This document shows positions 1 to 64,000 of a stretch of 64,000 nt of DNA, one piece after another. The position numbers were made by a program, and so were the translations under genes. The stretch spans positions 1 through 64,000 of the forward strand of contig CAMKRZ010000004.1 in NCBI GenBank assembly GCA_946415315.1, written 5' to 3'. The notes under the pieces are model-generated. The model did not search any database and was not told the DNA's origin. It worked only from the letters and a program-made list of their open reading frames with translations. Origin of the DNA: an uncultured Lachnoclostridium sp. (GTDB taxonomy: Bacteria; Bacillota; Clostridia; Lachnospirales; Lachnospiraceae). The number at the start of each line of letters is the position of its first letter. Position 1 is the stretch's first letter.

Positions 1-99
1 TGTACCATCTCTGATACAGAACTCTTGATGCTGTCATCTTAACTTAATGACATTGACCGATGTCGGTGCCTTTTTTTGCTTGTAGTTCAGATGTCCTGT

Positions 100-1344
100 T
101 TACCGGTGATCCTGATACCATGCTCCGAATCGAGTGAACGCATCGTCGCCGAAGAGGCTTTTGAAAACCTCGGCCTGTTTCTGAATGGCGGCATCGTCCA
201 TGGTGACGAAGGAAAACCCGGTCCTCATCGGGAAACCGGCCGCCGTAAGAGCATCGGCGTAATCTCGCATGAAGGATTTTCCGTAGGTTTCCTCGAGGAA
301 GAGGCAGATCATTCTTCCCAGCGTATACTCATCGCCGCGGTCCGCATGGGAAAGGTCACGGTAATCGTTGAGGAAAATGGCTTCCGCATTTTCCGGAGTC
401 ACTTTGTCCTGTACCTGGGAGGACAGATACAAACACTCCAAAGAACTCGCAAAGTCCTCGGATTTATCTGCGAGGGCGGTGAGCACTTTCTCCTCATAGT
501 AATCGGCACAGCCCTCCAGAATGATGTCGGTATAGGTGGCGTATCGCATGGTGAGGCAGTGGGTAAGCTCGTGCACAAGAGTGCCGTAAGCGCAGAAGGA
601 ATGCCGTCTCCAGTCTGCTGTGCGGTAGGAATCGACGGAGTTCCAGATCTCTTCGCTGAGAAGGTCATAGGAGTAGAACTCGCAGGTGCTCTCAAAAGCG
701 CAGGAAAGAAGAGCCTCGTCTTTTTTGTCCGCAAAGACATAGATGCCGACTTTCTTTCCGACAGAAATGTCGCCCCAGGGATTATAGCCGTAACGGATGG
801 TGCAGCAGTCAACGCCTATCGGTTTTTCGCTGCAGTTGAGAAAACTCATCCCGGTTTCCTGCTCGAGAGCGTCGATGATGAGCTCCACGTTCTTGCAGAA
901 GTCGCCGGGAAGGTCGAGATCCGTGTCGAAAAAAATGAAGCATTTGTCGCCCTCGTAGTAGCATAAGCGGTCGGTGACGGTGTGATTGTCGCGGTTTCCG
1001 CTGAGAGTGATGGGATGGCAACCGACGGTTGTGGGTCTGTCGTCATCAAGCGGAGGCTCCACATAGTATGTCGGAGTCGGCTCCGGTGTGGTCGTCAGCT
1101 CGGGAGTCGGGGCTTCCGTAGGCGCGACGGTCGGTGTGGGGCTTTCGACAGTGGGAGTTGCGGTCTCCGTCGGAGTGACGCTCTCTGTCAGGGCGGGCGT
1201 GTCCGTCGGCACAGCGGCAGCGGTCGGTGTCGTCTGTCCGGCAGAGGGCGTTTTTGTGCCGTTTTCACCGGAATTTTGCGATTCGCAGGCAAATGCCGAC
1301 AGCGCAAGAAGCAGAGTCAGGACAAGAAGCAAGAGCTTTTTCAT
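100..1344 (-). CDS. Secreted lipoprotein with HExxH metallopeptidase-like domain
   Basis: The protein has 414 residues. It starts with a hydrophobic signal ending in Cys20 (context LSAFAC), a plausible though not ideal lipobox, so it is probably a surface lipoprotein. A Thr/Pro/Glu-rich linker covers about residues 30-95. The C-terminal domain carries HELTH near residue 258 and EGCADYY about 18 residues later, the spacing of gluzincin zinc peptidases (two His and a downstream Glu as ligands, Glu of HExxH as the base). The ATG has GAGGGAG about 10 nt upstream. It lies 83 bp downstream of the carboxypeptidase gene on the same strand and may be the last gene of that operon. The substrate is unknown. 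The fold is inferred from motif spacing only. Confidence 0.7.
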   Translation of the reverse strand: MKKLLLLVLTLLLALSAFACESQNSGENGTKTPSAGQTTPTAAAVPTDTPALTESVTPTETATPTVESPTPTVAPTEAPTPELTTTPEPTPTYYVEPPLDDDRPTTVGCHPITLSGNRDNHTVTDRLCYYEGDKCFIFFDTDLDLPGDFCKNVELIIDALEQETGMSFLNCSEKPIGVDCCTIRYGYNPWGDISVGKKVGIYVFADKKDEALLSCAFESTCEFYSYDLLSEEIWNSVDSYRTADWRRHSFCAYGTLVHELTHCLTMRYATYTDIILEGCADYYEEKVLTALADKSEDFASSLECLYLSSQVQDKVTPENAEAIFLNDYRDLSHADRGDEYTLGRMICLFLEETYGKSFMRDYADALTAAGFPMRTGFSFVTMDDAAIQKQAEVFKSLFGDDAFTRFGAWYQDHR

Positions 1345-1427
1345 GTGTGGTTTTCTCCCTCAAAAAGAATATATACACCCGAAGAAACTGTTTTTATCCG
1401 GAATGGCGCAGGCATTCGGGTGAAAGA

Positions 1428-3038
1428 TTATAACCGCTTTGTCACGCGGTTTTTGCGTCTGCGGCGACGCGGAAGCACGATGAAAATGACGATCACGCAG
1501 GGCAGGAACAGCGCGGTGAAAATACCTGCGCCGAGAAGCCTTGCTTTTGCGCGCACGGACCAGGAGCCGAGGAACCCGGAGGTATCCTCCTGCTTCTTAA
1601 GTGACGTGGAAGGGGTCAGCCGTGCGTACGGAGTGGGAGTCGCGTATGTTCCCGGGTCAGCGCTGCCGCCGGCGGGTGTCGGCGAAGGGGAAGGAGTCGG
1701 CGTGATGCTCGGGATCAGGTAGGAATTGTCGATGACGACGCCCTCCCCGCCCTGTGATTTCAGCATCGACGGCGGCACCAGGAAGTACGGCCACACCGCG
1801 TCAAATTCAGTCTGTGACATCGGAAATTCCGGGTTGTTGTACAGGATGCCGGCGTTTCCGACGCGGTGACCCTGGTAGAGGTACACCACGTGGCCGATGA
1901 CATTTTCCCCGTGAACGTATTCGGAAGGGAGATTGTACTCCACCGTTTTCGTGAGCGTCGAGGCGTCCGCGCCGCGCGGCAGCACGATGGTGGAGTTGCG
2001 GTCGATGTAGATGAGGTCGCCGCTTCCGTCGTCGAACATCGTGCAGTAGTCGAAGAGGCCGGAGTAGTTCTCGTTCACGGCGCTCTCAATCTCTTTCATG
2101 GAAAATGCTTTGTAATTCTCAAACGCGTAGTTGATCGCAGACACGGTGTCGTCGTAGGCGGCGTCGTTGCCGGAGCAACCGAGCACGATCGCGACGACGG
2201 GCATTCCCTCACGCTCCGCGTAGGTGCACAGGGAATAGGTCTTGTCCGCCGCCTGTCCGCCCGTCTTGCCGGCGGTGGCGTACTCATATTTCTTCGTCTT
2301 GCGGATGAACTGGTGCGTCTGCGCGATCACGCGGTGTTCCTTGAGGTTGGTCTGCGGAATGTCGTACCAGCTCGACGACGTGATCTTGTTGTAAAGGGCG
2401 TTTCGCGCGAGCTCACAGGCGACAAGTCCGAGGTCGTACGCGCAGGACGTCTGCTTCGTGTTGTCGGTTCCGGTCGCGCTGGAGAAGTCGGAATTGACGG
2501 CGCCCAGCTCACTCATACGCTTGTTCATCATCTCGTAGAACGGCTTGATCTTTCCACCGCCCATTTTCTCACCGAGCGCGTACGAAACCTCGTCCGCGGA
2601 GGCAACGAGCATGGCGTAGAGAGCGTCCTGAACGGAGATGCGCTCATTTTCCACGATACCGACGCGGGTCACGTTCGTGCCGATCCCGTGGATGGCCTGG
2701 TAGGAAAATGAGACTGTGTCCGCGGGGTTCAGCGTCTCGAGGGCCAGCAGCGCGGTCACCAGCTTGGTCAGGCTTGTGGGCGAGCAGGCCTCGGTCGCGT
2801 TCTTCGCGTAGAGCACGGCGCCTGAGCCGACCTCCATGACGATGGCGTATTTGGCGCCGATCTGGGGTCCGCCCTCCAGGACGGGATCCGCGACGCCGGC
2901 CGAGGTGGGCGGAGCAAGCGTGTTGCCTGCGGGCGATGCGAGCGCAACGTTAGCCGGAATCATGCCGAAAACGGCGGTTCCGATGATCAGGAGAACCGCC
3001 GCTAACGCGAGCAATCGTTTGTTCCGTGGATATTTCAA
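1428..3038 (-). CDS. D-alanyl-D-alanine carboxypeptidase (PBP5/S11 type), membrane anchored
   Basis: A serine penicillin-binding protein of the S11 family, which trims the terminal D-Ala from peptidoglycan stem peptides outside the membrane. It has a signal sequence (about residues 8-35), then the active-site S89-L-T-K92 tetrad and the K258-T-G box. The second motif, normally S-x-N, reads S147-A-D149, an unusual Asn-to-Asp change. After the catalytic and C-terminal beta domains come a Pro/Ser/Thr-rich stalk (about 445-490) and one membrane helix (about 500-522) with an Arg/Lys-rich tail, replacing the amphipathic anchor of classical PBP5. The start is TTG, chosen because TGAGGT lies 6 nt upstream and a signal peptide follows at once. 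It sits 8 bp after the araD-like gene, so the two are co-transcribed. Confidence 0.88.
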   Translation of the reverse strand: MKYPRNKRLLALAAVLLIIGTAVFGMIPANVALASPAGNTLAPPTSAGVADPVLEGGPQIGAKYAIVMEVGSGAVLYAKNATEACSPTSLTKLVTALLALETLNPADTVSFSYQAIHGIGTNVTRVGIVENERISVQDALYAMLVASADEVSYALGEKMGGGKIKPFYEMMNKRMSELGAVNSDFSSATGTDNTKQTSCAYDLGLVACELARNALYNKITSSSWYDIPQTNLKEHRVIAQTHQFIRKTKKYEYATAGKTGGQAADKTYSLCTYAEREGMPVVAIVLGCSGNDAAYDDTVSAINYAFENYKAFSMKEIESAVNENYSGLFDYCTMFDDGSGDLIYIDRNSTIVLPRGADASTLTKTVEYNLPSEYVHGENVIGHVVYLYQGHRVGNAGILYNNPEFPMSQTEFDAVWPYFLVPPSMLKSQGGEGVVIDNSYLIPSITPTPSPSPTPAGGSADPGTYATPTPYARLTPSTSLKKQEDTSGFLGSWSVRAKARLLGAGIFTALFLPCVIVIFIVLPRRRRRKNRVTKRL

Positions 3039-3046
3039 AGGTTACC

Positions 3047-3742
3047 TCAGTTCTGTCCGTAGTAAGCGTTCGGGCCGTGCTTGCGAAGGAAGTGCTTGTC
3101 GAGCAGTTCCTGCTGCATGCAGGGGGCGTCACCGATCAGCATCTGGCTGTGCATCGCCATGTAGGCGAGCTCCTCGAGCACGACGGCGTTGTGAACGGCC
3201 TCGGCAGGGGAGGTGCCCCATGTGAACGGACCGTGGGAACGCACCAACACGGCGGGGATGTTGAGCGGCTCAATTCCTCGCTTTTGGAAAGTCTCGATGA
3301 TGACGTTGCCGGTCTCAAGCTCGTAGTCACCGGCGATCTCCTCAGGCGTCATGTAACGCGTGCAGGGGATGTCGCCGTAGAAGTAGTCACCGTGCGTCGT
3401 GCCGCCCGCGACAATGTCGAGGCATGCCTGCGCATAGGTCGTCGCGTTGCGGCTGTGCGTGTGCACAACGCCGCGGACACCGGGCCATGCGCGGTAGAGC
3501 GCGAGGTGGGTGGGCGTATCGGAGGAGGGCTTCTTGGTGCCCTCGACAATCTTGCCGTTGAGGTCAACGACAACCATGTCGTCCACGGTCATGCCGTCGT
3601 ACGACACTCCCGAAGGCTTGATGACGACGAGGCCGGACTCAGGGTCGTAGCCGGAGACGTTGCCCCAGGTGAAGGTGACAAGTCCGTATTTGGGAAGCTC
3701 AAGATTGGCTTCCAGAACGTCTTTTTTCAGTTGCTCTAACAT
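3047..3742 (-). CDS. araD: L-ribulose-5-phosphate 4-epimerase (class II aldolase family)
   Basis: A 231-residue protein of the AraD/FucA family, the usual length for L-ribulose-5-phosphate 4-epimerase, which converts L-ribulose-5-P to D-xylulose-5-P. Visible family motifs are TWGNVSG near residue 29 (phosphate binding), KPSGV near 43, and the zinc-ligand cluster VHTHSR near residue 95, with a further His in the C-terminal half (RSHGPFTWG). AGGAG lies 9 nt before the ATG. No other arabinose gene is nearby: its neighbours are an ABC ATPase (20-bp gap) and a carboxypeptidase (8-bp gap). The operon therefore does not prove arabinose as the substrate; a related pentulose- or aldolase-type role is possible. 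Confidence 0.85.
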
Positions 3743-3762
3743 AGATCGATCTCCTGTCTGTA

Positions 3763-4497
3763 TTATTCATCCGGCGGGAAGAACAGTTTCGCTTCCTCGC
3801 TCGCCATGTACTGTGCGGTGGTTCCGAAAAATGCGTGCTCCCCCGCGACATGCAGGATCTTGGAGGAGTTGACGACGGCGCTGTTGATATCGTGCGTGAC
3901 CATGATGATGGTCATGCCGTCGTTCCGGTTCAGTTCGCGCAACGTCTCGTAAAGCTCGGCGGCAGCGGCGGGATCGAGACCGGTGATCGGCTCGTCGAGC
4001 ATGAGGATCTCATGCGCTGCCAGGAGGCTGCGGGCGAGCAGCACGCGCTGCTGCTGACCGCCGGAAAGCTCGCGGTAACTGCGGCCGGACAAGTCCTCGA
4101 TGTGGAGTTTCCGGAGCACGTCGGCGGCCTGCTGTTTATCCTTCTTCGTGAAAAACGGCCACCAGCCCTTCTTGCCGAGAAGACCGGTCATGACGACCTC
4201 GCGGACCGTCGCCGGAAAATCCCGCTGCATCTCGCTCATCTGCGGCAGATATCCGATGCAACCGCTTCCCTTGCTGCAGTTGATACGGATGTCTCCTTTT
4301 AAGGGACGAAGGAGCCCGAGCATCGTTTTCATGAGCGTCGATTTGCCGGATCCGTTCTCCCCGACGATGCTCACGTAGTCGCCCGGATAAATCTCAAAAT
4401 TCAGGTCCGGGATCACGGTCTGATTGTCGTACCCGAGCGACGCATGGTCGCAAATGACGATGGGTGTGTGCTTGTCGCAACAGCAATTGTCCTGCAT
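3763..4497 (-). CDS. ABC transporter ATP-binding protein, zinc/manganese (ZnuC/MntB) type
   Basis: A 244-residue ABC ATPase powering uptake of a metal ion, judged by similarity to the ZnuC/MntB group. Seen: Walker [10 protein letters not shown] near residue 46, the ABC signature LSGGQQQR, Walker B LMLDEP, and the switch His in VTHD. The N-terminus contains CCCDKH, a plausible metal-binding cluster unusual in the family. I use the ATG at 4497 rather than an upstream in-frame one because GGAGG lies 5-7 nt before it and the family N-terminus begins there. No permease or solute-binding gene is adjacent, so its partners are elsewhere or it is an orphan. It is the first gene of the leftward operon and has a good promoter. 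Confidence 0.85.
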
Positions 4498-4601
4498 GGA
4501 GGCCTCCGTTGTGGGAAAAATGTGAGCCCGCACGGGAAAGACCGGACGATGCTCTCGCATGCCGCGCGGCGCTCCGCGGGGCGGCTGACTCCCACGATGT
4601 C

Positions 4602-4630
4602 ATCATACCCATTCGGGGTCCGAAAGTCAA
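4602..4630 (-). promoter_or_regulatory. Sigma-A-type promoter for the leftward ABC ATPase operon
   Basis: Reading leftward, TTGACT (4630-4625) and TATGAT (4607-4602) are separated by exactly 17 bp. Transcription would begin near 4595, leaving a leader of about 100 nt before the ATG at 4497. No clear Zur or MntR palindrome was recognised. Confidence 0.7.
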
Positions 4631-4790
4631 TATGAACGCATGGTTTTGGGGGCGTTTCCGAGGGTGCGGTCCGGGGAGAGAAGCGCCGTACAGCGGAGAA
4701 AACGAGCATTTTCCGAAGAAAAGAAACGGGAACCGGCGTCGCGCTCTGTGATATTTGCACACGGAAATGCGAAAAGTACCGCGAAAACAC

Positions 4791-4819
4791 TTGCAAAAGC
4801 GCGGAAAATACGATATATT
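4791..4819 (+). promoter_or_regulatory. Sigma-A-type promoter for the zinc-ribbon protein gene
   Basis: TTGCAA (4791-4796) and TATATT (4814-4819) are 17 bp apart, about 90 nt upstream of the ATG at 4910. The 412-bp gap 4498-4909 holds this promoter, the divergent one at 4602-4630, and no other recognisable gene. Confidence 0.65.
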
Positions 4820-4909
4820 CATTTGTGTATGGGCGCTGGCATACGCTTCGGGGGAATTTGTCCGCGGCAAGCCTGCCCGGCAAATAATATGAGAAAGGAA
4901 GAAAAAGAT

Positions 4910-5701
4910 ATGTTCTGTACAAAATGTGGCAATCAGATTCCTGACGGCTCCGCTGTATGCCCGATCTGCGGCGCTCAGTTTGCAGCACCTCAGCCGGCAC
5001 CTCAGCCCGTGCCTCAGGCAGCACCTGTTGCACCGGTTGCTCCGGCTCAGAAGTCGAAGAAGATCGGCAACGGCAAGCTTCCGATCATCATCGGCGCAGC
5101 TGCAGCGGTTGTTGTTCTTGTGGTAGTTCTGGTTCTCCTTCTCTCCGGTGGCCCGAAGAGCGTTGTAAAGAAGTACATTAAGAAAGAGCTTGCGGCTCAG
5201 GAAGAGCAGGCGAAAGCGGAGGAAAAAATCCTCGGTGATTACTATGACATCGTGGAAGATATGAACGATCTTACGCTTCTGAAAAACAAGTCGGCGAAGA
5301 AGAAGTTGAAGCTCGACAAGGAAAAGGAAGAAAAGGAAGTTGAGATGACCTGGGAGATCACGGACTACGAGAAGTTCGGTGATGGTGATAAGGCATTCCA
5401 GGGTCTCGTTCGTAAGCTTGAGCTGGAAGACGGCGCGACGATCAAGTCCATTTCGAAGATCGCGATTGTTGAGGTTAAGTGGTTCGATAAGAACGACAAG
5501 AAGAACGACGACAATACTACCTATCAGTATTACACCTGCGTAAAGCTTTCCGGTACCTGGTATTTCTACCAGCGCTCTTCGAAGATGAAGGGTGACGCCG
5601 AGAACGCAAAGATCCAGAAGCAGGCGAACGCGTTGGCAGAGTATCTTGAGATGGATTGGAACAAGGATGACAAGTCCTGGGTTCCGAAGTCCGGCAAGTA
5701 A
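4910..5701 (+). CDS. Zinc-ribbon, single-pass membrane protein of unknown function
   Basis: A 263-residue protein. Residues 1-22 form a zinc ribbon (CTKCG and CPICG pairs) of the kind found at the N-terminus of many Clostridia membrane proteins. A Pro/Ala/Gln-rich stretch follows, then one membrane helix at about residues 58-82 and a Lys/Glu-rich extracytoplasmic domain of about 180 residues ending near a GTWYFYQR motif. The start is the ATG with AAAGGAAG 8-9 nt upstream, directly before the ribbon. The outer domain resembles that of the next gene in order and in its closing GKWY/GTWY motif, so the two may be distant paralogs. The function is not known. Confidence 0.75.
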   Translation: MFCTKCGNQIPDGSAVCPICGAQFAAPQPAPQPVPQAAPVAPVAPAQKSKKIGNGKLPIIIGAAAAVVVLVVVLVLLLSGGPKSVVKKYIKKELAAQEEQAKAEEKILGDYYDIVEDMNDLTLLKNKSAKKKLKLDKEKEEKEVEMTWEITDYEKFGDGDKAFQGLVRKLELEDGATIKSISKIAIVEVKWFDKNDKKNDDNTTYQYYTCVKLSGTWYFYQRSSKMKGDAENAKIQKQANALAEYLEMDWNKDDKSWVPKSGK

Positions 5702-5750
5702 TCTGTTCCTGAGCGGCAGTTGCAGTTTTTGCTGACTATGTATTTGTTTA

Positions 5751-5784
5751 CCCCGGGCCGCGCTGCGGTCCGGGGGATATTTTT
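5751..5784 (+). terminator. Intrinsic terminator
   Basis: An 11-bp stem, CCCCGGGCCGC paired with GCGGTCCGGGG (one G-U), followed by a T-rich tail at 5780-5784. It ends the zinc-ribbon gene; the next gene starts only 11 nt after it. Confidence 0.8.
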
Positions 5785-5795
5785 AGGTATTGAGT

Positions 5796-6431
5796 ATGAA
5801 GAGTGATAAACCCCGGAAGAAAATGTCCACGGCAACGAAGGCGCTGATCGCGATCGCGGTCGTTGCCGCCGTCCTGTCGGTGGTAACCGTAATTTTGCTG
5901 AAGACGTTGTATAATCCGCATCGCAGCTCGAAGAACGCGGCCAATGCGGCGTTTGACGCGGTCTATAAGTGTAACTTCAACGATTTCGTCGAATCGACGA
6001 TCTACAATGCGGATTGCATGACAGAACTCGGCCTCACGCTTTCCGGTCAGCTTCACAATGAGATCGAGCCGTATTTCAAAGAAGTAGGCGAATACCTCAA
6101 GAACAACGAGGAATCCTATCGCCGGACCGGCACCAAAGTTACGGAGTATTCCAGGGGAGAGGAAGGGTTCACTAAGGGAATCGACCTGATCCGCGCGGAG
6201 TATGCCGATCTGTATGACGGCGCGATCGAGAAGGTTGCCCGCGCGGAGATCGAGTTTGAGTGGAGATACCGCGATGCTGACGGCAAGAAGCAGACGGGGC
6301 GCGATTCCGATGTCAGCTGGAGCATCTGCGTGAAAGGAAAATGGTACGCAGTTCCGAGCGTGGACGAGAACTCCGAGGCGTACCAGGCGGCGCTGAATCT
6401 TGCGGATCTTGCGGAACTGGGCGAGGAGTGA
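5796..6431 (+). CDS. Single-pass membrane protein of unknown function
   Basis: A 211-residue protein with a basic cytoplasmic start, one membrane helix (about residues 12-33) and an extracytoplasmic domain that includes WSICVKGKWYAVPS near the C-terminus. That ending echoes the WYFYQRSS motif of the preceding gene. I prefer the ATG at 5796 to the TTG at 5790 because AGG at 5785-5787 is better spaced from it. There is a terminator immediately upstream, so expression may come from read-through or from a promoter I could not place. No catalytic motif is visible. Confidence 0.65.
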   Translation: MKSDKPRKKMSTATKALIAIAVVAAVLSVVTVILLKTLYNPHRSSKNAANAAFDAVYKCNFNDFVESTIYNADCMTELGLTLSGQLHNEIEPYFKEVGEYLKNNEESYRRTGTKVTEYSRGEEGFTKGIDLIRAEYADLYDGAIEKVARAEIEFEWRYRDADGKKQTGRDSDVSWSICVKGKWYAVPSVDENSEAYQAALNLADLAELGEE

Positions 6432-6606
6432 GAACGCTTTTCGGCACGGAGGGCCTGCGTCCGACGGCCGAAGTGCTGAGATGATGCAAAAACCCCGAAG
6501 ATGAGCCGTTTTCCGCATTTTTCGGAAAATGTGTCCGACAATCCGTATTTTCCCCGTAAAAATGGCGAAAAACCGCGGTTTTCCTTGTGTTTTGGCACAT
6601 TTTTGC

Positions 6607-6635
6607 TTGACTTTGCAGGCGTTTCCGTTTATAAC
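6607..6635 (+). promoter_or_regulatory. Sigma-A-type promoter for the HU gene
   Basis: TTGACT (6607-6612) and TATAAC (6630-6635) are 17 bp apart, upstream of the HU gene. The preceding 6432-6606 has no gene; it holds a 7-bp perfect hairpin TTTTCCG/CGGAAAA near 6511-6538 and two copies of the enriched GGAAAAT motif. Confidence 0.7.
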
Positions 6636-6723
6636 TGAACTGTGAGTATGATTTGCGGCTGCGCCCTGCGCGAAACCGCCGCAAACCATGGAGATATCAT
6701 AATATCACAGGAGGAACGACGTA

Positions 6724-7011
6724 ATGAATAAGACAGAATTGGTTGCAGCTATTGCTGAGAAGGCCGGCGTTAAGAAAGAAGACGCTAAGAAGATGGTCGA
6801 TGCGTTCATCGGAACCGTTACCGATACGCTTGTAGCTAAGAAGAAGGTTGTCCTTGTTGGTTTCGGTACCTTCGAAGTTAGCGAGAGACCTGCTCGTACG
6901 GGACGCAATCCCGCTAACGGCGAGACGATCAAGATCAAGGCTTCCAAGCAGCCGAAGTTCAAGGCCGGCAGCGCTCTGAAGGATGCTGTTAACAAGAAGA
7001 AGAAAAAGTAA
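6724..7011 (+). CDS. hup: HU-family histone-like DNA-binding protein
   Basis: A 95-residue protein, the normal HU length. It binds and bends DNA non-specifically as a dimer and compacts the nucleoid. The family signature is visible: MNKTELVAAIAEKAG at the start, GFGTFEV followed by RxxRxGRNP (the beta arm entering the minor groove, with the conserved Pro), and FKAGSALKDAVN near the end. A strong GGAGGAACGACG-type ribosome site precedes the ATG. It is monocistronic, between a promoter at 6607 and a terminator at 7048. Codon use is shifted towards GCT/AAG, typical of highly expressed genes. Confidence 0.97.
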   Translation: MNKTELVAAIAEKAGVKKEDAKKMVDAFIGTVTDTLVAKKKVVLVGFGTFEVSERPARTGRNPANGETIKIKASKQPKFKAGSALKDAVNKKKKK

Positions 7012-7047
7012 TTGTTAACGAGTGCCTTGTTGCATAAAGAAATCATC

Positions 7048-7082
7048 GTGGGCCGGTCGGTTGCTGACCGGCCCACTTGTTC
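7048..7082 (+). terminator. Intrinsic terminator of the HU gene
   Basis: A perfect 11-bp stem, GTGGGCCGGTC paired with GACCGGCCCAC, with a 7-nt loop and a T-rich tail (TTGTTC). Confidence 0.85.
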
Positions 7083-7192
7083 ATCCGGAGACGACTTGTC
7101 CTGATGGCGAAAGCGGCAGGGGAGGCGCGGTTCGGGACGGTTCGGACGGACCGCCCGACGGATGAAACGTATTATCGTGCGGAGGAGATACC

Positions 7193-7432
7193 ATGCGGCT
7201 TGACAAATATCTGAAGGTTTCGCGGCTGATCAAGCGGCGCACGGTCGCCAACGAGGCGTGCGACGCCGGGCGTGTCACGGTCAACGGAAAAGTTGCCCGC
7301 GCCTCCCTGGAGGTGAAAGTCGGGGACGTCATTGAGATCGGGTTCGGCAACAAGGAAGTGAAGGTTGAAGTGACTTCCGTTGCGGAGACCGTGCGCAAGG
7401 ACGAGGCGAAGGAGTTGTTCCGTTACCTGTAG
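7193..7432 (+). CDS. rqcP: S4-domain RNA-binding protein RqcP (YabO)
   Basis: A 79-residue stand-alone S4 domain. MRLDKYLKVSRLIKRR and GRVTVNGK are the diagnostic positions of the Hsp15/RqcP family, which binds peptidyl-tRNA-carrying 50S subunits and supports RqcH-driven C-terminal alanine tailing of stalled chains. The identity rests on length, the S4 motifs and position: as in Bacillus it directly precedes divIC, 12 bp away. GGAGGAG lies just before the ATG. This is the first gene of the operon rqcP-divIC-tilS-hpt-ftsH. Confidence 0.88.
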   Translation: MRLDKYLKVSRLIKRRTVANEACDAGRVTVNGKVARASLEVKVGDVIEIGFGNKEVKVEVTSVAETVRKDEAKELFRYL

Positions 7433-7444
7433 GAGACAGAAGAC

Positions 7445-7804
7445 ATGAAGAAGGGACTTGTTCCGAAAAATCACAAGCTTGCGAAGAGATCCGTCTCGGT
7501 TCTTCTCCTGCTGGTTCTGGTTGCCGGGATCAGCGCGGCGTTCATCATTTTGCGAAATGATGCGAGGGATGAATATGACCGGAAAGTTCGGGAGAAGGAG
7601 AGGCTCATCCGGCTGAAAGCGCAGGAGGAGGTTCGCTCCGAGGAGATCGAGCAGTACCGGGCGTATGTCAAGACGCGCGGTTACATGGAGGAGGTTGCCC
7701 GCGAGGTGCTGGGACTGGTGTACAAGGATGAGATCCTGTTCCGCGCGGATGACGGCACCGGTGTAACCCCGACGGCAACCCCGACAGAGAAGCCGAAAGA
7801 ATAA
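7445..7804 (+). CDS. divIC: Septum formation initiator DivIC (FtsB-like)
   Basis: A 119-residue bitopic protein: basic cytoplasmic start, one membrane helix (about residues 17-37), then a Glu/Arg-rich coiled coil (about 38-80) and the conserved ARxxLGLVYKDEILF-type segment of DivIC/FtsB. It scaffolds FtsL and DivIB in the division complex. The C-terminal tail is Thr/Pro rich. AGGAG precedes the ATG. It lies 11 bp upstream of tilS in the conserved Bacillota order. Confidence 0.85.
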   Translation: MKKGLVPKNHKLAKRSVSVLLLLVLVAGISAAFIILRNDARDEYDRKVREKERLIRLKAQEEVRSEEIEQYRAYVKTRGYMEEVAREVLGLVYKDEILFRADDGTGVTPTATPTEKPKE

Positions 7805-7815
7805 GGGAGGTTTCC

Positions 7816-9249
7816 ATGGAAACGGAGGCGCTGCGCAGAGTTCGGGAAATGACGGAGCGGAAGAAGCTGGTGGAGCCGGGGACCGGCATCGTGGTCGGAT
7901 TTTCCGGCGGAAGTGATTCGCTGTGCCTTCTTGTGATGCTCGAAGAGTTGTCGCGGGAAATGGAACTGTCCGTCACCGCCGTGCATGTGAACCATGAGAT
8001 CCGCGGCGCGGAGGCGGAGCGCGACGAAGCGTTCTGCCGGGCATTTTGCGAGAAGAGAGGGATACCGCTTCGCGTGGTCACGGTGGATGTACCGGCGTAC
8101 GCGAAAGAGCAGGGAATCGGCGTGGAGGAGGCCGGGCGGATCGTCCGGTACCGCGCGTTTGAGAGCGTGGCCGCGGAGGTGGGCGCGTCGTGTGTCGCGG
8201 TTGCGCACCATGCCGACGACCGGGCGGAGACGATCCTGCTGCACCTCATGCGCGGCAGCGGTCTTCGCGGACTGACGGGCATCTCGATGGACAGCCGTCC
8301 CTTCTCGGATCCGAACCTGCGGCTGATCCGACCGCTTCTCGCGCTGCACAAGGACGAGATCCTTGCCGATCTCGCGCTTCGCGGCGAGGAGTACTGCTTA
8401 GATGCGACGAACCGCGACGACGACGGGGACCGGAATTTTCTGCGAAACCGCGTGATGCCTCTTCTGGCAGCCCGCAACGCGGGGGCGGCCCGCAATATTT
8501 CGAAGGCGGGCGAGCGGCTGGAGGCGGTTCGCGAGTACCTGGAGGAGAGGACGGACGAGGCGTGCGCGGCCGTGATCGACGAGGGCGAGAGGAGGCTTCT
8601 TTGCGAGGATCTCCTGGCGCTTCCCGAGGTGCTCCGGCCGGAGGTTGCGCTCCGTTATCTGGAGCTTGTGTGCGGACACCGCAAGGATCTTGCGGACACG
8701 CACGTGGCGATGCTTCTGCGGCTGTGCGAGGGGCGCGTCTCGGCGCAGGCGGATTTTCCGCACGGCGTGACGCTGCGGCGCGGTTACCGCGAGATCGAGC
8801 CCGCTCAGGACATCATCGCGGCGTTCGGCGGACGGCATGAGATCACGCGCCGGGAGATCGAGCGCGGTGTGAAGGTAACGTTCTTCGGAGCGCGGCGGAT
8901 GACGCTGACGTTTTCCGTAACCGACGCGGAAAATTGCTCTGATTTTTCGAAAGACCCGTATACGAAATGGTTTGATTATGATACAATGGGCAAGGCTTGC
9001 GTCGTGCGTGCGAGACGCCCCGGAGACCGCATCGCGATCACGCGGGACGGGCGGTCGGCGCGCGTGCAGGACGTGTTCGTGAACAGCAAAGTGCCCCGCG
9101 AGCGGCGGGACGAGATCCCGCTTGTGATGCTGGCGGACGAGTCGGAGGTCCTGTGGATCCCCGGCGTGCGCGGCAGCGAGCGCTTTCGGGTGACTGAGGA
9201 CACGAAGCGTGTGCTGATCGTGAAACTGACGGAGGAGAGCGGCGAATGA
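7816..9249 (+). CDS. tilS: tRNA(Ile)-lysidine synthase TilS
   Basis: A 477-residue enzyme that uses ATP and lysine to convert C34 of the CAU-anticodon tRNA-Ile to lysidine, so that it reads AUA. The PP-loop S30-G-G-S-D-S35 binds ATP; HVNHEIRG and the downstream HHADDRAET motif are typical of the N-terminal domain. The C-terminal TilS domain is recognised from RRPGDRI near residue 402 and the closing VRGSERFRV stretch. GGGAGG lies 6 nt before the ATG. Length and order match full-length family members. Confidence 0.95.
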   Translation: METEALRRVREMTERKKLVEPGTGIVVGFSGGSDSLCLLVMLEELSREMELSVTAVHVNHEIRGAEAERDEAFCRAFCEKRGIPLRVVTVDVPAYAKEQGIGVEEAGRIVRYRAFESVAAEVGASCVAVAHHADDRAETILLHLMRGSGLRGLTGISMDSRPFSDPNLRLIRPLLALHKDEILADLALRGEEYCLDATNRDDDGDRNFLRNRVMPLLAARNAGAARNISKAGERLEAVREYLEERTDEACAAVIDEGERRLLCEDLLALPEVLRPEVALRYLELVCGHRKDLADTHVAMLLRLCEGRVSAQADFPHGVTLRRGYREIEPAQDIIAAFGGRHEITRREIERGVKVTFFGARRMTLTFSVTDAENCSDFSKDPYTKWFDYDTMGKACVVRARRPGDRIAITRDGRSARVQDVFVNSKVPRERRDEIPLVMLADESEVLWIPGVRGSERFRVTEDTKRVLIVKLTEESGE

Positions 9250-9295
9250 GAGCCGTCGCTTTTGGATAGCAGCTGACGTGATTACGGAGGCAAAT

Positions 9296-9847
9296 ATGGA
9301 AACAGTCGAAACAGTCAGTGTGATGATTTCGGAGGAAAGACTTCTTGCGCGGGTGCGTGAGATGGCGGAGCAGATTACGGCGGACTTTGCGGGCTGTGAT
9401 GAGCTGAAGCTCGTGTGCATTCTCAAGGGAAGCGTGTTTTTCACGACGGAACTTGCGAAGAGGATCAACCTGCCGATCAAGCTGGATTTCATGTCGGTGT
9501 CGAGTTACGGCGACGACATGGAGAGTTCGGGGCGCGTGCGGATCGTCAAGGATCTTGACGAGACCATTCGCGGGCAGAACGTGATCGTTGTTGAGGACAT
9601 CGTGGATTCGGGACGGACGCTTGCATTCCTTCTCGAGATGCTGAGAAGCCGCCAGCCGGAGACGCTTCGGCTGTGTACGCTGCTCGACAAGCCTTCGCGG
9701 CGGGTCACGGATGTGAAGGTGGATTACACGGGGTTTGAGATCCCGGATGAATTTGTCGTGGGATTCGGGCTGGATTATGCCCAGAAATATCGCGCGTTGC
9801 CGTTCATCGGCAAATTAAGCATTACCGACTGTGGGGAGGATGAATGA
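9296..9847 (+). CDS. hpt: Hypoxanthine phosphoribosyltransferase
   Basis: A 183-residue purine salvage enzyme converting hypoxanthine (and usually guanine) plus PRPP to IMP or GMP. The PRPP loop VVEDIVDSGRTL is intact, as are LKGSVFFTTEL (early PPi loop) and the C-terminal GFGLDYAQKYR segment that contacts the base. I chose the ATG at 9296 because GGAGG sits 6 nt upstream; an in-frame start at 9278 lacks a site. The stop overlaps the ftsH start (ATGA), indicating translational coupling, an arrangement common in Bacillota. Confidence 0.95.
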   Translation: METVETVSVMISEERLLARVREMAEQITADFAGCDELKLVCILKGSVFFTTELAKRINLPIKLDFMSVSSYGDDMESSGRVRIVKDLDETIRGQNVIVVEDIVDSGRTLAFLLEMLRSRQPETLRLCTLLDKPSRRVTDVKVDYTGFEIPDEFVVGFGLDYAQKYRALPFIGKLSITDCGEDE

Positions 9848-11718
9848 AGAAAAGCAACAGATCGATGCGGGGGTACGCATTTTACTTTATGCTACTCGCC
9901 ATCTTTATCATCGCCATGATCTATTCCGGTCTGGCGGACAGAAATGATACACAGTATTCCTTCACGCAGTTCAGCGATCTGCTGAAGGAAGGCAAAGTGG
10001 ATACCGTGTATATCACGCCCAACGAGGAGGTACCGACCGGCCGGATCAAGGTGCTGCTGAAGGACGGGAGTTTCATTTCGTTCAATGCGACCGATATCAC
10101 GCGAATTGAGCAGTACGCGGAAGCGACGCCCGAGGTCAAGGTCGTTGTCCTTGAGGTGGACAAGCCGAGCTGGTTCTGGACGCTGGTGTTCCCGTACTTA
10201 GTCATCCTGATCGCCGTGATCTTGGTGTTCATGGTGCTCGGACATTCGCTCGGCGGAGGAAGCAACTCACAGGTGCTGAACTTCGGCAAGAGCAGGGCGC
10301 AAATGACCGACGGCAAGGATAATCCGATAACATTCAAGGATGTCGCCGGACTGCAGGAGGAGAAGGAGGAGCTTCAGGAGGTTGTCGATTTCCTCGCGAA
10401 TCCGAAGCAGTTCATCCGTGTCGGCGCGCGAATCCCGAAGGGTATCCTGATGGAGGGCCCGCCCGGTACCGGCAAGACACTCCTCGGCAAGGCTGTAGCT
10501 GGCGAGGCCGGTGTGCCGTTCTTCTCGATCTCCGGTTCGGACTTCGTGGAGATGTTCGTCGGTGTCGGCGCTTCGCGTGTGCGAGACCTGTTCGCGACGG
10601 CGAAGAAAAATGCGCCGTGCATCATTTTCATCGATGAGATCGATGCCGTGGCAAGACGCCGTGGCGCCGGTTTGGGCGGCGGTCACGACGAGCGCGAGCA
10701 GACGCTCAACCAGCTCCTCGTGGAGATGGACGGCTTCGGTGTCAATGAGGGAATCATTGTTCTCGCGGCGACGAACCGCGTGGACATTCTCGATCCGGCG
10801 ATCCTGCGTCCGGGTCGTTTCGACCGCAAGGTCATGGTCGGTCGTCCTGATGTGAGGGGGCGTCTGGAGATCCTGCGCGTGCATGTGCGCAACAAGCCGC
10901 TCAGCGAGGATGTCAACCTTGAGCACATCGCCCGTTCGACGGCAGGATTTTCCGGAGCCGATCTGGAGAACCTGATGAACGAGGCTGCGATCACGGCAGC
11001 GAAGGAAAATCGTGCATTTATCAATTATGAGGATGTCAAGAAGGCGCTGATCCGCGTGGGCATCGGAACCGAGAAGAAGAGCCGGATCATTTCCGATAAG
11101 GAGAAACGCATCACCGCGTACCACGAGGCCGGTCACGCAATCCTGTTCCACGTGCTTCCGGATGTCGGACCTGTCTATACCGTGTCGATCATTCCGACCG
11201 GTACCGGCGCGGCGGGCTATACGATGCCGCTCCCGGGCGAGGACGAGATGTTCCACACGCGCGGCGAGATGCTGCAGGAGATCATCGTGAGCCTCGGCGG
11301 ACGTGTCGCGGAATCGCTTGTCTTCGAGGATATCACGACCGGTGCGAGCCAGGATATCAAGCAGGCGACTCACATGGCGCGCGCGATGGTGACCAAGTAC
11401 GGATTCTCCGATGTGCTCGGTCCGGTCAACTACGATGTGGATGAGGACGAGGTCTTCATCGGCCGCGATTACGGACATACGAAGAGCTACAGCGAGTCCG
11501 TAGCGAACCGCATCGACGACGAAGTTCGCCGGATCATCGACGAATGCTACGCCGAGGCGCAGCGCATCGTCGGCGAGCACCGCGGCATACTCGACCGCTG
11601 TGCGGAGCTCCTGCTTCAGAAAGAGCGCATCACCCGCGAGGAGTTTGAGGCGCTGTTCGGGATCGAGCCCGAGGAAGTGCCCCAGGTGACGGAGATCACG
11701 CTGGACGGCGAAGAGTGA
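9844..11718 (+). CDS. ftsH: ATP-dependent zinc metalloprotease FtsH
   Basis: A 624-residue membrane AAA+ protease that degrades membrane and some soluble proteins. Two membrane helices flank a small outer domain (about residues 12-30 and 110-132). The AAA module carries Walker A G205-PPGTGKT212, Walker [10 protein letters not shown], and the second region of homology ending [13 protein letters not shown]. The M41 zinc site is H427-EAGH431, with the third ligand in the region [15 protein letters not shown]. The start overlaps the hpt stop. No terminator follows directly; the first clear one is 320 bp downstream at 12042. Confidence 0.97.
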
Positions 11719-12041
11719 TGGAAGACTTGATCTTTTGAACGATAATGACAAATAGAGCAGTGCCGTTCCGGCAGGCGGACACAACCGAAGACGGGTTTGA
11801 AAGAGCCTGAAAATACCGGAATTGTGCACAACGACGGAAAAGTAGCAAAAACAGCGCTGTATTTTGATATGATATAGACACATTGACGAAAGGCCTCCGT
11901 CAAACTGCACAAAAAGAAATTTACGTTTTTGTAATGTTTGTGCACACGGCAGAGCACATCGATGGTATTATAATGGACGTAAACCCCAATACATTATAGT
12001 TTTTGCTACACCCCAAGTAACAAAAATACCTTCTCCGGAAG
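11719..12041. other. Intergenic region downstream of ftsH; possible minor transcript start
   Basis: No credible protein gene. There is a small hairpin TTGACG/CGTCAA near 11883-11903 and a TATAAT at 11969-11974 with no convincing -35 partner. A further hairpin, TTTTTG-TAC paired with GTA-CAAAAA, lies near 12000-12028. Together with the terminator at 12042 these could bound a small RNA of about 95 nt, but support is weak. Confidence 0.3.
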
Positions 12042-12071
12042 CAGCCCCTGTAGAAATGCAGGGGCTGTTTT
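12042..12071 (+). terminator. Intrinsic terminator
   Basis: A perfect 9-bp stem, CAGCCCCTG paired with CAGGGGCTG, with an 8-nt loop, followed by TTTTC. It may end ftsH read-through or a small RNA starting near 11981. Confidence 0.75.
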
Positions 12072-12086
12072 CTTGCGCGCAAGCGA

Positions 12087-12198
12087 GGACATTCTGCCGA
12101 CGGAGTCGGCGATCAATCCCGAGCCCGTCATGGAAACGTGATTCCAATGAGGGGCGCGGGATTGATCGGGAGCGAACGCAGTTCGCGGCAGAATGTCC
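12087..12198. repeat. 112-nt multibranched inverted repeat
   Basis: The ends are a perfect 13-bp inverted repeat: GGACATTCTGCCG (12087-12099) and CGGCAGAATGTCC (12186-12198). Inside lies a perfect 11-bp stem, GATCAATCCCG (12111-12121) with CGGGATTGATC (12157-12167), which itself encloses TCATGGAA/TTCCAATGA. Two mini-hairpins (12096-12110 and 12172-12186) sit at the junctions and share bases with the outer stem, so alternative folds are possible. It forms the left end of the array described next. It looks like a mobile-repeat or structured RNA/DNA element and resembles no RNA family I know. Confidence 0.75.
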
Positions 12199-12506
12199 GA
12201 GCGCACGTTCATTGAGCGGACGAAGTCCGCGATGTGCGCGCAAGTGGAGCAGACGAAGTCTGCGGTGCGTGGTCCGAGCGCACGTTCATTGAGCGGACGA
12301 AGTCCGCGAAGTGCCGCGCAAGCGCACGTTCATTGAGCGGACGAAGTCCGCGAAGTGCCGCGCGAGCGCACGTTCATTGAGCGGACGGAGTCCGCGATGT
12401 GCGCGCAAGTGGAGCGAACGCAGTTCGCGGCAGAATGTCCGAGCGCACGTTCATTGAGCGGACGAAGTCTGCGAAGTGCCGTGCAAGTGGAGCGGACGGA
12501 GTCCGC
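12096..12506. repeat. Array of ten covarying mini-hairpins with 44/33-nt spacing
   Basis: Ten short palindromes occur at 12096, 12172, 12216, 12249, 12293, 12337, 12381, 12414, 12458 and 12492. Each is a 6-bp stem with a GNA triloop and a fixed core AC-GNA-GT. Stem sequences differ but stay paired: GCGGAC/GTCCGC, GCGAAC/GTTCGC, GCAGAC/GTCTGC and GCCGAC/GTCGGC, with one G-U intermediate at 12458. From the second hairpin on, start-to-start distances are 44, 33, 44, 44, 44, 33, 44 and 34. The linkers are themselves conserved in two classes, 29 nt and 18-19 nt. Reading frames inside the array exist on both strands but are by-products of the repeat. It is not a CRISPR, because the linkers repeat. 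Confidence 0.85.
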
Positions 12507-12599
12507 GCCTCGCAGTCCTCGCTTGCGCCCAAGCGGCGAGCACACTTCCGCTCCGTTTCCACCCTCATTTTCCGCTTCTTCTCCCTGTCTTTATTCTGG

Positions 12600-12628
12600 T
12601 TGACAATAAAGAGGAAAACCATTATACT
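12600..12628 (+). promoter_or_regulatory. Consensus promoter of the SRP RNA gene
   Basis: TTGACA (12600-12605) and TATACT (12623-12628) are 17 bp apart, placing the start point at about 12635, exactly where the SRP RNA terminal stem begins. Confidence 0.9.
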
Positions 12629-12634
12629 ATCTAT

Positions 12635-12898
12635 GCCGTGCAACCGGGGAGATAGCGGTGCCCTGTACCTGCAATCCGCTACAGCAGGGGTGATGATGTG
12701 CCGAGGGGCGTCCGATTTGGAGCTGCCCGTAGTAAGTAACGTTGAAGTTTGGGCCTCGCGCGATGGGAATTTGTGAACCGTGTCAGGGTAGGAATACAGC
12801 AGCACTAAGCGAAACCTCTCATGCGCCGCGAGTACACCTGGACCGAGTCAACTGCTATGGTAACGTCCGGAAAGGCGTTTCGACGCACTTCGCACGGC
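12635..12898 (+). ncRNA. ffs: Signal recognition particle RNA, large (Alu-containing) form
   Basis: About 264 nt, the length of Bacillus/Clostridium SRP RNA. The two ends pair perfectly (GCCGTGC with GCACGGC) and a T-run follows. The 5' part reads as the bacterial Alu domain, including AGCGGTGCCCTG and CAATCCGCTA. The apical S-domain hairpin is GTGTCAGG-GTA-GGAA-TAC-AGCAGCAC: it has the GGAA tetraloop and the asymmetric loop (CAGG on one side, AGCAG on the other) that bind the Ffh M domain. It would target nascent membrane proteins to SecYEG. A consensus promoter lies directly upstream. Confidence 0.93.
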
Positions 12899-12940
12899 TT
12901 TTGTATTGGTGATTGCCTTTCATGGGGAGAGGAGAGTAGC

Positions 12941-15010
12941 ATGTTACTGACAACGACCGCCAAAGTCAATGCAGTAAAGAAACTGTTCCGCGCGAAGCAG
13001 TATGATGAGGCGCTCGAGATTGCCGAGAAGATCAATCCCGAGAAGGTCTCCTCCGTGTATGATCTGTCGACGATCGCGGAAGTCTACATGAAGAAAGGGC
13101 GTTATCAGGACGCCAAGGATCTGTATATGGAGATGTACGGCCGGAACAAAACCCACAAGGTTATGACCGGCCTGATTGAGATTTGCCTGAAACTCAAGGA
13201 GCCCAAGGAAGCGGAGCAGTATCTCCGCGAGTTCCGCCGCATGGAGCCGGACAATCCGGAGCGTCTAGTATATCGCTACCGTGTTGACTGCATGCTCGGC
13301 AAGGAGCCGGAGTTTCTGATCAAGAGCCTCTCCAAGTTGAAAAATGAAGAGTATACGGACGTCTGGGCCCTCGAGCTGGCCAAGGCGTATTACAAGAATA
13401 ATGACCGCGAGGCCTGCGCGAAGGAATGCCGACAGATCCTGCAGTATTTTCCGGATTCCGAGGTTGCAGCGAAGGCTCGCGTGCTTTTTGATGCATGCGT
13501 GACGGAGGAGGAGCCGGTGGCAGCGCCCGAGACACCTGACGAGAGCGTTGACACGACGGCGATGGCGGAGTCCCTGATGGAGGACGTGAGTGCCCTTCTC
13601 GAGGAAAATGCCCGCGCCGAAGCGGTGGCGAACGAGTCTCTCGACGAGAAGTCCATCGCACAGGCGACCCCGGCGCATTCGGAGCCGTACCTTCGCACAC
13701 CCGAATTCCTGTCGCTTCATCAGCCGGCAGGAGAGGATCGCTCGCTGTTCGGAGAGATCGATCTCACGGAGAAAGCACCGGAGAGCGAAGACTCCGCAGC
13801 AAAGGAAGTATCGGAGAAGGTTGACGAAGAGGTGCAGGCGATTTCCGCGGAAGTCGAGGAGACGGCGCAGGAGGAGATCGCAGCGGCAGAGGAATTTGCC
13901 GAGGAGAAATTCGAGGCAGCGGAAGAGGTCGTCGGCGAAGCCGAGACGACCGCGGCCGGGATCGCGGATTCCTTCGAGGCGCTTCGTGAGTCGTACGTGC
14001 TTCCCGAGGAGTTGGAAGGCAAGATCGACCGCGTATTTTTCGACGATGATGACGACGATGACGATTTTGACGACGAGGAGTTCGAAGACGAGTACGAGGA
14101 CGATGCGGACAGCGTGACAGCGTCCGGGGAAACTGTCGAAGATGCCGGATCCGATGAGGATGAGGAAGTCGAAGACGAGGCCGAAGAGGACGAAGAAGAC
14201 AACGAAGACGATGATGACGATGAACTGGTAGTCGTCGGAGCCTACGGCGGGGAAGACGCCGGAGCCGATGAGGATGCAGAGGAATCCGAAGAGGAAGATG
14301 ATGCAGCGGAATCGGAGGAAGAAGACGAGGCGGACGAAGAGTCCGTGAGCGACGAGAGTGTTGACGCGGACGGCGCTGAGGACAGCGACGACGAAGAGAC
14401 TGACGACGCGGAAGAGACTGACGACGCGGAAGAGACGGACGACGCTGCGGAAACCGAAGATGCGGCTGACGACGGCGAGGACGATTTTGACGAGGAAGAG
14501 CTTGACGAGTTCGACGATGATGATCTCGATGATCTCGAAGCGCTCGACGGAGTCGATGATGACGACTTCGAGGATGAGTTCGACGACGAGGATTACGACG
14601 ATCTCGACGAGTTTGACGACGACGAGGACTTTGACGAGGAGGATTCCGAGGAAGCCTCCGACGGCGATAACGTCGATGAGGATGAGGCCGACGACGATGA
14701 CGACGCCTGCGACGAAGAGAATTTTCCGGAGGAGGAATCCGGGGAACTGAGCGCGGAGGACGTTGTGTTCGCGCCGAGCGACAAGGCCGATGAGGAGCTT
14801 GAGGCAGTGGCGGAGCGACTCGGAAACGAAGTCTGCAACGCGACGGCGGAAGTAACCGGCGGCGAAACGGATGATGAAAGCGACGAGAAGAAGATGGCGG
14901 ACACGCAGGTGGTTCCCTGTGTGAAGGAGAAACCGGAAATTCCCGACGAGGACATGGAGAAGATGCTGTTCAATCTGCTGAAGGACATCGGAGGCAAGGA
15001 GAGCAAGTAA
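12941..15010 (+). CDS. TPR-like protein with very long Asp/Glu-rich tail
   Basis: A 689-residue cytoplasmic protein; no signal or membrane helix. Residues 1-185 form helical repeats of tetratricopeptide type (for example AKQYDEALEIAEKI and KGRYQDAKDLYMEMY), usually a protein-interaction surface. From about residue 190 the chain becomes Glu/Ala rich, and residues 367-606 are mostly Asp and Glu with short runs such as DDDDDDDDFDDEE and repeated EETDDA units. A more ordinary 40-residue segment ending PDEDMEKMLFNLLKDIGG closes the protein. The start at 12941 has GGAGAGGAG just upstream; longer in-frame starts would run into the SRP RNA. The function is not known; a highly charged tail could act as a nucleic-acid mimic, ion buffer or solubility tag. 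Confidence 0.8.
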   Translation: MLLTTTAKVNAVKKLFRAKQYDEALEIAEKINPEKVSSVYDLSTIAEVYMKKGRYQDAKDLYMEMYGRNKTHKVMTGLIEICLKLKEPKEAEQYLREFRRMEPDNPERLVYRYRVDCMLGKEPEFLIKSLSKLKNEEYTDVWALELAKAYYKNNDREACAKECRQILQYFPDSEVAAKARVLFDACVTEEEPVAAPETPDESVDTTAMAESLMEDVSALLEENARAEAVANESLDEKSIAQATPAHSEPYLRTPEFLSLHQPAGEDRSLFGEIDLTEKAPESEDSAAKEVSEKVDEEVQAISAEVEETAQEEIAAAEEFAEEKFEAAEEVVGEAETTAAGIADSFEALRESYVLPEELEGKIDRVFFDDDDDDDDFDDEEFEDEYEDDADSVTASGETVEDAGSDEDEEVEDEAEEDEEDNEDDDDDELVVVGAYGGEDAGADEDAEESEEEDDAAESEEEDEADEESVSDESVDADGAEDSDDEETDDAEETDDAEETDDAAETEDAADDGEDDFDEEELDEFDDDDLDDLEALDGVDDDDFEDEFDDEDYDDLDEFDDDEDFDEEDSEEASDGDNVDEDEADDDDDACDEENFPEEESGELSAEDVVFAPSDKADEELEAVAERLGNEVCNATAEVTGGETDDESDEKKMADTQVVPCVKEKPEIPDEDMEKMLFNLLKDIGGKESK

Positions 15011-15097
15011 GAACAGTTGCCCGGTAAGCGGGCATGGGGATATCTTATACAGTTTGGAGGACAGTCGGGTTGCCTGACGGAACACTGACGGAACAGT

Positions 15098-16378
15098 ATG
15101 AATCGATATATCATTAACGGCGGCAAGCCGTTGCACGGGGAAGTGGTCATCGGCGGCGCGAAAAATGCGGCGCTTGGCATCATTGCCGGTGCAATTCTGA
15201 CGGACGAGCCGGTCACCATTGAGAATTTGCCGGATGTCAGCGACATCAACGTTCTGCTGGATGCGATCGAGGGGATCGGCGCGACGGTGGAGCGCATCGA
15301 TTCGCACAAAGTTGTGATCTGCGGCAAGACGATCTCATCGGTGGTTGTCAATTCGGAAGTCATACAGAAGATTCGCGCATCCTATTATCTGCTCGGTGCG
15401 CTGGTGGGCAAGAAGGGACGCGCACAGGTTGCGATGCCGGGAGGATGCGAGATCGGTGCAAGACCGATCGACCAGCATTTGAAGGGTCTTCGCGCGCTCG
15501 GAGTCAAGTGCGACGAGAACGAGGATGAGAACTGCATTTATGCCAACGTGACGAACCTTCACGGCAACGGCATTTTCCTCGACGTAGCGAGCGTCGGAGC
15601 GACGATCAACATCATGCTTGCGGCAGTTCTCGCCAAGGGCACGACAACAATTGAAAATGCGGCCAAGGAGCCTCATATCGTTGATGTGGCGAACTTCCTG
15701 AACAGTATGGGAGCCCGCATCAAGGGCGCCGGAACCGATGTGATCCGCATCTACGGCGCGGAGTCACTGCACGGCACGGAGTATTCCATTATTCCCGATC
15801 AGATCGAGGCCGGCACGTTTATGTGCGCGGTTGCGGCGGCGAAGGGCGATGTCACGCTTCGCAACGTCATCCCTCGCCACCTGGAGGCCATCTCGTCCAA
15901 GCTGGAGGAGATCGGCGTGACGGTCGAGGAGCTGGACAGCGGTACCGATGTCCGCATCGTGGCGGATCCGCAGACCCGCCTCGGAGCGTCGACGGTCCGC
16001 ACCCGCGTGTACCCGGGCTTCCCGACGGACATGCAGCCGCAGATCACCGTTGTTCTGATGCTCGGCAGCGGCAACAGTACCGTCACGGAGAACATTTTCG
16101 AGAACCGCTTCCGCTATGTGGAAGAGCTTCGGAAAATGGGAGCCGACATTGCGGTGAAGGACAATACAACCGCGAAGATCCGCGGAGTGGAGTCTGTTCA
16201 CGGGGCGGATATTGAAGTGCCTGATCTGCGCGCCGGCGCGGCGCTGACGATCGCGGCCCTGGCGGCAGGCGGAAAGACTGTTCTCGACCGGATCGATTAC
16301 ATCGAGCGCGGATACGAGGACTTTGACGGAAAACTGCGTGGAATCGGCGCAGACATTAGAAAAGAGACAATCGTATAA
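15098..16378 (+). CDS. murA: UDP-N-acetylglucosamine 1-carboxyvinyltransferase MurA
   Basis: A 426-residue enzyme that transfers enolpyruvate from PEP to UDP-GlcNAc, the first committed step of peptidoglycan synthesis. The N-terminal GAKNAAL motif and the catalytic loop MPGG-C117-EIGARPIDQH are intact; Cys117 is the fosfomycin-sensitive residue. The domain pattern of six beta-alpha repeats and the C-terminal GGKTVLDRIDYIERGY match the family. An in-frame stop 12 nt upstream fixes the start, although the ribosome site is weak. It is the only murA in the window; many Bacillota carry two. Confidence 0.95.
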   Translation: MNRYIINGGKPLHGEVVIGGAKNAALGIIAGAILTDEPVTIENLPDVSDINVLLDAIEGIGATVERIDSHKVVICGKTISSVVVNSEVIQKIRASYYLLGALVGKKGRAQVAMPGGCEIGARPIDQHLKGLRALGVKCDENEDENCIYANVTNLHGNGIFLDVASVGATINIMLAAVLAKGTTTIENAAKEPHIVDVANFLNSMGARIKGAGTDVIRIYGAESLHGTEYSIIPDQIEAGTFMCAVAAAKGDVTLRNVIPRHLEAISSKLEEIGVTVEELDSGTDVRIVADPQTRLGASTVRTRVYPGFPTDMQPQITVVLMLGSGNSTVTENIFENRFRYVEELRKMGADIAVKDNTTAKIRGVESVHGADIEVPDLRAGAALTIAALAAGGKTVLDRIDYIERGYEDFDGKLRGIGADIRKETIV

Positions 16379-16395
16379 CTTTGACGGGAAACGGA

Positions 16396-16418
16396 ACCGC
16401 TGGCACGCCGGCGGTTTT
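16396..16418 (+). terminator. Short intrinsic terminator after murA
   Basis: An 8-bp stem, ACCGCTGG paired with CCGGCGGT (one G-U), with a 4-nt loop and TTTT. The short U-run makes it a modest terminator. Confidence 0.5.
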
Positions 16419-16456
16419 CGGTATGATAAAGACATTTTACGGAGGATATTGACGTT

Positions 16457-17659
<1,203 letters not shown>

Positions 17660-17693
17660 GGCCCGAAAGCGAAGAGTTGATAACGTTGATACC

Positions 17694-17730
17694 CAAGTGT
17701 CTGCCGGAATGCAATTCCGACGGACACTTG
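17694..17730 (+). other. Long hairpin upstream of the polysaccharide locus
   Basis: A 17-bp stem beginning CAAGTGTC and ending GACACTTG, with one wobble, one mismatch and a GCA triloop. No U-run follows, so it is not a simple terminator. It lies 32 nt before the GTG start of the glycosyltransferase gene and may be an mRNA-stabilising or regulatory structure. Confidence 0.5.
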
Positions 17731-17761
17731 AACTATGTATATGCCATGAAAGGGGACGGTC

Positions 17762-18418
17762 GTGGGAGCAGGCGCGGAAACTGACGTGAAACAACCACTG
17801 GTGAGCGTTATTATTCCTGTTTATAATACGGAACGATATGTGCGGGAAGCGTTAGACAGTGCGATCGGACAGAGCTACCGGAATCGGGAGATCCTCGTGG
17901 TTGACGACGGGTCTACGGATGCTTCCGGCAGCATCTGTGACGAGTACCAAAAACGTGATCGGAGAGTTCGCGTGATCCATCAGGGGAAACGAGGGGTGAG
18001 CGAAGCCAGAAACACCGGCATGAGAACGGCGACGGGGAAGCTGATCGCGTTTCTGGATTCGGATGACCGCTTCCATCCGGAAATGATCGAAGCGATGGTT
18101 CGGGAGATGGAGCGGAACAACGCCGACATTTCCATATGTTATGCTACCAGAAAGACACGGACAAAGAGGGTCTCGTCAGTTCCGGCAAACGTGTATATTT
18201 CCAAACAAGGGTTTCATTTTCTGCTGGAATCCAGGATATCCCCCTGCCTCTGGAATAAAGTGTTTCGCAGGGAACTCTGGGACGGGATCGAATTTTCCGA
18301 AGGTCGATACTATGAGGATGTGGCGGTTCTCTTTGAGCTGATCCTGCGGGCGAAACGGATCTGCTTGATTCGGGACTGGCTTGGATGTATCGGATCTATC
18401 AGCCCCTCTGTCGCATAA
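17762..18418 (+). CDS. Family 2 glycosyltransferase, apparently C-terminally truncated
   Basis: The N-terminal 110 residues are a clear GT-A fold: VSVIIPVYNTERYVREALDS, ILVVDDGSTDASG, GVSEARNTG and the metal-binding FLDSDDRF. Such enzymes transfer a sugar from a nucleotide donor to a lipid-linked or glycan acceptor. At 218 residues it is much shorter than the usual 300-350. It ends just after GSIS, a motif that in relatives is followed by about 100 more residues. A different frame stays open past the stop (reading PLSHKSDAQRAVQDS) to about 18489, suggesting a frameshift plus deletion. The start is GTG with AAAGGGGA upstream. It may be inactive; it is separated from the main locus by a promoter. 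Confidence 0.7.
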   Translation: MGAGAETDVKQPLVSVIIPVYNTERYVREALDSAIGQSYRNREILVVDDGSTDASGSICDEYQKRDRRVRVIHQGKRGVSEARNTGMRTATGKLIAFLDSDDRFHPEMIEAMVREMERNNADISICYATRKTRTKRVSSVPANVYISKQGFHFLLESRISPCLWNKVFRRELWDGIEFSEGRYYEDVAVLFELILRAKRICLIRDWLGCIGSISPSVA

Positions 18419-18551
18419 GAGCGACGCTCAGAGAGCGGTACAGGATTCAATCCCGGTCGCTGACGATCCATTTCAAAAAAACGTGAAGTGACCGGTAAAC
18501 GGCTGAAAGCGAAGCGACACCGGCCACGCGGGAGCAGCGGTTTCCTAATAC

Positions 18552-18580
18552 TTGCTTTTTGGGCCGATATATGCTACAAT
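18552..18580 (+). promoter_or_regulatory. Promoter of the polysaccharide operon with a structured leader
   Basis: TTGCTT (18552-18557) and TACAAT (18575-18580) are 17 bp apart, with an extended -10 (TGC before TACAAT). Transcription from about 18587 gives a leader of about 108 nt with several small hairpins (ACGGC/GCCGT, CAGGA/TCCTG, CCCG/CGGG). I do not recognise a known riboswitch or an EAR antitermination element in it. Confidence 0.7.
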
Positions 18581-18695
18581 CACTCCGTGTGACCAAAAAG
18601 TAACGGCATTTTCCGCCGTATAACAGCGATTAGACAGGAGGACTTCCTGCCCGGCCCGGAAGGCTGCCGGAGCGGGAGTCAATAGAATATATAAG

Positions 18696-20813
18696 ATGAA
18701 TTCGTCCGAAAAAAAAGTGAGGCCGATGCGCAAGTTCTTCGGCAAGGAGCATTGGATCGGAGTGGCCCTTTTTCTGGCACTCTATGACATTGTTGTTGTG
18801 TCCATGAGTTATTTTGTGGCTTTATGGCTTCGCTTTGATTGTCGTTTTACAGAGATACCGAAAGAATATTTGAGCGCATGGAAGCATTTTACGCCGGTCT
18901 ATATCGTATTGGCGATAATGTGCTTCTATTTGTTGCGTTTGTATAAGAGTATTTGGCGCTTTGCGAGTTACAGCGAGCTGTTGAGAACGATCATTGCGTC
19001 AATGATCACGACAGCGATCCATACGGTCGGCATTACCCTGATGATTCGGCTGTATTTTGACACGTACAAGGTGAAGCGAATGCCGATTTCCTACTATGTT
19101 ATCGGCGCCGTTATCCAGTTCTGCCTGATCCTCGGCGTGCGTTTTGCATATCGCTTCTTCCTGTTGATCAAGACAGAGACGCGTATCGGAAAGCCTAAGG
19201 GTGTGAGCTATAACATCATGGTGATCGGAGCCGGGCAGGCGGGACAGATGCTTGTCCGTGAGATCAACGGGGCGAAGGAAGTCGGTGACCGCGTTGTGTG
19301 TATCATCGATGACAATAAGAATAAGCAGGGACGCTATATCGACGGAGTTCCTGTAGTGGGCGGCCGCGAGAATATTCTCGAGGCCGTAGAGCATTATCAG
19401 GTACAGAAGATTTTCCTTGCCATTCCTTCCGTGAGCATGGCGGAGCGCAGGGATATTCTTACCATATGTCAGGAGACGGACTGCGAGCTGAAGAACCTGC
19501 CGGGCATGTTCCAGCTTGTCAACGGTGATGTTTCGGTTTCCAGTCTGAAAAATGTGTCCATTGAGGACCTTCTCGGACGCGATCCGATCCGGGTCGATAT
19601 GGGCGAGGTGTTCGCGTTCCTCCACGGCAAGACAGTGCTTGTCACGGGTGGCGGTGGATCCATCGGAAGCGAGTTGTGCCGACAGGTCGCCGAGCATCAT
19701 CCGAAGCGGTTGATCATTTTCGATATCTACGAGAACAATGCTTACAGCATTCAGCTTGAGTTGAGGGAAAAGCATCCGGAGCTTGACCTTGTCACGCTGA
19801 TCGGTTCCGTGCGCGACTCCCGGAAAATGTTCCAGGTTTTCGAGCAGTACAAGCCTGACGTTGTTTATCACGCAGCGGCGCACAAGCACGTCCCCCTCAT
19901 GGAGGACAGCCCCTGCGAGGCGATCAAGAACAATGCCATCGGCACGTACAAGACCGCGTACGCCGCGATGGTTCACGGCTGCAAGCGCTTCGTGCTCATC
20001 TCCACCGACAAGGCGGTAAATCCCACCAACATCATGGGAGCGTCGAAGCGTCTCTGCGAGATGATCATTCAGAGTTTCGACGCGAAGATCAAGGAGGGAA
20101 AGGCAGCGGAGATCCCCCAGCTCTTCACGCATTACACGAAGACCCGCGGCGGCAAGGAGAAACTGAACCTCGAAGCCAACGCCGACTTCTTCCGCAATAT
20201 TAAGACCGAGTTTGTGGCGGTCCGTTTCGGTAACGTTCTCGGATCCAACGGAAGTGTCATTCCGATCTTCAAGAAGCAGATCGAAAAGGGCGGACCGGTT
20301 ACGGTTACGCATCCTGACATTATCCGGTATTTCATGACGATACCCGAAGCGGTCAGCCTTGTTTTGCTTGCCGGCACGAACGCCGGCGGCGGCGAGATCT
20401 TTGTGCTCGACATGGGCAGCCCCGTGAAGATCGATACGCTGGCGCGCAACCTGATCCGCCTCTCCGGCCTGAAGCCGGACGAGGACATCAAGATCGTATA
20501 CACCGGACTTCGTCAGGGCGAGAAGCTGTACGAGGAAAAACTCATGGCGGAGGAAGGCATCCGAAAGACGGAAAATGAGAAGATCCACATCGGATGTCCG
20601 ATCAAGTTCGACATCGACAGCTTCCTTGATGATCTTGACGACCTGATGGATGCGGCATACGCAAACAGCAGAGACATCAAAAGACTGGTTGCCGGCATGG
20701 TGAACACGTACCATCAGGAGGGTGTTGACGCCATCAAGAGCGAGACGTACCGGTTGCTGATGGAGGAAGCCGGGGATGCAGCGGAGAGCGGTACCGTAGT
20801 GTCGGTCGATTGA
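18696..20813 (+). CDS. Membrane nucleotide-sugar 4,6-dehydratase (EpsC/PglF/CapD type)
   Basis: A 705-residue enzyme with four N-terminal membrane helices (about residues 20-150), a first Rossmann domain (VIGAGQAGQM, near 176) and the catalytic SDR domain (VLVTGGGGSIGSE, near 315). The active-site segment STDKAVNPTNIMGASKR has the Ser-Met-Lys arrangement of inverting or retaining UDP-GlcNAc 4,6-dehydratases instead of Ser-Tyr-Lys. The product would be a UDP-4-keto-6-deoxy-HexNAc, the substrate of the aminotransferase encoded next. The protein is longer than most relatives; an insertion of about 30-40 residues (roughly 465-503, QLFTHYTKTRGGKEKLNLE) interrupts the stretch before TEFVAVRFGNVLGS. 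It is the first gene of the operon. Confidence 0.9.
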   Translation: MNSSEKKVRPMRKFFGKEHWIGVALFLALYDIVVVSMSYFVALWLRFDCRFTEIPKEYLSAWKHFTPVYIVLAIMCFYLLRLYKSIWRFASYSELLRTIIASMITTAIHTVGITLMIRLYFDTYKVKRMPISYYVIGAVIQFCLILGVRFAYRFFLLIKTETRIGKPKGVSYNIMVIGAGQAGQMLVREINGAKEVGDRVVCIIDDNKNKQGRYIDGVPVVGGRENILEAVEHYQVQKIFLAIPSVSMAERRDILTICQETDCELKNLPGMFQLVNGDVSVSSLKNVSIEDLLGRDPIRVDMGEVFAFLHGKTVLVTGGGGSIGSELCRQVAEHHPKRLIIFDIYENNAYSIQLELREKHPELDLVTLIGSVRDSRKMFQVFEQYKPDVVYHAAAHKHVPLMEDSPCEAIKNNAIGTYKTAYAAMVHGCKRFVLISTDKAVNPTNIMGASKRLCEMIIQSFDAKIKEGKAAEIPQLFTHYTKTRGGKEKLNLEANADFFRNIKTEFVAVRFGNVLGSNGSVIPIFKKQIEKGGPVTVTHPDIIRYFMTIPEAVSLVLLAGTNAGGGEIFVLDMGSPVKIDTLARNLIRLSGLKPDEDIKIVYTGLRQGEKLYEEKLMAEEGIRKTENEKIHIGCPIKFDIDSFLDDLDDLMDAAYANSRDIKRLVAGMVNTYHQEGVDAIKSETYRLLMEEAGDAAESGTVVSVD

Positions 20814-20902
20814 TGACAGGTTTTCCGATTCGAAAGGCCGGGATGTCAGCCTGATATCCGAGGCATAGGAATTATAAACAGAGATAGCAGGGATGAAACG
20901 TG

Positions 20903-22213
20903 ATGAATAACTTTTTGTCGGACCCCCGATTTGCAGGGATTCAACCGTTTGAGAAAAAACTGTGGCTCGCCACGCCGACAATGCACGGCGACGAGCAGAA
21001 ATGGGTGGATGATGCCATCCGGACCAACTGGGTTTCCACGGTAGGAGCGAACATCAACGAGGTGGAGCGTCAGATCGCCGATTATGTCGGCGTACAATAC
21101 GCAGTTGCCCTTTCCGCGGGAACGGCGGCGTTGCACCTTGCAACGAAGCTTGCGGGAGAGAAACTGTACGGACAGGCGCGCCCCAACGAGGGTACGCTGG
21201 CAGGCCATAAGGTCTTCTGCAGTGATGTGACGTTTGACGCGAGCATCAATCCGGTCGCGTATGAGGACGGAGAAGCCGTATTTATCGATACGGAGGCTGA
21301 CACCTGGAATATGTGCCCGAAGGCTTTGGAGAAAGCGTTCGAGATTTATCCGGAAGTTAAGCTGATCGTCGTGGCGCACCTCTACGGAACGCCAGGCAAG
21401 ATGGACGAGATCAAGGCGATCGCCGATCGGCACGGAGCGCTGATCGTGGAGGATGCCGCGGAGAGTCTCGGCGCGAGATACAAGCTGAACGGCGAGTGGG
21501 TTGAGACCGGCGCGCTCGGCAACTACAACTGCATTTCGTTTAACGGCAATAAGATCATCACCGGTTCCGCCGGCGGCATGTTCCTCACGAACTCCAAGGA
21601 GGACGCGGACAAAGTCCGCAAATGGTCCACGCAGTCCCGCGAGGCGGCTCCGTGGTACCAGCATGAGGAAGTCGGCTACAACTACCGGATGAGTAATATT
21701 GTAGCGGGAGTTGTCCGCGGACAGATCCCTTATCTGGATGAGCATATTGCACAGAAAAAAGCGATCTACGAGCGCTACAAAGAAGGTCTGGCAGACCTTC
21801 CCGTGAAGATGAATCCTTTCGATGCCGCAAAGAGCGAGCCGAACTTCTGGCTTTCCTGCATGATCATCGATGAGGACGCCATGGCGCCGATGGTGCGCGG
21901 CGAGCAGGATTACCTGTACGTACACGAGAGCGGCAAGAGTTCGCCTCATGAGATCCTGGATGCAATTGCCGCGTTTAACGCGGAAGGCCGTCCGATCTGG
22001 AAGCCGATGCACATGCAGCCGATCTACCGGACGCACGCGTTCATCACGGTGGAGGGCAACGGCCGCGGCAAGAGCAACGCTTACATTGCGGGCAGCGGCA
22101 TCGATGTCGGCGCAGACATTTTCCGAAGAGGACTGTGCCTGCCGAGCGACAATAAGATGACGGCGGAGCAGCAGGATCGGGTGATCGAGATCATCCACAG
22201 AGCGTTCCGGTAA
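20903..22213 (+). CDS. DegT/DnrJ/EryC1-family sugar aminotransferase
   Basis: A 436-residue PLP enzyme that converts the 4-keto sugar from the preceding dehydratase to a 4-amino sugar, probably with glutamate as amino donor. The N-terminal WVSTVGANINEVE and SAGTAALHLA motifs, the PLP-contacting EDAAESLGA segment and the Schiff-base Lys217 in SFNGNKIITGSAGG are all present. It resembles EpsN/PglE-like proteins. The ATG at 20903 is preferred to the GTG immediately before it, with CAGGG about 10 nt upstream. With the dehydratase it forms the core of a UDP-diamino-trideoxyhexose pathway (QuiNAc4N or bacillosamine type). Confidence 0.9.
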   Translation: MNNFLSDPRFAGIQPFEKKLWLATPTMHGDEQKWVDDAIRTNWVSTVGANINEVERQIADYVGVQYAVALSAGTAALHLATKLAGEKLYGQARPNEGTLAGHKVFCSDVTFDASINPVAYEDGEAVFIDTEADTWNMCPKALEKAFEIYPEVKLIVVAHLYGTPGKMDEIKAIADRHGALIVEDAAESLGARYKLNGEWVETGALGNYNCISFNGNKIITGSAGGMFLTNSKEDADKVRKWSTQSREAAPWYQHEEVGYNYRMSNIVAGVVRGQIPYLDEHIAQKKAIYERYKEGLADLPVKMNPFDAAKSEPNFWLSCMIIDEDAMAPMVRGEQDYLYVHESGKSSPHEILDAIAAFNAEGRPIWKPMHMQPIYRTHAFITVEGNGRGKSNAYIAGSGIDVGADIFRRGLCLPSDNKMTAEQQDRVIEIIHRAFR

Positions 22214-22236
22214 TCCGCGGGGAAGAGGAATCCGAA

Positions 22237-22785
22237 ATGACGAAACTGGACAAGGAAATGTCCCGGCTGAGTCTTGTGGCAGAGGAGAGCGGACTTTCGC
22301 TTTATGAGTATCGGCCGACGCTGTTTAGACCGCTTCTGGTCCATTTTCAGCCGATGCCGTTTGTCCGCAGGTGCAGGTACCTGAAGGAGTACCTTCACAA
22401 GGGGCACTATCGGGTGTACTACCTGCTGGATCCGGACAGAATCCCGCTCGGGTTCTGTGTGGTCACACCGGGTGGAAGAGGACTGAAGTGTTCCGCGAAG
22501 AACGATATTATCCTCGGACCTTACTACGTTGATAAAGCCGCGCGGGGCAACGGGTACGCCAAAAAGATCATCCGCATGGTTCTGGACAACTATCCGGAAC
22601 AGTATGAATGCGCATATGACTGGATCCTGAAAGGCAACATTCCGTCCGTACGGGCATCCGAGAGCTGCGGTTTCCTTCCGGTTTCGGATCTGAACATCGT
22701 CGGAATGATGAGGAAACCGGTTCTGACACAAGACGGAAAATACACGTTGTACCGGTATTGTAAAGCACAGCAGGCCGGTTTGTGA
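22237..22785 (+). CDS. GNAT-family N-acyltransferase
   Basis: A 182-residue protein with a GNAT fold: the acyl-CoA pyrophosphate loop reads ARGNGYAKKII near residue 112, followed by the typical N-x-x-S-xxx-xE-xxGF pattern (NIPSVRASESCGF). It probably moves an acetyl or other acyl group to an amino group. Directly after the aminotransferase gene, the 4-amino group of the sugar is a natural acceptor; alternatively it acylates the aminoacyl group handled by the following adenylation enzyme and carrier. AAGAGGA lies 8 nt before the ATG. Confidence 0.72.
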   Translation: MTKLDKEMSRLSLVAEESGLSLYEYRPTLFRPLLVHFQPMPFVRRCRYLKEYLHKGHYRVYYLLDPDRIPLGFCVVTPGGRGLKCSAKNDIILGPYYVDKAARGNGYAKKIIRMVLDNYPEQYECAYDWILKGNIPSVRASESCGFLPVSDLNIVGMMRKPVLTQDGKYTLYRYCKAQQAGL

Positions 22786-22828
22786 GTTGCCCTTTAAACA
22801 CAAGGTTACGTTGAAGAGGAGCGTACGA

Positions 22829-24346
22829 ATGAAGACTGTACTGGATTATTTGGAAAAAACTGGCAAAGAGTATCCCGACAAAGCAGCGTTTGCGGACGTA
22901 ACGTCAGAGATCTCTTTCTCGGAATTGATTCAGGAAGGTCGGATTGTCGGCACCGCTCTTGCAAAATATGTGGCAGGCGGAACCGTCGTTCCGTTCTATA
23001 TGGACAAGAGCACCGTGACCATAACGGGGTTCATCGGAGCGGTTTATGCGGGCTGCGCGTATTCGCAGATCAATCTCCGCCATCCTGCCGCGCGGATCGC
23101 AGCCATGCTTGAGCTGTTGCAGTCGCCGGTGGTCGTGACCGACCGGGAGCATGTCGGGGAACTGGAAAAGATCACCGACCGCGAGATCCTGGTGATCGAG
23201 GATCTGCTGGGCGGCAAGGAGGATACAGAGGTTCTCGCCGCGCGCCGGAACGCGCTGGCGGACACGGATCCCCTGTATGTGAACTTCACCTCCGGAAGCA
23301 CCGGAACGCCCAAGGGCGTTGTTGTGTGCCATAAGAATGTGGTGGATTTCATCTCGGAATTCACGGAGGTCTTCTCCATCCGCGAGAACGACGTCCTGGC
23401 GAATCAGGCTCCGTTTGATTTTGACGTATCGGTGAAAGACATCTATTCCGGTATCTTTACCGGAGCAAGGGTTGAGATCATCCCGACCGAGTATTTTGTA
23501 CAGCCGCTGAAGCTCGGTGATTTTCTGTACGATCGGGATGTCACGGTCCTGGTGTGGGCGGTCAGCGCGCTGTGCTTCCTGACCACAATGCGTGTCCTTG
23601 CGTATAAGAAGCCGGAACATATACGGGCTATCATGTTCTCCGGCGAGGTCATGCCGATCAAGCATCTTAAGAAGCTGCAGGAAATCCTGCCGGACGCCAT
23701 GTACGTCAACCTGTACGGGCCGACGGAGATCACCTGCAACTGTACTTACTATATACTGGACAGAGAGTTTGCCGACGGGGACGCCATGCCGATCGGAATC
23801 CCGTTCCGAAACAGAAAGGTTTTCCTCCTCGACGAACAGGATAAGGAAGTGACGGAGCCGATGGGCGTCGGCGAGCTGTGCGTCTCGGGAAGTTGCGTTG
23901 CGCTCGGCTATCTGCGGAATCCGGACAAGACGAGGGAAGTCTTCTGCCAGAATCCGCTGAACGATCGGTGGGATGAGAGAATTTATCGCACCGGAGATCT
24001 GATCCGGATCAACGAGAACGGCGAGATGGTGTATTTCTCGAGGAAAGATTTCCAGATCAAACACCTCGGACACCGGATCGAGCTGACGGAGATCGATATC
24101 GCGCTTCAGGCGGTTCCCGGAGTTGACCGGGCGTGCTGCCAGTACCTTCACAAGAACGGGAAAATCCTCGCGTTTATCAGCGGAACGGCTGCGCGCGAGG
24201 AGATCAATGCCGAGCTTCGGAAGACGCTGCCGGATTACATGATCCCGAATATTTACATGACAGTGGAAAGAATGCCGATCAACAAGAACGGAAAGATCGA
24301 CCGGCAGGCACTTATGACACTTTACGAAACCGAAAAAAGAAAATGA
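22829..24346 (+). CDS. Stand-alone amino-acid adenylating enzyme (DltA/NRPS A-domain type)
   Basis: A 505-residue ANL-superfamily ligase. Core motifs are complete: NFTSGSTGTPKGVVVCHKN (ATP loop), NLYGPTEITCN (A5), YRTGDLIRINENGEM (A7), RKDFQIKHLGHRIEL (A8) and the catalytic Lys in NKNGKIDRQAL near the end. Organisation and length match D-alanine-D-alanyl carrier ligases and free NRPS A domains. It would activate an amino acid (or hydroxy acid) as adenylate and load it on the carrier protein encoded 19 bp downstream. The start at 22829 has GAGGAG upstream; a longer in-frame start would overlap the preceding gene. The substrate cannot be read from the sequence. Confidence 0.88.
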   Translation: MKTVLDYLEKTGKEYPDKAAFADVTSEISFSELIQEGRIVGTALAKYVAGGTVVPFYMDKSTVTITGFIGAVYAGCAYSQINLRHPAARIAAMLELLQSPVVVTDREHVGELEKITDREILVIEDLLGGKEDTEVLAARRNALADTDPLYVNFTSGSTGTPKGVVVCHKNVVDFISEFTEVFSIRENDVLANQAPFDFDVSVKDIYSGIFTGARVEIIPTEYFVQPLKLGDFLYDRDVTVLVWAVSALCFLTTMRVLAYKKPEHIRAIMFSGEVMPIKHLKKLQEILPDAMYVNLYGPTEITCNCTYYILDREFADGDAMPIGIPFRNRKVFLLDEQDKEVTEPMGVGELCVSGSCVALGYLRNPDKTREVFCQNPLNDRWDERIYRTGDLIRINENGEMVYFSRKDFQIKHLGHRIELTEIDIALQAVPGVDRACCQYLHKNGKILAFISGTAAREEINAELRKTLPDYMIPNIYMTVERMPINKNGKIDRQALMTLYETEKRK

Positions 24347-24365
24347 CCGGGAGGGACATAGACTT

Positions 24366-24593
24366 ATGAAAGAAAGAGTAATTGCGGTTCTCAACGAGAT
24401 TCACGACGATGTGGATTACGAATCCTGCGAGGCGCTGATGGACGATCAGATCCTGTCCTCGCTTGATCTGATGCAGCTGATCGCTGCGCTTGACGAAGAA
24501 TTTTCCGTAGAGATCCCGGCAGAAGAGATCAGTGTGGATAATTTCAACAGTGTTGCCGCGATCGAAGCACTGGTAAAGCGCCTTCAGGGCTGA
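24366..24593 (+). CDS. Acyl/aminoacyl carrier protein (partner of the adenylating enzyme)
   Basis: A 75-residue four-helix carrier protein. The phosphopantetheine attachment site is Ser32 in DQILSSLDLMQL, where the common DSL triad is replaced by SSL. The adjacent EFSVEIPAEEI helix is typical. It sits between the adenylating enzyme and a hexapeptide acyltransferase, so it probably shuttles the activated amino acid to the sugar. GGGAGGG lies 11 nt before the ATG. A second, different carrier protein is encoded at 33161. Confidence 0.88.
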   Translation: MKERVIAVLNEIHDDVDYESCEALMDDQILSSLDLMQLIAALDEEFSVEIPAEEISVDNFNSVAAIEALVKRLQG

Positions 24594-24615
24594 CATGTGA
24601 TACGGGAGGGTTGCC

Positions 24616-25188
24616 ATGACTTTCAAGCGTATGTATCACAGCGTGCGGATGCTTCTGTCGCGCGGAGATTACAGGAAAGCAAAGTATCTGAAGAAGCATA
24701 ATCTTCTCGGCGGAATGGGAGATAACTGTAAATGGGGCCCCTGGCTCCTCCCTCTTTATCCCGAGTTGATCGTGCTTCATAATAATGTGTGCGTGCACAA
24801 AACCTGCCACATTCTTACGCACGATATGATCGATGCGTTTCTGAAGAGAGCGATGCCCGACGCCGGGCTTGTCTCCGGGGAATCGCTCGGTCCGGTTGAG
24901 ATCGGGGACAACGTATATATTTCCATGGACGCCGTGATCATGCCGAACGTAAGCATAGGAAACAACTGTATCATTTCCGCAGGGGCGGTTGTGACGTCCG
25001 ATGTGCCCGAGAATTCCATCGTCGCCGGAAACCCTGCGAAGGTGGTCGGCCGTTTTGATACGTATGCGGCGTTCCGGAAAATGTTCAACAAGAACAATCC
25101 CGTGTTCCGGAATCAGTACCTGCCGCCGGAGATTGCGGAGGAGGCGTGGGAACGCTTCCGGAAGAAGCATAACCGTGCAAAAAAGTGA
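24616..25188 (+). CDS. Left-handed beta-helix (hexapeptide) acyltransferase
   Basis: A 190-residue protein with hexapeptide repeats (for example GPVEIGDNVYISMDAVIMPNV and SIGNNCIISAGAVVTSDV) and the closing IVAGNPAKVVG loop of serine/maltose/virginiamycin-type acyltransferases. They act as trimers with acyl-CoA or acyl-carrier donors. Its place right after the adenylating enzyme and carrier protein makes it the best candidate to transfer the carrier-bound group to an amino or hydroxyl group of the sugar. The expected catalytic His is probably in the VCVHKTCHILTH region. Confidence 0.82.
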   Translation: MTFKRMYHSVRMLLSRGDYRKAKYLKKHNLLGGMGDNCKWGPWLLPLYPELIVLHNNVCVHKTCHILTHDMIDAFLKRAMPDAGLVSGESLGPVEIGDNVYISMDAVIMPNVSIGNNCIISAGAVVTSDVPENSIVAGNPAKVVGRFDTYAAFRKMFNKNNPVFRNQYLPPEIAEEAWERFRKKHNRAKK

Positions 25189-25226
25189 CGGATGAAACAG
25201 CATTGACAAGGTGAGGTAACAGATTC

Positions 25227-25850
25227 ATGATATATCAGAAATATATCAAGAGATTGATCGACATCGTTCTGTCGGCAACTATGATCCTGCTTCTGTCGCC
25301 GGTTTTCCTGGTGATAGCGCTTCTCGTGAGGATCAAGCTCGGAGCGCCGATCTTCTTTGTTCAGGACAGAGTCGGATACAAGGAAAAAGTGTTTAAGCTG
25401 ATCAAGTTCCGCACGATGACGAACGATAAGGACGAGAACGGAGAACTGCTCCCGAACGAGAAGAGAAAGACAAAGTTCGGGAATTTTCTGCGCAAGATCA
25501 GTCTGGACGAGATCCCCGAGATGTTCAACATCCTCAAAGGGGATATGAGTTTTGTCGGACCGAGACCGCTGCTGATCTACTATCTGCCGTATTATAACGA
25601 GGAGCAGCACAAGCGTCATCTCGTCAGACCCGGATTTACCTGCATCGCTTCGGTGGAAGGAAGAAACGTGATCCCGTGGGTGGAGAGCCTTAAGAAGGAC
25701 ACCTATTATGCGGAGCATATCTCGTTCCTGTTGGATGTGAAGATCTTCTTCCAGACGATCGGCGTGGTCATTTTCCGAAAAGGATCGCCCGATGCGCTTG
25801 CGTCAAACCGGGTTCCGCTTATGGAAGCCCTTAAGAATCAGAAGAGGTAA
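25227..25850 (+). CDS. Polyprenyl-phosphate phosphoglycosyl transferase (PglC type)
   Basis: A 207-residue monotopic phosphoglycosyl transferase, which moves a phospho-sugar from its UDP-sugar to undecaprenyl phosphate and so primes the repeat unit. It has the short re-entrant N-terminal helix (about residues 11-33), the catalytic Asp-Glu pair in LRKISLDEIPE, and the FVGPRPLL signature. The small size matches PglC-type enzymes that lack the four-helix extension of WbaP. PglC-type enzymes favour diNAcBac-like UDP-sugars, consistent with the dehydratase and aminotransferase upstream. Confidence 0.92.
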   Translation: MIYQKYIKRLIDIVLSATMILLLSPVFLVIALLVRIKLGAPIFFVQDRVGYKEKVFKLIKFRTMTNDKDENGELLPNEKRKTKFGNFLRKISLDEIPEMFNILKGDMSFVGPRPLLIYYLPYYNEEQHKRHLVRPGFTCIASVEGRNVIPWVESLKKDTYYAEHISFLLDVKIFFQTIGVVIFRKGSPDALASNRVPLMEALKNQKR

Positions 25851-25853
25851 ACG

Positions 25854-26825
25854 ATGGTTAATATTCTTATTCTGGCGGCGGGCACGAGAAACAAAGTCGT
25901 TCAGTATTTTAAGAGAACGTTTGAAGGGTTCGGAAACGTAATCGCCACGGATGCCAGCAAACTGGGGCCTGCCATCTATGAGGCCGACCGGTTTTACATT
26001 GTTCCGCCGATCACCGCCGAAGGATATATCGACGTGATACTGGATATCTGCAGGAAGGAACAGATCAGCGGAGTGCTGAGCCTGATCGATCCGGAGCTGA
26101 GCCTTCTGGCGAAGAACGCGGAGCGCTTCCGGGAACTGGGCGTGACGGTTATCGGCAGCTCTTATGAGCTCTGTGAAATGTCACTCGACAAGATGCAGAT
26201 GTATCACTGGCTGCTTGAGCACGGATACCGTTGCGCAAGATCGTGGAAAGAGAAAGAAGCGTTCTACGAGGCGGTGGACAGAGGAGAGATCACGTATCCG
26301 GTGTTTGTGAAGCCGTATCGGGGATCCGCCAGCATCAGCATTTCCAAAGTCTATGACGGAGAGACCGTTGACCTGCTCTTTGAGCACAGTCAGGATCTGA
26401 TGATACAGGAGTTTCTCAACGGACAGGAGATCGGTGCGGACGTATACATCGATCTGATCTCCGGTGAGGTCGTCTCGATCTTCACCAAGAAGAAGATCCT
26501 GATGCGCGCGGGAGAGACCGACAAGGCAGTGAGTTTTAAAGACCCCGAACTGTTTGCCCTGATCGAGAAATTCGTTAAGGAAGCCGGATTCCGGGGACAG
26601 ATTGACATTGACATTTTCAAGATCGACGGACAGTACTATATCAGCGAGGTGAACCCCCGGTTCGGTGGCGGATACCCGCATGCATATGAGTCCGGCTGTG
26701 ACCATATGAAACTGGTCCTGGAAAACCTCAGAGGAAATGCGAACGCTCGGAACATCGGGGCTTATGATGAGGGTGTTTACATGATGAAGTACAACGAGGT
26801 TAAGATCATACGGGACGAAGTTTGA
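25854..26825 (+). CDS. ATP-grasp ligase of carbamoyl-phosphate-synthase-like type
   Basis: A 323-residue ATP-grasp protein: N-terminal Rossmann-like domain (LILAAGTRNKVVQYF), central ATP-binding domain (YPVFVKPYRGSASISI and LMIQEFLNGQEIGADVYID), and the metal-binding ending ISEVNPRFGGGYPHAYE. Such enzymes join a carboxylate, via an acyl phosphate, to an amine or thiol. Stand-alone versions are common in polysaccharide clusters beside PglD-like acyltransferases, as here. It could ligate an amino acid or carboxylate to the amino sugar. It follows the previous gene by 3 bp. Confidence 0.8.
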   Translation: MVNILILAAGTRNKVVQYFKRTFEGFGNVIATDASKLGPAIYEADRFYIVPPITAEGYIDVILDICRKEQISGVLSLIDPELSLLAKNAERFRELGVTVIGSSYELCEMSLDKMQMYHWLLEHGYRCARSWKEKEAFYEAVDRGEITYPVFVKPYRGSASISISKVYDGETVDLLFEHSQDLMIQEFLNGQEIGADVYIDLISGEVVSIFTKKKILMRAGETDKAVSFKDPELFALIEKFVKEAGFRGQIDIDIFKIDGQYYISEVNPRFGGGYPHAYESGCDHMKLVLENLRGNANARNIGAYDEGVYMMKYNEVKIIRDEV

Positions 26826-26840
26826 GAACGGAGATGTAAC

Positions 26841-27482
26841 ATGAAAGATATCGTTATCGTTTGCGCCGGCAGTTTTGGGCTGGAGACACTCTCGGTGATC
26901 GACGGGATCAATTATCAGGCGAGAGTAGACGGCCGCGGAGACCAGTATAATGTTCTGGGATTCCTTGACGACAACCTGAATGCGCTGGACGGAAAGGACG
27001 TGAAGGTACCGATCATCGGCAAGATTTCGGACTGGCAGCCGAAGGGCGATGAAGTGTACACGATCGGAGCGGCGTTCCCGAAGGTGAAGGAAAAACTGGC
27101 GACAATGCTGAAACAGAGAGGGTGTAAGTTTGAAACGCTGATCGCTCCGTGGAGCATTGTGTCGGATTACTGTACGCTCGGCGAAGGCTGTTTTATTACA
27201 GCCTACAGCATCAGCGCAGGCGCCGTGCTCGGGGATTTTGTGAATGTAAATGCTTCCATTATCGGTGCGGGCGCGCAGATCGGAGATTACAGCACAACAA
27301 CCGGCTTTACGGTGGTTGAGCATGCGACTGTCGGCAAGCGCGTATTTGTCGGAAGTCATGCGGTCATCACTTCCGGCGTAACCGTCGGTGACGATGCGCA
27401 GATCAGTGTCGGCAGTATCGTTACGGGCGATGTGGAGAAAGATGCGACGGTCTTTGGTGTCCCTGCCGTACAGATTGGTTGA
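26841..27482 (+). CDS. PglD/NeuD-family sugar N-acyltransferase (copy 1)
   Basis: A 213-residue protein with the N-terminal nucleotide-sugar binding beta-alpha domain (KDIVIVCAGSFGLE) and a C-terminal left-handed beta helix, the PglD/NeuD layout. The helix ends with VFGVPAVQIG. PglD enzymes acetylate the 4-amino group of UDP-4-amino sugars using acetyl-CoA, with a His base in the first coil region. It is a tandem homolog of the next gene, 13 bp apart. Relative to PglD, the N-terminal domain carries a longer loop (about residues 20-45). Confidence 0.8.
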   Translation: MKDIVIVCAGSFGLETLSVIDGINYQARVDGRGDQYNVLGFLDDNLNALDGKDVKVPIIGKISDWQPKGDEVYTIGAAFPKVKEKLATMLKQRGCKFETLIAPWSIVSDYCTLGEGCFITAYSISAGAVLGDFVNVNASIIGAGAQIGDYSTTTGFTVVEHATVGKRVFVGSHAVITSGVTVGDDAQISVGSIVTGDVEKDATVFGVPAVQIG

Positions 27483-27495
27483 TGAGGCGATGGCG

Positions 27496-28143
27496 ATGCA
27501 AAATGTTGTTATAGTGAGTGACGGGTTGTTCGGGCTGGAGATTTTCAGCATCCTTGAGCAGATCAACAAATGGAATGCTCAGAGAGATCGGGAACAGCCG
27601 TACCATATAGACGGTTTTGTTCTCCTGGATGAGACCGGTGTTGAGAGAGAGAATTTTCCGATCGCGGTACTGGGAACCGTGCGCGACTGGACTCCCGCTG
27701 AAGGTGTCAACGTTGTTCTCGGCGTGAAGGATCCGGCGAGAAAAAGGTTGGCAGTAACCCTCCTTCGTGAGAAAAATGCCCGGTTTGAGACGGTAGTTGC
27801 ACCTTGGATGCTTGCGTTCCCCAAATGGCTGTCACTCGGTGAAGGATGTGTTTTCGCTCCTTATTCGGCTAAGCCGGAACTGGTGGTCGGAAACTTTGCG
27901 ACAGTGCTCCACTCAATGGTATCGGGACACAGGATCGGGGAGTACAGTACGGTGATGCGTTATGCCAACATCGCTGGGGAAGAGGTCGGGAATGACTGTT
28001 TTGTAGGGGATCACGTGTTCCTGGCAGTGGGGAAGAACATCGGCGACGGGTGCGTTGTGGATCCGGGCAGTCTTGTTGTGAAAAATCTGAGGCCCGGAAC
28101 CCATGTGTGTGGAGTTCCGGCGAAGAGTGTTCGGGAGAAGTAA
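27496..28143 (+). CDS. PglD/NeuD-family sugar N-acyltransferase (copy 2)
   Basis: A 215-residue tandem homolog of the preceding gene: QNVVIVSDGLFGLEIFSILEQIN matches copy 1 in position, and both share FETxxAPWxxxxxxxxLGEGC and the closing VxGVPA. The beta helix of this copy is less regular (VVGNFATVLHSMVSGHRIG). The start at 27496 has GAGG 7 nt upstream; the ATG at 27490 is an alternative. The two may form a heteromeric acyltransferase or act on different amino groups. Confidence 0.75.
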   Translation: MQNVVIVSDGLFGLEIFSILEQINKWNAQRDREQPYHIDGFVLLDETGVERENFPIAVLGTVRDWTPAEGVNVVLGVKDPARKRLAVTLLREKNARFETVVAPWMLAFPKWLSLGEGCVFAPYSAKPELVVGNFATVLHSMVSGHRIGEYSTVMRYANIAGEEVGNDCFVGDHVFLAVGKNIGDGCVVDPGSLVVKNLRPGTHVCGVPAKSVREK

Positions 28144-28158
28144 GTTGGAGTTCGGATT

Positions 28159-29592
28159 ATGACGGATAAAGTAGTCGGAAAACGGATGCTTCTGAAATCC
28201 GGTTTTTGGTATACCGCCTCGGTGTTTTTGACGCGGGGAATGGTATTCATTACCATGCCGATTTTTACCAGGTTGATGACCAAGGCCCAATACGGTGATT
28301 TTGCCGTATTTTGCTCCTGGCAATCGATCCTGTTGATTTTCTGCAGCCTAGAGCTGCACGGGACGCTAAACCTGGCGCGATTTGATTATTCGGAAGACGA
28401 ATATAAGAGCTATATAACATCTTCGCTCAGTTTATGCTCGCTGATTACCGGAGTGCTGTTTGGTCTGTACTGTGTGTTTCCGCATATATTTGACAAGCTG
28501 TTCCTGATGAAGAAGGAATACATGTACGTGATGTTCGCGTATCTGTTTACGGCGCCGGCGCTGACGATGTTTCAGACAAAACAGCGTGTGGAATATAAAT
28601 ATAAGACCAGTTCGGCTATCTCAATAAGTGCATCCATCATCTCTCCGGCCATTGCTGTTGTGATGGTTCTTGTGATGAGGGATAACGACGCTCTGTTTGG
28701 CAGGATTATCGGGCAGCATGCGTTGTATATTGCACTGGGAACTGCCTTTTACATCTATTTTTTGTACGGGTCCAGAAAGATTAACGTATCCTACTGGAAG
28801 TATGCTTTGCGGCTGGGAATCCCGCTTGCCCTCAGTTATCTCGGAAGCCGAGTGCTTCTGACTGCGGATTCGATCGTGCTGAAGCATATGTGTACGCCCG
28901 AAAATGTCAGCAACATTTCAGTAACGCACAGTACAAGCCATATCATACTGCTTCTGGTTCAGACGATCAACATGGCGTGGGCGCCCTGGTTGTATGATAT
29001 GTTGAAGAGGCGCAACCACGACGATGTTAAGAAATTTTACCGCGGGTACCTGTGGATGGTCATCCTGGCGACGTTTGCCGTACTGGCGGTCGGCCCGGAG
29101 GTGATCCTTGTGCTCGGAGGAGCAAAGTATAAGGACGCGATCTACCTGTTGCCGCCGAACATCCTCTGCGGTATTTTTACGGTTCTGACGGCTAATTTTG
29201 TCAACATTGAGACATATCACAAGAAACCGAAGTATGCGGCAATACTGACCGGCGGAGTTGCTGTGTTAAATGTCGGGCTGGATATCCTGGGCGTGTATCT
29301 GTTCGGATATATGGCGGTATGCTACACGACAGTGCTGTGTCAGCTGCTGCTGTGCCTGCTTCACTATCGGATCACGATGAAGATGGAGATTAAGGAGATC
29401 CTTTCGGGGAAAACGTTTGTTGCGGTACTGATCGCAACGATCGCGCTCATTCCGATTGCTCTGTTACTGTATCAGAGCACGATAATCCGGTATTCGGTGA
29501 TCGCCGTGTGCTTTGTTGCGGTCGTTGCGCTGGTGATACATAAGAAAGAAGAGATTAAAAACCTGATCCAAAAAGTACGAAAAAAGAAATAG
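28159..29592 (+). CDS. Polysaccharide flippase (Wzx/MATE-like)
   Basis: A 477-residue integral membrane protein with about 12-14 helices and the family-typical N-terminus (GFWYTASVFLTRGMVFITMPIFTRLM), followed by a flexible Lys/Tyr-rich loop near residue 140. It belongs to the PST/Wzx group that flips undecaprenyl-linked repeat units across the membrane. Its presence with a Wzy-like polymerase and chain-length proteins implies a Wzx/Wzy-dependent pathway. Confidence 0.9.
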   Translation: MTDKVVGKRMLLKSGFWYTASVFLTRGMVFITMPIFTRLMTKAQYGDFAVFCSWQSILLIFCSLELHGTLNLARFDYSEDEYKSYITSSLSLCSLITGVLFGLYCVFPHIFDKLFLMKKEYMYVMFAYLFTAPALTMFQTKQRVEYKYKTSSAISISASIISPAIAVVMVLVMRDNDALFGRIIGQHALYIALGTAFYIYFLYGSRKINVSYWKYALRLGIPLALSYLGSRVLLTADSIVLKHMCTPENVSNISVTHSTSHIILLLVQTINMAWAPWLYDMLKRRNHDDVKKFYRGYLWMVILATFAVLAVGPEVILVLGGAKYKDAIYLLPPNILCGIFTVLTANFVNIETYHKKPKYAAILTGGVAVLNVGLDILGVYLFGYMAVCYTTVLCQLLLCLLHYRITMKMEIKEILSGKTFVAVLIATIALIPIALLLYQSTIIRYSVIAVCFVAVVALVIHKKEEIKNLIQKVRKKK

Positions 29593-29610
29593 AGGGAGGA
29601 TTAATTGTCA

Positions 29611-30540
29611 ATGGCAAAAATCGGTTTTCTGTTTTCCGGACAGGGAGCGCAGTTCCCCGGAATGATGAAGGATCTGTACGCGGAGGAATCTGCGGCGAAG
29701 GAAGTGTTTGACAAGGCTGACGAGGCGTTGGGAAGAAGTATTTCCGGTCTCTGCTTTGAAGGAACGCAGGAGGAGCTGAACCTGACCCACAACACGCAGC
29801 CCTGCATGCTGACCGGAGATATTGCCGCGGCGATGACGCTGAAGGCACACGGAATCCAGGCGGATGCGGTTGCCGGATTCTCATTGGGAGAGTATGCGGC
29901 GCTTGCTTATGCCGGAGCGATCTCCCTTGAGGAAGTGTTCCCGCTCATTCAGATCCGCGCGGATGCCATGCAGGAGGCGGTTGCCCCCGGTGAAGGCGCG
30001 ATGGCGGCGTTCATCGGCGCTACTTCGGAGCAGGTTGAAAATATCTGCGAGAGAGTGACGAAGGGATATGTGGTAGCCGCAAATTATAACAGCCCTGTTC
30101 AGACCGTTGTTTCCGGTTCTGTGGCCGGCGTTGACGAGGCGTGCTCGATCGCAGAGGCAGAGGGACTTCGCTGTGTGAAGCTGGCAGTGAGCGCTCCGTT
30201 CCACTGCGCGATGATGGAGCCGGCGGCAAGGCGCCTGGCGGAGGAGTTCACGAAGATATCCTTCCAAAACCCCTCGGTTCCCGTTTATATGAATGTTGAC
30301 GGCGAGCCGCTGACGGACGGATCCCTTGTGGCAGACCTGCTTGTCAAGCAGGCGATGAGCCCTGTACAGTGGGTTAAAACACTGAAGAAGATGCAGGCGG
30401 ACGGGGTCGATACGTTCATCGAGTGCGGTGCCGGAAAGACGCTGTCCGGTCTTGTGAAGAAGACGCTTACCGATGTCCGGATTCTCCGTGTGGAGAACAT
30501 GAAGACGTTGCAGGAGACTCTGGAGGCTCTGAACGCTTGA
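29611..30540 (+). CDS. fabD: Malonyl-CoA:ACP transacylase (FabD-like)
   Basis: A 309-residue transacylase that moves malonyl from CoA to an acyl carrier protein. GQGAQFPGM at the start, the nucleophile Ser91 in GFSLGEYAAL, the malonate-binding Arg in LIQIRADAMQ and the base His198 in SAPFHCAMM are all present. The ATG at 29611 is preferred to the TTG at 29605 with GGGAGGA upstream. Inside a polysaccharide operon, next to two KAS III genes and a carrier protein, it most likely charges the dedicated carrier at 33161 with malonate, although it could also serve housekeeping fatty-acid synthesis. Confidence 0.93.
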   Translation: MAKIGFLFSGQGAQFPGMMKDLYAEESAAKEVFDKADEALGRSISGLCFEGTQEELNLTHNTQPCMLTGDIAAAMTLKAHGIQADAVAGFSLGEYAALAYAGAISLEEVFPLIQIRADAMQEAVAPGEGAMAAFIGATSEQVENICERVTKGYVVAANYNSPVQTVVSGSVAGVDEACSIAEAEGLRCVKLAVSAPFHCAMMEPAARRLAEEFTKISFQNPSVPVYMNVDGEPLTDGSLVADLLVKQAMSPVQWVKTLKKMQADGVDTFIECGAGKTLSGLVKKTLTDVRILRVENMKTLQETLEALNA

Positions 30541-31178
30541 TCGAGATCAGGAGATATGAATCAAAAGTGCTGTCTTCGAATATGTATGTGGTCGTTGAGG
30601 GGGACCGCGCGATCGTGATCGACCCCTCTGATGACGTCGGACCGGCAGAGGGGCTGCATGTGGAGTGCATTCTTCTGACGCACGAGCATTATGATCATAT
30701 ATCCGGAGTCAATCTTTGGAAAGAGGAGACGACCGCTCCGGTTGTTTGCAGCAGTGCCTGCGCAGCGAGCATTCGTGATCCGAAGAAAAACCTGGCGCGG
30801 TATTTCAGCGTGTTCTGTGAGCTGCAGACCTGGGTTAAGGCGGACACGATCCCGGAATACGATCCCGGGTATTGCTGTGAAGCAGACGAAACCTTTACGG
30901 ATCGGAAGGAGTTCGGCTGGCTGGGACACCGATGGCTGTTGTTTGAACTTCCGGGACACTCTCCGGGAAGTATCGGAATCCTGCTGGACGAGACGGCTTT
31001 ATTTTCCGGAGACAGTCTGATCAAGGATTGCAAGACCAATTTCGGGGCGCCCGGAGGAAGCCGAAAACAGTGGGAAACGACCAGTGTTCCGAGGCTGAAA
31101 AACCTTTCCAAAGATATTCGTGTGTATCCCGGTCATTTTGGGGATTTCATTTATGAGACAAATGAGTTATTATATTGA
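30537..31178 (+). CDS. MBL-fold hydrolase (glyoxalase II-like), possible thioesterase
   Basis: A 213-residue metallo-beta-lactamase-fold protein. The metal ligands are visible: THEHYDHISG (HxHxDH motif), LPGHSPGS, FSGDSLI and the C-terminal PGHFGDF. Most such proteins hydrolyse thioesters or esters. The start is TTG at 30537, overlapping the fabD stop by 4 nt and preceded by GGAGG, which suggests translational coupling to fabD. That coupling and the following ketoreductase and KAS genes make release or editing of acyl-ACP intermediates a plausible job; this is inference. Confidence 0.8.
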   Translation: MIEIRRYESKVLSSNMYVVVEGDRAIVIDPSDDVGPAEGLHVECILLTHEHYDHISGVNLWKEETTAPVVCSSACAASIRDPKKNLARYFSVFCELQTWVKADTIPEYDPGYCCEADETFTDRKEFGWLGHRWLLFELPGHSPGSIGILLDETALFSGDSLIKDCKTNFGAPGGSRKQWETTSVPRLKNLSKDIRVYPGHFGDFIYETNELLY

Positions 31179-31230
31179 CCATAGGTCGCCAAGAATTGCT
31201 TACTGAAAAAGAATACCAAGGAGGTAGATT

Positions 31231-32001
31231 ATGTACGATTACATTCAGATGGAGGGAAAACATGTTCTGATCACCGGCGGAGCTTCCGGAATCGGAAGAC
31301 AGACGGCAATCATCCTGAGCGAAATGGGCGCGAAAGTTTCGATTATGGATCTTCAGGAAGAAGGACTTAAGGAAACCCTGTCCATGCTGAAAGGTGAAGG
31401 GCACAGTATCCACGCAGTGGATCTGTCCAAGATCGAAGAACTTGAGGATATCGTTGTCGGGATCATCAAGGAAACCGGTCCGTTTGACGGATATGTTCAG
31501 TGTGCCGGTATCGTGAAGAATCTTCCGATCATCAACTATAAGTTTGAACGTCTTCACAAGATCATGCTTGTGAACTTCTACTCGTTCTTCGAGATCGTCC
31601 GTATTCTCAGCAAGAAGGGCCGCTACAATGAGGGCCTGAGCATTGTCGGCATTTCTTCGATCGCTGCAACTCACGGCGCAACGGCACAGGCCGCATACGG
31701 AGCTTCCAAGGCGGCAATGGACGGAGCAATGCGCTGCATGGCGAAAGAGCTCGGAGAGAAGAAGATCCGTGTAAACACCATTCAGCCTGCAGCTACGGCT
31801 ACGGCAATGTACACGGAGTACATGGAACTGAAAGCTACGATGAAGGAAACGGAGATGAAGATTCAGGCGAATCCTCGTCAGTTCCTCGGCATGAACGCAC
31901 CGGCGGATGTTGCCAACGCGATCATTTTCCTGCTTTCTCCCGTGTCGCACACGATCACCGGCGTTCATCTTCCGGTAGACGGCGGATTCGCCTGCTGCTA
32001 A
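31231..32001 (+). CDS. Short-chain dehydrogenase/ketoreductase (FabG-like), copy 1
   Basis: A 256-residue classical SDR: ITGGASGIGRQTA for NAD(P) binding and the catalytic Y156-GAS-K160. The expected role is reduction of a 3-oxoacyl-ACP to the 3-hydroxy form. It is clearly sister to the SDRs at 34932 and 40420; all share EIVRI, SIVGISS, the YxASKAAMD helix and KKIRVN. AAGGAGG lies 8 nt before the ATG. It directly precedes the first KAS III gene, so it probably acts on that product. Confidence 0.88.
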   Translation: MYDYIQMEGKHVLITGGASGIGRQTAIILSEMGAKVSIMDLQEEGLKETLSMLKGEGHSIHAVDLSKIEELEDIVVGIIKETGPFDGYVQCAGIVKNLPIINYKFERLHKIMLVNFYSFFEIVRILSKKGRYNEGLSIVGISSIAATHGATAQAAYGASKAAMDGAMRCMAKELGEKKIRVNTIQPAATATAMYTEYMELKATMKETEMKIQANPRQFLGMNAPADVANAIIFLLSPVSHTITGVHLPVDGGFACC

Positions 32002-32020
32002 TAGAAAGGAGTACGAAAGA

Positions 32021-33106
32021 ATGGTTTTCAGCAAATATGACGGCGTAAAGATCTCGGCAATCGCTGCTTCTGTTCCGCCGACTGTCATCGATGTAACAAG
32101 CGAGTTGGACAATCCGGATCCCAAGTATATCAAGAACTTTATGAAGAATACCGGGATCCTGGAGAAGAGAAAAAGCGATTTTAATCAGACTGCGGCTGAT
32201 TTTTCCTATACGGCGGCAAAGCAGATTATGGATTCGGGCTATTATAAACCGGAAGAGATCGGTGTTTTGATCAATCTTACGCAGACGCCGGATTATCGGA
32301 CTCCTTCTACTGCGCTTACGATTCAGAAGAGACTCGGCCTTTCCATGGATTGCCTGGTCTTTGATGTAAACCTCGGATGCTCGGGGTTTGTATATGGTGT
32401 TTCGCTTGCTGCAAGTATTCTGAACTCCTCCAATGCGAAGAAGGCGCTTGTAACGGTCGGCGATTCTCTTGCGAGAGGAAGAAGACACAGGAAGAAAGTA
32501 ATGTCCTCCAATACGGGACTTCTCTTCGGAGATGCCAGCGCGGCAATCCTTCTGGAGAAGAGCGAGGAGGGCAGCTTCAGTTCCGCTTTGATGAGCGACG
32601 GTACCAGACATAAGGCATTGTCGATCCCGTATGGTGCGTGGAGACATCCGGAGGGACCGCAGAGTGTTCCGGGCGATGATATCGCGGTGTTCAATTTTAC
32701 GATCAGCGAGGTGCCTAAGTTGCTCGAGGAGTATCTGGCACAGACGGACACAAAAATTGAGGATTATGACAACCTGGTGCTTCACCAGGCCAATATGATG
32801 ATCCTGAAGAACATTGCAAAACGTGTCGGCATGCCGATGGAAAATGTTCCGGTATGTCTTGACCGCTACGGGAATACGAGCGGCTGCTCGGTTCCGCTTG
32901 CGATCGTGGACAGATACGGAACGGTAGAGGAAGACCGGGAGGTAAACCTCCTTACGAGTTCGTTCGGAGTCGGTTTGTCCTGGGGCGTTGTCGGATTTAA
33001 GATCAACGTTAAGGATATTCTTCCGATTACGGACGGTTACGATACCTATGAAGACGGCTACTCCGATGATTACGATGATGAAGGCGAACTGAAGAAGTCT
33101 GAGTGA
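32021..33106 (+). CDS. 3-oxoacyl-ACP synthase III (KAS III), copy 1
   Basis: A 361-residue KAS III. The Cys-His-Asn triad is complete: Cys120 in NLGCSGFVYG, His255 in LHQAN and Asn285 in YGNTSG. KAS III enzymes condense an acyl-CoA starter, classically acetyl-CoA, with malonyl-ACP. It is about 30 residues longer than FabH; the C-terminal extension is very acidic (DGYDTYEDGYSDDYDDE). It is flanked by its ketoreductase (20-bp gap) and carrier protein (54-bp gap). A related copy is at 39323. Confidence 0.9.
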   Translation: MVFSKYDGVKISAIAASVPPTVIDVTSELDNPDPKYIKNFMKNTGILEKRKSDFNQTAADFSYTAAKQIMDSGYYKPEEIGVLINLTQTPDYRTPSTALTIQKRLGLSMDCLVFDVNLGCSGFVYGVSLAASILNSSNAKKALVTVGDSLARGRRHRKKVMSSNTGLLFGDASAAILLEKSEEGSFSSALMSDGTRHKALSIPYGAWRHPEGPQSVPGDDIAVFNFTISEVPKLLEEYLAQTDTKIEDYDNLVLHQANMMILKNIAKRVGMPMENVPVCLDRYGNTSGCSVPLAIVDRYGTVEEDREVNLLTSSFGVGLSWGVVGFKINVKDILPITDGYDTYEDGYSDDYDDEGELKKSE

Positions 33107-33160
33107 GTACATACAGCTTCTGCTGATGTATATAGAATTATTATGATGGAGGAACAAAAC

Positions 33161-33382
33161 ATGACTGAACGTGAAAAACTTGCGCTGCTTGAGGATATGC
33201 TTGAGCTGGACGAGGGTGATCTTACTGTAGACAAAGCATTGGATGACATTGATGAGTATGATTCCATGGCAAAACTGTCTCTGATCGTTCTCATGGAGGA
33301 TGAGTTTGGCGTTAAGCTGACCGGTGATGTGATCAAGGGTTTTGAGACCGTTGGAGACATTGTCGCGTTGATGAACAAGTAA
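33161..33382 (+). CDS. Acyl carrier protein (partner of the KAS III/ketoreductase set)
   Basis: A 73-residue, very acidic carrier protein. The phosphopantetheine Ser35 lies in DEYDSMAKLSLIV (DSM in place of DSL). The start at 33161 has GGAGG upstream; an earlier in-frame ATG at 33143 has no site and would precede that ribosome site. It would hold the growing short chain made by FabD, KAS III and the ketoreductases. The sequence differs clearly from the carrier at 24366, consistent with two separate acyl pathways. Confidence 0.88.
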   Translation: MTEREKLALLEDMLELDEGDLTVDKALDDIDEYDSMAKLSLIVLMEDEFGVKLTGDVIKGFETVGDIVALMNK

Positions 33383-33467
33383 TCACGCCGACTAAGAGGA
33401 ATCGTTTTCGGGATAATGTGGGAGCATATTATCCCGATTATGATGCCTGAGGAAAATGATGTTTTGC

Positions 33468-33502
33468 GGCATGTATGGTCAGACATGGCACATGCCTTTT
33501 TT
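33468..33502 (+). terminator. Intrinsic terminator inside the locus
   Basis: A 7-bp stem, GGCATGT paired with ACATGCC, with a 15-nt loop that can itself pair, followed by TTTTTT. A second hairpin, CGGGATAAT/ATTATCCCG (33409-33436), precedes it. It separates the carrier gene from the polymerase gene and probably lowers rather than abolishes downstream transcription. Confidence 0.65.
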
Positions 33503-33543
33503 GACTGCGTTTAACACCGTTGTCTTGTGGAGGGTCTGCATAA

Positions 33544-34908
33544 ATGCTGGCAGTGACGCTGGTTGTGCTCAGCCTGTTGTTTTTGTTGTCTTTTGTGATT
33601 TTTGACACCGATTTGCTTGCACCGCCCACAGCTGTGGCGCTGGTGTTCCTTTTTGGTTGTTTTTGCACATTTTACAATGAAGAACGATGGGGACTGGAGT
33701 TCTCGCCGAAAACAACCGGTCTGATTGCAGCGTGTATTCTGGCAACGATGGTCGGAGGGATCATTGGGGTCTGTATTTCTCGCTATCCCAAAATCGGAAA
33801 GTATTCGTTTTCTCATGAGGTAGTTCTGCCGAGAGAGATTGTGATCCAACCGCTGAAGACATATCTGGTTATGGCGTTTCAGTTGTTGGCATTTTACCTG
33901 ATTTACAGCCACATTCGGAGAGTGACCGGTTCTTCCGGATTATTATCTGCAATCGGAGAATATCGTCAACTAACAGCAAGTGTAACGACAGATGTTAATG
34001 ATCCGACGCTTAAAATGTCGTTCATAACAAAGAATGTTTTACAAGCCAGCAAGATGATCAGTGTCGTTTATGCTTACATTGTGGGCAACAACCTGATCGC
34101 TTCCAAAAGGAAGATCTCGCTGTCCTGGGTTCCGGTTATCCTTTACTCGTTGACGACGTTTATTCAGGGTGACCGATCCAATATGATCCGTCTCTGGGTA
34201 GTTGTGCTGATCGTCGCATACACCATACATAAACGTGCTGTCGGATGGAAAAAAAGCAAGTCCACGCGAAAAATGGTCCGACGTATGGCGATATCGCTGG
34301 TAGTTTTGGCTGCACTGTTTTCAGGAATCCGCGGATTTGTCGGTCGAACCTCGGATAAGGATCCGCTTTACTACATTACCTTTTATGCAGGGAGTCCAAT
34401 TGCAATATTGGATCAGTATTGGATCAATCCGATCGAGAAACCGGATGTTTTCGGTCAGAAGACATTTTATTATCTGAACCAATCCCTGACGGCTCTGATC
34501 GGGTGGCCGGGGAAATACAATTACTATTCCGATTTTATTACAAGTCCCAATGGCACATCCATCGGTAATGCACCTACCGCTATTCGACCGACTTATGTTG
34601 AGTTCGGCTTTTGGGGCTTTTTCTTGCTTTTTGCTTTGTTTGGTGTTTTTTATATGGTCCTTTATTGCAAGAGCAGAAAACCGAGTGGGGATAATCCGAT
34701 AGATTTTCGGTTACTGATGTATGCATATATCGCGTATGTATTCCTCATGTATTTTTACGCATCCTTTTTGGATTTCCTTTCGCACCTTTATATTAAGTAT
34801 ATGGTGGAAATGCTGCTGGTTCGCTGGTTTCTTGTCGGCAAGAAATACAAGCCTAACATACACTTGTTTTCGAGAGGGAACAGGAACGATATGGAATCAT
34901 CTTTTTGA
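33544..34908 (+). CDS. Wzy-like oligosaccharide repeat-unit polymerase
   Basis: A 454-residue integral membrane protein with about 10-12 helices and a large outer loop (about residues 270-350), the usual Wzy layout. Wzy proteins polymerise undecaprenyl-linked repeat units on the outer face of the membrane. Sequence signatures are weak in this family, so the call rests on topology and the Wzx/PGT/chain-length context. The loop segment ending FGFWGFFLLF resembles O-antigen polymerase family members. GGAGGG lies 8 nt before the ATG. The gene is noticeably more A+T rich than its neighbours, common for wzy. Confidence 0.78.
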   Translation: MLAVTLVVLSLLFLLSFVIFDTDLLAPPTAVALVFLFGCFCTFYNEERWGLEFSPKTTGLIAACILATMVGGIIGVCISRYPKIGKYSFSHEVVLPREIVIQPLKTYLVMAFQLLAFYLIYSHIRRVTGSSGLLSAIGEYRQLTASVTTDVNDPTLKMSFITKNVLQASKMISVVYAYIVGNNLIASKRKISLSWVPVILYSLTTFIQGDRSNMIRLWVVVLIVAYTIHKRAVGWKKSKSTRKMVRRMAISLVVLAALFSGIRGFVGRTSDKDPLYYITFYAGSPIAILDQYWINPIEKPDVFGQKTFYYLNQSLTALIGWPGKYNYYSDFITSPNGTSIGNAPTAIRPTYVEFGFWGFFLLFALFGVFYMVLYCKSRKPSGDNPIDFRLLMYAYIAYVFLMYFYASFLDFLSHLYIKYMVEMLLVRWFLVGKKYKPNIHLFSRGNRNDMESSF

Positions 34909-34931
34909 CCGGTGTTTAAGGAGGATTGAGA

Positions 34932-35693
34932 ATGATTAACCCAATGGATCTGACGGGGAAGAGGATATTGGTTACCGGTGCTACCGGCGGAATGGGGAAG
35001 GAAACTTCGATACTGCTGAGCAAGCTCGGAGCCAAGGTCGTAATGTGTGATATCCGCGAGGAAGCGCTGCAGAAGGTCTTCAGCCAGCTGAGCGGCGACG
35101 GCCATGCGTATTATGTATTTAACCTCAATGATATCGATGACATTGAGGCACTGGTAAAAAAGATGGTTGAAGAATGCGGGCCGTTTGACGGTTATGCCCA
35201 CTGCGCGGGAATCGCGCCGATGAGACCGCTGAAGATGACCAAGAAGGAAGACATTATAAAGGTAATGAACGCGAATCTGTTCTCCTTTATCGAGATCGTC
35301 CGCTGCATTACCAGGAAGGACTGCTTCACTGATGAGGGAAGCATTGTCGCGATCTCCTCGACGGCAAGCATTCAGGGGAAACAGTCCAAAGTAGCATACA
35401 GTGCATCAAAGGCAGCTCTGGATGGCGTGATCCGGTGCCTGATCTGCGATCTGAAGAAGAAGAAAATCCGTGTCAATTCCATTATGCCCTGCTGGGTAAA
35501 CACGGGAATGTACACGTCCTATATAGAAAGGTACCCGGACACCTTCGAAGTTCGGGAAATGCAGGAAAAACAGTATATGGGAGTTACGCAGCCGATCGAA
35601 GTGGCCAACACGATCGCGTTTCTTTTGAGCGATGCCGCGAAGACGATTACCGGAACGTCCATACTGATCGACGGCGGAATGTCCCAGGGATAA
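34932..35693 (+). CDS. Short-chain dehydrogenase/ketoreductase (FabG-like), copy 2
   Basis: A 253-residue classical SDR with VTGATGGMGKETS (NAD(P) loop) and catalytic Y156-SAS-K160. It is a close relative of the SDRs at 31231 and 40420. AGGAGG lies 7 nt before the ATG at 34932. It stands between the polymerase and the carboxyltransferase genes, without a KAS gene directly beside it. It may reduce a second keto group of the acyl chain, or a keto-sugar. Confidence 0.87.
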   Translation: MINPMDLTGKRILVTGATGGMGKETSILLSKLGAKVVMCDIREEALQKVFSQLSGDGHAYYVFNLNDIDDIEALVKKMVEECGPFDGYAHCAGIAPMRPLKMTKKEDIIKVMNANLFSFIEIVRCITRKDCFTDEGSIVAISSTASIQGKQSKVAYSASKAALDGVIRCLICDLKKKKIRVNSIMPCWVNTGMYTSYIERYPDTFEVREMQEKQYMGVTQPIEVANTIAFLLSDAAKTITGTSILIDGGMSQG

Positions 35694-35757
35694 AACGGGT
35701 TCGCCGAAAGATCTGCCTTGCAAGAATAACATAAACCAGAGAGGTACAGCAGAAGTA

Positions 35758-37308
35758 ATGGAACAGCAGTGGAAAAGCAGTATTGATGATCTCAATCAGC
35801 GCAGGGAAAATGTTGCTGCAGCTGGCGGTCCGGAGCGGATTGCCAAGCAGCATGATTCCGGGAAACTGACAGCGCGTGAGCGCATGGAAGCACTCTTCGA
35901 CGACGGGACATTTGTCGAGATCAATGATATGATCACCTCCCGCGCAACCGATTTCGGAATGGACAAAAAGAAACGTCCCGGCGACGGCGTCGTTACCGGT
36001 TACGGATACATTCACGGACGGATCGCGTTCGCGGCATCCCAGGATTTTACGGTTGGCGGAGGATCGCTCGGTGAAGCTCAGGCGATGAAGATCTGTCGTG
36101 CCATGGACAAGGCGATGGAGATGAAAGCTCCGTTTATCTCGATCAATGACAGCGGCGGAGCGAGAATTGAGGAAGGCATCGACGGACTCTCCGGTTATGC
36201 GGACATCTTCTACCGCAATACGATCGCGTCCGGCGTGATCCCGCAGATTTCGGTCATTCTCGGACCGTGCGCGGGCGGAGCCTGCTACTCCCCGGCTATC
36301 ACCGACTACATTTTCATGGCTGAGAAGAACAGCCAGATGTATATTACGGGTCCGGCAGTCGTGAAATCGGTGACCGGCGAGGTGATCTCCTCTGCCGATC
36401 TCGGTGGCGCTGCGGTGCACAGCTCGACCTCCGGCGTTGCGCATTTTGTGTACCCGGATGATCTTTCCTGCTTAAACGGCGTGCGTCAGCTTCTCGGATA
36501 TCTGCCGCAGAACAATCAGGACAGACCGATGCGTGTCGAGGGCAGAACGAGAGACAACTGCGCGATCATCAGTGATCTTGTGCCGGTAGATTCCAGGAAA
36601 CCGTATGATGTCAGAGCGGTGATCGACACATTTGTGGATGTGAACAGCTTCTTCGAGGTTCAGGCGAATTTTGCGAAAAATATCGTTGTCGGATTCGCGC
36701 GTCTCGACGGTGAAACGATCGGTATCATCGCGAACCAGAGCCAGTGTATGGCAGGATCGCTTGAGATCAATGCTTCGGACAAGGCAGCCAGATTCATCCG
36801 TTTTTGCGACTGCTTCAACATTCCGCTGCTCACGCTTGTCGATGTTCCGGCGTTCCTTCCGGGCAGCCAGCAGGAGCACGGCGGCATCATCCGTCACGGC
36901 GCAAAGATGCTGTTCGCGTATTCCGAGGCAACGGTGCCGAAGGTCGGTCTGATCATGCGCAAAGCGTACGGCGGAGCCTACATTGCCATGAACAGCAAGG
37001 GAACCGGCGCGGACGTTGTCTATGCATGGCCGATTGCCGAGATCGCCGTCATGGGTGCTTCGGGAGCGGTTTCCATCATCGGAAAGAAGGCGATCGAGCA
37101 GGCGGAGGATCCGCAGGCCAAGAAGGAAGAGCTTCTTGACGAGTACAACAAGAAATTCATGAATCCGTATATTGCTGCAGAGCACGGCTATGTCGACGAA
37201 GTCATTCTTCCGGAGGAGACCAGAGAGAAGATTGCTGCGGCCTTCCGGATGCTGAAGTCGAAGGATCGCGTGCAGCCGGCTAAGAAGCACGGAAATATTC
37301 CGCTGTAA
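35758..37308 (+). CDS. Acyl-CoA carboxyltransferase subunit (MmdA/12S transcarboxylase type)
   Basis: A 516-residue crotonase-fold carboxyltransferase with duplicated N- and C-halves (GGARIEEGIDGLSGY with its oxyanion-hole PCAGGACYSPAITDY, and FLPGSQQEHGGIIRHGAK with RKAYGGAYIAMNS). It moves carboxylate between biotin and an acyl-CoA (acetyl-, propionyl- or methylmalonyl-CoA). Length and order match the Propionibacterium 12S subunit and MmdA/PccB. With the biotin carrier at 37508 and the pyruvate-side subunit at 37905 it completes a transcarboxylase. Sequence alone does not decide acetyl- versus propionyl-CoA. Confidence 0.93.
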   Translation: MEQQWKSSIDDLNQRRENVAAAGGPERIAKQHDSGKLTARERMEALFDDGTFVEINDMITSRATDFGMDKKKRPGDGVVTGYGYIHGRIAFAASQDFTVGGGSLGEAQAMKICRAMDKAMEMKAPFISINDSGGARIEEGIDGLSGYADIFYRNTIASGVIPQISVILGPCAGGACYSPAITDYIFMAEKNSQMYITGPAVVKSVTGEVISSADLGGAAVHSSTSGVAHFVYPDDLSCLNGVRQLLGYLPQNNQDRPMRVEGRTRDNCAIISDLVPVDSRKPYDVRAVIDTFVDVNSFFEVQANFAKNIVVGFARLDGETIGIIANQSQCMAGSLEINASDKAARFIRFCDCFNIPLLTLVDVPAFLPGSQQEHGGIIRHGAKMLFAYSEATVPKVGLIMRKAYGGAYIAMNSKGTGADVVYAWPIAEIAVMGASGAVSIIGKKAIEQAEDPQAKKEELLDEYNKKFMNPYIAAEHGYVDEVILPEETREKIAAAFRMLKSKDRVQPAKKHGNIPL

Positions 37309-37331
37309 TAGACCGAAAGGAGAACTACGCG

Positions 37332-37511
37332 ATGGAGTTGGAAAAAGTTCTGGCGATGGCGGTGGCCGCTGTGGCAGAGGAAAATAAAACCGATGTCAAA
37401 AGAGTTGTTGTTCGTTCCTTCCGGGAAGTGTACAAGAGCAGCCTGGAAGAGTATATCGAGAAGAACAACATCACGTATCACAAATATCAACTGGAGGATT
37501 CGAAAGCATGA
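37332..37511 (+). CDS. Small 59-residue protein between carboxyltransferase and biotin carrier genes
   Basis: It encodes 59 residues starting MELEKVLAMAVAAVAEENK and ending YHKYQLEDSKA. GAAAGGAG lies upstream and the stop overlaps the next start (ATGA), so it is clearly translated and coupled. No membrane helix is visible, unlike OadG/MmdD-type small subunits; two amphipathic helices are predicted by eye. It is probably an assembly or linker subunit joining carboxyltransferase and biotin carrier, the role small delta/epsilon chains play in decarboxylases. This is inference from position. Confidence 0.75.
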   Translation: MELEKVLAMAVAAVAEENKTDVKRVVVRSFREVYKSSLEEYIEKNNITYHKYQLEDSKA

Positions 37512-37894
37512 GCAAGTACCGTATTACACTGGATGGCAAGACCTATGAGATGGAGATCGAACTGATGGGGGAAGGCAGTGTGTCTCCGGTGGCACCCAAG
37601 AAAGAGACCGCAGCGCCTGTAAGCGCTCCGAAGGCAGTCGTTGAGAGCGCGCCTGCGAAGAGCGCGGCTGTCGCAGGCAGTGCGGGAGCAGTGGTTGCAC
37701 CTATGCCCGGTACGGTAATCCGGATCGAGAAGGGCGAGGGTTCCGCAGTGAAGGCGGGCGAGCTTGTTCTGATCCTGGAAGCTATGAAGATGGAAAATGA
37801 GATTCTTGCGCCGGTCGACGGCACGATCACGGCAATGAACTGTACCGCAGGCGGAACCGTAGCCGGCGGCGATGTATTGTTTGAAGTGAAGTGA
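37508..37894 (+). CDS. Biotin carboxyl carrier protein (1.3S type)
   Basis: A 128-residue biotinyl protein. The biotinylated Lys94 lies in EAMKMENE, inside the closing lipoyl/biotinyl domain (about residues 58-128). An Ala/Pro/Lys-rich flexible linker (about 22-56) follows the N-terminal YRITLDGKTYEMEIE. Size and layout match the 1.3S subunit of transcarboxylase and the biotin subunits of sodium-pumping decarboxylases. It carries the carboxyl group between the two carboxyltransferases. Confidence 0.95.
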   Translation: MSKYRITLDGKTYEMEIELMGEGSVSPVAPKKETAAPVSAPKAVVESAPAKSAAVAGSAGAVVAPMPGTVIRIEKGEGSAVKAGELVLILEAMKMENEILAPVDGTITAMNCTAGGTVAGGDVLFEVK

Positions 37895-37904
37895 GGGTTA
37901 TTGG

Positions 37905-39299
37905 ATGAGTGAAGTGTTTGAAAGCAGGAAACCTTTGCTGATTACGGACACCATTTTGCGAGATGCACACCAGAGCCAGGCTGCCACGCGCATGAAGCTG
38001 GAGGATATGCTTCCGGCCTGCGAGATCCTGGACAGCATCGGTTACTGGTCCATCGAGTGCTGGGGAGGAGCTACGTTTGACTCGTGTATGCGCTTCCTGA
38101 ATGAGGATCCGTGGGAGAGGTTGCGTACATTGCGGAAAGCATTGCCGAAGACGAAACTGCAGATGCTTCTTCGCGGACAGAATCTTCTCGGATACCGTCA
38201 TTATGCGGATGATATGGTCGAGGCTTTCTGCCGGAAATCAATTGAGAACGGAATCGATGTTGTCCGCATTTTTGATGCGCTGAACGATGTCCGGAACATG
38301 GAGGCATCCATCAAAGCCGTAAAGAAGTACGGCGGAATGGTGGAAGCGGCGATGAGCTATACGACAAGTCCGGTTCACAGCGAAGAGTATTTTGTCAAGA
38401 AGGCGATCGTGCTGGAGCAGATGGGGGCAGATACGATCTGCATAAAGGATATGGCGAACCTTCTGCTTCCCGTTGACGCATATAATCTGGTTAAGAAGCT
38501 GAAGGAGAAGGTTTCGATCCCGATCCATCTTCACACGCACAATACGACCGGAACCGGTTCCATGGTCTACCTCATGGCGGCTATGGCAGGAGTTGACATT
38601 GTCGACTGCGCGTTATCTCCGTTTGCCAACGGAACGGCTCAGCCGGCGACCGAGTCGCTTGTCGCATCCCTCAAGGGAACCGGGAGAGATACCGGTCTGG
38701 ATCTGAAGAAGCTTAACGAAGCGGCAGTGCATTTTAAGACGGTTGCCGCGAAAATGGAGAAAGAGGGAACCATCAGTTCGAAGGTTCTTCGCGTTGACCC
38801 GAATACCCTGCTGTACCAGGTGCCGGGCGGCATGCTCTCGAACCTTCTGTCGCAGTTGAAGCAGGCGAACGCAGAGGATAAGATGGAAGCTGTTCTTGCG
38901 GAGGTTCCGCGCGTAAGGGAGGACTTCGGATATCCTCCGCTGGTCACGCCGACCAGCCAGATCGTCGGTACGCAGGCGGTTCTGAACGTGCTGATGGGAC
39001 GCTACAAGAGCTTTACGAAAGAATCCAAGGGCCTTCTTCGCGGCGAGTACGGCGAGCTTCCCGGAACGGTCAACGAGGAGGTTCTGAAGAAGGCGATCGG
39101 TGACGCCGAAGTGATCACCTGCAGACCGGCGGATAATCTTGAGCCGGAGCTGAGCCGGATTCAGGCACAATACAGTGATATTGCGAAGACAGAGGAAGAT
39201 GTTCTGAGCTGCGCCATGTTCCCGCAGGTAGCACCGGAATTCATAAAGCGGCGGGACAACCTGAATGTACGCGAAATAACCGTGGACTGGATCAGGTAG
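37905..39299 (+). CDS. Pyruvate/oxaloacetate carboxyltransferase (5S / OadA / PycB type)
   Basis: A 464-residue TIM-barrel carboxyltransferase that transfers CO2 between oxaloacetate/pyruvate and biotin. Metal site and catalytic motifs are present: DTILRDAHQSQAATRM near residue 15, the Lys of CIKDMANLL (carbamylated in relatives), HLHTHNTTGTG, and a C-terminal conserved domain. No biotinyl domain is fused, as in 5S of Propionibacterium; OadA and PycB normally carry one. Together with the genes at 35758 and 37508 this points to a multi-subunit transcarboxylase. Confidence 0.93.
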   Translation: MSEVFESRKPLLITDTILRDAHQSQAATRMKLEDMLPACEILDSIGYWSIECWGGATFDSCMRFLNEDPWERLRTLRKALPKTKLQMLLRGQNLLGYRHYADDMVEAFCRKSIENGIDVVRIFDALNDVRNMEASIKAVKKYGGMVEAAMSYTTSPVHSEEYFVKKAIVLEQMGADTICIKDMANLLLPVDAYNLVKKLKEKVSIPIHLHTHNTTGTGSMVYLMAAMAGVDIVDCALSPFANGTAQPATESLVASLKGTGRDTGLDLKKLNEAAVHFKTVAAKMEKEGTISSKVLRVDPNTLLYQVPGGMLSNLLSQLKQANAEDKMEAVLAEVPRVREDFGYPPLVTPTSQIVGTQAVLNVLMGRYKSFTKESKGLLRGEYGELPGTVNEEVLKKAIGDAEVITCRPADNLEPELSRIQAQYSDIAKTEEDVLSCAMFPQVAPEFIKRRDNLNVREITVDWIR

Positions 39300-39322
39300 T
39301 TTGATTAAACAGGGAGGTCGAT

Positions 39323-40408
39323 ATGGCTTTCTTTCAATACGATAACATCGGGATTGCCGGAGTAGCATCCGCAGTGCCTACGCAGAGAGTGGAAATTGAC
39401 AGCTTCATTGAACGGTTCGGACAGGATGCTGTCGAGAAGTTTTCCAAGATGACCGGCGTGAAGGAGTTTCGGAAAACGCTTGAGCATCAGACTGCTTCGG
39501 ATCTTGGCTATGTCGCCGCGGAGCGGTTGCTGAAGCACAAGGGGATCAACCGGGAGGAGATCGGCGCTCTCGTTTTCATCGCGCACAGCGTTGACTATCG
39601 CAGACCGGCTACGGCTTGCGTGTTGCACAAGCGGCTCGGTCTGTCGAAGGACTGCGCGGCATTTGATATCGGACTCGGTTGCTCGGCGACTGTCTACGGA
39701 CTTCAAGTGCTTGCCTCGATGATGGCAAATTCCGACATCACGAAAGCGCTTCTGATAACCGGAGAGACGCTTACGAAGATGGTCAATCCCGAGGATAAGT
39801 CCGTTGCGATGCTGTTCGGTGACGGCGGTTCGGCAGTGCTGCTCGAGAAGAGGGAGAACTCCCCGATGAAAGTTCTTCTCCGCTCGGACGGAAACGGTTA
39901 TAACGCGATCATCGCTCCCGCAGGCGGCTACCGGAACATGAATGCCGTACGCGAGGATGTACAGTGGCCGGACGGCAATATCCGGAACCTGTATAACACA
40001 TATATGAACGGGACGGATGTTTTCAGTTTTACGATCTCCGAAGTCCCTGCGGCGATCCGCGATTTTATTGAAAAGACGGGCGAAGATCCGGAGCAGTACG
40101 ACTGCTTTGCGTTCCATCAGGCTAACCAGTACATTTCCAAACAGTTGGCCAAGAAATTCAAGATCCCGATGGAGAAAATGCCGCTCTGCATCGATCGTTA
40201 CGGCAACACCTCGGCGCCTGCGGCGACGATCGCTCTCTGTGATCGTTACGGGGATGTCAGCGGTGAGACGATCAAAACCATGTTCTGTTGCTTTGGAGTA
40301 GGTTTGTCCTGGGGAGTTGCATCCGCAACCATCAATACGGATGACATTCTGCCGGTGGCAGAGACCGATGAGATATTCCTGGAAGGAATCATCAACGAAC
40401 CGTTTTAA
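39323..40408 (+). CDS. 3-oxoacyl-ACP synthase III (KAS III), copy 2
   Basis: A 361-residue KAS III of the same length as copy 1, with complete triad Cys120 (GLGCSATVYG), His265 (FHQAN) and Asn295 (YGNTSA). The C-terminus lacks the acidic tail of copy 1. Having two KAS III proteins suggests two condensation steps with different starters, for example acetyl-CoA and then a 3-hydroxyacyl unit. AGGGAGG lies just before the ATG and the third ketoreductase follows 11 bp later. Confidence 0.9.
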   Translation: MAFFQYDNIGIAGVASAVPTQRVEIDSFIERFGQDAVEKFSKMTGVKEFRKTLEHQTASDLGYVAAERLLKHKGINREEIGALVFIAHSVDYRRPATACVLHKRLGLSKDCAAFDIGLGCSATVYGLQVLASMMANSDITKALLITGETLTKMVNPEDKSVAMLFGDGGSAVLLEKRENSPMKVLLRSDGNGYNAIIAPAGGYRNMNAVREDVQWPDGNIRNLYNTYMNGTDVFSFTISEVPAAIRDFIEKTGEDPEQYDCFAFHQANQYISKQLAKKFKIPMEKMPLCIDRYGNTSAPAATIALCDRYGDVSGETIKTMFCCFGVGLSWGVASATINTDDILPVAETDEIFLEGIINEPF

Positions 40409-40419
40409 GGAGATCAACA

Positions 40420-41172
40420 ATGATTAAATTTGATTTTTCGGGAAAAAGAATACTGGTTACCGGCGCTTCCTCCGGAATCGGTGAGGCGATCAGCCGTACG
40501 CTGACGGCTGCCGGAGCAGAAGTGATCATGGTTGCGAGAGACCCTGAGAAACTCGCCGCCGCGGCTGAGTCTGTCGGAGCCGCCGCGTACTACGCGATGG
40601 ATCTGGCGGATGTTCCCGCGATCGCGGAGCAGATCGAGGCGATCATCAAGGAGAGAGGACCTCTGGATGGATTCGTTCACAGCGCAGGCATCGGAACCGT
40701 GCGCCCGCTCAAACTGTGCGTTTATGACTACATGAAACAGATGATGGACATCAACTTCTTCTCGTTTGTTGAGATTGTCCGGATCATCACTAAAAAGAAG
40801 AACTTTAACGAGGGCATGAGCATTGTCGGCATCTCGTCCGTAGCGTCGCAGGAAGGCAATCAGAGCAAAACCGGCTACTGTGCCTCGAAGGCGGCTATGG
40901 ACAGCGCGATCCGCTGCATGGCCAAAGAGCTCGGATCCAAGAAGATCCGTGTCAACTCGGTGATGCCGGGCATCACGAGAACGGCGATCTTTGACCAGAT
41001 TATGGATAACGGCGGGGATTCGGATGATCTGAAGGGAATCCTGCAGAGACAGTATCTGGGAATCTGCGAACCGGACAATATCGCGGCTACGGTTGCGTTT
41101 CTGCTGTCCGAGGAAGCAGCCTTCATCACCGGATCGTCCGTTGCGGTTGATTCCGGAAGACTGTCGTCGTAA
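40420..41172 (+). CDS. Short-chain dehydrogenase/ketoreductase (FabG-like), copy 3
   Basis: A 250-residue classical SDR with VTGASSGIGEAIS and catalytic Y153-CAS-K157. It is sister to copies 1 and 2 and the partner gene of KAS III copy 2. It would reduce the product of that synthase to the hydroxyacyl form. AAGGAG precedes the ATG. It is the last gene of the acyl-building block before the iron-sulfur and pyruvyltransferase pair. Confidence 0.88.
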   Translation: MIKFDFSGKRILVTGASSGIGEAISRTLTAAGAEVIMVARDPEKLAAAAESVGAAAYYAMDLADVPAIAEQIEAIIKERGPLDGFVHSAGIGTVRPLKLCVYDYMKQMMDINFFSFVEIVRIITKKKNFNEGMSIVGISSVASQEGNQSKTGYCASKAAMDSAIRCMAKELGSKKIRVNSVMPGITRTAIFDQIMDNGGDSDDLKGILQRQYLGICEPDNIAATVAFLLSEEAAFITGSSVAVDSGRLSS

Positions 41173-41217
41173 TCAGGCGGATCACGGAAGGAATCTTCGT
41201 CGTGAGGAGGTATCGTG

Positions 41218-42405
41218 ATGTCGGAAGCAAAGAATATTTCTTCGGTAAAACGAGAGAGTTGTACCGGCTGCGGAGCATGCATGAAGAGCTGTCCGCGGAA
41301 CGCGATCGTTTTCGAGGATGACGAGGAAGGGTTTCCTTCTCCGAAAATTCTGGCAGAGGCATGTGTAGACTGCGGCCTGTGCCGACAGGTTTGCCCTGCG
41401 ATCACCGTGCCGGAAAAACACGGCATACAAAAAGCATATGCAATTCAGTTAACCGACCCGGATGCTTTGAAGAAAAGTACATCCGGCGGTTTCTTTACTG
41501 CGCTGTCAAGGGAAATCTTTGCGCGGGGCGGAGTTGTCTACGGATGCGTTTGGGACGAGAAGTACAACGCGGTGATCCGCAGAGCGGAAAATGAAGCAGA
41601 GACGGAGCCCATGCGCGGATCCAAGTATGTGTGGAGCTGGGCAGGCGACACCTATCCTGAGATAAAAAAAGAGTTGGAGTCCGGGCGCACCATCCTGTTT
41701 ACCGGACTGTCGTGTCAGGTCGCAGGGTTGAAGAACTACCTGCGCAAGCGTTACGACAACTTATATACCGTCGGATTCCTTTGCGGAGGAAGTCCGAGCC
41801 CGTATGCATTTCGCGAGTATTTGAAAACCATCACGAAGAATGTTCCTCTGGATGCGCTTGATCTGAAGTTCCGCGACAAAGATGCGGGGGGAGTGGGAGT
41901 CCATATCACCTACAACACATCCAAAAGACGCAAATGTCAGACCTATATCAGCAACCCGTATTACTATGCTTTCTATACGAAGGTTACCGTGCGCAGATCG
42001 TGTTTCGACTGTCCGTATCGGTACGAGCAGCGTGTCGATGACATCACGTTCGGGGATTACTGGGAGGTCGAAAAATATCACAGCGAATTTGATGTTTCCG
42101 CCGGGGTGTCAGCGGTGCTGGTCAATACCGAAAAGGGCGCGGAACTGTTTGACGCGCTGAAGAGTCAGCTGGCATTTTCCGAAGCGAAATGCCGGGAGAT
42201 CGCGGCGGCCAACAATCTCACGCTTGGCGAGACCAGAAAAGTGCATACGGTTCCGGGCTTCCGGGATGCATTTTTTTCAGAGTTGCGAAACCGTGGATGG
42301 GAGAAAGCTTCTAAGAAGTACTTGCGGAACAAGAGACGTTTGCTCCTTTGGATCAAGACGAAAACACCGAAACGGTTATGGGCAGCGGTGAAAAGGCTGC
42401 GATAG
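41218..42405 (+). CDS. F420 hydrogenase beta-subunit-like (FrhB) iron-sulfur protein
   Basis: A 395-residue protein with an N-terminal two-cluster ferredoxin domain (CTGCGACMKSCP and CVDCGLCRQVCP) and an FrhB-type flavin-binding region containing FLCGGSPSP and the extra cysteine motif CFDCPYRYEQRVDDITFGDYW. Such proteins are frequent in polysaccharide clusters of gut bacteria, usually next to a polysaccharide pyruvyltransferase, as here (22-bp gap). The redox role in glycan synthesis is not established. GAGGAGG lies 7 nt before the ATG at 41218; a GTG directly upstream is less well placed. Confidence 0.85.
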   Translation: MSEAKNISSVKRESCTGCGACMKSCPRNAIVFEDDEEGFPSPKILAEACVDCGLCRQVCPAITVPEKHGIQKAYAIQLTDPDALKKSTSGGFFTALSREIFARGGVVYGCVWDEKYNAVIRRAENEAETEPMRGSKYVWSWAGDTYPEIKKELESGRTILFTGLSCQVAGLKNYLRKRYDNLYTVGFLCGGSPSPYAFREYLKTITKNVPLDALDLKFRDKDAGGVGVHITYNTSKRRKCQTYISNPYYYAFYTKVTVRRSCFDCPYRYEQRVDDITFGDYWEVEKYHSEFDVSAGVSAVLVNTEKGAELFDALKSQLAFSEAKCREIAAANNLTLGETRKVHTVPGFRDAFFSELRNRGWEKASKKYLRNKRRLLLWIKTKTPKRLWAAVKRLR

Positions 42406-42427
42406 TCAACCGAAAGGAAGGACTGAA

Positions 42428-43504
42428 ATGCTTAGTGTATATGGAATCACCCTCGATCACACGATCAATTACGGAAGTTGTTTTCAGACGTACGCGCTTC
42501 ATAAAGCAATAACCGGGATGGAACTGTCATCGGGAGAACGGTGTTCCTATCAATTAATTCCAATCAGAACATTCAAAGAGGTAGCGCGTAAGACGTATTT
42601 GTCGCCGATCATGGCACTGTTCAGATCCCGGTTTGCGTCTTTTGAGGATAAGCATCTGACATTTGCCGATCTGCACAGCGTGGAGGAGCTGCCCTCGCTG
42701 AACAAGAAAGCGGATGCGTTCGTCTGCGGAAGCGATGTGATATGGAACCCTGATTTTTCGCGTAATCAGCTGGCGTACTATCTGGATTTTGCGAAGAAAT
42801 ACAAGTTTTCCTACGCGGCCAGCTTCGGTAAGGCAGAGATTGATGAGGAAGCAATCTCGGCAGTCAGAAAATCAATCTCCGAACTGAATGAGATTTCGGT
42901 TCGGGAGAAGACCGGGGCAGATGTGATCCGACGCTTTTTCGACAGAACAGCGACCGTTGTTGCGGATCCGGTTCTGCTGCTGACGCGCGACGAGTGGGAG
43001 TCAATCATACCTGATGCGAAAAAAAAGAAGGGTTATATTTTCGTCTATATCACGCATCTGAATCAGACGATGAAGGAATTCATCACAAAGCTGAAGAAGG
43101 CCACAGGGTTAAAGGTGATCTATTCCGCATATGGACCCAAGCAGGCGCTTTCGCAGGGAATGCTGCTCGTTCAGAAACCTCAGAAGTGGCTGCAGTTGTT
43201 GCATGATGCGGATTATGTCGTGACGAATTCTTTTCACGCAACGGTATTTTCCGTGTTGTTTCAGAGGAAATTCTTCACCGTTACCAAGAATGACAAGGAT
43301 AAGGGCATTAACGTCAGGATGAATGATTTTCTGACTTCGATTGGCCTGGGGGACAGGATATTTTCCGTGATCCCGGAACAATTGAATCTGTCGGAAATCG
43401 TTTATGATGATATCAGTCGAAAACTGGAGACGATGAGGGAGCAGTCGCTAGAGTTTCTTCGCGAGAATCTCGAAAAAGCGTATTTGCAAAAAACTGAACA
43501 GTGA
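42428..43504 (+). CDS. Polysaccharide pyruvyltransferase family protein
   Basis: A 358-residue member of the WcaK/CsaB family (GT-B-like fold), which adds ketal-linked pyruvate from PEP to sugars. N-terminal LDHTINYGSCFQTYAL, the central VCGSDVIWNPDF and ISVREKTGAD, and the C-terminal VVTNSFHATVFS segment (conserved Ser-His) fit the family. It follows the FrhB-like gene, a recurrent pair. The pyruvate group would add negative charge to the polymer. Last gene before the terminator hairpins at 43506-43564. Confidence 0.85.
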   Translation: MLSVYGITLDHTINYGSCFQTYALHKAITGMELSSGERCSYQLIPIRTFKEVARKTYLSPIMALFRSRFASFEDKHLTFADLHSVEELPSLNKKADAFVCGSDVIWNPDFSRNQLAYYLDFAKKYKFSYAASFGKAEIDEEAISAVRKSISELNEISVREKTGADVIRRFFDRTATVVADPVLLLTRDEWESIIPDAKKKKGYIFVYITHLNQTMKEFITKLKKATGLKVIYSAYGPKQALSQGMLLVQKPQKWLQLLHDADYVVTNSFHATVFSVLFQRKFFTVTKNDKDKGINVRMNDFLTSIGLGDRIFSVIPEQLNLSEIVYDDISRKLETMREQSLEFLRENLEKAYLQKTEQ

Positions 43505-43505
43505 A

Positions 43506-43576
43506 CCGGGGCGATTACCACAGTGAAAACGCCCCGGATGATCGGCGGCGTATAGGGCCGCCGAATTCTTTTCTTT
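43506..43576 (+). terminator. Tandem hairpin terminator at the end of the polysaccharide operon
   Basis: Two stems in series: CCGGGGCG/CGCCCCGG (43506-43537) and the perfect TCGGCGGC/GCCGCCGA (43542-43564), followed by a T-rich tract. A possible promoter for the next gene (TTGACT at 43578, TATAAA at 43599) has only 15-bp spacing. Confidence 0.75.
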
Positions 43577-43688
43577 CTTGACTTTTTCGAGTTATTCGTA
43601 TAAACTTGACTATGCTTGTACCCTTCGGGGTGCATGTTTTCTGTGGGAACAGTTGACAAAGATTATGCATAAATGAGGAGCCGATAAA

Positions 43689-45197
43689 GTGTCTGACAAT
43701 TATCAAGACAGGGTGACCCCTTTGTCCTTCGAAAAGGACTCGCAGATCAATGTCGTCGTAAATCGCCCGGACGGCGAGGAGAGCGGCATTGATTTAATGC
43801 GGGTATTCCATGTTATGAGAGTGAAGCGCCGCGTGTACGCGTGGGTGCTCATTTTGTGTATGGTGCTCGGCATGTGTGCGCCGTTGCTTATGTATCAGTG
43901 GCAGGCACATATGGTGCGGGTATCATCGGTTGTTACGTTGAATTATAAACTGCCGAGCGGTAAGACGGTTTCGAGTTTGACGGCGCCGGACGGGAAGGAG
44001 CTGGATCTCTCGCAGCTGACGTCCGCGTACGTGCTTCAGGGAGCTCTGGATCAGGTTTCCCTTCCGAGTGCGGTAACCGTCAGCAGACTGCGCGATAATA
44101 TCCGCATCGACCGCATTTTGACAGAGGAAAGCCGCAGACAGCAGGAAGTCGCGTCGAAGATGTTGCAGGACAAGACCAATGCGGCCTATACGCAGTTGCA
44201 GAGCGTAAAACTCACATATATCAACCAGTTTATCGTAGCGCTGGACAACGGTTTCGGCGGAGTGAATCTTTCCGATTCGGATCTCCGGAATCTTCTTGAT
44301 CAGGTTTTGAAATCTTACAACGCGTACCTTGCGAAGACGTACGCGGATATGTATCTTCCGGCGGATGAGGTTTCCATTATCGATGTGGACAGTCTGGACG
44401 TCATGGAGAGTCTGGATCTGCTGCGGGATGCGATGGATAATCTCTATTCGTACTGCGATTCGAAACCGAAGGATATCCGGGCGTACCGTTCCTGGAGCGA
44501 CGGACGGTCACTGGAGGATTTGAAGGTCTATATCGAAACTCTTCAGAGCGTGAATGTGGATTATCTCTATTCCTACGTTTATGCCAACAGTATCGCGGAA
44601 GACCGAAACACCATGATCTCCAAGTACCAGTACCGACTCCGCAATGCGCAGCAGAGTCTGGCGGAGATCAACGGTAATATTGCGACGATGAAGGCGATCA
44701 TCGATTCCTACAAGCCGGACCAGATCTTCGTGGATAACCAGAGCAGCGATACGACCAAGGCAACGAAGGTGACAACGGATTACTATAATCAGCTTGTTCT
44801 GGAGTTGGCGTCGGATTATAGAAGCGCGGCTTCCCTGGAGATCCGGATCGCAGATCTGGAGGATAAGATTTCGGCGCTGCAGACGGGCAATACCACGAAG
44901 GATATTGCCGAGGCTAAGGAGGAACTCCGCCGTGCCATTGATGTCTGCTCCGAAGCGTATCGCCAGGTGTATGACCACATGCAGGAGATTGTCGAGAGAC
45001 CGTTCTACACAACCTATCTGGAGTTTTCCTCCGCGCAGGGCGAGGCGGAAGGCTTCCTCGGAACCAATGTTAAGAAAATGGCAGTCGGTGCCGTGGCTGG
45101 TGCTTTCATCGCGTGCGGATTATGGTTTGTCAGTGCCTTCGTGGCAGAGTTGAAGCGCGCAAACAGAAGAGTGTCCGGACGAAAGGAGGTGGACTGA
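43689..45197 (+). CDS. Wzz-like chain-length determinant membrane protein 1
   Basis: A 502-residue protein with two membrane helices (about residues 54-74 and 461-487) enclosing a large, mostly helical outer domain rich in coiled coil, the layout of Wzz/CpsC polysaccharide co-polymerases. The cytoplasmic N-terminus of about 50 residues precedes LMRVFHVMRVKRRVYAW. No Walker motifs are present, and no CpsD-type tyrosine kinase gene is nearby. The start is GTG with GAGGAG 9 nt upstream. The stop overlaps the next start, so the two are coupled. It likely sets chain length or couples polymerisation to export. Confidence 0.78.
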   Translation: MSDNYQDRVTPLSFEKDSQINVVVNRPDGEESGIDLMRVFHVMRVKRRVYAWVLILCMVLGMCAPLLMYQWQAHMVRVSSVVTLNYKLPSGKTVSSLTAPDGKELDLSQLTSAYVLQGALDQVSLPSAVTVSRLRDNIRIDRILTEESRRQQEVASKMLQDKTNAAYTQLQSVKLTYINQFIVALDNGFGGVNLSDSDLRNLLDQVLKSYNAYLAKTYADMYLPADEVSIIDVDSLDVMESLDLLRDAMDNLYSYCDSKPKDIRAYRSWSDGRSLEDLKVYIETLQSVNVDYLYSYVYANSIAEDRNTMISKYQYRLRNAQQSLAEINGNIATMKAIIDSYKPDQIFVDNQSSDTTKATKVTTDYYNQLVLELASDYRSAASLEIRIADLEDKISALQTGNTTKDIAEAKEELRRAIDVCSEAYRQVYDHMQEIVERPFYTTYLEFSSAQGEAEGFLGTNVKKMAVGAVAGAFIACGLWFVSAFVAELKRANRRVSGRKEVD

Positions 45198-47257
45198 TGA
45201 GTAATCATACAGCAGGAAACCGAATTTCCGGAAACGGTAAATTGAAGAAGATACCGGTTTTGTGGCGGAGAGTGATCTGCATATTGTGTGTGGCGATCGT
45301 AATCGGCGCCGTTTTGTCGGTAGTTACATTTTTCGCGAGACGCTCACCGGCAAGAGAGTATGTTACACTCCAGATGTCGTTTGACGGAGCGGCTGACGGC
45401 ATAGCGCCGAACGGCTATCGGTTTGACATCGCGGAGATGCTTTCCGATACGGTTCTGAACAAAGCACTGATTGCAGCTTCCCTGGATCAGAAGTATTCTG
45501 CGGATGAGATCCGCAAATGCATTGTGATCGCAGGCAAGTATCCTGTGGACATTGTCAATCAGACGATGAGCTATGATTCGCTGCTTGATTTTACGGCGAA
45601 TCGTCAGCTGACGATCGACAAATTCCATCCGACGCAGTTCACCATCACGCTGAGCAATTCGACGGAAGAGGAAATGTCGAAGAAGGAGATGGAAACGCTC
45701 CTTTCCGGCATTGTCGATGAGTATAAGAAGTATTTTTCCGAAGTTGCCGTCATGGGCAAGCCCCGTGAGAGCAGCGCGCTTAATCTTTCGGATTATGATT
45801 ACGCCCAGCAGCTGGAGATCATCGAGCAGCGGATTCAGATCATGATCGACTATGCGACGGATCTGTACAACGGAGAACCGTCTTTCCGCAACAACGGAAG
45901 CGGCTTCAACGACATCGCTGTTCGTCTGAATAATCTGATCGTCAATGATATCAGCCGCATCAATGCAAAACTGACATTGAATGCGCTTACCAAGGACTCG
46001 GAGCGTCTGCTCACACAGTACCGCTATGAGCTTCGCAATATCAACAACCGGTTGACGGCTAACGAGAATGTGCTGAAGCTTATCGACAACATGGTGGATG
46101 CATATGAGAAGGCGGAAATCCTGTATATCAGCACACAGGAATCACTGACCAAGATTGACGGCAATTCGTCCGAGACATATGACAAGCTGATCTCGACACG
46201 CAAGAGCATTGCCGACGGCAACACGAAGCTCGTTTCGCGCAAGGAGGATATTCTGCTGAAGCTGCAGGATCTTCTCGGAGGCGTGAACGGCAGCAGTTCG
46301 ATCGGCGGATCAATCTTCAGATTTGATGAGGATGACGTTGCGGGCAATACGGGCGATATCGCTGACCAGGGCGATGGCAATGGAAGCGATCCTGCTGACG
46401 CAGGTAACGGCGGAAACGACAACGGTAACGCGAACGATACCGGAAACAAGGGTAACGCCCGCTCTGATGCCAATGATCCGATGAACTGGACAGATGCACA
46501 GATCGTGGCCGCGCTTCAGAAGGCTGCATCCAACTCCGCAGACCAGAGGGAGGCCCTGGAACAGGAGATTAATCTCCTGGTATCCCGATGCGATGCGATT
46601 GTCGGCGACTTCAGAACGATGCTTCAGGCATGGAACTCGCAGAAGATCAATGATCTTACGTTGGAAGTCGGCGATTACAAGTATGTTCGTCAGGGGATTT
46701 TTTCCACCTCATTTATCCGAAACGGCATTAAGACGACCGGTCCTTTCGTTGCACTTGCAGTCATCATCAGCCTGATCATGATCATCGCGAACAATGTGAA
46801 GGCGGAGAAGGCAGAGCAGAGAGCGGCGAGACTCGGCAAACGCAACAGAAAGAGTGTTGTGCGCAATGAGGAATCCGATCAGGCACGTGAGGAGCAGACC
46901 CGCGAGCAGGCCGTGAGCATGGAGACGGAGCAGGACGCCGTGCTGTGGAACAGCATGGAGCAACTGCAGGTCCCGCAGTATGAACCGCAGGCAGTGCGCG
47001 GAACAGAGACGGACGAGGATCGAGCAGCAAGGATTGCGGCTCGCAGAGCGGCTGAGACGCCGGAGGAGCGCGCGGCGCGGATCGCGGCCCGCAGAGCGGC
47101 GGAGACCGACGAGGAGCGCGCGGCCCGGATTGCAGCCCGCAGAGCGGCTGAGACGCCGGAGGAGCGTGCGGCACGGAGAGCCCGCAGAGCGGCTAAGTTA
47201 GCGGCGGAACGCGCAGCGGCTGAGAATTCCGGATCGAATACGGATGGTACGGTATAA
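45197..47257 (+). CDS. Wzz-like membrane protein 2 with Ala/Arg-rich cytoplasmic repeats
   Basis: A 686-residue protein. Membrane helices at about 26-47 and 514-532 enclose an outer, mostly coiled-coil domain that includes a low-complexity Gly/Asn/Asp stretch (about 385-430). After the second helix comes a cytoplasmic tail of about 150 residues ending in 15-17-residue repeats of the type AETPEERAARIAARRA (about 602-674). AAAGGAGGTG lies just before the ATG, which overlaps the previous stop (TGATG). Topology indicates a partner of the preceding Wzz-like protein. The charged repeat tail is unusual and may be a scaffold. Confidence 0.75.
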   Translation: MSNHTAGNRISGNGKLKKIPVLWRRVICILCVAIVIGAVLSVVTFFARRSPAREYVTLQMSFDGAADGIAPNGYRFDIAEMLSDTVLNKALIAASLDQKYSADEIRKCIVIAGKYPVDIVNQTMSYDSLLDFTANRQLTIDKFHPTQFTITLSNSTEEEMSKKEMETLLSGIVDEYKKYFSEVAVMGKPRESSALNLSDYDYAQQLEIIEQRIQIMIDYATDLYNGEPSFRNNGSGFNDIAVRLNNLIVNDISRINAKLTLNALTKDSERLLTQYRYELRNINNRLTANENVLKLIDNMVDAYEKAEILYISTQESLTKIDGNSSETYDKLISTRKSIADGNTKLVSRKEDILLKLQDLLGGVNGSSSIGGSIFRFDEDDVAGNTGDIADQGDGNGSDPADAGNGGNDNGNANDTGNKGNARSDANDPMNWTDAQIVAALQKAASNSADQREALEQEINLLVSRCDAIVGDFRTMLQAWNSQKINDLTLEVGDYKYVRQGIFSTSFIRNGIKTTGPFVALAVIISLIMIIANNVKAEKAEQRAARLGKRNRKSVVRNEESDQAREEQTREQAVSMETEQDAVLWNSMEQLQVPQYEPQAVRGTETDEDRAARIAARRAAETPEERAARIAARRAAETDEERAARIAARRAAETPEERAARRARRAAKLAAERAAAENSGSNTDGTV
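47003..47215 (+). repeat. In-frame 45-51-bp tandem repeats (RAARIAARRAAET units)
   Basis: Four imperfect direct repeats encode (T/E)xEERAARIAARRAAE units alternating ETPEER and ETDEER. The alternation of the two unit types implies duplication of a two-unit block. Confidence 0.8.
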
Positions 47258-47308
47258 TTTTTCAAAGTGATACCCGCTCTTTTGGGGCGGTAACGCGAAT
47301 GAGATCAT

Positions 47309-47336
47309 GATGCCCTGCGGCTTGCCGCGGGGCATC
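47309..47336 (+). other. Strong hairpin downstream of the Wzz-like genes
   Basis: GATGCCC and GGGCATC enclose GCGG-CTTG-CCGC, giving a nearly continuous 12-bp stem with a tetraloop. There is no U-run, so it is a processing or stability element or a Rho-linked end. The 314-bp gap 47258-47571 otherwise holds the promoter at 47412. Confidence 0.5.
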
Positions 47337-47411
47337 TTAACTATGGAAATACACCCGGAACAGTGGGATGATTATTTGCCGGATCGTATGCCGGCGGATT
47401 CCCGTTTTTCC

Positions 47412-47440
47412 TTGTAAGGCTTGTTTTTTGGTGATATACT
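47412..47440 (+). promoter_or_regulatory. Promoter of the amylase gene
   Basis: TTGTAA (47412-47417) and TATACT (47435-47440) are 17 bp apart, with an extended -10 (TGA before TATACT). The leader to the ATG at 47572 is about 125 nt. Confidence 0.65.
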
Positions 47441-47571
47441 AGAATTTGGGTGAGCTTTCCGGCATGAGAAATGCTTCCGTCAGATGCGGGGCTTGTGTCT
47501 TCGATGATTTGCCGGGGAAACCGCCATACAGGAAATGTTAGTCAAGGAGCAGGCGTCCGCGCGGGGCGCCG

Positions 47572-49656
47572 ATGGCAGTGATGATAAGTGCGGAATCGCA
47601 GACAAATGAACTCAGGCCGTTCGTACCGGAGGCGGTCTTCAGCGACGGAACAGAGATGTTTCGCTCGCCGTGCGAGCCTGAGATGTACGATACAGTAACC
47701 ATACGGCTTCGAGTCGGGAAAAACCAGGCGTGCAGAGCCTCTGTTGTGGTACGTGAACGAGCGCGGCGCATCGATATGACACAGTATCGCAGTGACGATC
47801 GCTTTGACTGGTACAGCGCGGAGGTGGAACTCACCGACCGGTTCCTCCATTACTTCTTCGAGATCGCTACGCAGAACGGCGTGTTCCGCTACGACAGACT
47901 CGGCGTGATGCTCGCGGATCGTGAGACCGTCTGTTTCCGGATCACGCCCGGCTTTCACACGCCGCAGTGGGCGAAGGGCGCGGTCATGTACCAGATCTTC
48001 GTCGACCGGTTTTGCAACGGTGATCCGACGAACGACGTTCAGACCGGAGAGTACTACTACATCGACCGGTACTCGCAGCGCGTGACTGACTGGAACCGGG
48101 CTCCGAACGGAAGCGATGTGCAGGAATTTTACGGCGGAGACCTGCGAGGTGTCATTCGGAAAATGGACTACCTCCGCAAGCTGGGAGTTGAAGTGCTGTA
48201 CCTAAACCCTATCTTTGTCTCCCCGTCGAGTCACAAATATGATATTCAGGACTACGACCATGTGGATCCCCATTTCGGCGTGATCGTGAAGGATGCGCCG
48301 ACAGGACTCTGCGAGGGGGACACGGCCAATGCGCATTCTGCGCAATATGTCGCGAGAGTAACGAGCCGCGAGAACCTTGCAGCCAGCAACGAGCTTTTTG
48401 CCCAGCTGGTTCAGGAGGCGCATTCGCGGGGCATGCGTGTCATCATCGACGGCGTGTTCAACCACTGCGGATCGTTCAATAAATGGCTGGATCGCGAAGG
48501 GATTTATCGCAATGCCGAAGGCTTTGACGACGGCGCGTTCTACTCGAAGGAGAGTCCGTACCGGAGCTTCTTCGCATTTTCCGAAGACCCGGAAACCGGC
48601 AAGGAAAAGTACGACGGCTGGTGGGGCCATGAAACGCTCCCGAAGCTCAACTATGAGACATCCCCGAAACTGAAGAACTACATCATGCGCATCGCACGCA
48701 AATGGATCAGCGCCCCGTTCAATGCGGACGGCTGGCGACTTGATGTCGCGGCAGATCTCGGACACAGCGAGGAGTACAACCACGAATTCTGGAAGGAGTT
48801 CCGCAGGGACGTAAAATCCGCAAATCCGGATGCGCTCATTCTGGCGGAGCACTACGGCAACGCGTCGGCATGGCTCGGCGGCGACGAGTGGGATTCGGTG
48901 ATGAACTACGATGCGTTCATGGAGCCGGTGAGCTGGTTCCTGACCGGTATGGAGAAGCACAGCGACGCGTACCGCGAGGATATGCTGAACAACGAGAAGG
49001 CGTTCGATTTTGCGATGCGGTGCAACATGGCGAGATTCCAGACGGCCTCCCTGCAGGTGGCGATGAATGAGCTCTCCAACCACGATCACTCGCGTTTTCT
49101 GACCAGAACCAACCGGAAAGTCGGCCGTACTGCCACGGTGGGTGCTGCGGCAGCGGACGAGGGCGTGAACGCGGCGGTGATGCGCGAGGCGGTCATGATG
49201 CAGATGACCTGGCCGGGAGCACCGTGCGTCTACTACGGCGACGAGGCAGGACTGTGCGGATGGACCGATCCGGACGACCGTCGCACGTACCCGTGGGGGC
49301 ACGAGGATCCGCAGATGATGCAGTTCCATCGGGAAATGATCCGCATCCACAAGTCGTATGCGTCCCTGCGCACCGGATCGCTCCTGATGCTCGTCGAGGA
49401 GCCCGGAGTGCTCGCGTTCGCACGAATGAACGAGACGGAGACGGTCATCACGGTGATCAACAATAACGATGAGGATCGTGTTGTCGAGGTGCCCGTGTGG
49501 CGCGCCGGCGTAGCGGATACAACAGCGCTGGTCAGACTCATCCATACCTATTGTGACGGCTTCGGGGTGGACACACATATCCTGATCCCGCACGACGGGC
49601 ACATCACGATCAACGTTCCTGCGACAGGAGGGACCGTACTGAAGAATATGCGGTGA
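47572..49656 (+). CDS. GH13 alpha-amylase family enzyme (neopullulanase/cyclomaltodextrinase-like)
   Basis: A 694-residue enzyme without a signal peptide, so probably cytoplasmic. Residues 1-125 resemble the N-terminal domain of neopullulanase-type enzymes; the TIM barrel begins near AVMYQIFVDRFCNGDP. The four conserved regions are visible: DGVFNHCG, GWRLDVAAD with nucleophile Asp391, LILAEHYG with acid/base Glu426, and LSNHDHS with stabiliser Asp505. A C-terminal beta domain follows. It would hydrolyse alpha-1,4 (and perhaps alpha-1,6) links in maltodextrin, pullulan or cyclodextrin. The ribosome site is poor, so the exact start is uncertain by a few codons. Confidence 0.9.
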   Translation: MAVMISAESQTNELRPFVPEAVFSDGTEMFRSPCEPEMYDTVTIRLRVGKNQACRASVVVRERARRIDMTQYRSDDRFDWYSAEVELTDRFLHYFFEIATQNGVFRYDRLGVMLADRETVCFRITPGFHTPQWAKGAVMYQIFVDRFCNGDPTNDVQTGEYYYIDRYSQRVTDWNRAPNGSDVQEFYGGDLRGVIRKMDYLRKLGVEVLYLNPIFVSPSSHKYDIQDYDHVDPHFGVIVKDAPTGLCEGDTANAHSAQYVARVTSRENLAASNELFAQLVQEAHSRGMRVIIDGVFNHCGSFNKWLDREGIYRNAEGFDDGAFYSKESPYRSFFAFSEDPETGKEKYDGWWGHETLPKLNYETSPKLKNYIMRIARKWISAPFNADGWRLDVAADLGHSEEYNHEFWKEFRRDVKSANPDALILAEHYGNASAWLGGDEWDSVMNYDAFMEPVSWFLTGMEKHSDAYREDMLNNEKAFDFAMRCNMARFQTASLQVAMNELSNHDHSRFLTRTNRKVGRTATVGAAAADEGVNAAVMREAVMMQMTWPGAPCVYYGDEAGLCGWTDPDDRRTYPWGHEDPQMMQFHREMIRIHKSYASLRTGSLLMLVEEPGVLAFARMNETETVITVINNNDEDRVVEVPVWRAGVADTTALVRLIHTYCDGFGVDTHILIPHDGHITINVPATGGTVLKNMR

Positions 49657-49706
49657 AACGACAGTATTGCCGCGGAAGATAAATACAAAAATGTGTGATC
49701 ACTTGC

Positions 49707-49742
49707 CGGCGGATATCCCTGCGATATCCGCCGGTTGTTGTT
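49707..49742 (+). terminator. Terminator after the amylase gene
   Basis: A perfect 12-bp stem, CCGGCGGATATC paired with GATATCCGCCGG, with a 5-nt loop, followed by TTGTTGTTTG. Confidence 0.75.
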
Positions 49743-49881
49743 TGAGAAAGGGAGAGACGGCTTGGCGGTGGCTATGCTCGAAAATCGCGAAAAACATGCA
49801 TCTGAAATGTAAAATAATCTGTCATATTTGCGGATTTGCAGATGGCAGAGGAGGGGATGCTCCGGCACGAGTCAGCTCTGC

Positions 49882-49911
49882 CTTGACAGGCATATCAAAA
49901 GTAAAGTAAGA
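49882..49911 (+). promoter_or_regulatory. Promoter of the large FN3/transglutaminase protein gene
   Basis: TTGACA (49882-49887) and TAAGAT (49906-49911) are 18 bp apart. A short inverted repeat AGTAA/TTACT overlaps the -10 and could be an operator. The 316-bp gap 49657-49972 otherwise holds only the terminator at 49707. Confidence 0.55.
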
Positions 49912-49972
49912 TTATTTTACTGATAACAGACATGTCGGCCAGGCTTTTTTGATATACCGGGAGGTGAACAGA

Positions 49973-52900
49973 ATGAAGAGATGTATAGCTGTTTTGTTAA
50001 CTATATGTATGACGATTTCTGTTGCCATTGCGCCTGATCGCTTTGCTTATGCGTTCGGGGATACGACAGAGATCACTTCGGGCGGGGTACAAAACCGTTC
50101 ACTGACGGATCCGCTGCCGGATGAAGGCGAGGAGGATGTGGGTGAACCCGATGAGCTCTCCGTTGAGGACAAGGAAAGGATTATCAACGGCGCCGAGCTA
50201 AATCCGATCACCACTGGATACGAACCGCTTGATTCCGTTGTGCAGGTAATCTTTTCCGAGATATTAACTGACGATATGAGCACCTACGATAAGGTATGTG
50301 CGATCTATGCCTATCTCATGAAGGACAGGGTATATGACGCTGACATGCCTTACGTGGACTGGCTGTATTATAACATTCATAAAACCATCAACTATCGAAG
50401 CAGCTACGACCGCAACAGAGTGTGTGAGGCATACGGCTTCCTGACAAGAGATCCCGAGCATATTACCAATAAAGGAATCTGCCAGCATTACAACTCCGCC
50501 TTTGTGGTAATGACCCGAGCACTCGGTCTCAACACCTATGTTGTTGATTGTACCAGCACTGCCGGTACAACCATAAGTTCCCATGAGTGCTCCGTTCTGC
50601 TTGACAAGGGCGTATATTACCTGTTTGATCCGGTCATGGGAGTGTTTCTCGGCAATCCCGAGGTGGAAACCTCCGATTATTTCTGTACTCCGCTGCATTA
50701 TCAGCCACAGCGTGAATACTGCGACATGAACGAGATGATAAACAGTTTTGGATATTTCGAGACCAAAACCGGCGGTAAGCCATTGACGGTTGAGGAATTA
50801 CCAGGAGCTACGGAAGGAGAGTTCCATTTTACGTTCGGGACCTATCCCCAGACGCAGGTCACCGACGCTTCGCTGATCGCAGCGCTTAACGGGCTTCTTG
50901 ATGTTAGCAGCATGCTCTCCTATGGCTACTATTCCGGCACCGGAATGATCGGTTCACAGACGCAGGGAGACTACATGCGATATGCTGATGTTGTATATGA
51001 GGGCGTGAAATACCGAGCCGTACGATTTTCCGCATATCGTCCGACATATTCCTACATGCCGTCTGAGGAGGGAAGATCGTATCAGGACAACAATGGTTTT
51101 TTCGTTAATGAGATATACTGGTTCCGTTTTGATCCTATTGAATGGAGACTGGTTGACGGGGGCCTCGATGACGGGACCTTGCTTGTCGCCGATCTTGCTC
51201 TGGATGCACAGCCCTTTAACTTTGAGATATATGCCTCGGAGACCGCCAAAATCATAGACGGGAAGACGTATTATATCTTCAAGGACGCGGCATGTACACA
51301 GCCGGTCAATGACTGGAACACGAGTGACATTCGCGCCTGGCTGAACAACGATTTTCTGAACACGGCATTCTCCGAAGAAGAAAAAACTTTGCTTATCAAC
51401 AGCACCCTTCATGAGTACAGTTCACACGGAGACTATGACTATGCTGATGCTGTCGATCAGGTGTTTTTGCTCTCTCGCAACGAGATCATGAACGATGCGT
51501 ATTTTCTCGGCGTTTCCAATGATGCGAGAGTGTTGCAGGGAACGGACTATGCCCGCTGCCAGGGATTGGGCGTTGATACTGCTTCCCAGAACCAACCGTG
51601 TGCATGGATCCTACGAACGGCAGGAGGTCACTCGAGCGATATCAGCTTTGTGAATTCGGTCGGTAAACAACGCGATCATATGAAGGTTGCTTCCGAGATG
51701 TGCGGGATACGTCCGGCGTTGAGGGTCAGTGATCTTTCCGCGCTTATTCCCGATGTCCCTGTCGCACCGGGCAACCTTTCCGCCATCGCCACAGATACGG
51801 GCGAGATCACGCTGCGCGTCGCCGTCTGCAACGGTGCAGGTTCATACCGGTTCTATATCTATGCCGGTGACGAGGAAACTCCTGTCGTCATAGACAGCGA
51901 ATCGCCTGTGCTTGTCGTTGATAACCTGACACCCGGTCAGACCTACCGCATCCGTGCGGCAGCGATCATGATGATTGGCGGGCAGGCAAGTGAAGGACCT
52001 TCCACGGATCTTATCTCGGTGTTGTGTCGCGCGTACCTGGATCCTCCCGAAACTATGCAGGCGGTTGCGTCCGCTACACGCACCATCACCCTTTCGTGGG
52101 CACCGGTAGACGGAGCGGTTCTCTACCGCGTTTATCGATACGTTGATTCCGAGACATTGGCGCTCTGCGGGGAGACTTCTGCAACAACCATGTCAGTTGA
52201 AGAGCTCGGAACCGGTTATTACTACTATTTTCGGATAAGTTCTGTTTCGGTTGACGGGAACGAGAGCAGACTTTCGGCTTACACGGTAAGATGTTTGACC
52301 GAGAGCATCCCGGAACCCCCCACCGCTCTGATCATCGAAGCATCGGCCACCGGCTCGCTTCGACTTTGTTGGAACGGTTCCCTCGGGGCAGCCCGGTACT
52401 ACATCGAAAAATATCGCAACGGTGAATTTGTGGTGGTCGGAACGACCGAGGACACCGAGTTTACGGTTTCTGATCTCTCTGTCGGCTCATCGTACACGTT
52501 CTACGTATCAGCCGAGACTGCGGACGGCTCCAGTCGAAGCACGAGAGTCTCCGCAAAAGCAGAATGCCTGAGCGTTCCTTCTGTTCCGCAGGATCTGACA
52601 ATCACTGCGGTTGCAACAGGCGTTATGAAACTCTGTTGGACAGCATGTGACGGAGCGGGAAGATATCACATTGAACGCTATATAACCGATGCATATAACG
52701 AAATCGCAGTTACGGAAAATACGGAATATACAGTTTCCGGTCTCTCGGTCGGAACGGACTATTACTTCCGGGTATGGGCTGAAACAGAGGACGGATCAAG
52801 CCACAGCGAACATGCCAGGATCAATGCGGTGTGCGAAAGCATTCCGGCGGCACCGCTCAATCTGACGCTTGTTACGGTTTCAACAGGCGTTATGAAACTT

Positions 52901-55606
52901 AGCTGGTCCGCAAGTGACGGCGCCGCAAAATACTATATTGAACGTTATTCAAACAGCGCCTACAGTAAGATCGGGGAAACGGAGAATACGGAATACACAG
53001 TCTCCGGACTTACCGCCGGAAACACCTACTATTTCCGGGTCATCGCTGTAACCGCAGACGAAACAAGCTTTAGCAACGGTGCCCTGATTAACGCGACATG
53101 TGAAAGTATACCGGCGGCACCGACTAATCTGACGAGTGTTCCGTCTGCCACAGGCGTGCTTCATCTGAGTTGGGACGCATCTCCCGGCGCGGCTCGGTAT
53201 TACATTGAGAAATATCGCAACGGTGTATTTGAGCTGGTCGGCACTACCGAGGACACCGAGTTTACGATTCCCGATCTCTCTGTCGGCTCATCGTACACGT
53301 TCTACGTATCAGCCGAGACTGCGGACGGCTCCAGTCGAAGCACGAGAGTCTCCGCAAAAGCACAATGCCTGAGCATTCCTTCCGAGCCTCAGAATCTGAC
53401 AGCTACCGTGGTTGCAACAGGCGCTTTGAAACTCAGCTGGTCGGCATGTGACGGCGCGGGAAGATACCGCATTGAACGCTATATAACCGATGGATTTACC
53501 GAAATCGCGGTTACGGAAAATACGGAATTCACCGTTGACGGGCTTTCCGTCGGGATTGAGTATTACTTCCGGGTAAGGGCTGAAACGGAAGACGGATCAA
53601 GTCGCAGCAGTTATGCCAAGGTAAACGCAGTGAGCGAAAGCATTCCGCCTATCCCGCAGAACCTGACGTTTGAAACCGTCAGCAACGGCACAGTTCGTTT
53701 GAAATGGGATGCTTCCCAGGGGGCTGCCCAATATCGCGTGGAGCGGATTAAGAGCGGCGAATACATCGAGCTCGGGATTACGACAGACACGGAATATGCA
53801 GCTTCAGGGCTTGCGGGAGGTTCGACCTACTACTTCCGTGTGACCGCTGAGACCGCGAACGGAGAAAAAAGTGCGCCTGCTTGTGGGAACACTGTCTGCC
53901 GGAAGCCGCCTAACGCGCCCCAGGATCCGGCGGTTCAAATCGCCGGGGACAAAACGTTGAGAGTAAACTGGAGCGCGTCCGAAGGCGCGACGGAGTATGA
54001 TGTCTATCGCAGCGCGGGCTCCGCTAACGATTACGTTTACATGGCAACTACCTCGGACCTGTTTTATGTTGACAGCGACGGACTTGCGATCGGAACGAAA
54101 TATTATTACAAGGTGGTTGCGGTTGATAAGAGCGACACACATCGACTTGAATCATCTAAGTCACAAAGTGTCAACGCCATAGCGCTTGGTGCCCCTGCTG
54201 CGCCTGTCGGACTCACCGCCGTCTCTAATGCGCTGAATACCGTGACCGTTGGCTGGTCACCTGTCACGACAGCAACAAAGTATAACGTTTACCGCTACCG
54301 AGGCACAGATAAGACCTATATCCCTGTCGGAAGCACCACAACGACATCTTACGATGTCACAGGGCTCTCCGCCGGCACAACCTACTACTTTAAAGTTGAA
54401 GCAGTGACTGAGGTCGGCGATATGTCTTTCACCGGCAGCAAATCGGTTTCCGTCAACGCCAAAGTCATCAGCGCTCCGGCTCAGGTTACCGGTCTTGCCG
54501 TTGAATCTTCGGGAGACCGGAAACTGACCGTAAGCTGGAATGCGTCCTCAGGCGCAACGGAGTATGATGTCTATCGCTATCTGGGTTCTGCGAGCGCCTA
54601 TGTTTACAAAGCAACTACCTCGAATTTGTCTTATGTTGACAGTGACAATCTTTCGGTCGGTACGACATATTATTACAAGGTAGTCGCAGTCAAAAAGACC
54701 GGAACCTACAGGATCGAGTCGGCAAAATCGGCAAGTGCAAACGCCCTCGTGCTTGGAGCGCCTGCTACGCCTGTCGGACTCACCGCCGTCTCAAACGTTC
54801 CGAACACTGTGACCGTCAGCTGGACAAAGGTCAAGAACGCGACGAAGTACAACATTTATCGCTATCGCGGCTCTGATAATACTTACATTTATCTCGGAAG
54901 CACCACGAAGACATCTTACGATGTCGCCGGGCTCTATGCCGGCACGACCTACTATTTCAAGGTCGAGGCGGTGTCTGAGGTCAATAATACATCCTATATC
55001 GGCAGCAAATCCACCTCTGTCAGTGCAAAAGTCATCGCCGCACAGGCCCCGGTCACCGGGCTTTCCGCTGAGGCTACAGGAGATAAGAAGCTGACTCTGC
55101 GCTGGAGTGCGTCCGCCGGTGCAACGGAGTATGACGTTTACCGCTATACGGGGGTCACGAATACTTACGTTTACAAGGCTACCACCTCGCAAACCTCTTA
55201 TGTTGACAGTGACAACCTTTCCGTCGGAACGGTGTATTACTACAAGGTAGTCGCAGTCAAGAAGACCGCAACCTACCGGATCGAGTCAGCAAAATCATCC
55301 AGTGCAAACGCTATGGTGCTCGGCACGCCAGTTGTGCCCACGGGAGTTACAGCCACATCGAATGCCAAGAACACGGTAACCGTCAAGTGGTCGGCAGTCA
55401 AGGCCGCAACGAAGTACAATGTCTATCGCTACCGTGGCACCGATAAGACCTACATCTATCTCGGAAGCACCACGGGTACTTCCTATGATGTGACCGGTCT
55501 TTCCTCCGGAACGACCTACTATTTCAAGGTCGAGGCGGTGGTTGAGGGCAACAATATGTCCTTCACCGGAAGTAAATGTGCTTCCGTTAATGCAACCGTT
55601 CAGTAA
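49973..55606 (+). CDS. Secreted giant protein: transglutaminase-like domain plus DUF6273-like domain plus 14 FN3 repeats
   Basis: 1877 residues. A signal peptide (about 1-28) is followed by a transglutaminase/protease-like domain (about 100-225) with the triad Cys170 (GICQHYN), His204 (SSHECS) and Asp219 (YLFDPVMG). Residues about 285-590 match the domain seen in many Clostridia surface proteins (GTYPQTQVTD near the start, WNTSDIRAWLNNDFLN, GIRPALRV at the end; I believe DUF6273). About 14 fibronectin type III repeats of 85-95 residues fill the rest. No LPxTG, SLH or choline-binding anchor is visible. The start at 49973 has GGGAGGTGA upstream and begins a signal sequence. It may crosslink or cleave extracellular proteins or peptidoglycan peptides; the substrate is unknown. 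Confidence 0.85.
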   Translation: MKRCIAVLLTICMTISVAIAPDRFAYAFGDTTEITSGGVQNRSLTDPLPDEGEEDVGEPDELSVEDKERIINGAELNPITTGYEPLDSVVQVIFSEILTDDMSTYDKVCAIYAYLMKDRVYDADMPYVDWLYYNIHKTINYRSSYDRNRVCEAYGFLTRDPEHITNKGICQHYNSAFVVMTRALGLNTYVVDCTSTAGTTISSHECSVLLDKGVYYLFDPVMGVFLGNPEVETSDYFCTPLHYQPQREYCDMNEMINSFGYFETKTGGKPLTVEELPGATEGEFHFTFGTYPQTQVTDASLIAALNGLLDVSSMLSYGYYSGTGMIGSQTQGDYMRYADVVYEGVKYRAVRFSAYRPTYSYMPSEEGRSYQDNNGFFVNEIYWFRFDPIEWRLVDGGLDDGTLLVADLALDAQPFNFEIYASETAKIIDGKTYYIFKDAACTQPVNDWNTSDIRAWLNNDFLNTAFSEEEKTLLINSTLHEYSSHGDYDYADAVDQVFLLSRNEIMNDAYFLGVSNDARVLQGTDYARCQGLGVDTASQNQPCAWILRTAGGHSSDISFVNSVGKQRDHMKVASEMCGIRPALRVSDLSALIPDVPVAPGNLSAIATDTGEITLRVAVCNGAGSYRFYIYAGDEETPVVIDSESPVLVVDNLTPGQTYRIRAAAIMMIGGQASEGPSTDLISVLCRAYLDPPETMQAVASATRTITLSWAPVDGAVLYRVYRYVDSETLALCGETSATTMSVEELGTGYYYYFRISSVSVDGNESRLSAYTVRCLTESIPEPPTALIIEASATGSLRLCWNGSLGAARYYIEKYRNGEFVVVGTTEDTEFTVSDLSVGSSYTFYVSAETADGSSRSTRVSAKAECLSVPSVPQDLTITAVATGVMKLCWTACDGAGRYHIERYITDAYNEIAVTENTEYTVSGLSVGTDYYFRVWAETEDGSSHSEHARINAVCESIPAAPLNLTLVTVSTGVMKLSWSASDGAAKYYIERYSNSAYSKIGETENTEYTVSGLTAGNTYYFRVIAVTADETSFSNGALINATCESIPAAPTNLTSVPSATGVLHLSWDASPGAARYYIEKYRNGVFELVGTTEDTEFTIPDLSVGSSYTFYVSAETADGSSRSTRVSAKAQCLSIPSEPQNLTATVVATGALKLSWSACDGAGRYRIERYITDGFTEIAVTENTEFTVDGLSVGIEYYFRVRAETEDGSSRSSYAKVNAVSESIPPIPQNLTFETVSNGTVRLKWDASQGAAQYRVERIKSGEYIELGITTDTEYAASGLAGGSTYYFRVTAETANGEKSAPACGNTVCRKPPNAPQDPAVQIAGDKTLRVNWSASEGATEYDVYRSAGSANDYVYMATTSDLFYVDSDGLAIGTKYYYKVVAVDKSDTHRLESSKSQSVNAIALGAPAAPVGLTAVSNALNTVTVGWSPVTTATKYNVYRYRGTDKTYIPVGSTTTTSYDVTGLSAGTTYYFKVEAVTEVGDMSFTGSKSVSVNAKVISAPAQVTGLAVESSGDRKLTVSWNASSGATEYDVYRYLGSASAYVYKATTSNLSYVDSDNLSVGTTYYYKVVAVKKTGTYRIESAKSASANALVLGAPATPVGLTAVSNVPNTVTVSWTKVKNATKYNIYRYRGSDNTYIYLGSTTKTSYDVAGLYAGTTYYFKVEAVSEVNNTSYIGSKSTSVSAKVIAAQAPVTGLSAEATGDKKLTLRWSASAGATEYDVYRYTGVTNTYVYKATTSQTSYVDSDNLSVGTVYYYKVVAVKKTATYRIESAKSSSANAMVLGTPVVPTGVTATSNAKNTVTVKWSAVKAATKYNVYRYRGTDKTYIYLGSTTGTSYDVTGLSSGTTYYFKVEAVVEGNNMSFTGSKCASVNATVQ
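51750..55600 (+). repeat. Fourteen tandem FN3-encoding repeats of two families
   Basis: Repeats 3-8 form a duplicated three-domain block: 52470-52560 and 53270-53360 are nearly identical in DNA, 800 bp apart. Repeats 9-14 alternate two types, one with GATEYDVYR and one with ATKYNVYRYRG, that is, three copies of a two-domain block. Confidence 0.85.
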
Positions 55607-55677
55607 GCAGTAGCGTAACAGGCGCTGCACCATGGAAGGAGCAAGGATTCTTTCGGAAGCAACAGTTTAGTGAATCG

Positions 55678-55715
55678 TACCCTCTTTGCCGGGCAACCGG
55701 TAAGGAGGGTATTTT
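55678..55715 (+). terminator. Intrinsic terminator of the giant FN3 gene
   Basis: A 15-bp stem, TACCCTCTTTGCCGG paired with CCGGTAAGGAGGGTA (two G-U), with a GCAA tetraloop and TTTT tail. Confidence 0.85.
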
Positions 55716-55785
55716 CATTAGACAGTCCGCCGTTTACGGAGCTTTGTACGGGCGCAGTTTTTTGCAAGCTGTTTGCGGATAGCAC

Positions 55786-55814
55786 TTGTTTTCTGCGGTA
55801 GTTTTATATACAAT
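55786..55814 (+). promoter_or_regulatory. Possible promoter for the 55909 gene
   Basis: TTGTTT (55786-55791) and TACAAT (55809-55814) are 17 bp apart; several overlapping TATA-like hexamers make the exact -10 uncertain. The 302-bp gap 55607-55908 holds this and the terminator at 55678. Confidence 0.45.
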
Positions 55815-55908
55815 TATACTGTCGCGCGAAATCGTGCTGATGACGGGACTGCGGGACGGATGTCAGCATATTTTGACACGGCAGTGTTATGACAGTAAGG
55901 AGAAAGAG

Positions 55909-58611
55909 ATGAAGAGAAAACTGGCAGTAGTTATGTTGTTGGCCTGCTTTGTGTTCGTGTCGTTGTTTGCCAACCGACAGGTTGCGGATGCGGCTTCGAA
56001 TACGAACGGCTATGTTGCGGGCGATATCGTTACGTTCGGATCGTATCCGCAGACCCATGTGACGGATTCGACTTTGATCGGAAAATTGGAGTCGGAGGTG
56101 AGAGGTAAGACATTTACGAATTACCCATACACCTCCTATAATTCTGCTTATGATACCGGCAGTAGTAATTTTATGATGAAACGCAATTACGATATGATGT
56201 CGTATTGCGATTTCGATTACCAGGGAGCGAAGTATCGCGCCGTTAAGATAACGGAGTACCGGCCGCCATATAGTTGGGGAAAGCCCGGAATAGACAGCCG
56301 CCAGGAGGCGAACGGCTATTTAAAGGGAAACACGTATTTCTTCAAATGGGAGCCGATTGAATGGATCGTGTTGGATCCGGAGGAGGGATTCCTGCTGTCC
56401 AGATACGGGCTGGATGCGCAGGCATTTTGCGAATATTACAAGGAAACCTCGTACAACGGCCCCGAGTCGGTGCTGTATTCAGGCGGTTGGGCGGTTAACT
56501 ACCGGTGCGCTACAATCCGCGAGTGGTTGACGGTTCCCTCGTTTGTTCAGGATACATATAAGGACTTCAACTTTATCAACGCGGCATTTTCCGAGACAGA
56601 ACGACAGAATGTCATCAATGAGACGACGCTTAAAGAGGAGGTTCCGAATTTCTCCACTTTTAAGGATAAGGTGTTTCTTCTGTCGGCGGAAGAGTTTGAC
56701 CAGTACAAGAGTGTTGCCGGGGTTACGACCGACGGAAAATCAACGGATTACGCTTTGGCACAGGGGTCAGCAGCCGGCACAGGTTCCGGTGGTTTTTACT
56801 GGACTCTTCGATCGATCGCCTATGTTCAAAACGGGAATTATCCGATCTCCACGATCCTTGTGGCAAGGGGAAGCGGGACATCATACACAAATACTGACTA
56901 TGCAGTAATCTGGGATATTCTGAGCGGTATCCGCCCGGCTATGAAAGTTGACCTTACCAGCAGCGCGATCAAAAAGGCGCAGCTGGATCAGCCGGAACAG
57001 ATCAGTGCGGCGTTTGATTGGTCAACGAGTGAGTGGGTGGTCAGCTGGAACAGGGTTGAGGGCGCGAGCAAATACACCGTTTACTGCAGGAAGTCGTCAG
57101 ATTCGTCCTGGAGCGAGATCGGTTCAAGCACAGCGTCAACTACGGGAACAAAGGTGACATTCCGATATCCGCATAGAAATCTTTCGGGCAGTTCTCTGTA
57201 TTACATACGGGTAGTTGCTTCTTCTTCGAGCGGAGTTACTTCGGAGCCTTCCGAAATGACTACTGTGTACCGGATGGCAAGAATTCGGTTTAATCTCAAT
57301 GGCGGAATGTCAGGAGCACCGAATGATATCCGCGGAAAGGAAGGAATTACTTGTGTAATCCCGAGTGATATACCGGTACGCACAGGATACGTGTTCCTTG
57401 GTTGGTCATCGAGTTCTACGGCAACAACCGCAACGTATAAGGGCGGCAATTCAGTACCTTTGAGCGGAGACTGGACTTTGTATGCGGTATGGGAGAAAGC
57501 CGGACCGAAGATTACTTCCCAACCCGCAGACAAGAGCCTGCTGGTCGGTTCTACAGCTAAGTTTGCAGTCGAGGCGACCGGGACAGCGCCGCTGACTTAC
57601 CAGTGGCAATATCGGAAAAATGCGAATTGTGACTGGGCAAATTCCGGTCAACAGGGAGCGAAAACAGCAACGCTGTTGGTGTCGACGACCGCCGGGCTTC
57701 ATGGATACCAGTTCCGATGTGTCGTGACGGACAAGAACGGACAGACGGTTGCATCCAGAGCTGCCACGTTGACGCTGAAGCCGAGGATCACGACGCAGCC
57801 GGTGAATAAAAGCCTGCTGGTCGGTTCCACAGCGAAATTTACCGTAGTGGCAACAGGGAAGGCAACCCTTACGTATCAGTGGCAGTACCGTAAGAACGCT
57901 TCGAGCGAATGGGCAAACTCCGGACAGCAGGGAGCTAAGACCGATACCTTGCTGGTTTCCACGACTGCTGCGCTTCATGGATATCAGTTCCGCTGCATCG
58001 TGACGGACGGGAACGGACAGAAAACGTATTCGAGCGCGGCGACGCTTACGTTGAAACCGAGGATCACCACGCAGCCGGTGGACAAGGATCTGCTGGTCGG
58101 CTCCACGGCGAAGTTCACGTTGACAGCTACGGGCAAGGCAAACCTTACGTATCAGTGGCAGTATCGCAAGAATGCTTCGAGTGAGTGGGCGAACTCCGGA
58201 CAGACAGGAGCGAAGACCGACACGCTGCTGGTCTCCGCCACGGCAGCTCTTCATGGTTACCAGTTCCGCTGCATCGTGACGGATGGGAACGGTCAGCAAA
58301 CGTACTCGAAGACCGTTACCCTGACACTGAAGCCGAGGATCACCACGCAGCCGGTGGATAAGAGCGTGAAAGCGGGCTCCACTGCGAAGTTCACGGTGGC
58401 GGCAAACGGCAAGGCAACGCTCACGTACCAGTGGCAGTACCGTAAGAACGCTTCGAGTGAATGGGCGAACTCCGGACAGAGCGGCAACAAGACCGCGACG
58501 CTCTCCGTAGCTGCTACCAAGGGGCTCAACGGTTACCAGTTCCGTTGCCTCGTGACGGACGGAAACGGAAGGACGACGGCGTCGAATGTAGTGACGCTGA
58601 AGGTGCAGTAG
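55909..58611 (+). CDS. Secreted protein: DUF6273-like domain, FN3, InlB-type repeat and four Ig-like domains
   Basis: 900 residues. A signal peptide (about 1-27, ending VADAAS) is followed by a DUF6273-like domain (about 30-350, GSYPQTHVTD to GIRPAMKV) homologous to that of the preceding gene. Then come one FN3-like domain (about 357-455), one Listeria-Bacteroides repeat (about 457-525: FNLNGG, GYVFLGW, WTLYAVWE) and four Ig-like domains of about 88 residues (LTYQWQYRKN and GYQFRCIVTD signatures). TAAGGAG precedes the ATG at 55909. No covalent anchor is seen. The domain set points to adhesion or cell-surface binding. Confidence 0.82.
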   Translation: MKRKLAVVMLLACFVFVSLFANRQVADAASNTNGYVAGDIVTFGSYPQTHVTDSTLIGKLESEVRGKTFTNYPYTSYNSAYDTGSSNFMMKRNYDMMSYCDFDYQGAKYRAVKITEYRPPYSWGKPGIDSRQEANGYLKGNTYFFKWEPIEWIVLDPEEGFLLSRYGLDAQAFCEYYKETSYNGPESVLYSGGWAVNYRCATIREWLTVPSFVQDTYKDFNFINAAFSETERQNVINETTLKEEVPNFSTFKDKVFLLSAEEFDQYKSVAGVTTDGKSTDYALAQGSAAGTGSGGFYWTLRSIAYVQNGNYPISTILVARGSGTSYTNTDYAVIWDILSGIRPAMKVDLTSSAIKKAQLDQPEQISAAFDWSTSEWVVSWNRVEGASKYTVYCRKSSDSSWSEIGSSTASTTGTKVTFRYPHRNLSGSSLYYIRVVASSSSGVTSEPSEMTTVYRMARIRFNLNGGMSGAPNDIRGKEGITCVIPSDIPVRTGYVFLGWSSSSTATTATYKGGNSVPLSGDWTLYAVWEKAGPKITSQPADKSLLVGSTAKFAVEATGTAPLTYQWQYRKNANCDWANSGQQGAKTATLLVSTTAGLHGYQFRCVVTDKNGQTVASRAATLTLKPRITTQPVNKSLLVGSTAKFTVVATGKATLTYQWQYRKNASSEWANSGQQGAKTDTLLVSTTAALHGYQFRCIVTDGNGQKTYSSAATLTLKPRITTQPVDKDLLVGSTAKFTLTATGKANLTYQWQYRKNASSEWANSGQTGAKTDTLLVSATAALHGYQFRCIVTDGNGQQTYSKTVTLTLKPRITTQPVDKSVKAGSTAKFTVAANGKATLTYQWQYRKNASSEWANSGQSGNKTATLSVAATKGLNGYQFRCLVTDGNGRTTASNVVTLKVQ
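57502..58608 (+). repeat. Four tandem Ig-like-encoding repeats (about 264 bp each)
   Basis: The units begin near 57508, 57781, 58054 and 58336 and share long identical stretches, for example around the LTYQWQYRKN codons. The same unit recurs in the next two genes. Confidence 0.85.
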
Positions 58612-58673
58612 TTTTTCGTTATGAGGTGTTTCTGACAGAAGAGACATAAACATATACGAGAAGGGAGAATTGC

Positions 58674-60710
58674 ATGAAGCGGCTTCTTACATTGGTTGGA
58701 ATAGTTGTATTGCTGGTTGCTGTCAAAGCAGGAATGGCAAATGCGGCAACGGCAGGCCCGAAGATTACCTTACAGCCGGTGGATAAATCTCTGCTGGTGG
58801 ACTCTACAGCGAAGTTTATGGTGGAGGCGACAGGCACGGGGACGTTGACTTACCAGTGGCAGTATCGGAAGAACGCAACAAGCACGTGGGCGCCTTCCGG
58901 GCAGACCGGTGCGAAGACATCAACGCTTTGGGTTAAGGCAACCGCCGGACTTCATGGTTACCAGTTCCGTTGTATTGTAACTGACGGAAACAAACAGCAG
59001 ACGGTCTCGAACACGGTAACCCTGACGCTGAAACCCAGGATTACTTTGCAACCGGAAGATAAGAATTTGCTTGTAGGTTCTACTGCAAAACTTACGGTGG
59101 AAGCATCCGGAGCGGGTTTGTCGTATCAATGGCAGTATCGCAAAAATTCCTCAAGTGCATGGGCGCCTTCCGGACAAACCGGTGCGAAGACATCTACGCT
59201 TTGGGTTGCGACAACCGCAGCTCTTCATGGATATCAGTTCCGCTGTATCGTAACCGACAAAAACAAACAGCAGTCAATCTCCAGAGTCGTTACACTGACA
59301 CTGAAACCCAGAATTACGCAGCAACCGACAGGAAGAAAAGTGACGGCAGGTAACACGGCTAAGTTTACTGTCGTTGCCACCGGTAAAACGCTGTCATATC
59401 AGTGGCAGTACCGTAAGAATGCATCCTCTGCATGGGCGAGTTCTGCACAGAGCGGAAATAAGACCGCGACGCTTTCCGTGGCGTCTACCGCGGGACTGGA
59501 CGGATATCAGTTCCGATGCGTGATCACGGATGGCAACGGTCAGAAAACGTATTCGAATGCAGCGATCCTGGGGGTTGGTGTCGCGATAAACGGTACGAGT
59601 TTTCCGGATGCGGAGTTTCGTTCGTTTGTCTCTGAAAATATTGACACAAACCATAGCGGTTCTCTGAGCGTTTCGGAGATCAATGCGGTAACAAATCTTG
59701 AATTGAGTGTTCCGGCCATCAGCTTTAAAGGAATCGAACTCTTCAAGGAAATGAAGACACTCAAAATGTTTGGCTGTACTTTATGGGATGAAGAAGCCGG
59801 TGAATTTGTCTGTTCTCAGACAATTGATCTGAGTAAAAATTCAAAGTTGACTGAGTTGGAACTAACATTTTGCCATTCCCTCAAAAAACTGAATTTGAGT
59901 TCGAATACGAAACTGGAGAAGCTGTATTGTTCCGATTGTCATAATCTGGAAACAGTAGTGTTCGGTAACAATACAAAACTGTCATACGTCTACTTCTTTA
60001 TGTGTCCGGTGCAGGGGTTTGATCCCAGTCTTCTTACAGGACTAAAAGAGTTGTATGGTTATTGTATGCCTAACGAATCGCTGGATCTTCGTCGAAATGT
60101 TAGTCTTGAGGTGATCGAATGGTCAGATTATCTTGGAAGCGGAGATACGCTGAAGGCGATTGATGTGAGTAAGTGCGTTAATCTTCTCCGGCTGTATCTT
60201 TGCGATAATGCTATCGCGGAACTGGATATCAGCAACTGTACAAAACTTCAATATCTCAATGTCTGGTCGAATGAGCTGACATCACTGGATGTCAGCAAGT
60301 GCCCGGATCTGGAAATAATTTACTGTGAGTACAATCATCTTCAGTCGCTGGATGTAAGCAATCATAAAAAATTGAGTGGGCTCAACTGTTCTACGGCAGG
60401 CATGATGTGGTGGATTGAAAACAGTCCGCTGGCGACACTGGATGCAAGTGGCTGCTCGAGTCTTGAATGGATTGACTGTTCATATAACAGTCTGACTACA
60501 ATTAAGCTTGATGGATGTACGAGTCTGAATTATCTTAATTGTTCATCTAACAATTTGACTGCGCTTAAGCTTAAAGGAAACACGAATCTGCAAACATTAA
60601 ACTGCAAGTATAATCAATTGACAGAATTAGACTTGAGTGATTGTGTCAAACTGACATCCGAAAAAGTTGAAGCTGACAGCGAAGTAACGATTATATACGC
60701 TGCAAATTAG
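58674..60710 (+). CDS. Secreted Ig-like/LRR protein with EF-hand-like loop
   Basis: 678 residues. A signal peptide (about 1-24, ending ANAATA) is followed by three Ig-like domains (about 28-300) of the shared family, an EF-hand-like calcium loop DTNHSGSLSVSE (about 324-335) and an LRR domain to the end (for example LEKLYCSDCHNLETV and LQYLNVWSNELTSLDVSK). The combination 'FRxxVSxxxDxNxxGxLS' plus LRR also occurs in the next gene. It follows the previous gene by 62 bp without a terminator and is probably co-transcribed. No anchor is seen. The last LRR ends abruptly after VTIIYAAN. Confidence 0.83.
   Translation: MKRLLTLVGIVVLLVAVKAGMANAATAGPKITLQPVDKSLLVDSTAKFMVEATGTGTLTYQWQYRKNATSTWAPSGQTGAKTSTLWVKATAGLHGYQFRCIVTDGNKQQTVSNTVTLTLKPRITLQPEDKNLLVGSTAKLTVEASGAGLSYQWQYRKNSSSAWAPSGQTGAKTSTLWVATTAALHGYQFRCIVTDKNKQQSISRVVTLTLKPRITQQPTGRKVTAGNTAKFTVVATGKTLSYQWQYRKNASSAWASSAQSGNKTATLSVASTAGLDGYQFRCVITDGNGQKTYSNAAILGVGVAINGTSFPDAEFRSFVSENIDTNHSGSLSVSEINAVTNLELSVPAISFKGIELFKEMKTLKMFGCTLWDEEAGEFVCSQTIDLSKNSKLTELELTFCHSLKKLNLSSNTKLEKLYCSDCHNLETVVFGNNTKLSYVYFFMCPVQGFDPSLLTGLKELYGYCMPNESLDLRRNVSLEVIEWSDYLGSGDTLKAIDVSKCVNLLRLYLCDNAIAELDISNCTKLQYLNVWSNELTSLDVSKCPDLEIIYCEYNHLQSLDVSNHKKLSGLNCSTAGMMWWIENSPLATLDASGCSSLEWIDCSYNSLTTIKLDGCTSLNYLNCSSNNLTALKLKGNTNLQTLNCKYNQLTELDLSDCVKLTSEKVEADSEVTIIYAAN
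58758..59570 (+). repeat. Three tandem Ig-like-encoding repeats
   Basis: The units start near 58758, 59034 and 59307 and are paralogous to those at 57502 and 61124. Confidence 0.82.
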
Positions 60711-60758
60711 GTCGTTTGTTCGAGTGGAACCAAGAGAGTATAATCCTTTCACAATGTA

Positions 60759-60803
60759 AAAAAGGCAGATATGTCGTAAATCGGCATATCTGCCTTTTTG
60801 TCT
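60759..60803 (+). terminator. Strong terminator after the Ig/LRR gene
   Basis: A 15-bp stem with an A-run on the left and T-run on the right (AAAAAGGCAGATATG with CATATCTGCCTTTTT); symmetric, so it could work in both directions. Confidence 0.9.
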
Positions 60804-60956
60804 CTGAGTGATCTGATCGTGAGATTTGCTCGGCTGAGCTATTGTTATGATGGGCAAGAAAACAATCAGCAGTCGACGAGTCGTGAATTCCTGCAATAAT
60901 GTCATAAATTCTTACATTTGCGTGTTTGTAACCACTGCTTGTAAAAAGGCATACAC

Positions 60957-60985
60957 TTCCGCAAAAAACGTGTCTATGCTATAAT
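60957..60985 (+). promoter_or_regulatory. Promoter for the 61031 gene
   Basis: An extended -10, TGC-TATAAT (TATAAT at 60980-60985), with a weak -35 TTCCGC (60957-60962) at 17 bp. The 320-bp gap 60711-61030 holds this and the terminator at 60759. Confidence 0.6.
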
Positions 60986-61030
60986 TCAGTCAAAAGTTTT
61001 TGAAGACGAAAAATACGAGGGAGGCGGAAC

Positions 61031-63670
61031 ATGAAGAAGAGACTTCTGGCCATATCGCTGGCTTTGATCATAATCGTTTCGGCAGGGTTTGTCAGTCTGC
61101 AGCCGGCGAGCGCTGCGACTTCGCTGACAATTACCACACAGCCGGTTGATAAGGAATTGCTTGTAAATTCCACTGCGAAATTCACTGTGGCCGCTGTCGG
61201 TGTGGGAACGTTGACTTACCAATGGCAGTATCGCAAGAACGAAACCGCCGCCTGGGCCAATTCCGGACAGACCGGCGCGAAGACGGCAACTCTCCTGGTC
61301 TCCGCTACGGCGGGACTCCACGGGTATCAGTTCCGGTGTATCGTAACGGACAAAAACGGTCAGACGAAAACATCCAACACCGTTACGCTGAAACTGAAAC
61401 CCAGGATCACCACGCAACCGGTTGACAAGAGTCTGCTGGTGGCATCCACGGCAAAATTCACAGTGGAGGCAACCGGTGCGGGAACGCTTACCTACCAGTG
61501 GCAGTACCGCAAGAACGCGTCCTCGTCCTGGGCAAATTCCGGACAGACCGGCGCGAAGACGGCGACCCTTCTGGTCTCCGCTACGGCAGGACTCCACGGG
61601 TATCAGTTCCGCTGTATCGTAACGGACAAAAACGGACAGAAATCGTATTCGAATGCGGCGACGCTGTCGCTGAAACCGCGGATCACCACGCAGCCCGCGA
61701 GCAAGAGCGTGGCAGCAGGCACCACGGCGAAATTTACGGTGGCTGCGACCGGCAAGAGCACGCTCACATATTGCTGGCAGTACCGAAAGGATTCGAATGC
61801 GACATGGGCAAACTCGGGTCAGAGCGGCAATAAGACCGCAACGCTCTCTGTGGCGGCCACTGCCGGACTGAACGGCTATCAGTTCCGCTGTATCGTGACC
61901 GACGGCAACAAACAAACGACGATCTCCAACGCTGCTACACTGTGGATCAACGCAAGGATCACGGCACAACCTTCCGAACAATATGTATCGGTCGGAACTA
62001 CGGCCTCATTTTCCGTGGAAGCGACCGGCAACACGCCGTTGACCTATCAGTGGCAGTACATGTCGCTGAACGGAACTACCTGGGCGAATTCCGCGCAGAG
62101 CGGCAATAAGACCGCAACGCTTTCCGTGGCGGTGACAGCCGGTATGCAGGGTTACAAATTCCGCTGCGTGGTCACGGATGCGAAGGGGCAGAAGACCTAC
62201 TCGAAGGCAGCTACGCTGACGGTGTACAATGTCCCGGTGACGACATCTACGTTCTCCGACAGTGTGTTCCGCAGTTATGTCTCAAGCAACTTTGACAAAG
62301 ACCGAAACGGAACACTCAGTTCGGCGGAACTGCAGGCGGTGAAAACCATAGATGTACACGGTATGGGAATCGGCAGCCTGAAGGGCATCGAGTTCTTCAC
62401 GAAACTGCAGACGCTTAACTGCAGCAGTGAGATCGCAGTCGCGATCTTCTATGCCGGCGGGAAGACAGGCACTCCGATCAGTGAGATTTCCGGGATCGAC
62501 ACGAGCAGGAAATACCGTTTCGGATACCAGTTGGTCGGCAATACCATCACCTCGCTGAATCTGAAGTGCAACACCGAATTGAAGACGCTGAATTGCAGCG
62601 GAAACCGGCTGACGTCGCTGGATCTGAGCGCGAACAGCAAGCTGGAGGAGCTGGCGTGCGTCGGGCTGTATTACTACGATACGGAGAAAGAGGTCACCTA
62701 TGATTACCGGTTGAGCAGTCTCAACCTGAGCAGTAACACGGCTTTACGATCGCTGAACTGTTCGATGAACCGGCTTACGACGCTGGATCTGAGCAAGAAC
62801 ACAGCGCTCACTGACATCGATTGTTCCAACAACGAGCTGACGTCGCTCTCGGCATCGGCCTGTACGAACCTGGTGATGCTTCTCTGCAACGACAACAAGA
62901 TTACCTCCCTGAACATTTCCGGATGTACGCTTCTGCAGATACTGGAGTGTTCGACCAATAACCTTTCGACGCTGAACATTACGAACAACAAGGATCTGGT
63001 ACTGCTTTACTGCCGGTTCAACAAACTCAAGACGCTGGATATCAGCAAAAATCAGTACCTGACGTACTTCTACGGTTACGGCAACACCAACAGCCTTTCC
63101 TCCGTGGAAAATGCATTGGGCCTGTCTTACTACCGCAACAAATACTTCTACGAGCTGACGGCAGCCGACCTGCAGACCATGTCGGGCATCATCGCAGCGA
63201 ATACCGACAGCACCATGAACCGTGTCGAGAAGATTAAGGCCATTCATGACTGGATGGTGTGCAACCTTCGCTATGACAATATTAATTACAATCAGTACAG
63301 CGCATCGCAAACACTGAACGGCCATGTCGCGGTGTGCAGCGGATATGCGGCGTTGTTTGCGGCATTTATGGATCTGATGGGAATCCCGAACGAGCAGATT
63401 TACGGCGATAACCACGCATGGAATGCGGTGCAGCTGGAGGACGGAAAATACTATTATGTCGACTGCACCTGGGATGATCCGCTTCTCTTACTGAACACGG
63501 ATCCGGAAGGATCTTCCGATTATCCGGACGGAAGAAATATGACGTATGACTACTTCCTGATCGGAATATCGACAGCTTTTAAAAAGGACGCGGTAAGCCA
63601 TGTAGCGTTCGAGATGCCGGTTATGGTTTCCCTGACGGACTACGACTGGCGGTCGGCGATCGGTAATTAA
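61031..63670 (+). CDS. Secreted Ig-like/LRR protein with C-terminal transglutaminase-like domain
   Basis: 879 residues. Signal peptide (about 1-30), four Ig-like domains (about 32-400), an EF-hand-like loop DKDRNGTLSSAE (about 422-433), LRRs (about 445-690; LKTLNCSGNRLTSLDLS units) and a C-terminal transglutaminase/protease-like domain. The last has KIKAIHDWMVCNLRYD, Cys769 (AVCSGYAALF), His795 (NHAWNAV) and Asp811 (YYVDCTWDDP), a complete triad. The same enzymatic fold is N-terminal in the 49973 product. GAGGGAGG lies before the ATG. It may process or crosslink surface proteins, with the Ig and LRR parts as targeting modules. Confidence 0.86.
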   Translation: MKKRLLAISLALIIIVSAGFVSLQPASAATSLTITTQPVDKELLVNSTAKFTVAAVGVGTLTYQWQYRKNETAAWANSGQTGAKTATLLVSATAGLHGYQFRCIVTDKNGQTKTSNTVTLKLKPRITTQPVDKSLLVASTAKFTVEATGAGTLTYQWQYRKNASSSWANSGQTGAKTATLLVSATAGLHGYQFRCIVTDKNGQKSYSNAATLSLKPRITTQPASKSVAAGTTAKFTVAATGKSTLTYCWQYRKDSNATWANSGQSGNKTATLSVAATAGLNGYQFRCIVTDGNKQTTISNAATLWINARITAQPSEQYVSVGTTASFSVEATGNTPLTYQWQYMSLNGTTWANSAQSGNKTATLSVAVTAGMQGYKFRCVVTDAKGQKTYSKAATLTVYNVPVTTSTFSDSVFRSYVSSNFDKDRNGTLSSAELQAVKTIDVHGMGIGSLKGIEFFTKLQTLNCSSEIAVAIFYAGGKTGTPISEISGIDTSRKYRFGYQLVGNTITSLNLKCNTELKTLNCSGNRLTSLDLSANSKLEELACVGLYYYDTEKEVTYDYRLSSLNLSSNTALRSLNCSMNRLTTLDLSKNTALTDIDCSNNELTSLSASACTNLVMLLCNDNKITSLNISGCTLLQILECSTNNLSTLNITNNKDLVLLYCRFNKLKTLDISKNQYLTYFYGYGNTNSLSSVENALGLSYYRNKYFYELTAADLQTMSGIIAANTDSTMNRVEKIKAIHDWMVCNLRYDNINYNQYSASQTLNGHVAVCSGYAALFAAFMDLMGIPNEQIYGDNHAWNAVQLEDGKYYYVDCTWDDPLLLLNTDPEGSSDYPDGRNMTYDYFLIGISTAFKKDAVSHVAFEMPVMVSLTDYDWRSAIGN
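61124..62230 (+). repeat. Four tandem Ig-like-encoding repeats
   Basis: The units start near 61124, 61400, 61676 and 61949. The first two are almost identical over long stretches, including AWANSGQTGAKTATLL and TAGLHGYQFRCIVTDKNGQ-type codons; the fourth is the most diverged. Confidence 0.83.
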
Positions 63671-63703
63671 TGCGTCATCGGAAAATGAAAACTTGATCCT
63701 GTT

Positions 63704-63733
63704 GCGGGGGCATGTGATGTGCCCCCGCTTTTT
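63704..63733 (+). terminator. Intrinsic terminator of the 61031 gene
   Basis: A perfect 9-bp stem, GCGGGGGCA with TGCCCCCGC, a 7-nt loop and TTTTT. Confidence 0.9.
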
Positions 63734-63748
63734 ACCGTTTTCCGATTG

Positions 63749-63777
63749 TTGACAAGCCTTTTTATTTTCGCTATGAT
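63749..63777 (+). promoter_or_regulatory. Consensus promoter of the last (partial) gene
   Basis: TTGACA (63749-63754) and TATGAT (63772-63777) are exactly 17 bp apart. Confidence 0.85.
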
Positions 63778-63878
63778 AAACGGTACAGAAGCGGTGTGGA
63801 CGGAAACGTTGAGGGGGAAACCGTCGTTTGTCCGTCTGTGCGGAGAAGAAGGATAATTGAGAACTGGGAGGTGCAAAC

Positions 63879-64000
63879 ATGATGCGAAGGATCAAATTGT
63901 TGGCGATCGGAATACTGATCTCGGTATTCCTTTTTGCGAGTGGAACAGGGATCAGCCGCGCAAAAGCGGCCGGCGGAGACGTGGATATTGCATCGACATT
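63879..64000 (+). CDS. Secreted protein, N-terminal fragment cut by the window end
   Basis: The frame is open from an ATG with GGGAGGTG just upstream. The first 40 residues are a signal peptide (MMRRIKLLAIGILISVFLF onward, cleavage probably after AKA) followed by GGDVDIAST. Position and promoter suggest another member of the surface-protein row; the domain content lies outside the window. Confidence 0.7.
   Translation, partial: MMRRIKLLAIGILISVFLFASGTGISRAKAAGGDVDIAST

Follow-up and report, generated by a model that had tools for sequence, protein, structure and literature searches.

A putative hydroxyacyl line with malonyl-supply genes in a clostridial polysaccharide operon

Gene content of the operon and the proposed pathway

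The locus described here raises the question of what a set of fatty-acid-type genes is doing inside an operon for a sugar polymer. The original prediction had answered it with a private line making short hydroxyacyl chains for an amino sugar. Profile searches and motif inspection of the window (the whole 64,000-nucleotide stretch of DNA that was analysed) showed that FabD, an MBL-fold hydrolase, an acyl carrier protein (ACP2), two KAS III-type enzymes and three ketoreductases are all present on the + strand, as had been read, within one sugar operon whose ORF layout is single and tight (Table 1). Profile searches likewise matched no KAS I/II, dehydratase or enoyl reductase within 29605–41172, and a complete type II fatty acid synthase (FAS II) was therefore not found in the operon. 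The earlier list was correct but incomplete. It had omitted, within the same stretch, the transcarboxylase genes (12S, BCCP and 5S) and a 59-aa protein, for which no Pfam family was matched and no membrane helix was predicted, and it had overlooked both the malonyl-supply genes and the spread of the cassette through Clostridia. A promoter scan of the operon region gave a result at chance level. The host bacterium is a relative of the rumen Lachnospiraceae.

Table 1. Features of the operon, with window coordinates and the basis of each assignment.
Feature	Position	Strand	Basis
PglF/FlaA1-type NDP-sugar 4,6-dehydratase, membrane anchored	18696..20813	+	PF02719 E 4.7e-116; PseB/FnlA-type models below cut-off
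PglE/LegC-family sugar aminotransferase	20900..22213	+	PF01041; TIGR04181 (LegC family) 280 bits, below cut-off 420
Optional side module (four genes)	22237..25188	+	profile matches
Side module: GNAT	22237-22785	+	
Side module: amino-acid adenylation enzyme	22787-24346	+	
Side module: carrier protein ACP1	24366-24593	+	
Side module: hexapeptide transferase	24616-25188	+	
PglC-type phosphosugar transferase, first sugar to lipid carrier	25227..25850	+	PF02397 E 2.5e-59
PglD1, NeuD/PglB/VioB-like sugar acyltransferase	26841..27482	+	TIGR03570 118.9 bits, below cut-off 160.8
PglD2, second NeuD/PglD-like acyltransferase	27490..28143	+	TIGR03570 73.7 bits, below cut-off
Wzx flippase	28159..29592	+	PF01943 E 5.5e-21
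FabD malonyl-CoA:ACP transacylase	29605..30540 (alternative start 29611)	+	TIGR00128 290.5 bits, above cut-off 260.9
MBL-fold (glyoxalase II-like) hydrolase	30510..31178	+	PF00753
SDR1 ketoreductase, putative partner of KAS1	31231..32001	+	profile match, clade, motifs
KAS1 (KAS1a clade), KAS III-type, predicted extender	32021..33106	+	profile match, alignment, tree
ACP2, dedicated acyl carrier protein, DSM site	33143..33382 (alternative start 33161)	+	PF00550
Wzy, oligosaccharide repeat unit polymerase	33544..34908	+	TIGR04370 96.4 bits, above cut-off 40
SDR2 ketoreductase	34926..35693	+	profile match, clade
12S-type carboxyltransferase, acyl-CoA carboxylating	35758..37308	+	PF01039 E 2.6e-184
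59-aa protein, between 12S and BCCP	37332..37511	+	ORF only
BCCP, biotin carboxyl carrier protein (1.3S), AMKM motif	37508..37894	+	PF00364
5S-type carboxyltransferase (pyruvate carboxylase subunit B / oxaloacetate decarboxylase alpha)	37905..39299	+	NF006761 712 bits, above cut-off 402
KAS2, KAS III-type, predicted initiator	39323..40408	+	profile match, alignment, tree
SDR3 ketoreductase, putative partner of KAS2	40420..41172	+	profile match, clade, motifs
FrhB-like protein	41215-42405	+	profile match
Polysaccharide pyruvyl transferase, end of operon	42428-43504	+	profile match
Terminator-like hairpin after last operon gene	43542..43564	+	consensus match only; region: 18 sites found vs 15.6 expected

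A 4,6-dehydratase and an aminotransferase for a 4-amino-4,6-dideoxy sugar were identified at the family level. Both acyltransferases matched TIGR03570 (PglD1, E 2e-34; PglD2, E 1.5e-20), in each case below its curated cut-off of 160.8 bits. A PglD1 homologue lies directly upstream in 18 of the 27 other loci described below, ending <400 bp before the first of FabD, MBL and KAS2, and PglD1 is our sequence-based candidate for the enzyme that would acylate the 4-amino group with the chain carried by ACP2. The metal site of the MBL-fold hydrolase, a probable thioesterase, was invariant (HxHxDH, H150, D168 and H209) in 21 aligned rows, the window included and the partial L051 left out.

Our preferred reading, which we consider fairly likely, is that the operon makes a repeat-unit polysaccharide with a hydroxyacylated 4-amino sugar, the chain being built on ACP2 from transcarboxylase-derived malonyl by FabD and pairs of KAS and ketoreductase (KR). 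PglF and PglE would make a 4-amino-4,6-dideoxy sugar of the bacillosamine type. 5S would pass a carboxyl group from oxaloacetate to BCCP and 12S would pass it on to acetyl-CoA, giving malonyl-CoA with neither biotin carboxylase nor ATP at the transcarboxylation, and FabD would load the malonyl onto ACP2. KAS2 would join malonyl-ACP2 with acetyl-CoA, and SDR3 would reduce the product to 3-hydroxybutyryl-ACP2; KAS1 would add a second malonyl unit, which SDR1 would reduce to 3,5-dihydroxyhexanoyl-ACP2, and the number of KAS/KR pairs would set the chain length. The PglD/VioB-type acyltransferase would transfer the chain to the 4-amino group of the sugar, PglC, Wzx and Wzy would serve polymer assembly and export, and the MBL hydrolase probably edits or frees stalled thioesters. 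The operon FabD, and possibly the transcarboxylase too, probably also supplies the reduced FAS II cluster of the window's genome. The gene content, the triads and motifs, the recurrence, the phylogeny and the genes missing from the genome are observed, and from these we infer every catalytic step, the order of KAS2 before KAS1, the product and the shared use.

KAS III enzymes, ketoreductases and known counterparts

The complete triads claimed for both KAS III enzymes were seen in the alignment, with Cys-His-Asn complete in the two window proteins and in all 10 proteins aligned, and the glycine motif and S-Y-K were present in all three window SDRs. The KAS III tree separated a KAS2 clade from a KAS1 clade, which comprised two subclades (KAS1a and KAS1b), and these lay apart from the four FabH rows used (10 FabH proteins had been intended, of which four passed the ORF filter). 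The three long-branched KAS of G129 were included in the tree and excluded from the counts. The position aligned with Phe87 of FabH chain 1ebl (the E. coli enzyme, in which Phe87 gates the pocket) was Arg in 28/28 KAS2, Thr in 9/10 KAS1a and Ile or Leu in 7/7 KAS1b.

The SDR1 clade was found in 8/10 KAS1a loci against 0/18 others, and the SDR2 clade directly after KAS2 in five other loci (L056, L062, L072, L074 and L075). KAS1a and KAS1b were optional, and loci with more KAS held more ketoreductases. KAS and cassette-SDR counts were correlated (rho 0.74; 0/2000 permutations as high). This count excluded the window, along with the distant L054 SDRs and an SDR clade of 11 rows. One KAS/KR pair per round is not a strict rule, since only one cassette-clade SDR was found in 5/12 two-KAS loci and none in two one-KAS loci, the window has three SDRs against two KAS, and Flavobacterium psychrophilum is described with a single reductase for its two KAS (PMC6519341). 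The best reading is of approximately one pair per C2 unit, predicted to give 3-hydroxybutyryl or, in the window, 3,5-dihydroxyhexanoyl for the 4-amino sugar.

In F. psychrophilum, NMR established that the 4-amino group of Qui2NAc4N bears 3,5-dihydroxyhexanoyl (PMC6519341). By gene description, its wfpC-wfpG genes resemble the window in having two 3-ketoacyl-ACP synthases, a dedicated ACP, a ketoreductase and a PglD homologue, and they likewise lie beside pglE/pglF in a Wzx/Wzy locus; their roles are given there as predictions (PMC6519341). The system differs from the window in being a Gram-negative LPS with one reductase rather than three, and no FabD, transcarboxylase or MBL hydrolase is named in that source's description of the R-group genes (PMC6519341). 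The viosamine island of Pseudomonas syringae (vioS/vioR/acp/vioB), also likened by gene description, has a KAS III, a ketoreductase, an ACP and a sugar acyltransferase and is a counterpart of the one-KAS loci; its product is N-(3-hydroxy-1-oxobutyl) viosamine, and mass spectrometry showed flagellin of a vioR mutant to be without the modified viosamine (PMC3927599). It differs from the window in that the glycan is on flagellin, that there is one KAS and that no malonyl-supply genes are named in the island as described (PMC3927599). The Vibrio cholerae O3 O-antigen carries 2,4-diamino-2,4-dideoxy-quinovose with 3,5-dihydroxyhexanoyl on N-4, its configuration not fixed (PMC3210612), a likeness at the level of the structure predicted for the window.

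Malonyl supply and fatty acid synthesis in the host genome

The 12S, 5S and biotinyl carrier genes lie together in the operon, as in soluble transcarboxylase. No biotin carboxylase was matched in the operon or found in the window's genome, and no membrane beta subunit of a Na+-pumping oxaloacetate/methylmalonyl-CoA decarboxylase was matched in the operon. The set is predicted to be a malonyl-CoA source that works without biotin carboxylase. The Propionibacterium transcarboxylase (12S, 5S and 1.3S) is similarly without a biotin carboxylase or membrane decarboxylase subunit and makes methylmalonyl-CoA in propionate fermentation; the window set differs in its setting, beside FabD and an acyl line. 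The window's genome has another 12S/BCCP/5S set on contig C12, accompanied by OAD beta and gamma subunits (PF03977, PF04277), which could be an alternative malonyl-CoA supplier.

If 12S carboxylated propionyl-CoA instead, the extender would be methylmalonyl and the chain methyl-branched, which we regard as unlikely. The best 12S models are of the methylmalonyl-CoA decarboxylase/propionyl-CoA carboxylase type, but FabD passes the cut-off of an ACP S-malonyltransferase. The best solved chains for 12S were 1vrg, 7w5u and 1on3, the last a solved 12S chain. At the specificity position known from work on Streptomyces carboxylases, Ile is present in the window and in 13/15 loci with 12S, as in 7w5u, named acetyl-CoA carboxylase, but also as in 1vrg, named propionyl-CoA carboxylase beta subunit.

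The description of the line as private was not supported as worded. The operon FabD (the single PF00698 match) and KAS III enzymes are the sole ones found in the genome (G000), whose FAS II cluster is without exactly fabD, accB, accC, accD and accA. Given this and the lack of a biotin carboxylase match, the line and membrane lipid synthesis probably draw on one malonyl supply, and the glycan operon may feed membrane lipids too. The original prediction had named, as evidence against itself, that these be the organism's only fab genes and serve membrane lipids; this was half the case, as G000 has its own FabK-FabG, FabF and FabZ on contig C2. There, an in-frame fusion joins fabK to fabG (open frame, 572 aa), and the FabK-FabG, FabF-FabZ and FabZ-ligase junctions are continuous, without an N, on a single contig. 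Judged from this assembled contig, an assembly gap behind the missing genes is not favoured. Decay of the cluster is not favoured either, since the identities of FabF, FabK, FabZ and FabG to relatives fall short of those among the relatives by about 5 points at most (for example, FabF, 81.0 for G000-G019 vs 84.4 for G009-G019; FabG, 59.8 for G000-G002 vs 65.0 for G008-G002) and the reading frame of the fused gene is still open. No KAS1 match at E 1e-30 was found in 17/22 genus members, so that FAS II in the genus may not need KAS III, although a divergent KAS III could escape the search. The cell may now depend on the operon line's supply of starting material for its membrane fats.

A further-reaching reading, which we put forward tentatively, is that the capsule operon holds the whole malonyl supply, acetyl-CoA carboxylase (ACC) and the FAS II fabD having been lost, with transcarboxylation and the operon FabD feeding both the glycan chains and FabF-based synthesis. 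The cassette would be a pair-by-pair KAS III/KR line adding one C2 per pair, with 3,5,7-trihydroxyoctanoyl predicted in three-KAS loci. Bacteria that synthesise fatty acids are usually considered unable to do without ACC as their source of malonyl-CoA. If the reading is true, ACC is replaced here by a capsule-operon transcarboxylase and FabD, surface-glycan chemistry is tied to central lipid metabolism, and hydroxyacyl length on glycans follows a simple, testable rule from how many KAS/KR pairs a locus has.

Recurrence of the cassette and its alternative uses

In the same-genus genome G009, SDR1, KAS1, FabD, 12S, 5S, KAS2 and SDR3 are 94-98% identical to the window proteins despite 33-45% of the shared fourfold-degenerate sites of the core differing, which excludes chance. 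ACP2 is 100% identical over 73 aa, and BCCP (89%) and MBL (75%) are less conserved; SDR2 has no counterpart in the G009 operon, and the side module is absent between its PglE and PglC. Recent transfer of the core between the two genomes was set aside, because its fourfold divergence (0.33-0.45) is only somewhat below that of FabZ, FabF, AtpG and FabK (0.50-0.61), which strong constraint explains more simply.

The suggested search for co-occurrence found the gene block again, whole or partial: KAS2-type loci were present in 27 other genomes, 23 of them titled as Clostridia. As the loci were retrieved by KAS2 patterns, KAS2 is in every locus by construction; four cyanobacterial loci (L076-L079) and a 7-kb fragment (L080) were left out of the 27. 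FabD was present in 17/27, MBL in 21/27 and 12S in 15/27, with 12S, BCCP and 5S all together in just six. Partial cassettes included L054 and L060, without FabD, MBL or any cassette-clade SDR, and L067, without FabD, MBL and ACP2; L051 and L053 were cut by contig ends. Judged from these gene patterns, the set is a modular cassette.

In 14 of the 27 carriers, in assemblies whose completeness is not stated, neither FabF below E 1e-20 (weak fragments aside) nor biotin carboxylase was found, and the cassette is therefore unlikely to serve FAS II there. Seven of these 14 had no 12S in the fetched stretch. Biotin carboxylase was found in 9/27 carriers vs 166/245 relatives (Fisher p 6e-4), an enrichment of loss on which we do not rely, as the sets differ in taxonomy and share three genomes (L049, L055 and L063, which are G009, G038 and G218) and the completeness of the 27 is not stated. 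The part of the original interpretation that found support is that of a line devoted to short hydroxyacyl groups on an amino sugar, backed by the 4-amino-sugar genes and NeuD/PglD/VioB-like acyltransferases of the operon, by the recurrence of the cassette with such acyltransferases and by the carriers without FabF.

Rather than direct transfer from ACP to sugar, the MBL thioesterase might release a small polyketide acid that is free or otherwise used, being secreted or activated elsewhere. The frequency of the MBL hydrolase, its complete metal site and the AMP-forming ligases near many one-KAS cassettes agree with this. Against it, the acyltransferase lies directly upstream in most loci, profile searches of the window operon matched no exporter other than Wzx, and both known counterparts are described as transferring the chain to a 4-amino sugar (PMC3927599, PMC6519341), which makes a free acid improbable. 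That these genes simply supply and initiate FAS II, lying by chance in a sugar operon and serving membrane lipids only, fits the sole FabD and KAS III and the FAS II cluster without fabD and accBCDA, but is very improbable given the 14 carriers without FabF and biotin carboxylase (assembly completeness not stated), the FAS II cluster that G009 retains in complete form, FabD and ACC included, alongside the cassette, the KAS clades apart from the four FabH rows and the 17 genus members without a KAS1 match.

In F. psychrophilum the R-group genes affect LPS antigenicity (PMC6519341), and many rumen and gut Clostridia may therefore show such groups unnoticed. The 59-aa protein recurs between 12S and BCCP in 6/27 other loci.

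Gene content of the polysaccharide operon

The window is the first part of a 221-kb contig (C4) from a 2.93 Mb genome that is 97.5% complete (G000). It holds a run of genes with mostly short gaps, which, judged from the matches collected in the table, encodes a Wzx/Wzy polysaccharide pathway. The original prediction placed in this operon a short 3-hydroxy or 3,5-dihydroxy acyl line for an amino sugar. The gene set that it named was found in full, with FabD, the MBL-fold hydrolase (MBL), SDR1, KAS1, ACP2, SDR2, KAS2 and SDR3 present and their motifs intact; however, it had passed over four genes encoding 12S, a 59-aa protein, BCCP and 5S. The 12S, BCCP and 5S proteins correspond to the subunits that make up a soluble transcarboxylase, and neither a biotin carboxylase nor a membrane decarboxylase subunit was found with this operon set. 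The set is a possible source of malonyl-CoA for FabD. The 59-aa protein has no Pfam family, occurs also in loci L049, L050, L051, L053, L066 and L074, and is possibly a small structural component of that enzyme. Downstream of the operon, Ig-like and leucine-rich repeats are combined in the same proteins, as also in a second stretch (L048).

Location of the features discussed (window positions unless a genome or locus is named)
Feature	Location	Strand	Content or basis
Polysaccharide gene run	18696-43504	+	Family matches: PglF-type dehydratase, PglE/LegC-type aminotransferase, PglC-type transferase, two NeuD/PglD/VioB-like acyltransferases, flippase, FrhB-like protein, pyruvyl transferase; polymerase (TIGR04370 above cut-off)
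Side module	22237-25188		Adenylation enzyme, ACP1, hexapeptide transferase, GNAT
Putative transcarboxylase genes	35758-39299		12S, 59-aa protein, BCCP, 5S
59-aa protein	37332-37511		Between 12S and BCCP
Repeat proteins	58674-60710; L048 2722-5460		Ig-like and leucine-rich repeats
FabK::FabG	G000:C2:4831-6549 (L038)		In-frame fusion, one 572-aa frame
Second 12S set	G000:C12:29634-35198 (L039 4634-10198)		12S, OAD gamma, BCCP, OAD beta, 5S; Na+-pumping decarboxylase type
Polyketide-synthase-like cluster	G015:C26:90513-121275		Holds 10 of the 11 ketoacyl-synt matches in G015

Distribution and conservation of the cassette

KAS1 was used as the query at E 1e-30 against 245 relatives, including 22 genus genomes. 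The cassette was detected in two of the 22, namely G000 and G009 (Lachnospiraceae MAG RGIG10172, yak rumen; locus L049); three others had one more distant KAS III, and 17 had no match at this threshold. The G009 operon retains FabD, MBL, SDR1, KAS1, ACP2, 12S, the 59-aa protein, BCCP, 5S, KAS2 and SDR3. It lacks SDR2 and the side module, which on this comparison would be dispensable; the module, similar pieces of which occur in L063, forms a second, optional acyl module, perhaps of aminoacyl type. Protein identity between the window and G009 was 98.1% for KAS1, 98.4% for SDR1 and 97.3% for 12S, with 38%, 33% and 41% of fourfold sites differing, and only 75.2% for MBL (36%). The comparison genes FabF and AtpG gave 82.9% and 86.4% (54% and 57%). 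The sequences thus compared indicate that the core of the acyl line is strongly constrained, and MBL less so.

An alignment built from four KAS2-type proteins served as the query in a single scan of a named genome collection and returned 32 loci. Removal of one fragment and of the four loci from cyanobacteria (33-34% identity) left 27 (L049 included). Their record titles name Clostridia in 23 cases, among them [Clostridium] symbiosum ATCC 14940 (L058, a cultured carrier with one KAS), [Clostridium] aminophilum and Oribacterium (with the cultured one-KAS carrier Oribacterium sp. WCC10, L064), Bacillota only in two, Bacteroides in one and Chloroflexi in one, labels that are soft because 23 of the 27 loci come from MAGs or uncultured records. 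Within the stretches fetched, a PglC-type gene was present in 21/27 loci, a PglE-superfamily aminotransferase in 18/27 (many at 23-33% identity only), MBL in 21/27, FabD in 17/27, 12S in 15/27 and complete 12S/BCCP/5S in 6/27. The usual gene order was PglD, FabD, MBL, KAS2, SDR, [KAS1, SDR], ACP2. Whichever of FabD, MBL and KAS2 came first was immediately preceded by a PglD-like acyltransferase in 18 loci, and in three of the other nine the stretch left no room for one. Three loci (L054, L060, L067) hold a partial cassette and two (L051, L053) are cut.

Seven loci (L057, L058, L061, L064, L065, L070, L071) have a 12S (51-61% identity) with no BCCP or 5S in the stretch examined, and no biotin carboxylase was found in the genomes of L061, L065 and L070. 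Eleven SDR rows of the tree (L055, L057, L058, L061, L063, L064, L065, L066, L069, L070, L071) form a clade of their own, which mostly adjoins AMP-forming ligases and accompanies mainly one-KAS cassettes. A distant locus in a relative (G129:C13; L046, L047) encodes three KAS III-like proteins and lies close to an FrhB/pyruvyl-transferase-like gene; one of the three, at 538 aa, is extended at its C terminus.

KAS and ketoreductase pairing and the predicted product

In the KAS tree, the 28 loci, counting the window, contribute one KAS2-clade member apiece, by construction, as KAS2 was the bait. The KAS1 clade, with two subclades (KAS1a and KAS1b), was represented in 15/28 loci, and the three-KAS loci L074 and L075 each carry one KAS of each kind. 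Cys, His and Asn were invariant in all 45 KAS proteins aligned. The residue aligned with Phe87 of the FabH chain 1ebl (E. coli FabH, in which this Phe has a gating role) was Arg in 28/28 KAS2, Thr in 9/10 KAS1a and Ile/Leu in 7/7 KAS1b. The SDR1 clade occurred in 8/10 KAS1a loci versus 0/18 others. Across the 27 loci, KAS number correlated with the number of cassette-clade SDRs (rho 0.74; 0/2000 permutations as high), p-values that overstate independence because the loci are mutually related; KAS:SDR was 1:1 in 11, 2:2 in seven, 2:1 in five, 1:0 in two, and 3:3 and 3:2 in one each. The tree pattern, residues and counts favour a division of labour, not a strict law, in which KAS2 would initiate and KAS1 extend, with roughly one KAS/KR pair used per round of chain building.

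The mechanism belongs to a kind already known. As described for P. syringae, the KAS III vioS, the reductase vioR, an ACP and the acyltransferase VioB yield N-(3-hydroxy-1-oxobutyl) viosamine, and the modified viosamine is missing from flagellin in a vioR mutant (PMC3927599). The account of F. psychrophilum gives two ketoacyl-ACP synthases, an ACP, a reductase and a PglD homologue adjoining pglE/pglF, with predicted gene roles, and NMR evidence of 3,5-dihydroxyhexanoyl at N-4 of Qui2NAc4N (PMC6519341). V. cholerae O3 is described as bearing the same group (PMC3210612). P. syringae has one KAS III and one reductase for a C4 product, F. psychrophilum two KAS and one reductase, and the window two KAS and three SDRs. 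As these cases fit one KAS to C4 and two to C6, the window line is predicted by analogy to make 3,5-dihydroxyhexanoyl.

Malonyl supply and fatty acid synthesis

FabD passed the ACP S-malonyltransferase model. The 12S position that distinguishes acetyl- from propionyl-type Streptomyces carboxylases was Ile in the window, as in 7w5u, and in 13/15 locus homologues (of the other two, one is a fragment and the second lacks the pattern searched for). Since 1vrg also has Ile, this residue by itself does not settle specificity; conversion of acetyl-CoA to malonyl-CoA is the favoured reading of the sequence. In the open-access literature searched, we found no report of the Clostridial cassette, of its own malonyl supply by transcarboxylation, of its graded KAS number, or of a cell's malonyl supply apparently passing to such an operon.

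Four examined members of the genus (G009, G008, G002, G019) share a FAS II cluster in the order ACP, FabK, FabD, FabG, FabF, AccB, FabZ, AccC, AccD, AccA, acyl ligase, complete in G009 and G019 and read in part in G008 and G002, for which the ORF filter missed some genes because of antisense frames. The G000 cluster, on contig C2 between the tmRNA gene and the ATP synthase genes, reads ACP, FabK::FabG, FabF, FabZ, ligase. The fusion, in which the FabG start Met is gone, falls where relatives have fabD between both genes. Missing from three separate places are fabD, accB and accCDA, exactly the malonyl-supply genes. Genome-wide searches of G000 gave no biotin carboxylase (present in 16/22 genus genomes), FabD in the operon copy only, and two carboxyltransferases, the operon 12S and one on contig C12, with a model that does match AccD and AccA of G009 and G019. 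The C12 set would be a rival source of malonyl-CoA, though not of malonyl-ACP. The remaining FAS II proteins diverge at most a few points more than those of relatives. This, with the missing malonyl-supply genes, points to one of three situations: the operon FabD would serve both lines, FAS II would be idle though looking intact, or an unrecognised enzyme would load malonyl.

A ketoacyl-synt match below E 1e-20 was found in 13/27 carrier genomes, nine of which have biotin carboxylase. The other 14 had short weak matches (6e-7 to 3e-4; four genomes) or none (10), and in all 14, of unstated completeness, biotin carboxylase was absent; FabF-based FAS II thus seems absent from their sequences. Within the stretch examined, these 14 hold FabD in 10 and 12S in seven. 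Membrane lipid synthesis is an unlikely role for the cassette in many carriers. In the sister species G014 (97% complete, same genus), FabF, FabD and biotin carboxylase gave zero matches, and FAS II seems to have been lost outright. The polyketide-synthase-like cluster was seen in one genus member (G015).
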